Virus record (IMG/VR): IMGVR_UViG_3300042731_008396
Coordinates: 1 to 23,602 of that record
Origin: a virus
Length of the DNA: 23,602 nucleotides
Reading direction: 5' to 3' (one strand)
Of the stretch, positions 1 to 23,602 are shown in pieces (the stretch's first letter is position 1; each line of letters begins with the position of its first letter). Under the pieces are notes generated by a model. It saw only the letters and a program-made list of their open reading frames with translations, searched no databases and was not told the origin of the DNA. A program made the position numbers and the translations under genes.

Positions 1-4
1 TAAG

Positions 5-1666
5 TTACCTTACTTTTGTCCGTCCCTTGAATCTTGTCCGTCCTTTTACCCCAATGGCATCATGTTCACTGCTATCTGTGTATTCATGTGCTCCAATATC
101 CCAGGTTCCATCTGACCCCCTTGTGTTGCCCCACAAATCAGTGTCCAAACCTGGAAGGTTTCTTGAGGACAGGTCCGTTCCCGCATTAAGTGCGGCGGTA
201 TCTGATGAATCCAGTCGAAAATCTCTCCCATTTAAATCCACAAACACGGGTTCATTTGTTTTGTTATTGCTGTAACTGTCCACGGCATCATTAAAATCAA
301 GGACATCGGCATGATTTGTCATCCAATACCGAACATTTCTCCCAGCCGCGTTTGTGGACCAAACAATGTTGTAATCAAACGCCATGTTCGCCTCGGTGTA
401 AGCATAGCCCGCTCCACCGGAATTGCCGTTGGTTCCCTTCAGATCAGCGCCGGTTTGAAATCCACCGATTACAATATTGTTTTTAATTACCCAATTCGTG
501 CAAGTGAAAGTGTTTGTGTTTGAAGCTGCATAACGATTGAACAGTCTAATGCCCCCATCCGGACTGTTGTTTCCATTCAGCCCGGACCCATCCAGCCAAA
601 GTGTGTTGTTTGCGAACGTCATGTAAGTCCAACTGCTGTTTGTGTCTGGAGGACCAAGCCCGCCTATATCCTCCCAGGCTGGCGTGAACAGACCTTCTGC
701 ATCCGAATCAAAATCATCAAAATCATCCCAGTAAATCAGGTTGCCATAAAAATGGGTATTGGTGGCGTGTTCCGTCCACGTGGCCGGGTAGGTATATCTT
801 CCGTAAATGTCATAAACAATATTGTTATAATAAATGATGTGGCTGCCTGAACCACTTATGCCGTCAGGATGGCCATTCCGCTTGTTGCTTTCACGGATGA
901 TGTTATGATGAATAGTGATGCCCTGTTTGATTTCAAAGTGATCATCCCCTATATCATCCAGGAAGCAGTAGCGGACAGTCCAATCTGTGGGGTCTGGATC
1001 CGCGTTGCTCGTCTTCCAACCTACAGCATCCTGCCCTGTAGTATGGATGTAACAATACTCGATCACATTCGATACGTAATTGTAAGGTGAGGTGTGCTTA
1101 ATCAGCACCCCATATTGCTCGCTGCTCGCTCCATCAAGGTGATTGGTCAATTCCACCCATTTTACAAGAACATTGCTACACCCAACCCCTTTAGTAAAAC
1201 CTAACGCCCCAGTTCCATCACCAGAAACACTCCCAACGATACGGATGCCAATATTGTTGGTGATATTATAAACATCTGGGGTTCCAGTTATGTTGCTGTC
1301 CGCCCAATCATCGTCCTTTGCCCCGTCCAGAGTTACCGCCCCAGGAAGCGTTACCCCGAAATCATCTGTTACATAGATTATAACCAAATCATTATGCCCA
1401 ACTTCCTGTGAAGCTTTAATAACGATGGGGTTTTCGACCGTCCCGGAATAGTTCATGGTCAGCCTGAAGTCGTAGGTGCCGCCAGAAATGTAACAGGTAT
1501 CACCCGCACTCCACACATTGCTGCTGGAGAACGCACCGAAGTTTGTCCATGCGTTGGCCCAAGATGTGCCATTGTTGTTGCCAGACCCAGTGTTGTCTAT
1601 GTCACAATACCAGGTTGCGGCAAGACAGGGCAGCGCGAGCAATAAAATAGCCAATCGTTTTACCAT
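5..1666 (-). CDS. Secreted right-handed beta-helix protein (possible polysaccharide-active appendage)
   Basis: 553 residues, ATG start overlapping the end of the upstream gene. Residues 1-17 form a Sec signal peptide: MVKR, a hydrophobic LAILLLALPCLA core, then ATWYCD. The mature part opens with a Gly/Asn-rich GNNNGTSWANAW segment, seen at the start of many extracellular parallel beta-helix proteins. It continues with short Asn-rich turns (for example IHHNIIRESN, IIYYNNIVYD, MTFANNTLW) that look like beta-helix coils. The end (LNAGTDLSS, LPGLDTDLWGN, DIGAHEY) resembles the choice-of-anchor region of such proteins. Parallel beta-helices in phages are often receptor-binding or depolymerase spikes; in PVC-type bacteria they are often secreted polysaccharide lyases. 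No catalytic residues can be assigned, so the enzymatic role is a guess. The last 20 residues are basic with a repeated KGRT motif. It is the last gene of the leftward block in the window. Confidence 0.8.
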   Translation of the reverse strand: MVKRLAILLLALPCLAATWYCDIDNTGSGNNNGTSWANAWTNFGAFSSSNVWSAGDTCYISGGTYDFRLTMNYSGTVENPIVIKASQEVGHNDLVIIYVTDDFGVTLPGAVTLDGAKDDDWADSNITGTPDVYNITNNIGIRIVGSVSGDGTGALGFTKGVGCSNVLVKWVELTNHLDGASSEQYGVLIKHTSPYNYVSNVIEYCYIHTTGQDAVGWKTSNADPDPTDWTVRYCFLDDIGDDHFEIKQGITIHHNIIRESNKRNGHPDGISGSGSHIIYYNNIVYDIYGRYTYPATWTEHATNTHFYGNLIYWDDFDDFDSDAEGLFTPAWEDIGGLGPPDTNSSWTYMTFANNTLWLDGSGLNGNNSPDGGIRLFNRYAASNTNTFTCTNWVIKNNIVIGGFQTGADLKGTNGNSGGAGYAYTEANMAFDYNIVWSTNAAGRNVRYWMTNHADVLDFNDAVDSYSNNKTNEPVFVDLNGRDFRLDSSDTAALNAGTDLSSRNLPGLDTDLWGNTRGSDGTWDIGAHEYTDSSEHDAIGVKGRTRFKGRTKVR

Positions 1667-2481
1667 GTAAAAAACTGATAGATGTTGCTTAAGTAGTTCT
1701 CCGTGTTCACAATATCAGTGAGTGATGTATCGGCGTCGTCTATCACAACGGAAGCAATCTCACCATTTAAGAACCAAGAGTTTTCATTTCCACCCACACC
1801 AATACCATCCATGTTATCGCTTCCCACGGTCCCAGAGGCAGCCTGAACCCCATTGGTGCGTATGAAGCTGTCTGCCCCATCGAAGTGGGCGGTTATTAGC
1901 CGCCACGTGTTCGCGGGTGTGCCTGTGGTATCAGTGATCTGAGTAGGCACAGAATCTCCACGGGCAATCAACTGACCGGAGCTGTTAATCCTCAAAACGG
2001 TGTCGTAGCCACTAGTGAGGTTGGTGCTGCCAATAAGAGCATCGGTCCCAAGGGTGAAAAAGCGAGCCACGACAAATACTGTATAGGGCGGGGTAATACT
2101 GGCCCCCACCGCATACAACGCATCCACTTCCCGAAATGACACGGCGGAATGATTATTGATCGACGCTATGGTGTTGGTGAACCCGGGAACGCGACCATTA
2201 TCATCCTCTAGGTCATTCCCGGCGGAGCTTTTATCAGCCCAGTCTGTTACCTTATTGTCGCCGTCTGAGTAAGCTAGATCATCCCCATAAACCCAGAGAA
2301 TTGGGTTGCTTAAATCGTTCGGATCTTCATATCCGCCACCCGCCTCCTGCTCCGCAGACGCTTGCTGCGCGACATCGAAGAAGCTGAACGCTTGCCCCTT
2401 GCATGCCTTGGTCCCGGCCACAAGCAACACCACGATTACGCAGACACAGAACAGCCAAGTGGATGGATGAAACCGTTTCAT
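1660..2481 (-). CDS. Secreted LamG/concanavalin-like jelly-roll protein
   Basis: 273 residues, with its ATG overlapping the upstream stop (ATGA). The N-terminus is a signal peptide: MKRFHPSTW, a long hydrophobic run LFCVCVIVVLLVAG, then TKACKGQAFS. No canonical lipobox is visible. The mature protein has features of LamG-like jelly-roll domains: WADKSSAGNDLEDDNGRVPGF, then SAVSFREVDALY, then YTVFVVARFF, and later WRLITAHFDGADSFIRTNG and WFLNGEIASVVI. This pattern fits carbohydrate-binding domains found in secreted bacterial proteins and phage appendages. It sits between two other signal-peptide proteins in an overlapping gene string, so it is probably co-expressed with them. The binding target is unknown. 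Confidence 0.72.
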   Translation of the reverse strand: MKRFHPSTWLFCVCVIVVLLVAGTKACKGQAFSFFDVAQQASAEQEAGGGYEDPNDLSNPILWVYGDDLAYSDGDNKVTDWADKSSAGNDLEDDNGRVPGFTNTIASINNHSAVSFREVDALYAVGASITPPYTVFVVARFFTLGTDALIGSTNLTSGYDTVLRINSSGQLIARGDSVPTQITDTTGTPANTWRLITAHFDGADSFIRTNGVQAASGTVGSDNMDGIGVGGNENSWFLNGEIASVVIDDADTSLTDIVNTENYLSNIYQFFTW

Positions 2482-3140
2482 TGGTAATAAGTGATTTCCA
2501 GGTCAATATTGTCGAAGTCGGTTCTCACGTCCAGTCCTCCAGATGGGCCGGTTGTGGTAACATCATACCGCATTTGAAACCGTATTCCAGTGGATGCAGC
2601 CTGATAAGATCCATCCACGTCACGCATTGGAGCGGCCCCACGTGAAACAAACGATCCATCTGTGGAGGTTGGAAGTGTAAAGTTCGTTAAACTGCCAGCG
2701 GAATGCACTACGGTGTTATCATTCGCAATCACATCAAACTGGCAGGAATGGCTTCCAAGATTAGCCACTGCCAACACCTTAGTTTCCCAGTCAGTCAACC
2801 GCACAGAAAGAACCGTGGCCCCGGAAGGCACACCAAGCGTAATCCACGTTGATCCTGTTCCATTTGTCTTGGCCCAATTGCTGCCAGTGTGGTTTTTTGA
2901 AATACACTCCCACTGTAAAGCGCCGCTTGGATTGCCATCCCCGGAATCATGCTGGCAGACCACGTTGGCATTTGTTCCAGCATCCCCTAATTCTTCAAGG
3001 CTGCTGGCAAAAGTCCAGGTATAGGTGGTGGTGTTAGTTGTCGGTTCACCGCCAGCGGCTTCAACTAAGTATGGGTTGATAATGAACCCTTGACCGCAAA
3101 CCAAAAACGGCGCAAGAAGTAACAATAAAAACAGTTTCAT
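2478..3140 (-). CDS. Secreted beta-rich protein, unknown function
   Basis: 220 residues from the ATG at 3140. A longer reading from a GTG at 3167 is possible, but the ATG overlaps the upstream stop (ATGA) and has a strong ribosome-binding site, CAGGAG about 7 nt upstream. Starting there puts a signal peptide right at the N-terminus: MKLFLLLLLAPFLVCGQG. The rest is Thr/Ser/Asn/Gly-rich with alternating beta-strand patterns (TYTWTFASS, VLSVRLTDWETKVLAV, IRFQMRYDV) and ends in DLEITYYQ. It looks like a single all-beta domain of the kind used in phage appendages or carbohydrate binding. I do not recognise the family. Confidence 0.75.
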   Translation of the reverse strand: MKLFLLLLLAPFLVCGQGFIINPYLVEAAGGEPTTNTTTYTWTFASSLEELGDAGTNANVVCQHDSGDGNPSGALQWECISKNHTGSNWAKTNGTGSTWITLGVPSGATVLSVRLTDWETKVLAVANLGSHSCQFDVIANDNTVVHSAGSLTNFTLPTSTDGSFVSRGAAPMRDVDGSYQAASTGIRFQMRYDVTTTGPSGGLDVRTDFDNIDLEITYYQ

Positions 3141-6100
3141 CACAAACTCCTGTATCCGATCAACCACACCTTCAACCCGGTTGCTGTGCCATCCCCGATC
3201 TGGTCAACGTCCACAGTGATCTCTGACCAGTCGGCTATGGAGGGCGCGTTAATAACGGCTGGGGTCACCGGGTTTTGGTTGCTAGTCTCCGTGTTGTCTA
3301 TGGTTACTTTCGTTGAAAAAACAGTGGTCCCGTCATCATGCACATCCACCGTAAAGATATTGCCCGAAGTCTGGGCTGTGGTAAGGCTGCACCGAACGGA
3401 TGTAAGCGTGAAGGCGAAAGGCGCAACGATGGTTACCTTGTCTGTGCCTGCTGTGATCGCTGTTGTTTCATCACTGGCAGCCATCCCGATTGAAACCGGG
3501 AAGTTTGTCCAAGTCACGGTGCCTTGGAATGTGGGGCCGTAAAGTGTTGGTGCGTTTGTTTCCGCCTTGGTGTCAATTTGCGGTTGAAGCACACCGGAAA
3601 GGGCATTGGTTGCTGCATCGGTATAGTTCGTTGCGGATTGCAGCACCGCTTCATCTGCCGTTTCTAAAACTCCAGACAAATCATTGGTTGCTGTATCAGT
3701 ATAATTCGTGGAGGATTGCAAAACATCTTCATCCCAACTTTGAGCAGACCCGGCAAGTGCGTTAGTCGCGGAATCGGTATAGTTGGTAGCTGACTCAAGA
3801 ACGGCTTCATCATAAGGAACAACATAAGTAGTCAAGAAACTGTTGGTTCCAAGATCATCCCATTCGCTAAGGTTGGCGGCATACCCCTGCACATTCGTCA
3901 CAACCAGATCCCAATAATTTGTCCCGCCAGAAGTGGTGACATTGACCTGAAGATTTTCCTGGTGGGTGATCATGACGTTGGTGTTCGCCACACCAACAGC
4001 CGTCCCGTTGGTTCCAATGGTGGTTAACAACCCATCTCCTCCAGCGGTAGCCTGTGCTCCATTGTTGTATTGCGCCCACACGGATGCTTCCGTTGTTCCC
4101 CAACAAAACAAACTCACCACAGCATAACGCTGGGATGGAATGTCGAAGGTCCAGCTATTAGTGGGAAACGGCTTCCAAGCACTATCAAGCGTAACGGTGA
4201 TGGGGTTTGCGGCGTGTTTATTCGTCAGGAAAAGTGTTGCCTGTCTTCCTGATGCACGCTCGGATGAATCCAATGTGACATCTTGATCAATGGCAACGAA
4301 ATGCGCGTTATTTGTCCGAAGATCAATCGTTATTGTTGCGGCTGTGTTGTAAAGATTAGTCTGATGTGCCAACCCCCAGGCAGTCAGGTTGGTGGCAGCT
4401 CCATCCCGCCCAGCAATCTCACCGCCACCACCGCCAGTTGGAGCATTCGTCCAGCGCACTTCCCCGTTGGTATAAGCAAGAAATTGACCGGCGGCGGCTT
4501 CCCCAAAGGAAGCAAAGTCAAAGTTCATATTCGTGCCATCTGAAACAGTGAAGAAGGGCACTCCGTTTGTTGGCCCGGTTGGCCCAACAAAAACCGTGTT
4601 GAAAGTCATAGTGGCGGCTGACTGCAATACCCAATCACTGCTCCCGTCAGCATCACCCATAACCACAGCCCCTTCAGCGTTATTGGACACATAAAGACTG
4701 TCATGGATCACAGTTTCACCAACGAACACAGCTTCATTCATTGTGGGTTGATTGCTCCGCACAAGCCCATCTGTGCCAGTGGTGTTGGTGATGGCTATTG
4801 TATTACTTACCCCAGCCACCATGAAATCAGCCGTATCCACCTTCATTTCGCCCGCAATCCGGTTGCCGCCGTCCAGAATCCAATCAATTCCAATCGCGTC
4901 AGCCGAAAGAATATCAACTGCATTAGTGAAGTCTGGATCCGTTGCCGCGCCTCCGTTCACCGTTATGGCATCTCCCCCACCAGCCCCGGTATCATCCGGC
5001 GCCATCAGCACCGCACCCCAGCCGGTATTCCCTGTGCCATTAGTCTTCACGTAAGCGGAGGAATCCGCAGCCCCATCCGTGCGCATGTAATAACTGCCAA
5101 CTGGGGCAGTCACCGCACCTTCGGGGGTTCCTGTTCCGGAAAAAGCCCTAAATGTATTTGACGGCACGTAAGCATTCGTTATTGCCATTGCCGTTCTCAG
5201 AACGCCATCCAAATCATTGGTCGCTGTGTCGGTATAGTTGGTTGAGGATTCCAAAACGGCTTCATCTGCGGCAATCAACACCCCGGCAAGATCACTGGTG
5301 GCTTGAATCGTGTAATTAGTGGCGCTCTGAAGCACCGCTTCATCCCTGGTTCTAAGCACCCCATCAAGATCATTCGTGGCGGTGTCGGTGTAGTTGGTTG
5401 CACTCTCTAAAACTGCCTCATCTGCTGCAACTAACACCCCTGACAAATCGTTGGTAGCGGTGTCTGTGTAATTAGTGGCACTCTCCAGAACGGCTTCATC
5501 TGCTGAAACTAATACCCCAGACAAGTCATTAGTCGCGGTGTCGGTGTAATTGGTGGAAGATTCCAAGATGGCTTCCCCCCCATCCACAGTAACAAATTCA
5601 TTTGTTCCAACATCATTCCAGTTTGTCAGGTTCCCGCTTAAATGAACTGTAGGTGGAGCATCTTGAGCATACAGACCCGCGTTTTTATCGTTAGTGGTAA
5701 TCAGAAAATCAGAACTGTATTCAATAGCCTTCCACTCTGAATCCCCAGCCCAAATGGAATCAATCTCGTTCCATGTTAGGGTGTTGTTCCCGCCGCCAAG
5801 TTGCACATAAAGATATTCTCCCCAAGCTTCATCAATCATGTGCTGATGAACAAGTAGGTTTGTCCCTCTATACCGAATCATGAGCATGTCGTTACCCAGC
5901 CAATCCATGGTCAACTCTGCAAATTCACCATTAGTCATGGCAGCACCGGAAGACACACCTCCATAATTGCCCCACGTGGACCCACCCACCCCATTAGTTG
6001 TCAGAGACAAATTGGCACCCTCTCGATTGGCGTTAAGGTGAACCATACGGGTAGACCAGTTAGCAGAAGAGGAACAGGCAATAGTAACCCCGCCCAAACC

Positions 6101-8005
6101 AGACCCACCGTTATCAATCATTCTAAACCGAACACCAATATGGGTTGGTTTCCTGAAAAGCTTGTATTTCAAGTAAATATTTCGATTGCTGGTTGCTGGT
6201 TGATCGTGGCAGAAAAACCCATTGGTGAGGTATCCCACATCCCCTGGTTGCCGGTCTAAAACATCATGATCAATTGTATATTCTGTTCCATGTGGTGAAG
6301 AATCAACCCCCCCTTTAGTTGTCGCATCCCTGTTAAAATCATCAAAGAAAATGGCTTGGCGACGGTTCATGTCAGCCCTGAGTGAATTCGGGTAGTATTG
6401 CCCGCTTTCATTCGTGAAGCTATACCAAGCCAACTGATTTGTTTTCAGAACTGAACCGTCAAGTTCCAACGTGTTAGACACGCCCCCCACATTAAAATCG
6501 TCAGTGTCGATCTTGAATTCGCCCGCTATTTCAGTTGCCCCGCCGGACAATATCCAGTCAATCCCGATTGAATCAACCGAAAGCAGATTAACAGCATTGG
6601 TAAAGTTCGGATCCGTGGCGGCTGTTCCGTTCACTGAAACAGCATCTCCACCACCGGCCCCAAGATCATCTGGCGCATAAAGGGCGGCACCCCATCCAGT
6701 GTTTCCAGATCCGTTCGTCTTGACATACATCACACTGTCAGCCGCCCCATTTGTTCGGATGAAAATGGCGCCAACATTGGCGGAGACAGATCCCTCTGGG
6801 CTGGCATTGCCTAGTAAAAATGTCGTGCTGGTCACGTTGGAAAGGCTGATATCTGCTGGCTGCCCACCTCCAGATCCCAAATCATCCGGAGCAAACAAAA
6901 CAGCACCCCAACCCGTATTTCCAGTGCCATTTGTCTTCACATAAGCGGAAGTGTCTGCTGCCCCGTCAGTGCGCATGTAATAACTTCCAACCGGAGCAGA
7001 CACAGCCCCCTCTGGAGAACCTGTCCCAGAAAAAGCCCTGAACGTATTCGATGGAACATAAGCATTTGTAATTGCCATTGCTGTTCTTAAAACCCCGTCC
7101 AGGTCATTCGTGGCGGTATCCGTGTAATTGGTGGCGCTTTCGAGCACCGCTTCATCAGCCGCCACCAAAACACCGGACAGATCGTTAGTCGCTGTATCAG
7201 TGTAATTCGTGGCCGATTCCAGAACTGCTTCGTCAGCCGCCACTAACACGCCAGATAAATCATTCGTTGCTGAATCGGTGTAATTGGTGGCGCTTTCCAA
7301 CACAGCTTCGTCTGCTGCAACTAACACCCCTGAAAGTGCATTGGTAGCTGCATCCGTATAGTTGGTTGCGCTCTCTAAAACTGCCTCATCTGCGGTAACT
7401 AAAACTCCAGAAAGATCGTTGGTTGCTGAATCAGTGTAGTTTGTCGCGCTTTCAAGGATAAGTTCACCGCCCGCAAGGCTGGTAATGTTGGTGAGCAAAA
7501 ATTCCACATAATTGGTATTGCCCGCTGTGGTGGTGGAAACTTGCATGTGTTCATTCATCACAAACTGCAAGTTGGTGTTCCCTGCCCCAATGTAAGTGCC
7601 GTTGGTGTCCACCAGCCGGTAAAGCCCGTCTGCTGAACCGCTCCCTCCCCCAGCCGCATGAACAGCAATATCAATCTCCGTGGTGTTCGTTACCCTGATA
7701 ATGGTGTTTGTTCCGGTGATGAAGTTGATTATGGAATTAGTGTGTGCGGGAACCCCGTTAGTCCACACAATCACATCAGCCGCACCCGCCACCGGGTTGT
7801 GGTTGGAAATCAACAGCGCATGATAACCATTGGTGGGGATCATAAACAGCGTGATGCCCGCACTGGCAAAGATGTTCGATGCCAGAAAATTGGTTGGAGC
7901 TGAAACCAAGTGGTTTGTCCGATTAACCATCAAGGTAACCGGCGGGTAACCGGCGCCCAAGACGGTCATGGCGCTTAAGAGAAATGCAAGAATGGTGCGT
8001 TTCAT
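3140..8005 (-). CDS. Large repeat-rich fibre-like protein with signal peptide
   Basis: 1621 residues; the start overlaps the previous stop (TAATG), with GAGGA about 9 nt upstream. Residues 1-18 are a signal peptide (MKRTILAFLLSAMTVLGAG). Three blocks of a 26-residue unit of the form ESATNYTDTATNDL then SGVLVAADEAVL follow: five copies at 185-306, five at 815-936, three at 1404-1473. Such YTD-rich units resemble coiled shafts of phage tail fibres. Each of the first two blocks is followed by a duplicated beta region (AITNAYVPSNTFRAF, SYYMRTDGAAD, NTGWGAVL). Residues about 545-765 look like an inserted lectin-type jelly-roll (IFFDDFNRD, VRFRMIDNGGSG, ELTMDWLGNDML). The C-terminus from 1490 (ASDETTAITAGTDKVTIVAPF through LKVWLIGYRSL) matches a beta domain common at the ends of phage tail and fibre proteins. 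Most likely a long trimeric fibre; the signal peptide is unexpected. Confidence 0.85.
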   Translation of the reverse strand: MKRTILAFLLSAMTVLGAGYPPVTLMVNRTNHLVSAPTNFLASNIFASAGITLFMIPTNGYHALLISNHNPVAGAADVIVWTNGVPAHTNSIINFITGTNTIIRVTNTTEIDIAVHAAGGGSGSADGLYRLVDTNGTYIGAGNTNLQFVMNEHMQVSTTTAGNTNYVEFLLTNITSLAGGELILESATNYTDSATNDLSGVLVTADEAVLESATNYTDAATNALSGVLVAADEAVLESATNYTDSATNDLSGVLVAADEAVLESATNYTDTATNDLSGVLVAADEAVLESATNYTDTATNDLDGVLRTAMAITNAYVPSNTFRAFSGTGSPEGAVSAPVGSYYMRTDGAADTSAYVKTNGTGNTGWGAVLFAPDDLGSGGGQPADISLSNVTSTTFLLGNASPEGSVSANVGAIFIRTNGAADSVMYVKTNGSGNTGWGAALYAPDDLGAGGGDAVSVNGTAATDPNFTNAVNLLSVDSIGIDWILSGGATEIAGEFKIDTDDFNVGGVSNTLELDGSVLKTNQLAWYSFTNESGQYYPNSLRADMNRRQAIFFDDFNRDATTKGGVDSSPHGTEYTIDHDVLDRQPGDVGYLTNGFFCHDQPATSNRNIYLKYKLFRKPTHIGVRFRMIDNGGSGLGGVTIACSSSANWSTRMVHLNANREGANLSLTTNGVGGSTWGNYGGVSSGAAMTNGEFAELTMDWLGNDMLMIRYRGTNLLVHQHMIDEAWGEYLYVQLGGGNNTLTWNEIDSIWAGDSEWKAIEYSSDFLITTNDKNAGLYAQDAPPTVHLSGNLTNWNDVGTNEFVTVDGGEAILESSTNYTDTATNDLSGVLVSADEAVLESATNYTDTATNDLSGVLVAADEAVLESATNYTDTATNDLDGVLRTRDEAVLQSATNYTIQATSDLAGVLIAADEAVLESSTNYTDTATNDLDGVLRTAMAITNAYVPSNTFRAFSGTGTPEGAVTAPVGSYYMRTDGAADSSAYVKTNGTGNTGWGAVLMAPDDTGAGGGDAITVNGGAATDPDFTNAVDILSADAIGIDWILDGGNRIAGEMKVDTADFMVAGVSNTIAITNTTGTDGLVRSNQPTMNEAVFVGETVIHDSLYVSNNAEGAVVMGDADGSSDWVLQSAATMTFNTVFVGPTGPTNGVPFFTVSDGTNMNFDFASFGEAAAGQFLAYTNGEVRWTNAPTGGGGGEIAGRDGAATNLTAWGLAHQTNLYNTAATITIDLRTNNAHFVAIDQDVTLDSSERASGRQATLFLTNKHAANPITVTLDSAWKPFPTNSWTFDIPSQRYAVVSLFCWGTTEASVWAQYNNGAQATAGGDGLLTTIGTNGTAVGVANTNVMITHQENLQVNVTTSGGTNYWDLVVTNVQGYAANLSEWDDLGTNSFLTTYVVPYDEAVLESATNYTDSATNALAGSAQSWDEDVLQSSTNYTDTATNDLSGVLETADEAVLQSATNYTDAATNALSGVLQPQIDTKAETNAPTLYGPTFQGTVTWTNFPVSIGMAASDETTAITAGTDKVTIVAPFAFTLTSVRCSLTTAQTSGNIFTVDVHDDGTTVFSTKVTIDNTETSNQNPVTPAVINAPSIADWSEITVDVDQIGDGTATGLKVWLIGYRSL
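3587..3796 (-). repeat. Repeat block 3: three 78-bp units in the fibre gene
   Basis: Three units encode residues 1404-1473 (ESATNYTDSATNALAG, QSSTNYTDTATNDLSG, QSATNYTDAATNALSG). They precede the conserved-looking C-terminal beta domain. Confidence 0.93.
4973..5197 (-). repeat. Second copy of a 75-residue internal duplication
   Basis: Encodes residues 937-1011 of the fibre protein and is a near-identical protein copy of residues 307-381 (6863-7087). Both read RTAMAITNAYVPSNTFRAF, then PEGAV, APVGSYYMRTDGAAD, KTNGTGNTGWGAVL, APDD and GGG. A further related pair follows: residues 451-515 and 1009-1072 share VNG, AATDP, FTNAV, IGIDWIL, IAGE and VSNT. A third, diverged partial copy sits at residues 391-453. 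Confidence 0.9.
5198..5563 (-). repeat. Repeat block 2: five 78-bp units in the fibre gene
   Basis: Five units with the same 26-residue period encode residues 815-936. The fourth is the most diverged (QSATNYTIQATSDLAGVL). As with block 1, it leads directly into the duplicated beta region starting RTAMAITNAY. Confidence 0.95.
6863..7087 (-). repeat. First copy of a 75-residue internal duplication
   Basis: Encodes residues 307-381 of the fibre protein, the partner of 4973-5197. It directly follows repeat block 1, as the second copy follows block 2, so the duplicated unit is the 26-residue shaft plus beta module together. Confidence 0.9.
7088..7453 (-). repeat. Repeat block 1: five 78-bp (26-residue) units in the fibre gene
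   Basis: Five tandem units encode residues 185-306 of the 1621-residue protein, each reading E-S-A-T-N-Y-T-D followed by A-T-N-x-L-x-G-V-L and A-D-E-A-V-L. The protein units are nearly identical, but their codons differ widely (see findings). Confidence 0.95.
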
Positions 8006-8286
8006 TATGGATAATCCTCAAGGTAAAGGACATGCTCGCCATTGATGGTGGTGGATCGAACTTTGCGATAAAGCCCGTCTACGTCATCCTGAACAATGGC
8101 TTCACGGCCGGGAGTGGTATCAGCGGATTGGGATAAATAGAGAGTTGGGACACCGTTAATGGTTGTGCTTCTTAACCAGCGCCAAAGGTTATCCGTGTCA
8201 TCCTGAACCTTGGGCGCCCCTTCAAAAAGAAACTGCCCAATATTCGTGGCAACCTTCAGTTCACCTTTTCTGTTGAAACATTTCAT
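8005..8286 (-). CDS. Small protein with an internal sequence repeat
   Basis: 93 residues, ATG overlapping the upstream stop (ATGA). It carries two copies of a roughly 25-residue unit, at about 27-51 and 65-89. Both contain VQDD, x-D-x-L, an aromatic residue and Arg, then RSTTING and LYL; I count about 17 of 25 identical positions. The unit has a beta-rich look. It lies between a small beta protein and the giant fibre, so it is probably a minor virion or fibre-associated protein. No enzyme motif or signal peptide is visible, in contrast to the four genes downstream. Confidence 0.72.
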   Translation of the reverse strand: MKCFNRKGELKVATNIGQFLFEGAPKVQDDTDNLWRWLRSTTINGVPTLYLSQSADTTPGREAIVQDDVDGLYRKVRSTTINGEHVLYLEDYP

Positions 8287-8627
8287 GGTTTCTTGGTGAT
8301 TCCAAAGACAATGAAATGAACTTGATCAGCAACATCACAGATACCATTAAAGGAATCATTGCCGCCAAGCTGAATAGGATTATCCAAAATATCGTGCCGG
8401 TCGCCTTCATCTATAAGCAGCCCCTTTGGTGAAAAGAGAATATTTTCACTGAAGGAACCATCTGGAAGTCGTTTTTGAATGTAGACAGAAACCTGCCTTT
8501 GTCCGGAATCATCCGATACCAACGTGATTTGGTATATCGTCGCGCTTTCCTTTGGGTCAACGGCAAAGAGCGGCTTGATGGCGGATTGCAATTTACCCGC
8601 CGCAATGATTTCCCATTTCTCAGACAT
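8283..8627 (-). CDS. Small beta-rich phage structural protein
   Basis: 114 residues, ATG start 3 nt after the upstream stop. The predicted strands (ATIYQITLVSDDSGQRQVSVYIQ, QVHFIVFGITKKP) suggest one small beta-sandwich. Small proteins of this kind often follow fibre genes in phages as head or tail decoration or adaptor proteins. I do not recognise a specific family. It overlaps the next gene by ATGA, pointing to coupled translation. Confidence 0.65.
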   Translation of the reverse strand: MSEKWEIIAAGKLQSAIKPLFAVDPKESATIYQITLVSDDSGQRQVSVYIQKRLPDGSFSENILFSPKGLLIDEGDRHDILDNPIQLGGNDSFNGICDVADQVHFIVFGITKKP

Positions 8628-8630
8628 GCT

Positions 8631-10031
8631 TTAAGATTTTGCTATCTTCTCGATTCGGATGATCAAAAACACTTCACTGACACTGGGGATGGATGCAGCC
8701 TTGCCGTATCCAGCCACCACACTGGCCAATTCCGCGTAATGTTCGATGCAAAATTCTTCGCTGGCGGCTTGGACTTCAAAACGTCCCTCCAACACGCTGC
8801 GGGTTGGGATGTCTGATGCCGCCGGGCTTTTCTCGGTGGTGCCGTAAATCAAATTGGCGGATCCAACATGCGGTTGGACAACACCCAGGGTAACATTCCA
8901 AAACCGGATTTGATGATAGCCAATCTGATACCCAACTGCTTCTGCCCGAATTCGATAGAAACCTTGGGTTAAAGTAAATTTGTTTCCAGCTACACCACCA
9001 GCGGTATGGGCGGCAATGGATGCACCCACCGCGCCGGTTGTGTCAGAGGAAGCTTCGGTAATGTTGCGAGCGCCCCAAGATCCCGGGGTGGCACTGGAAT
9101 TGTCCCCGTCTGTGCCAGAGGTTTGCAGCTCGCGCAGAATGATGGTTTCAACTGTGACTTCTTCCGCTGTGTCCCCAAAATTGTCTGGCCCCAGTTTAGA
9201 GTATTTAACCCCAGCCGCTTCGGCCGCATCAACCATCAGCAACATGCCATCAGTTACCCCCACCGCTACCCTTACGTTATCGCTGCCGTTATGAACGATA
9301 ATGTCCCCTTTAGTGGTGCAGGGGGATAGGTTATCGAAAGCGGTAGTCTTAGTGATGCCGCCCGTTCCACCCAAAGTGACAGGCAAAGCTAATGTAGCGG
9401 TGAAGTTTGCCGCATTGGAAAGATCAATGGTGGCCCACTCCATTTTAACTCCAGCCACACCAGAGTTGGCGCGGAGGAATGCGCCAGTTGCGCCTACGCC
9501 CAGCCGGGTGTTCTTGGCGGCGGTGGCGCTATTGCAAACAATCAGATCCCCTTCGGTGGTGGTGATGCCTAAGCGGGGCAAAGAACTCCCGTCCAATTCG
9601 ATATCACCACTGGCGGCATAAGTAACTTCCCCAGACAACCCCTGTAATCCTCCACAGCTTACCGTGCTGCCGCTGGGCACGGTTGTGGTGGGTGCCACAT
9701 TCTCACCATAAGCACCCCCGGCGGTTTCCAAATTCTCCAAATTAACTGTGCTGGAATCGGTTATGGCATCCACCCGCATCCAGCCAGCATTTTCAACGTA
9801 AAGGATTTGCCCCACGCTCATCCAAGCTGACTGAACCACTTTAACCCCAGACACCACCGCACCCAAAGCAGGCATGGTGAAATCGGCGGTAAGGGTGGTG
9901 TGGGCGTTTACTCCAGCGGTCCCGTCTGCCCCATCCTGGCCGGGATCACCCTTGGCACCGGGGATGTTTTGCACGTTGGGGTCATCGCAAGGATCACAGC
10001 AATCGGACTGGAAAGGCAGAGCGGAAGGCAT
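8631..10031 (-). CDS. Collagen-like head or tail fibre protein
   Basis: 466 residues. The N-terminus has a Cys cluster (DCCDPCDDP, 10-18) and a short collagen-like Gly-X-Y run (GAKGDPGQDGADGTAG, 25-40), then a beta module (41-104: TTLTADFTMPALGAVV, VGQILYVENAGWMRVDAI) typical of phage fibre N-terminal parts. Two related shaft units follow at about 158-202 and 238-281 (TTEGDLIV, RLGVGATGAFLRA; TTKGDIIV, RVAVGVTDGMLL), linked by the common fibre motif LPVTLGGTGG. The C-terminus (350-466: NKFTLTQGFYRIRAEAVGYQ through VFLIIRIEKI) resembles a C1q/TNF-like jelly-roll, a trimerisation and binding head. It is the first gene after the major capsid gene, so a head fibre or an adsorption fibre are both possible. 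No signal peptide. Confidence 0.78.
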   Translation of the reverse strand: MPSALPFQSDCCDPCDDPNVQNIPGAKGDPGQDGADGTAGVNAHTTLTADFTMPALGAVVSGVKVVQSAWMSVGQILYVENAGWMRVDAITDSSTVNLENLETAGGAYGENVAPTTTVPSGSTVSCGGLQGLSGEVTYAASGDIELDGSSLPRLGITTTEGDLIVCNSATAAKNTRLGVGATGAFLRANSGVAGVKMEWATIDLSNAANFTATLALPVTLGGTGGITKTTAFDNLSPCTTKGDIIVHNGSDNVRVAVGVTDGMLLMVDAAEAAGVKYSKLGPDNFGDTAEEVTVETIILRELQTSGTDGDNSSATPGSWGARNITEASSDTTGAVGASIAAHTAGGVAGNKFTLTQGFYRIRAEAVGYQIGYHQIRFWNVTLGVVQPHVGSANLIYGTTEKSPAASDIPTRSVLEGRFEVQAASEEFCIEHYAELASVVAGYGKAASIPSVSEVFLIIRIEKIAKS

Positions 10032-10050
10032 AATTTTTCAAATTGGTTGT

Positions 10051-10086
10051 GGGGGCGGTAGACCCGAAACCGTATCTACCACCCCC
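10051..10086 (-). terminator. Strong stem-loop downstream of the capsid gene
   Basis: A 12-bp stem with a 12-nt loop: arms 10051-10062 and 10075-10086. In leftward RNA the one imperfect pair is a G-U wobble; in rightward RNA it would be a C-A mismatch. The structure is therefore better suited to the leftward transcript. A clean U-tract is missing (the next bases read ACAACCAATTTG), so partial termination, RNA processing or 3' end protection of capsid mRNA are all possible. Confidence 0.55.
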
Positions 10087-10088
10087 GG

Positions 10089-10119
10089 TTTGATTAAGAT
10101 TGCCCCTAATCAAATTAGG
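10089..10119 (-). promoter_or_regulatory. Two mutually exclusive hairpins right after the capsid stop codon
   Basis: A perfect 6-bp hairpin (CCTAAT, 3-nt loop, ATTAGG; 10105-10119) directly abuts the capsid stop codon. It overlaps a perfect 8-bp hairpin (TTTGATTA at 10089-10096 with TAATCAAA at 10107-10114, 10-nt loop). They share bases and cannot form together, an arrangement typical of attenuator-like switches. With the larger stem next to it, this fills the 88-nt gap between capsid and fibre genes. Confidence 0.45.
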
Positions 10120-11349
10120 TTAGCTGGTGCAGGTAACCTCAGTGTAGGTTCGCGGTCGGCATCGCTTGAAGAAGATGCTGCGCCCGAACTCAGGGAAGAT
10201 CGGTCGCGGAGCATGCTTGTATTCAGCAAAATGCCGCCCACGTTTCTTCAGCGGATCATAGCAATCGCCGTTGGTGTCAATGTCCGGCCCGGTCACAAAC
10301 TGCCACTCGCCAGTGTAAGTTGTTGGGTTCCAGGACAACCCGGCGGCCGCATTGACCGGCCGAATGATTTCACTGTGGAACACCCACGGAGTGAGCACGT
10401 CAGCCCGCTCGAAATCAGCAACTTGCCATTGCGGGTTGATTCGCGCCACGTAACCCTTTGTCCCGGCAACCATCACCCAAGTGGGGATTCTGGTAAGGCC
10501 AACCCCGCCAACATAATGATATCGCGGAGGGAACAAGTTGATCACGTGCCGGAAGTTGCCAATCACCTTAGACGCACCAACACGCTTGAGAAGCATGGCA
10601 CCCATGCCAGCCCCGGTGTCTGCATCCCGGTAATCCTGCCGCCTGTCGGCGTTATTGAACAGGATTTGATGGGACATTTCCTGACCGATATACAGCGGGT
10701 AAATCGGGCCATCCTCGCCCAAATTGATCCAGCCATCGGTGTTGATGTCGCTTGACCCCGCCTCATTCAATTCAGCGGCAGTTTGTTCCAACATCTCCTG
10801 GGTCAACTCACTGGTGGGTTCCGAAACGCCGGACAAGTCTGGCACTTGCGGAGGATCGCCAGTGGATCCATCAATCGTGGTGTAAGAGGAGGTTGCGGGA
10901 ACTTTCGGTGAGAAGTGGCAAAAGATATTGGAAAGTCGGTTTTCCAAACTGCGCATGGAACGTTTCGTCAACGCTCGCAGATACCCCTCAAGGAACCGTT
11001 CCGCCCGGTGGTGGAAGATCAAATCATCTTTACAGATGATCGGACCACGCAAGCCCAGTTGTTCTGGGTGGTATTGGCTTTCCTCAAAGCCATAATTCAC
11101 GTCATTCCAGGTAACAGCGCAAGCCTGTTGCCCAGAACCAAGTGAAATCAACGGCCATGCTTCCTCATCACTGGTGGGTTCGGATCGGCCAAGAGTGAAC
11201 GTGGTTTGCTCTAACCCCGTTCCTTTCTTGTATTCTCCGCGCTGGATCAGGTTGATCCAGATACCACGATAGGAAGCCCGCAAGTAAATCTCTTCATCCA
11301 GAGATTCGGTTGCCAATTTAAAGGCATCAAACACATCTTGACAGGTCAT
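10120..11349 (-). CDS. Putative major capsid protein
   Basis: 409 residues, ATG start. It is called as the major capsid protein mainly from position (directly after the scaffold-like gene, before fibre genes) and from its length. It is a mixed alpha/beta protein with no enzyme motif: an N-terminal helix region (FDAFKLATESLDEEIYL), a central Ser/Thr/Pro-rich stretch (about 150-200), and a C-terminal half that looks like a capsid core (IPTWVMVAGTKGYVARINPQW, DVLTPWVFHSEIIRPVN, CYDPLKKRGRHFAEYKHAPR). I cannot assign it to a named capsid family. No Shine-Dalgarno site precedes the start (ACCACCTTTTTGTT then ATG), which is surprising for a very highly expressed gene. Both flanks are unusually rich in hairpins, suggesting dedicated mRNA control. 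Confidence 0.68.
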   Translation of the reverse strand: MTCQDVFDAFKLATESLDEEIYLRASYRGIWINLIQRGEYKKGTGLEQTTFTLGRSEPTSDEEAWPLISLGSGQQACAVTWNDVNYGFEESQYHPEQLGLRGPIICKDDLIFHHRAERFLEGYLRALTKRSMRSLENRLSNIFCHFSPKVPATSSYTTIDGSTGDPPQVPDLSGVSEPTSELTQEMLEQTAAELNEAGSSDINTDGWINLGEDGPIYPLYIGQEMSHQILFNNADRRQDYRDADTGAGMGAMLLKRVGASKVIGNFRHVINLFPPRYHYVGGVGLTRIPTWVMVAGTKGYVARINPQWQVADFERADVLTPWVFHSEIIRPVNAAAGLSWNPTTYTGEWQFVTGPDIDTNGDCYDPLKKRGRHFAEYKHAPRPIFPEFGRSIFFKRCRPRTYTEVTCTS

Positions 11350-11550
11350 AACAAAAAGGTGGTCTTAAGTTATTGATACCCAAACACAACCGCACTCGCG
11401 GAAGATAACGGGTATGCTACCTGAAGTTGCCAGCTTCCTATTGGGCGGTTCGCAGCCGCTTGCGAACACTAACTGGCGGCAAGATGCCGGATAGGCGCCC
11501 GGCGGCGCACTATGAGCGGAACTTAAGCCCTACCTTGGATGGTGTCAAGC
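11350..11550 (-). promoter_or_regulatory. Structured 201-nt leader between scaffold and capsid genes
   Basis: The longest gap inside the leftward block, with no convincing ORF. It holds several inverted repeats: GTTCGC/GCGAAC (11448-11467, 8-nt loop); GCGCC/GGCGC (11495-11508, 4-nt loop); and a nested pair near the capsid start, ATACCC (11376-11381) with GGGTAT (11410-11415), enclosing CCGC-ACTC-GCGG (11390-11401). A TTGACA on the minus strand (11548-11543), just after the scaffold stop, could be a -35 element, but the match about 17-18 nt downstream (TTAAGT) is poor. A capsid-specific promoter, an attenuator or a structured 5' leader are the likely roles. Confidence 0.5.
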
Positions 11551-12879
11551 CTATGTCTGGGGCATGTTTTCCAGGTAAGTTTCTGTGAAGCCTTTTCTCT
11601 TGCGGCTTTTGGTGGGTGTGGTGGGTGTGGTCCCGCCCAAGCTGGGTTCAGCGCCGGAGATTGCGCTTAATTCTTCCTCCAAAGTTTTGATGTGTTCCTG
11701 CAACGCTGGAATGTATTGGGTGGTTAAAAACTGATCTTCTTCAGCCATAACGGCATATTTAACGAGTGTGGCGGCGGCGTTCTCTGGATCCCCGCCTTTA
11801 AGGAATTTCTCCAACCGGGCGAACCGCTCTTTAACCAAGGCGTTGTGATCGTCTTTACCTTCAATCTCAACAAAGGCTGTGGATTGAGCAGCCAGCTTTT
11901 TGGCATCCTCAACCATCTTGGCCCTTTCAGCTTCAACCCTGCCTGCCAGCTTCTCTGCTGACTGTTTTTCTTCCTCCTGCAATGCCTTGTAGGATTCATG
12001 AGCATTGGTCAATTCTTGGGCTTGATCGTCCCGGGCGGCATCCATTTGGGCCACAGCAAGATCCAACTGGCCTTTGCCCACCCCTGTTTCGATGGATTCC
12101 CGGATAGCTTCAATCTGTTGGTTGCGCCAGTGCGAGGATGGCAACGCCATCAAACCCTCAATCTTGGCGGCGTGTTCGTCCCCAACAGCATTCTTTGCCC
12201 TAGAAATTGCGCTTTCAAAAGTTCGCTTATACTTGGCTTGGAATCGGTCGCTCCGCTCCAGCGCAACGGTTTCCAATTGCTGTTGAAGTTTATCCCGTTC
12301 AGCCACAAGGTTTTTGTATTCTTCGCCAGAAGGTCCAGTTGGCTTGGATTCAGCGGATTTTCGCAGCTCTGCGATTTCTCCTTCCAGCTTTTCACGTGCA
12401 GCTTTTTCCTGGGCGTAACTCTTTTCAGCTTCAGCTCTTTGCTTTTTGATAAGCTTAAAGTCATCGGCAGCCTTTTGACTTTTAATGGAAGGTGGAACGG
12501 CGTCATCATCGTCCAGGCTACGCGGACCACCATCCGGTTCCGGTTCAGGTTCTGGCCCTGGCTCATCGCCAACATCTGGCGCGGGCTTAGGTTCCGGCCC
12601 GGCGACAGTTTTAAGTTTTGGCAGTGAAGGTTCACTTGTTTTGCCTTTCTTCGGTGCCGCTTTAGTCGGCCCATCATCCTTATGTTGCGCTGGTTGCGCA
12701 GGTTTTTCAAGTTTTGGTTTCGTGATGGGCGGTTCATCTGATTCCAAAGCGGGCACATCATCTGCAAGAGCAGCATCCAGCTTGGCGGCCATTTGCTTAA
12801 TTTTGGACCCCGGCGGCGGGGAATCAGGCTGTTGAACAACATCATCTTGCACTTGAGTGGGTGGTTTGGCTGGTGGCAT
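11551..12879 (-). CDS. Putative capsid scaffolding protein
   Basis: 442 residues from the ATG at 12879. A GTG at 12933 is in frame, but the ATG follows the upstream stop by one base and has AAGAGGA about 6 nt upstream, so it is preferred. Residues 1-132 are disordered, rich in Pro, Lys and Glu, with a PEPEPEP stretch. Residues about 138-215 and 285-335 are strongly charged heptad-like coiled coils (AEKSYAQEKAAREKLEGEIAE; YKALQEEEKQSAEKLAG). The C-terminus is short and basic (TKSRKRKGFTETYLENMPQT). Acidic, elongated, coiled-coil proteins encoded just upstream of the major capsid gene are usually scaffolds, whose C-terminal part binds capsid subunits. No protease motif is seen. Confidence 0.7.
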   Translation of the reverse strand: MPPAKPPTQVQDDVVQQPDSPPPGSKIKQMAAKLDAALADDVPALESDEPPITKPKLEKPAQPAQHKDDGPTKAAPKKGKTSEPSLPKLKTVAGPEPKPAPDVGDEPGPEPEPEPDGGPRSLDDDDAVPPSIKSQKAADDFKLIKKQRAEAEKSYAQEKAAREKLEGEIAELRKSAESKPTGPSGEEYKNLVAERDKLQQQLETVALERSDRFQAKYKRTFESAISRAKNAVGDEHAAKIEGLMALPSSHWRNQQIEAIRESIETGVGKGQLDLAVAQMDAARDDQAQELTNAHESYKALQEEEKQSAEKLAGRVEAERAKMVEDAKKLAAQSTAFVEIEGKDDHNALVKERFARLEKFLKGGDPENAAATLVKYAVMAEEDQFLTTQYIPALQEHIKTLEEELSAISGAEPSLGGTTPTTPTKSRKRKGFTETYLENMPQT

Positions 12880-12880
12880 A

Positions 12881-13159
12881 TTAATCCTCTTCTTTTTCGA
12901 GTTCCGGTGGAGCAAACGTGGCTTCAGGCACACCGGTCGGTGGCGCTGATCGGGCTAAAGCCGCAAGATTATTTCCGTAGCGATCATAACCGTAAATCAC
13001 GCCCAGCTCCCTATCGGCGCTTATTTCCTGCGGTTTCTGGTAGTTTTTAGGGTGTTCTTCCTCCATGACCCCGGCGAGCAGTTTCCAGCGCGGATCCTCA
13101 AACAAATCCCGCGCCCATTGAACTAACCGCTCATCACTCTGCCAATCGTTAAGGTTCAT
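12881..13159 (-). CDS. Small conserved-looking protein upstream of the scaffold
   Basis: 92 residues from the ATG at 13159, two bases after the upstream stop; a TTG at 13165 is the in-frame alternative. The N-terminal half is helical (DERLVQWARDLFEDPRWKLLAGVMEEEHP), the C-terminal half Pro/Ala-rich and acidic (ELEKEED). Its stop overlaps the ribosome-binding site of the scaffold gene, so it is probably co-translated with it. I do not recognise the family; a role in head assembly is inferred from position only. Confidence 0.65.
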   Translation of the reverse strand: MNLNDWQSDERLVQWARDLFEDPRWKLLAGVMEEEHPKNYQKPQEISADRELGVIYGYDRYGNNLAALARSAPPTGVPEATFAPPELEKEED

Positions 13160-13161
13160 AA

Positions 13162-13782
13162 TCAACCTGGATAATGCATATTAACATCTTCTAATTCCGG
13201 TGCATAGGGCATTTTTCGGTCCCCGTGGATGGGGTGGAAAACGCATCTCAACCGGGTGAAATCCGTGAAATACTTGCCTTGGGTGGTTTTGAAGTAATCC
13301 GAAAGCCACGCATCCCACTTCTGATGCCCGATTCGGAACACGGGAGGAATTTCCTCTGCAACCTTTCTCCAGATGTCTGGGCGCGTCACAAAGATATCCC
13401 TCCCGCGATCCAACGGATCATCCCGCGCTTGATCCAGGGTTTGCGCTCCTGGTTCAAAATGATGCCGCCGCGATATGCAAGCCCGGGCGAACCCGCGTTG
13501 AATGTTGAATTCAATCTTGTGTATCAACGGGATAAGAATGATATCCGCATTTACCAGAGCGGTAATCTGCGGCTGACGCCCCGCCATGGTGGCCATGTCT
13601 TTAATGCGCGGAAAATCTGTGGATGGAATAAATTGAGTGGTCGGACCGCTCAAAGACTGTTCAAAGGAACCGAAATAAATGATCCGGCGGGCCACGCCTT
13701 CCCAGCTCTGATGGGCGGCAATCTGGTTTTGAGGAAAGCAACCCCCCTGGCTATGCGGCCGGTGACTGGAAATGAGGATCAT
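13162..13782 (-). CDS. Glycosyltransferase-like protein (GT-A type)
   Basis: 206 residues from the ATG at 13782, with GAGGGAG about 5 nt upstream; a GTG two codons earlier is the alternative. After a beta-strand start (MILISSHRP), residues 72-86 read PQITALVNADIILIP. An acidic N-A-D at this place matches the metal and sugar-nucleotide binding region of small GT-A-like transferases. The later DIFVTRPDIW (129-138) and PPVFRIGHQKWDAWL (146-160) match a pattern I know from phage and bacterial family-2-like proteins, where an aromatic/IGR-type segment precedes WD-x-WL. The protein is shorter than a full family 2 enzyme, so activity is uncertain. It ends the sugar-modification island. Confidence 0.6.
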   Translation of the reverse strand: MILISSHRPHSQGGCFPQNQIAAHQSWEGVARRIIYFGSFEQSLSGPTTQFIPSTDFPRIKDMATMAGRQPQITALVNADIILIPLIHKIEFNIQRGFARACISRRHHFEPGAQTLDQARDDPLDRGRDIFVTRPDIWRKVAEEIPPVFRIGHQKWDAWLSDYFKTTQGKYFTDFTRLRCVFHPIHGDRKMPYAPELEDVNMHYPG

Positions 13783-13807
13783 AAGCACTCCCTCACATCA
13801 AAGCAGG

Positions 13808-14482
13808 TTAGGCATATCCAAATTTTTTCATTATTTCACCATTTGCCTTTACCACAATATCTTGAATTTTTTTTGGCATCTCCTGCTTATAATACCCACT
13901 CCGTCCGCGTTTGTAATACCAATCCGATTTTGCCTCAAACCACTTGAAGGGGGGCATCTCTCTCGCTTTTTTTGTCAGCCATCCAGCTTGCATTAAAGCT
14001 CGTTGGGCCTTTTCGACGGGATCAACAATCATTTCCTCATATAAAACGGTTCCCATTCTCATTTGATTTGATTCGGCATATTCAATATAATCCCCCCAGC
14101 TTTTTGGCAATGTATTAACACCCTTAAAAGAAGCCGCCTTCCCTTTGGCGAAAATCTCCAATGCTTGCGCATAGGAATATTTCTTGTTTACCTTGCATAC
14201 ATATCTCGCGTAACTGCAAAACACATCTCGCGGATCTCTCACCACGTGAATAAACGGGTCTGAGCACATCGGCACATGCCCACGATAAAAAACGACCTTC
14301 TCCAAGCCTGTTTTTATGTCTGGCGCGAAGCGTTCTTTATTAACAAAAAGATCATTCCCCAGTATGCATTGAAAGGGTTTTTTTGTTTCTGCCTGTGTCC
14401 AAACATGGTCAAGACATTGAACAGCGTGAATAAACAAGCTCTGCCCGGATCTAGGATAAGAAATGACAAACAGCTTTTTCAT
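13808..14482 (-). CDS. Sulfotransferase (second copy)
   Basis: 224 residues, ATG overlapping the upstream methyltransferase stop (ATGA). The 5'-phosphosulfate-binding loop for PAPS is YPRSGQS (9-15). A His in YRGHVP (69) is the likely catalytic base. VVRDPRDVFCSYARY (80-94) is the 3'-phosphate-binding segment, and KRGRSGYYKQE (191-201) matches the C-terminal basic PAPS-contact region. These are hallmarks of the sulfotransferase 1/3 fold, which moves sulfate from PAPS to a hydroxyl or amine. It shares its C-terminal pattern (MPPF, then FGYA at the end) with the sulfotransferase at 15159-15863, so the two are paralogues. Sample lines of the gene are near 32-43% GC by hand count, against about 58% in a portal line, suggesting recent acquisition. 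The acceptor is unknown. Confidence 0.88.
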   Translation of the reverse strand: MKKLFVISYPRSGQSLFIHAVQCLDHVWTQAETKKPFQCILGNDLFVNKERFAPDIKTGLEKVVFYRGHVPMCSDPFIHVVRDPRDVFCSYARYVCKVNKKYSYAQALEIFAKGKAASFKGVNTLPKSWGDYIEYAESNQMRMGTVLYEEMIVDPVEKAQRALMQAGWLTKKAREMPPFKWFEAKSDWYYKRGRSGYYKQEMPKKIQDIVVKANGEIMKKFGYA

Positions 14483-15156
14483 TTTTGTATTCTAACAAAA
14501 ACGGGATCAACCCCATGCTTTTTCCCGGTTCCAGGCATAAGTGTGTATCCGGCGGCTGAAAGCAATGCAACAGATTCGGCCCCATTTTTTCCGATTACAT
14601 CCAGCTCGCAAACGATGTGGTGGGGTTTGCACAGCGTTATCGTTTCATATGCCCCCGTTAAAACGGAGAACTCATGCCCCTCGACATCAAGATGAATGAA
14701 ATCAAGCTTCGTTATTCTCAGTCGATCTATGGGAACAATCATGCACTGACCATCCCCAAGTTCAGATATTTTCGTCATGCCCACATTATTGAATGTTTTC
14801 AACGGGGCAACCCCATCAGCGGCTCCAACAGCGAGATTTATTGAAACAATCGGAGCAACCAGCCCGTTTTTGTTTGCGTTGATAATATTGTGGGCTAAAC
14901 AGTTAAACGCATCCAAGTTTGGTTCAAACGCATAAACCAACCCATTAGGGCCGCATTTCCTGGCATACGGAATAGCGTGGTCCCCGTAAAGGGCACCAGC
15001 GTCCAACACGTGATCTCCCGGTTTTATTAACGGCAATAACGTTTCTCTAAGAAAACCTTCAACCATAATATCCTTATGTGATGCAATCCACTTTGTCATG
15101 TGTGTGTCATGTTTCAACCCCGCCCAACCTTCTTTTGTAATGACAAATGGTTGCAT
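14479..15156 (-). CDS. FkbM-family SAM-dependent methyltransferase
   Basis: 225 residues, ATG start 2 nt after the upstream sulfotransferase stop. The Rossmann glycine motif is VLDAGALYGDHAIPYARKC (50-68), followed by VYAFEPN (74-80) with the acidic residue that binds the SAM ribose. LDFIHLDVEGHEFSVLTGA (151-169) is the FkbM hallmark segment. FkbM-type enzymes O-methylate sugars and related small molecules and are common in polysaccharide gene clusters. Placed between two sulfotransferases and near two glycosyltransferases, it most likely methylates a sugar on the same glycan. Length is normal for the family. Confidence 0.88.
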   Translation of the reverse strand: MQPFVITKEGWAGLKHDTHMTKWIASHKDIMVEGFLRETLLPLIKPGDHVLDAGALYGDHAIPYARKCGPNGLVYAFEPNLDAFNCLAHNIINANKNGLVAPIVSINLAVGAADGVAPLKTFNNVGMTKISELGDGQCMIVPIDRLRITKLDFIHLDVEGHEFSVLTGAYETITLCKPHHIVCELDVIGKNGAESVALLSAAGYTLMPGTGKKHGVDPVFVRIQK

Positions 15157-15158
15157 TT

Positions 15159-15863
15159 TTAGGTCGAATCGGCGGCATATCCAAATTTCCTCAACACTTC
15201 ACCGAATCTTAAATTAAACCCCGCCAACAGTTTCTCGGGAAACTCCTCCTTGTGAGAGCCAGCCCTTCCTTTCCGGAAAAAGTTGGGATCCTTGGCATGC
15301 AACTCAGTGAATGGTGGCATGGCTTTTTTGGGTTTAAGAACATACCCAAGACTTGAGAGAGCATCTCTTAATTCCGTGGTGAACGGATCATTGCAAAGGT
15401 TTTCGTAGCGAACTGTCGCGCCTATCTTGCCGCTTTGTTTCCACCTTGTGACATGATTAGCCCAATTGGCATCCACATCCATGTGATATCTAACCCGCTC
15501 CTCATAGGTCCAGGGCTGCCCGTCACGTTGAGCGTTGTGGACATCAAATCTCGCATAACTAAGAGTGGCATCCCTTCCATCACGCAAGATATACAGCACA
15601 TCCCCAACGGCATGATCATGAGGCATGTAATGTTGCTTAAGAACATACACGGTTGAATCATCGCTGTGGAATTCATTTAACCTTTGAGGATCTTTTCCAG
15701 CGGCCCCAAACTCTTCCAGCATGGGCAATGGATTAAGCTTCCCCATCGGGCAAAACTTAACCTTCTTTTTATCCCGCACCCAAACCGGCTCATAACAAAG
15801 GAGCAACGCTGTGGTAACAAGACTGTTTCCACTTCTAGGATACGATACCAAATTCAGGATCAC
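15159..15863 (-). CDS. Sulfotransferase (first copy)
   Basis: 234 residues starting at a GTG that overlaps the glycosyltransferase stop (GTGA). Motifs are textbook: YPRSGNS (8-14) binds the 5'-phosphosulfate of PAPS; His78 in KQHYMPHD is the likely base; YILRDGRDATLSYARF (91-106) binds the 3'-phosphate; RKGRAGSHKEEF (197-208) is the basic C-terminal loop. Residues GKIGATVRYENLCNDP (145-160) match the usual R-Y-E-x-L-x-x-D-P element. The enzyme would be cytoplasmic (no signal peptide) and acts on an unknown acceptor, presumably the product of the neighbouring glycosyltransferases. PAPS would have to come from the host, as no PAPS synthesis gene is in the window. Confidence 0.9.
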   Translation of the reverse strand: MILNLVSYPRSGNSLVTTALLLCYEPVWVRDKKKVKFCPMGKLNPLPMLEEFGAAGKDPQRLNEFHSDDSTVYVLKQHYMPHDHAVGDVLYILRDGRDATLSYARFDVHNAQRDGQPWTYEERVRYHMDVDANWANHVTRWKQSGKIGATVRYENLCNDPFTTELRDALSSLGYVLKPKKAMPPFTELHAKDPNFFRKGRAGSHKEEFPEKLLAGFNLRFGEVLRKFGYAADST

Positions 15864-17533
15864 TTTTTCTTTCTTGGCCTGCCGCGTTTCGGCTTGTCTT
15901 TCTGGGCTTGGGCGAAGGCTTCCTTGATTTGTTCTCTCGCCGTGCGCCCGTCCTCCATCCTCTGGTCCAGCCCGGCGTGGGACCAGTAAACCTTAAGGCG
16001 GTCTTTGGGCGCCAAGCCCTGAGATACGTCGATCCAAAACCACCGATCCGGATGGGCTTTGATGGCCCAAGCGCCCATGGTTGGGAATTCTGCGAAGGTT
16101 TGCGGAAACTCATTCTTGCATGATAAAACATAATCCTCAAATGGCTTGCCTTGAATGTCGGTAATGTGATTGCGCAGCCCGGCATACAGATCCACACAAA
16201 AAATTGAGGGATGTCGGCACATGGTATACCAAACCGGCGGGTAACCTAACGCCTTCTCTGTGACTTTCTCCCACTGAGCACAATCACTTGTCAACCCGTT
16301 GGCGCCGGTCAGGCTGGCGTAAGTGCGCACCACCCAGTGCGGTTTGCCGTCTGTGAAATAATCTGACACGTGCGTTGGCTTAAAGAAAATGCAGTCTGGA
16401 TCCAAGTGCAACACGTGCGTTGTTCCACGTGGAACAAATTTATCCGCGCTCATGAGCATGACCATATGATGCACCATACCTTTGCCGGGCATCTCATCAA
16501 ACCCGATAAGCTTGGCGCTGTGCTTTTTACAGATTGGTTCAAACACTTTTAATTGCGTGTTTGGAACCAGCATGGTCACCCCGGCGAAACCCTTGGCAAA
16601 CAGATCAATGGATTCCAGGCTTGGGGCAACCCAAGACAAATCCCGTTGATACGTCACATAGAAAATCTCCACCTTGGGCAGCACGGCCCGTTGATTGCGG
16701 GGTTGAAGGATGGGCTTGGAAGGTTCATCCAGCGTGGGGGGTGGGGTATGCTGCGGGACGTTTATTGTGGATTCGCTTTCCCCTCCCCAATTATGCTCGA
16801 TAATCCGGTCAATGAGGGTTCCATCCTTGCAACGATGATGGAACGCACATCGGAAATCCACCCTTTCATCGACACTTTCCCAGGTTGGGAACGTTACCAG
16901 CCCGGCCTTGCTCCAATTCGCCATGGTGCTATTTGGATCAGCTTCCCAATGGTGTTGAATAATGTGGTTGGCTTTATGGACTTTGCCCTGCATTTCCTTT
17001 TTCATGGCCACATCAAATGCCACATCCGTGCAACGCAGCCCGGCTTGAGCATGCCATTCGATCTTGGGCGGATAAACCGCGCACCCGTTCACATGCCCCA
17101 TTCCCTCCACAATATGACCCATGAATGGCTGGCCTCCCTTCTTATATTCATCCATGATCATATCCAGCCAGTCAGGCCGGAGTGGGGTGGCATCCGGTTC
17201 CAGCCATAACCATGGACAATTAAAGCACAGACTTAGATAAACACAGGTTCGTTGAAAGGCTGCGTTCTGCGGCCGGGGCCAAGGTTCTTGTGGTGGGGCC
17301 GGATAAACGTAGGTGAACACCCGGCGGAAATACCGTTCAGCTTGGGCTTTTACCCTGGCTGCCTTATCCTTTGGGGTTTGATTATCCCACGTCAGAAGAC
17401 AATCCGCCTCAGTTTTCTTTCCGGAATTGAGACGGGCAATGAGTTCGGTTTGTTTCCAGGCTAGATCGACATCTTTAGCGCAAAACGGAATAACAACAAG
17501 AAATTGCGCATCGTCAACTCTGATCAGGGGCAT
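15860..17533 (-). CDS. Two-domain glycosyltransferase with AT-hook-like C-terminus
   Basis: 557 residues, ATG start 12 nt after the portal stop. Two GT-A-like halves are visible. In the first (about 1-250), FLVVIPFCAKD opens a Rossmann strand and WLWLEPDATPLRPDWL (108-123) carries an acidic EPD where a DxD motif is expected. In the second (about 287-520), VEIFYVTYQRDLSWV starts the fold and HVLHLDPDCIFFKP (373-386) is a clear DxD motif (DPD, 378-380) for metal and nucleotide-sugar binding. The Pro-rich segment 255-285 is a linker. The C-terminus KPKRGRPRKKK (547-557) is a canonical AT-hook core (RGRP flanked by Lys/Pro), which would bind the DNA minor groove; it might instead be a simple basic tail. 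It heads the sugar-modification island. Sugar donor and acceptor are unknown. Confidence 0.8.
   Translation of the reverse strand: MPLIRVDDAQFLVVIPFCAKDVDLAWKQTELIARLNSGKKTEADCLLTWDNQTPKDKAARVKAQAERYFRRVFTYVYPAPPQEPWPRPQNAAFQRTCVYLSLCFNCPWLWLEPDATPLRPDWLDMIMDEYKKGGQPFMGHIVEGMGHVNGCAVYPPKIEWHAQAGLRCTDVAFDVAMKKEMQGKVHKANHIIQHHWEADPNSTMANWSKAGLVTFPTWESVDERVDFRCAFHHRCKDGTLIDRIIEHNWGGESESTINVPQHTPPPTLDEPSKPILQPRNQRAVLPKVEIFYVTYQRDLSWVAPSLESIDLFAKGFAGVTMLVPNTQLKVFEPICKKHSAKLIGFDEMPGKGMVHHMVMLMSADKFVPRGTTHVLHLDPDCIFFKPTHVSDYFTDGKPHWVVRTYASLTGANGLTSDCAQWEKVTEKALGYPPVWYTMCRHPSIFCVDLYAGLRNHITDIQGKPFEDYVLSCKNEFPQTFAEFPTMGAWAIKAHPDRWFWIDVSQGLAPKDRLKVYWSHAGLDQRMEDGRTAREQIKEAFAQAQKDKPKRGRPRKKK
16420..16437. 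promoter_or_regulatory. Perfect 18-bp palindrome matching the parS consensus
   Basis: TTGTTCCACGTGGAACAA is a perfect inverted repeat. Its central 16 bp (16421-16436) fit TGTTYCACGTGRAACA, the widely conserved chromosomal parS site bound by ParB; the CC/GG variant is the type I recall from pseudomonads. It lies within the glycosyltransferase coding sequence, over codons 367-372 (VPRGTT), just before the DPD motif. Two further CACGTG cores lie within 60 bp (16367-16372, 16412-16417). No ParA or ParB gene is in the window. A chance origin cannot be excluded, but a full 16-bp match is very unlikely in a sequence this size. Confidence 0.6.
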
Positions 17534-17545
17534 GATCGTAACTTT

Positions 17546-19795
17546 CTATTGTTTAGCTCGCTGTGATGCTATTGCTTGGGCAGTCTTGGCTTGCTTGGCG
17601 GCGATGTCAACCCCCAATTTGGTTTGCTTGCGCTGAATATCCGCACCTAAATCAGCGTCTTTACGGGCTTGTTCCCTCTGTTGCTTGGCGGCGGCAAGTT
17701 GTTCTGCACTGAGCATTCCGGCCAATTCCCCATTTCTCTGCGCGGCGGCAGACATGGCGCTGGCAACCTGATCGCGCAATTTATCAGTGAACTTGGCCAG
17801 TTGGTTGAATTGCTCCGTCATGGCTTTAACCCGGGCTTCCTTGGCCGGGTTTTCACTGATAAGCGCAAGCCGCTGGGCAATGGCTGGCCCGGCAATCTCA
17901 AGGAAGGCCAGAACTTCCTGGGCGTTGGCACCCCTTGCCTGTTGAACGGAAGCCGCAGCTTGAGCGGCCCCCTCCAGGAAGATTTGGGCAAATATTTCGT
18001 GGTCCTGTTCCTCTGTGACCACTGGTTTGACTCCATCTTTCATGGCGGCCAACTGTAATGCGGCGGTGACATGGTCCTGGTTGGGTGGCTCGCCTATTTC
18101 CGGCACATACCGTTCGGTGGCTTGCTGGCCTGCAAGAGCGGATATGTAATCTTCCACCAAATACCGCTGGCCGCCTTGGGGGAGCATGGTCACGATCCCC
18201 AAAATCCGCTCCAAAATCTGCTGGCGAAGCTGTTGACTGCCCTGACCGGCCACTCGCACCGCTTCCACAGATTCCACATTGCGCATTGCGGACAGTGGAA
18301 CTCCACGGGCTTGGCATCTGGACAAAAAATCAGCCCTAGCCCGGCCGCCTTTGCCGCGAGCAGACACTTTTACGTTTACTAAACGCCGGTATTTCTCGGC
18401 ATGAAGCCAATCAAGCTGGGTGTAGTAGCGGGCAAGTTGGGTTTTGCCTAATCTGGCCTGTTCCTGCGCCCTGATATCAGCTTCCCGCGCTGTGATGGGG
18501 TTGCCTTCCTTGGTTTGGAGGTTTTGCCGGAATTGAGCGAGGTTTGCCCCCATAATCCCAGTCAATTCGCGGTTAAACACCACTGAATCTTCGATTAACC
18601 CCGGCACAGTGGCCTGTTGCATGTCATATCCCGGGGGAAGCTTGGCCCATGGCCCCATTTTTGCAATGGCTAGGGTTTGATCAGCGTTGGCCGTGGTCGG
18701 CCGGAACATGATCTTAGGGGCAAAGACATCTTCGGCAATCTTGCAGAGCAGCCTGTTCTGGTATTCCATGCCCGCATACATGCGAACGCCCATGCCAGTC
18801 ACGCCATAATGGAACCCGCCGCCGGTATTGTCGTAATAAAGGGGGTGAACCAACTCTTCCCACTTGGAAAAGCGCCCGATCTTGTTGAAAAGGAAGTTTT
18901 TTCCGCCCTCACCCTCATCCATAAGGACGATTGTATGGGAAATGCGCCCCTCTTCTTCGCCTTTCTTGGGGAATTCCCTGAAATAGTAGTGGGCTGCGGC
19001 AATTTCGTCCGATTGCGCGGTGTGATTGTAGGATCCAGTCTTGAGTTTCTCCTGATGCCATTCCCAAGTCTTATACATGCCACCATCTTTGGTGTGTTTG
19101 TTGGCGGTCATGATGGCATTCTTCGCCGCTTCCACATTCCACCCCGCTTTTTGGGCGGCGGAAGCGTTGCGAATGTAGAAATACAGCTCATGCGTCTGAT
19201 AGGTGACCAGCTTGGCGCACTCTTCCCAGCAAGTGACATCTGAAAGAGCGAAGTTAGGAACCAGAACATCCCCATGTTTGGCGGCTTTGTTCAGCCAAGT
19301 GGTTTCATCCTCGAAAAACACCGGGCCAGCCCCGTGCAAAACCATCTCATTTTGAGATAGTTGCATTTGATAATCCCAAGATCGGTCCCTTTTAAGGGTT
19401 TTGCCGTATTCTTCTGAGACAATCTTACTCCATTTGTCGGCATCCCGGGGGTTCTTGGCTTTTACCCGAATGCGGGCGGGCATCGGGACTTCAGAAAGGA
19501 CATCATAAAAGGCGCCGGATGCCATGTTGAACATGGATTCGGCTATGCGCCAGTTGACATTACATGCGTCTTTGCGCCCAACTTCCTTCAACTGGGCAGC
19601 TTTATAAGGCGGGTTACCGTCCACCAATCCACGGACTAATGATCTTTTGCGGGATCGGGTTTTTTCGTCGGCTTCCTTGAAGGTCATTACCCGGTTGACT
19701 ACATCTCCGGGGTGGCCCATGCGAGTGTTCGGGACGGACCCGTCTGGGTTCAGGTTGGCCGGACCCTCCCAGGCATGCTGCATTTTTATCGCCAT
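17546..19795 (-). CDS. Portal (head-to-tail connector) protein
   Basis: 749 residues from the ATG at 19795. An in-frame TTG at 19813 would overlap the upstream gene, but the ATG lies 4 nt past that stop with GGTGAG just upstream. Evidence for a portal: position directly after terminase, large size, and the segment NPITAREADIRAQEQARLGKT (about 432-452), which resembles the conserved TATE-V-x-x-R helix of podovirus connector proteins. Residues 60-110 (NWRIAESMFNMASGAFYDVLSE) also fit the N-terminal region of such proteins. The last 170 residues are long helices rich in Ala, Gln and Lys (QLAAAKQQREQARKDADLG and onward), as expected for a C-terminal barrel or crown. Twelve copies would form the DNA gate at one capsid vertex. 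Confidence 0.82.
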   Translation of the reverse strand: MAIKMQHAWEGPANLNPDGSVPNTRMGHPGDVVNRVMTFKEADEKTRSRKRSLVRGLVDGNPPYKAAQLKEVGRKDACNVNWRIAESMFNMASGAFYDVLSEVPMPARIRVKAKNPRDADKWSKIVSEEYGKTLKRDRSWDYQMQLSQNEMVLHGAGPVFFEDETTWLNKAAKHGDVLVPNFALSDVTCWEECAKLVTYQTHELYFYIRNASAAQKAGWNVEAAKNAIMTANKHTKDGGMYKTWEWHQEKLKTGSYNHTAQSDEIAAAHYYFREFPKKGEEEGRISHTIVLMDEGEGGKNFLFNKIGRFSKWEELVHPLYYDNTGGGFHYGVTGMGVRMYAGMEYQNRLLCKIAEDVFAPKIMFRPTTANADQTLAIAKMGPWAKLPPGYDMQQATVPGLIEDSVVFNRELTGIMGANLAQFRQNLQTKEGNPITAREADIRAQEQARLGKTQLARYYTQLDWLHAEKYRRLVNVKVSARGKGGRARADFLSRCQARGVPLSAMRNVESVEAVRVAGQGSQQLRQQILERILGIVTMLPQGGQRYLVEDYISALAGQQATERYVPEIGEPPNQDHVTAALQLAAMKDGVKPVVTEEQDHEIFAQIFLEGAAQAAASVQQARGANAQEVLAFLEIAGPAIAQRLALISENPAKEARVKAMTEQFNQLAKFTDKLRDQVASAMSAAAQRNGELAGMLSAEQLAAAKQQREQARKDADLGADIQRKQTKLGVDIAAKQAKTAQAIASQRAKQ

Positions 19796-19799
19796 AATC

Positions 19800-20255
19800 T
19801 CACCATTGACCAATGGGACAGCGGGAAGTTGCCATCCCGAGTTTCACGCCGCTACAGCCGCACTTGCCGCACCGACCCTTGATAAGCGGCCCGCCCTCTA
19901 CACCAGACCAGAAGCGGCATTTACCGCATATGCTTAAACGTTGCTCTAATAGGGGCTTATCCGCAACCTCAAACTTATGCGCAGCCCACTTGCCCAGTTC
20001 CATGGCGGCGTTGTAGGCTTGGCGAGCTAATGGCGGGGCATCGTAATCATAACAAAGGTCCGGCATCTGCTCACACACGTTGGCTTCAATTTCTTCCTTG
20101 GTTAATTGAGGCAGCTTATTTGCCGCACAATAAGGCTTAACAGCCATTTCAATCCGCATCATGCTGGGCCGCTTGATGATCGTGCCATGCTTGGGGCATT
20201 TCCAAGCGAAGTAACCGCCGGGCGGAACCTTGTTCCGATGTTTAAGGCGCATCAT
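19800..20255 (-). CDS. Small Cys-rich zinc-ribbon-like phage protein
   Basis: 151 residues, ATG overlapping the terminase stop (ATGA). The C-terminus carries a typical small phage zinc-binding pattern: C110-x2-C113, C129-x2-C132-x-C134 and C146 before PIGQW. I recognise this CGKC-RCGKCGC-RCPIGQW arrangement from small phage proteins encoded near terminases, but no function is established that I know of. The N-terminal half has its own possible metal site (C20-P-K-H23, C43, C61, C68) and a helix (LTKEEIEANVCEQMP). A DNA-packaging accessory role is inferred from position between TerL and portal. Confidence 0.72.
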   Translation of the reverse strand: MMRLKHRNKVPPGGYFAWKCPKHGTIIKRPSMMRIEMAVKPYCAANKLPQLTKEEIEANVCEQMPDLCYDYDAPPLARQAYNAAMELGKWAAHKFEVADKPLLEQRLSICGKCRFWSGVEGGPLIKGRCGKCGCSGVKLGMATSRCPIGQW

Positions 20256-22021
20256 AACTCAACGAAGGTTTCCCAATTATCCTCACTATAATCTGCTTCC
20301 GCTTCAACATCTTGCAATTTCTCCACCAACTCATCATGCGGCTGGGCCAAATCCATCCGTGCAATAATGGCATCCCCAGCCTTAGCGCCCAACACTTCCT
20401 TGGCCAGCATGACCAGCATCATGCCTGCATCGGCTATGTCAGGGGAAAAGCCGGTGCGGATTTTCATGTCTTCCTTGGATTCAACCTTGACCCGTGTTCC
20501 CTCCGTTTTAGTGGTGACATACCGGCGGGCTTTCAGTTCCTTGGCCATATCCTTGGGCATGTTCCGGAGTTGCCCAGATCGGCAAAACTCCTGACCGGCA
20601 TACCAAATTTCAGTCACCCGGTTTGCGTAAGCTTCCCTCGCTTTGCGTGTATCTGTCAGGCTGACAAGGATTTCGCTGGCCCGGCCGCCAAATTGAATAC
20701 CGTAACAACGGGCACTCCAATTGGTTGCCAGGATTTCACCGAATAGAATACCGCCACCAGCGGTAGAATCGTAAGCAGCATGTTCGGGTGGAATCTTCCG
20801 ATCCTGGCACATATCCCGGTATTTAATGGCTATCTGAGTGTTTTGGGATTTATCGGCTATCTCAACATCCTCAGTAAGATTATGATACTCATCAAAAGAA
20901 ATGATCTGATTGCCGTCTGTGTCTGTGCCGAAGGATCCAAACACGGCTATGTTCCGGTCCCCACCGGAAGTGAATGCGGTATCAATGGCGGCTATCCGGA
21001 TGGGTGGCGCCATCCAAATCACAGAGGCGTAAACGTTGCCTGCTCGCAAGTCCTGTTCTGGGAAGATCACGTTGGCCGCACCTTCAGGGCAGGGGAAAGA
21101 GCGGCACATGCGCCAGAAGAGAAGTGAGTTTTCGCCAAGGGTGCGGCGGTGTTCAGCCAGATCACTTGGCTTGTAAATAAAGGGGAAATCATCCCGTCCA
21201 GCCAGGATGTTTGGACTTTTAAGCCCGTCAGCCCGAATGCAGTAACCATCCTCAGTTTCCCACTCAACATCATCCGGCTTCAGCTTTTCATACCCCACCA
21301 CCGGCCGGGCGAATTCTCCCAACGGATCAAATTCGCTGGCAAAGTTTCCAATGCCAATCATTTGGCTTTCAGGGTTAAGCGCAAGATTGGATTTGAATGC
21401 GCCGGTTAATGCGCTGGACAGCTCTGGCATCTCGTCTGCAATCAGAATGATGCGCTTGGCCTTAATACCAATCAACTTTCCAACCGCTTCTTTTTCCTTC
21501 TTCTTCTCACCGGCAATCAGCTCAATGCCGCACCGATCCGACATTGCCTCATCGGTCCCCGTGGTTCGGATCATGCCCAGCGAATCAATCAATTTACCGG
21601 GCAATGATTCAGCCGCCATGAAATATTCCCGCACAGCACCCCAGATACGCTTGCGGGATTCTTTCAAGCTGGTGGAGGTGACCATCACTTTGGTGTAGAG
21701 CGGCATAGCCAGCCAGTTAACGATTGCCCACATGGAGAAAAAGTCTGTCTTGCCTGAGTTGCCGCAGCCCAGAACGGAAAGATATTTCCATTTGCAGGAA
21801 TTCTCCAAATACCATTCAGCCCATGGATGCCAGATGAAGTGTTTCTGCTGGTTATGTGAACCCCAGATCATTTCAACAATGTTCCTGAAATGCATGGACT
21901 TGGGGAGCATGCCGCCAATTCGTTCCGTTGCCCTGAAGCAGAACAACTCCAGGTCAAGATCGTTCATGCGTTCTTCTGCCTCAACCGCCAAATTATACCG
22001 GTCATACGTAAATTTTGGCAT
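20252..22021 (-). CDS. terL: Terminase large subunit (TerL)
   Basis: 589 residues, ATG start. TerL is the ATP-driven motor and headful/cos nuclease that packages DNA through the portal. The ATPase P-loop is LGCGNSGKTDFF (84-95), and the Walker B strand with catalytic Glu is RIILIADEMPE (190-200, D196 E197). The RNase H-like nuclease has its acidic residues at IAAIDTAFTSGGD (D347), HAAYDSTAGG (D418) and FSPDIADAGM (D528). Length and domain order are normal. It opens the leftward block next to a divergent region; no clear Shine-Dalgarno site precedes it (AATTTAATCTCGC). No small-terminase gene is identifiable in the window. Confidence 0.95.
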   Translation of the reverse strand: MPKFTYDRYNLAVEAEERMNDLDLELFCFRATERIGGMLPKSMHFRNIVEMIWGSHNQQKHFIWHPWAEWYLENSCKWKYLSVLGCGNSGKTDFFSMWAIVNWLAMPLYTKVMVTSTSLKESRKRIWGAVREYFMAAESLPGKLIDSLGMIRTTGTDEAMSDRCGIELIAGEKKKEKEAVGKLIGIKAKRIILIADEMPELSSALTGAFKSNLALNPESQMIGIGNFASEFDPLGEFARPVVGYEKLKPDDVEWETEDGYCIRADGLKSPNILAGRDDFPFIYKPSDLAEHRRTLGENSLLFWRMCRSFPCPEGAANVIFPEQDLRAGNVYASVIWMAPPIRIAAIDTAFTSGGDRNIAVFGSFGTDTDGNQIISFDEYHNLTEDVEIADKSQNTQIAIKYRDMCQDRKIPPEHAAYDSTAGGGILFGEILATNWSARCYGIQFGGRASEILVSLTDTRKAREAYANRVTEIWYAGQEFCRSGQLRNMPKDMAKELKARRYVTTKTEGTRVKVESKEDMKIRTGFSPDIADAGMMLVMLAKEVLGAKAGDAIIARMDLAQPHDELVEKLQDVEAEADYSEDNWETFVEL

Positions 22022-22226
22022 GCGAGATTAAATTAAGCTTGACTTTACTGTCAGGCAAGCCAAGAATGCGCACCATGAAAGTTGACAACATTCCGTTTAA
22101 CCTGTTAACTTGCAAGCAGACGGGGCATAGTGTCTGGGGAGATCCTAGAACGGGCAAATCTTCCTTCCTGGCCGCTCCCACGGCCACCCGGTTGTCGCGC
22201 CTCATAAAACACCCTGTCTGCTTCAT
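22002..22226 (-). CDS. Possible small ORF upstream of terL (uncertain)
   Basis: A 74-codon ORF from the ATG at 22226 (an upstream GTG at 22259 is also in frame), preceded by an AGGG about 8 nt upstream and overlapping the terL start by 20 nt. The product would be MKQTGCFMRRDNRV through LNLISHAKIYV, with a CPVC pair. The opposite strand of the same DNA also has an open frame (56 codons from 22075, MKVDNIPFN through IKSPWP, with GDPRTGKSS), and at most one is likely real. Neither has recognisable homology, so this may simply be a divergent regulatory region. Confidence 0.25.
   Translation of the reverse strand: MKQTGCFMRRDNRVAVGAARKEDLPVLGSPQTLCPVCLQVNRLNGMLSTFMVRILGLPDSKVKLNLISHAKIYV
22082..22110 (+). 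promoter_or_regulatory. Candidate rightward promoter
   Basis: TTGACA (22082-22087), a perfect -35 hexamer, is followed after 17 nt by TTAACT (22105-22110), a weak -10 (3 of 6). A second candidate upstream is TTGACT (22039-22044), 17 nt, AAGAAT (22062-22067, 4 of 6). Either would serve the rightward genes from 22267, leaving a leader of roughly 150-190 nt. I found no comparably good leftward promoter for terL in this 245-nt gap. Confidence 0.35.
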
Positions 22227-22232
22227 TAAATC

Positions 22233-22257
22233 GCCCTGGCCCTGAGCAAGCCGGGGC
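22233..22257 (+). terminator. Terminator-like hairpin just before the first rightward gene
   Basis: An 8-bp G+C-rich stem (GCCCTGGC at 22233-22240 with GCCGGGGC at 22250-22257) has a 9-nt loop and is followed by ACTTTTCTT. In rightward RNA the only imperfect pair is U-G; in leftward RNA it would be A-C, so it fits the rightward transcript. It ends 9 nt before the ATG at 22267, a position suited to attenuation or translational control. Confidence 0.4.
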
Positions 22258-22266
22258 ACTTTTCTT

Positions 22267-22752
22267 ATGAACTACACAATAAAAACCATTGAACTGAATG
22301 AAGCGGAGCGACGGTTATCAAGATTCTTATCCAAGAAAAGGTTGGAAAGAAACCGCAATCTCCACGGGCTGAAAAACACATCCAAACAAGGGCCGCAATC
22401 GGATGAAGATATGGAGCTGGATGGGGTGGCGGCTGAAATTGCTTTCTGCAAGGCGTTCAATCTTTATCCAGATATGATGCTTGATTGTTCCCCGATTGAA
22501 GATTGCAGGCTGCCTGATGGCAAAACCGTGGATGTGAAGGCTACTGTGTATTCCAATGGGGATTTACCGGCCCCAAAATGGAAGTTTCACAAGCAAACCG
22601 ATCTTTATGCGCTTATGGTTGGAAGGTTCCCGGTGTTCACATTCAAGGGGTTTGCAACGAAGGAAATGATGTTCGGGAAAGAACCCCAAGATTACTACGG
22701 GAACGGCGATTGCTATATGGTTCCACAGTGTGAGTTGGTTTTCATGATATGA
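22267..22752 (+). CDS. PD-(D/E)XK nuclease-like phage protein
   Basis: 161 residues, the first gene of the rightward block. After a basic N-terminus (RRLSRFLSKKRLERNRN) comes MELDGVAAEIAFCKAF, where E57 sits in a helix, then RLPDGKTVDVKAT (81-93) with D84 and the D89-V-K91 pair. The E...D...D-x-K order fits the PD-(D/E)XK nuclease core. Small stand-alone proteins of this type occur in phage early or replication regions and may act in recombination or nucleic acid processing. The C-terminal part (WKFHKQTDLYALMVGRFPVFTFKGF) supplies further strands of the fold. No ribosome-binding site is evident; the hairpin before it may control expression. Confidence 0.6.
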   Translation: MNYTIKTIELNEAERRLSRFLSKKRLERNRNLHGLKNTSKQGPQSDEDMELDGVAAEIAFCKAFNLYPDMMLDCSPIEDCRLPDGKTVDVKATVYSNGDLPAPKWKFHKQTDLYALMVGRFPVFTFKGFATKEMMFGKEPQDYYGNGDCYMVPQCELVFMI

Positions 22753-23039
22753 TATTCGATATGGAAGATATTCGGGCTAGTGTTGGCACTGGGGATGTCA
22801 CTCTTATTGAGCATGAAGAAGTGCCCGGCAACAGGGGCACCGGGCTTACGCTTCACATTGAGGTATGGGACATGACCCCAGCCGAACAGGCTTTCGTGCA
22901 AACCGCATTAGACTTAATCAAAGAAAAGGTTATAACCGTTGAAGCGCACAAAGAAACCATGAACAGCACAGATCATTTCCATGTCATTAACGTGGCAGAT
23001 AAAAAGTTCATTTTAGATAGACGTGAACCACCGTTCTGA
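22749..23039 (+). CDS. Small hypothetical protein, paralogue of the next gene
   Basis: 96 residues, ATG overlapping the upstream stop (ATGA). Strand-helix-strand in appearance: VTLIEHEEV, then LTLHIEVWDMTPAEQAFVQTALDLIKEKV (33-61), then HVINVADKKFILDRRE. The helix region aligns with residues 40-59 of the next protein (M-[ST]-x-x-E-x-x-F-[VI]-x-T-A-x-x-x-[IV]-K-[ED]-K). No known family is recognised. Overlapping starts indicate an operon with both neighbours. Confidence 0.7.
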   Translation: MIFDMEDIRASVGTGDVTLIEHEEVPGNRGTGLTLHIEVWDMTPAEQAFVQTALDLIKEKVITVEAHKETMNSTDHFHVINVADKKFILDRREPPF

Positions 23040-23356
23040 TGCTAGCTGACCCCATAAACGATCCTCTTGCTGCTATCGAAGAAGTTGTGATCTACGATAA
23101 CCCCAATAAGTCGGGCATGTATTCATTGGGGATTTTTGCGATTGATGCCCGGGCAATGAGCGAGATTGAAATTGAATTCATCAAAACCGCTTTTGAAACC
23201 GTAAAGGACAAGTTCCACGGACTTATTAATCTAGGTGTGGCGGGCAACGGGGACGCAACAGATCCAGTCAATCACGGCAAGTTCGCCAAGGTTATACTGC
23301 GGATTTACAGAAGGAAAACCATACCGATAATCCACATAAGAAAGAAAAATCCATGA
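23039..23356 (+). CDS. Small hypothetical protein, paralogue of the previous gene
   Basis: 105 residues, ATG overlapping the upstream stop (ATGA). It shares the layout of the preceding protein: an N-terminal strand (EEVVIYDNPNKSGMYSLGIFAID), a helix (MSEIEIEFIKTAFETVKDKF, 40-59), a Gly-rich loop with Asp and His (GVAGNGDATDPVNHGKF), then a basic strand (AKVILRIYRRKTIPIIHIRKK). The pair probably arose by tandem duplication. Function unknown. Confidence 0.7.
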   Translation: MLADPINDPLAAIEEVVIYDNPNKSGMYSLGIFAIDARAMSEIEIEFIKTAFETVKDKFHGLINLGVAGNGDATDPVNHGKFAKVILRIYRRKTIPIIHIRKKNP

Positions 23357-23602
23357 GTAAAAAATTCGATCCGCTGTTCCTTGAGGATCTTGAAGCAATG
23401 ATAGAGCGCGGCTGTGGCAACCCCCAATGCCGGGAGAAGCACAACACCTTGTTTTTTCATTGCATGAAACATCCCAAGGCATCCATATCTGCTTCTTTCA
23501 CAACTGGCACCGGCGGGGTTATGTTTACGTGCAATGAATGCGGGGAACCTTTCTCCGCCGTTAATGTAACCAGACGGGAAGAAAGTGAAGCTGGGGAAGA
23601 AT
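23353..23602 (+). CDS. Cys-rich small protein, cut by window end
   Basis: Starts at an ATG overlapping the upstream stop (ATGA) and stays open for 83 codons to the window edge. It has two Cys/His groups: CGNPQC (residues 21-26) with a later HC (about 36-37), and CNECG (about 62-66). This spacing suggests a zinc-binding fold. The end visible here is acidic (REESEAGEE). It is the fourth member of the overlapping rightward operon; function unknown. Confidence 0.6.
   Translation, partial: MSKKFDPLFLEDLEAMIERGCGNPQCREKHNTLFFHCMKHPKASISASFTTGTGGVMFTCNECGEPFSAVNVTRREESEAGEE

Follow-up and report, generated by a model that had tools for sequence, protein, structure and literature searches.

The window, by which is meant the whole 23.6-kb stretch of DNA analysed here, is a linear contig that constitutes its own virus record. 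Its genes lie mostly on the minus strand, and the last of them, reaching the contig end, are four genes whose products carry predicted N-terminal signal peptides. The region upstream of the four comprises a terminase gene, a portal-sized gene, a glycan-modifying block, scaffold-like and capsid-like genes, a gene for a collagen-like 466-aa fibre protein and two small genes. The large subunit of the terminase (20252-22021) matches phrog_2 (E 1e-10). Coordinates of the four genes and of their upstream neighbours are listed below.

10120..11349, minus strand: 409-aa capsid-like protein without signal, used as query for relatives
8631..10031, minus strand: 466-aa collagen-like fibre-type protein without signal (phrog_24210 tail fiber, E 4e-8)
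8283..8627, minus strand: 114-aa upstream gene without signal
8005..8286, minus strand: 93-aa gene without signal, its stop overlapping the start of the 1621-aa gene
3140..8005, minus strand: 1621-aa fibre-type protein with N-terminal signal peptide
7955..8005, minus strand: predicted signal peptide of the 1621-aa protein, residues 1-17
6692..7105, minus strand: residues 301-438 of the 1621-aa protein, two module copies (Loki ORF21, KOX1 tail fiber protein)
5018..5215, minus strand: residues 931-996 of the 1621-aa protein, third copy of the Loki/KOX1 module
3146..3634, minus strand: residues 1458-1620 of the 1621-aa protein, G010-like C-terminal domain
2478..3140, minus strand: 220-aa protein with signal peptide
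3093..3140, minus strand: predicted signal peptide of the 220-aa protein, residues 1-16, cut VCG/QG
1660..2481, minus strand: 273-aa protein with signal peptide; residues 147-247 weakly laminin-G/concanavalin-like
2410..2481, minus strand: predicted signal peptide of the 273-aa protein, residues 1-24, weak cleavage site
5..1666, minus strand: 553-aa protein with signal peptide, the gene end being the contig end
1616..1666, minus strand: predicted signal peptide of the 553-aa protein, residues 1-17

Between the portal-sized and scaffold-like genes, positions 13808-15863 hold two sulfotransferase-like genes (PF00685) and a FkbM methyltransferase gene (PF05050), whose products may modify host or virion glycans. 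The same block includes a 557-aa gene (15860-17533) that is glycosyltransferase-like by eye and has no match in Pfam or PHROG.

Start codons and signal anatomy

An earlier note on this DNA had claimed that four consecutive fibre-region proteins carry signal peptides; this was confirmed, and all four open reading frames were found in place on the minus strand. The ATG of the 1621-aa gene at 8005 coincides with the last base of the 93-aa gene, that of the 220-aa gene at 3140 sits on the stop of the 1621-aa gene, that of the 273-aa gene at 2481 forms an ATGA overlap with the stop of the 220-aa gene at 2478, and that of the 553-aa gene at 1666 overlaps the end of the 273-aa gene at 1660. Because the starts overlap or abut the preceding stops, the N-termini of all four proteins are fixed. 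The RNA fold around the start of the 1621-aa gene is unremarkable (z -1.4).

The basic n-region and hydrophobic core described in the note are present in all four proteins, with a good cut site in the 1621-, 220- and 553-aa proteins and a weak one in the 273-aa protein. The predicted signals, with the residues after the cut, are MKRTILAFLLSAMTVLG/AG in the 1621-aa protein (core 2.6, cut score 8.1), MKLFLLLLLAPFLVCG/QG in the 220-aa protein (core 2.9, cut score 7.3), MKRFHPSTWLFCVCVIVVLLVAGT/KA in the 273-aa protein (core 4.0, cut score 4.3, with a weak c-region) and MVKRLAILLLALPCLAA/TW in the 553-aa protein (core 2.9, cut score 8.4). All four hydrophobic cores are uncharged and located at the true N-terminus, and the rest of each chain contains no stretch of comparable hydrophobicity.

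Signals were predicted with a home-made tool combining a home-written von Heijne weight matrix with rules for the hydrophobic core and charge. In a control on 49 kb of Escherichia coli DNA, where exported genes were counted mostly from product names, it recovered all exported genes (9/9), and four others (malF, pdeC, plsB and yjcB) also passed. According to this predictor the 93-, 114- and 466-aa proteins and the capsid-like protein all lack a signal, so that the sharp change reported upstream of the four genes was reproduced. Among the 17 other window genes tested, the sole pass at the loose cut-off was a sulfotransferase (core 1.86), which fails the stricter cut-off used later. The chance rate, estimated with internal segments of the four proteins preceded by an artificial MKR start, was 9/2267 (0.4%), and 26 of the 1793 ORFs of at least 120 aa in related loci passed.

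Domain content of the four proteins

By its domain content the 1621-aa protein is of fibre type. It contains three copies of a fibre/spike module that are 54-58% identical to proteins of Acinetobacter phage Loki and Klebsiella phage KOX1, whose own genes, unlike the window gene, encode no signal. Its C-terminal domain is 42% identical to a protein of the related phage G010 that matches tail-fibre PHROGs and lacks a signal.

The 220-aa protein has no family match and no fibre or spike domain. The 273- and 553-aa proteins look, from their sequences, more like exported lectin and beta-helix proteins. The former scores 18.9 bits against Laminin_G_3 (PF13385), below the cut-off of 27.6 bits. The latter resembles secreted Verrucomicrobiota proteins, several of the matches beginning within its signal, and scores 17.8 bits against the choice-of-anchor Q family (NF041518), under the NCBIfam cut-off of 25 bits. 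Its likeness to choice-of-anchor Q and secreted Verrucomicrobiota beta-helix proteins is thus weak and consists of a C-terminal motif and a signal-bearing N-terminus; it differs from the choice-of-anchor Q proteins in being phage-borne, besides scoring under that cut-off. An AlphaFold2 model of the 553-aa protein, built with no alignment, was unusable (pLDDT 31).

Tail fibres and spikes are regarded as cytoplasmic proteins that join the particle before the cell lyses. The expectation that fibres have no Sec signals as a rule was borne out in isolated phages used as matched controls: none of the eight fibres and spikes tested that share these modules carries one (0/8), and the Cellulophaga phage phi38:1 tail genes have none either.

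Signal-bearing spikes in related phages

Relatives were collected with a terminase alignment, which yielded 80 loci, and capsid matches were present in 38 of 39 records. The window terminase and capsid have no match among isolated phages, and viral-contig scans that took either the 1621-aa protein or just the window capsid as query gave no matches. By capsid identity the nearest relatives are G007 (47%), G010 (47-48%) and G023-G025 (42-43%).

G007 shows no similarity to the four window proteins detectable by BLAST; downstream of its capsid gene, proteins of 440, 670 and 100 aa are encoded, each with a signal. Its large fibre has a signal-like hydrophobic stretch about 90 residues in rather than at the N-terminus, and its 388-aa beta-helix protein has a hydrophobic start with no basic residue ahead of the core. 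At L086:18150-18620, in G007, the large fibre ORF consists of a small capsid-proximal domain running directly into the signal-like stretch. This domain and the fibre form one ORF in G007, which may be a fusion or an assembly error; the window has a counterpart small gene and, separately, a fibre gene.

In G023 a 631-aa signal-bearing protein is a tailspike by its domains, Pect-lyase_RHGA and K1-lyase_C (E 2.4e-28), and no recognised virion-binding domain was found between its signal and its enzyme. Directly downstream of this gene lies a holin gene (Phage_holin_10, E 2e-11), followed, after two small genes, by a gene for a 474-aa tail-spike-like protein with a signal. The L219 version of the 631-aa gene has 27 of its first 28 residues identical and keeps the C-terminal domain, while its centre is GDSL-lipase-like. 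Between L091:11506-13401 and L219:1826-4099 the N-terminus and the C-terminal K1-lyase_C are the same and the centre changes from pectate-lyase-like to GDSL-like. The 474-aa spike and a 267-aa spike likewise have the signal and about 95 further residues in common and diverge beyond. The 267-aa protein, encoded by G024/G025, is fibre-like with K1-lyase_C; no enzyme domain was recognised in it, and it looks structural. Comparison of three signal regions gave about nine synonymous steps and, by inference, at most one non-synonymous step, while their amino acids did not differ; these counts are small.

Known tailspikes with a pectate-lyase-like or GDSL centre and a K1-lyase_C end (PF12708, PF13472, PF24146) match the 631- and 741-aa relatives in domains. 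However, the isolated-phage tailspikes tested lack a signal, whereas in these relatives a signal is present and no virion-binding domain was recognised. K1-lyase_C also ends Streptomyces phage tailspikes; the K1-lyase_C end at L091:11506-11790 is 58-72% identical over its length to these spikes from phages of a very distant host.

Signals were also predicted on fibre-like genes of G030/G031, G022 and L197. The last of these phages, reached solely via a short fibre module that it shares, is one that we take to lie outside this clade. At L197:4332-7854, signal-bearing genes of 166 and 135 aa stand on either side of a fibre-like gene of 866 aa that also encodes a signal. An APTNF motif following the signals of the 1621-aa protein and of a 469-aa G030 protein was not significant.

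Two scans with capsid alignments both gave one dominant freshwater group. The signal trait is patchy, since the fibres of G010 lack a signal and none was found on the main fibres of the freshwater group in 38 loci inspected, and it looks exchangeable.

Glutamine directly follows the predicted cut in most relatives outside G007, and glutamine at this position is a signature of Bacteroidetes signal peptidase I substrates (PMC5837995). In the window it is present in one of the four proteins (the 220-aa protein), and in G007 it follows the best cut in none of the N-terminal signals, so that the phages probably have differing hosts. As a host marker the Q-rule fails for the window itself (1/4). The sole genome-contig match to the capsid alignment was L187, which is 4.5 kb long and belongs to an Akkermansiaceae MAG; its gene order agrees with that of the freshwater group, and it may be mis-binned.

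Proposed export, possible role of the proteins and alternatives

The Sec routing of the four proteins proposed in the earlier note has support, as a prediction, from the coupled start codons, from the recurrence of signals in related phages and from the near lack of amino-acid changes in them. The note had offered exported effectors and virion appendages routed through the envelope as its two options, and either may be true. Export is the simplest reading because of the coupled starts, the signal anatomy, the recurrence on non-homologous genes and the constraint. We give about even chances to the reading that the four genes encode Sec-exported precursors of fibre/spike and lectin/beta-helix type, acting as free envelope-glycan proteins around lysis. 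Free spikes around lysis fit best because no virion-binding domain was recognised, the centres of the relatives are glycan-active and a holin gene is the neighbour in G023. For these proteins export, cleavage, oligomeric state and a role in egress are what we infer.

The four genes would thus end a late run whose products, of fibre/spike and lectin/beta-helix type, engage glycans of the envelope or break them down. Their precursors probably cross via Sec and are then cut by signal peptidase I; the mature proteins would fold in the periplasm and reach the cell surface or the surroundings at lysis. Free spikes or lectins could there act on host polysaccharide, which would aid the release and spread of progeny, or mask receptors.

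The best placed of the alternatives, though itself unlikely, is that the proteins are true virion appendages that leave through Sec, fold in the periplasm and attach to particles while the cell lyses or afterwards, with assembly split across the inner membrane. It would account for the fibre/spike domains in the 1621-aa protein and in the relatives, and receptor-binding proteins are usually built from a constant N-terminal domain and a variable C-terminus. The fibre-like 267-aa protein with K1-lyase_C, structural in appearance and with no enzyme domain recognised, is more easily seen as an appendage than as a free enzyme. Against docking stand the lack of a precedent in the literature searched and of a recognised virion-binding domain.

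In branched receptor-binding systems, secondary spikes are anchored by short kept N-terminal peptides. By analogy, the hydrophobic N-terminus could be an uncleaved docking or membrane-binding peptide of a virion protein assembled in the cytoplasm rather than a Sec signal, and the internal position of the stretch in the large fibre of G007 and the weak cut of the 273-aa protein are in line with this. We consider it improbable, however, as four differing stretches share a basic start, a core and usually a small-residue cut site, and glutamine recurs directly after the predicted cut in relatives.

Somewhat more doubtful still is the capture of exported host proteins, which would make the genes recent moron-like cargo altering the surface of the infected cell, and not fibres. 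The resemblance of the 553-aa protein to secreted Verrucomicrobiota proteins, its sub-threshold choice-of-anchor Q match and the Sec substrates already known from Porphyromonas gingivalis phages (PMC10367356) all speak for such an origin, but the 1621-aa protein contains phage-fibre modules, and the signal-bearing genes of the relatives are tailspikes by domain. That the signals arise by chance or as an artefact is very improbable: the predictor is home-made, and predictions of signal-like N-termini on phage capsid proteins have been read as prohead-protease sites (PMC10367356), but the background is low, the starts are coupled, four signals stand in a row and they recur in non-homologous G007 genes.

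Phage genes with signal peptides are likewise found in P. gingivalis phages, which encode Sec substrates of unknown function that obey the host Q-rule (PMC10367356). Those signals are on genes of unknown function, whereas in the window they are on fibre/spike-type genes, four of them consecutive. A literature search covering mainly freely accessible papers turned up no account of tail fibres or spikes with signal peptides, so the precedent appears to be limited to the Sec substrates of P. gingivalis phages, and signals on fibres and spikes are apparently unreported. If a group of phages exports its fibres and spikes, annotation from domains only would mislead the prediction of host range. If the favoured reading of secreted, free-acting proteins is true, there exists a class of free phage spikes that act on host glycans and are mis-annotated as tail parts. 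If instead the docked appendages are real, part of tail assembly would take place outside the cytoplasm.
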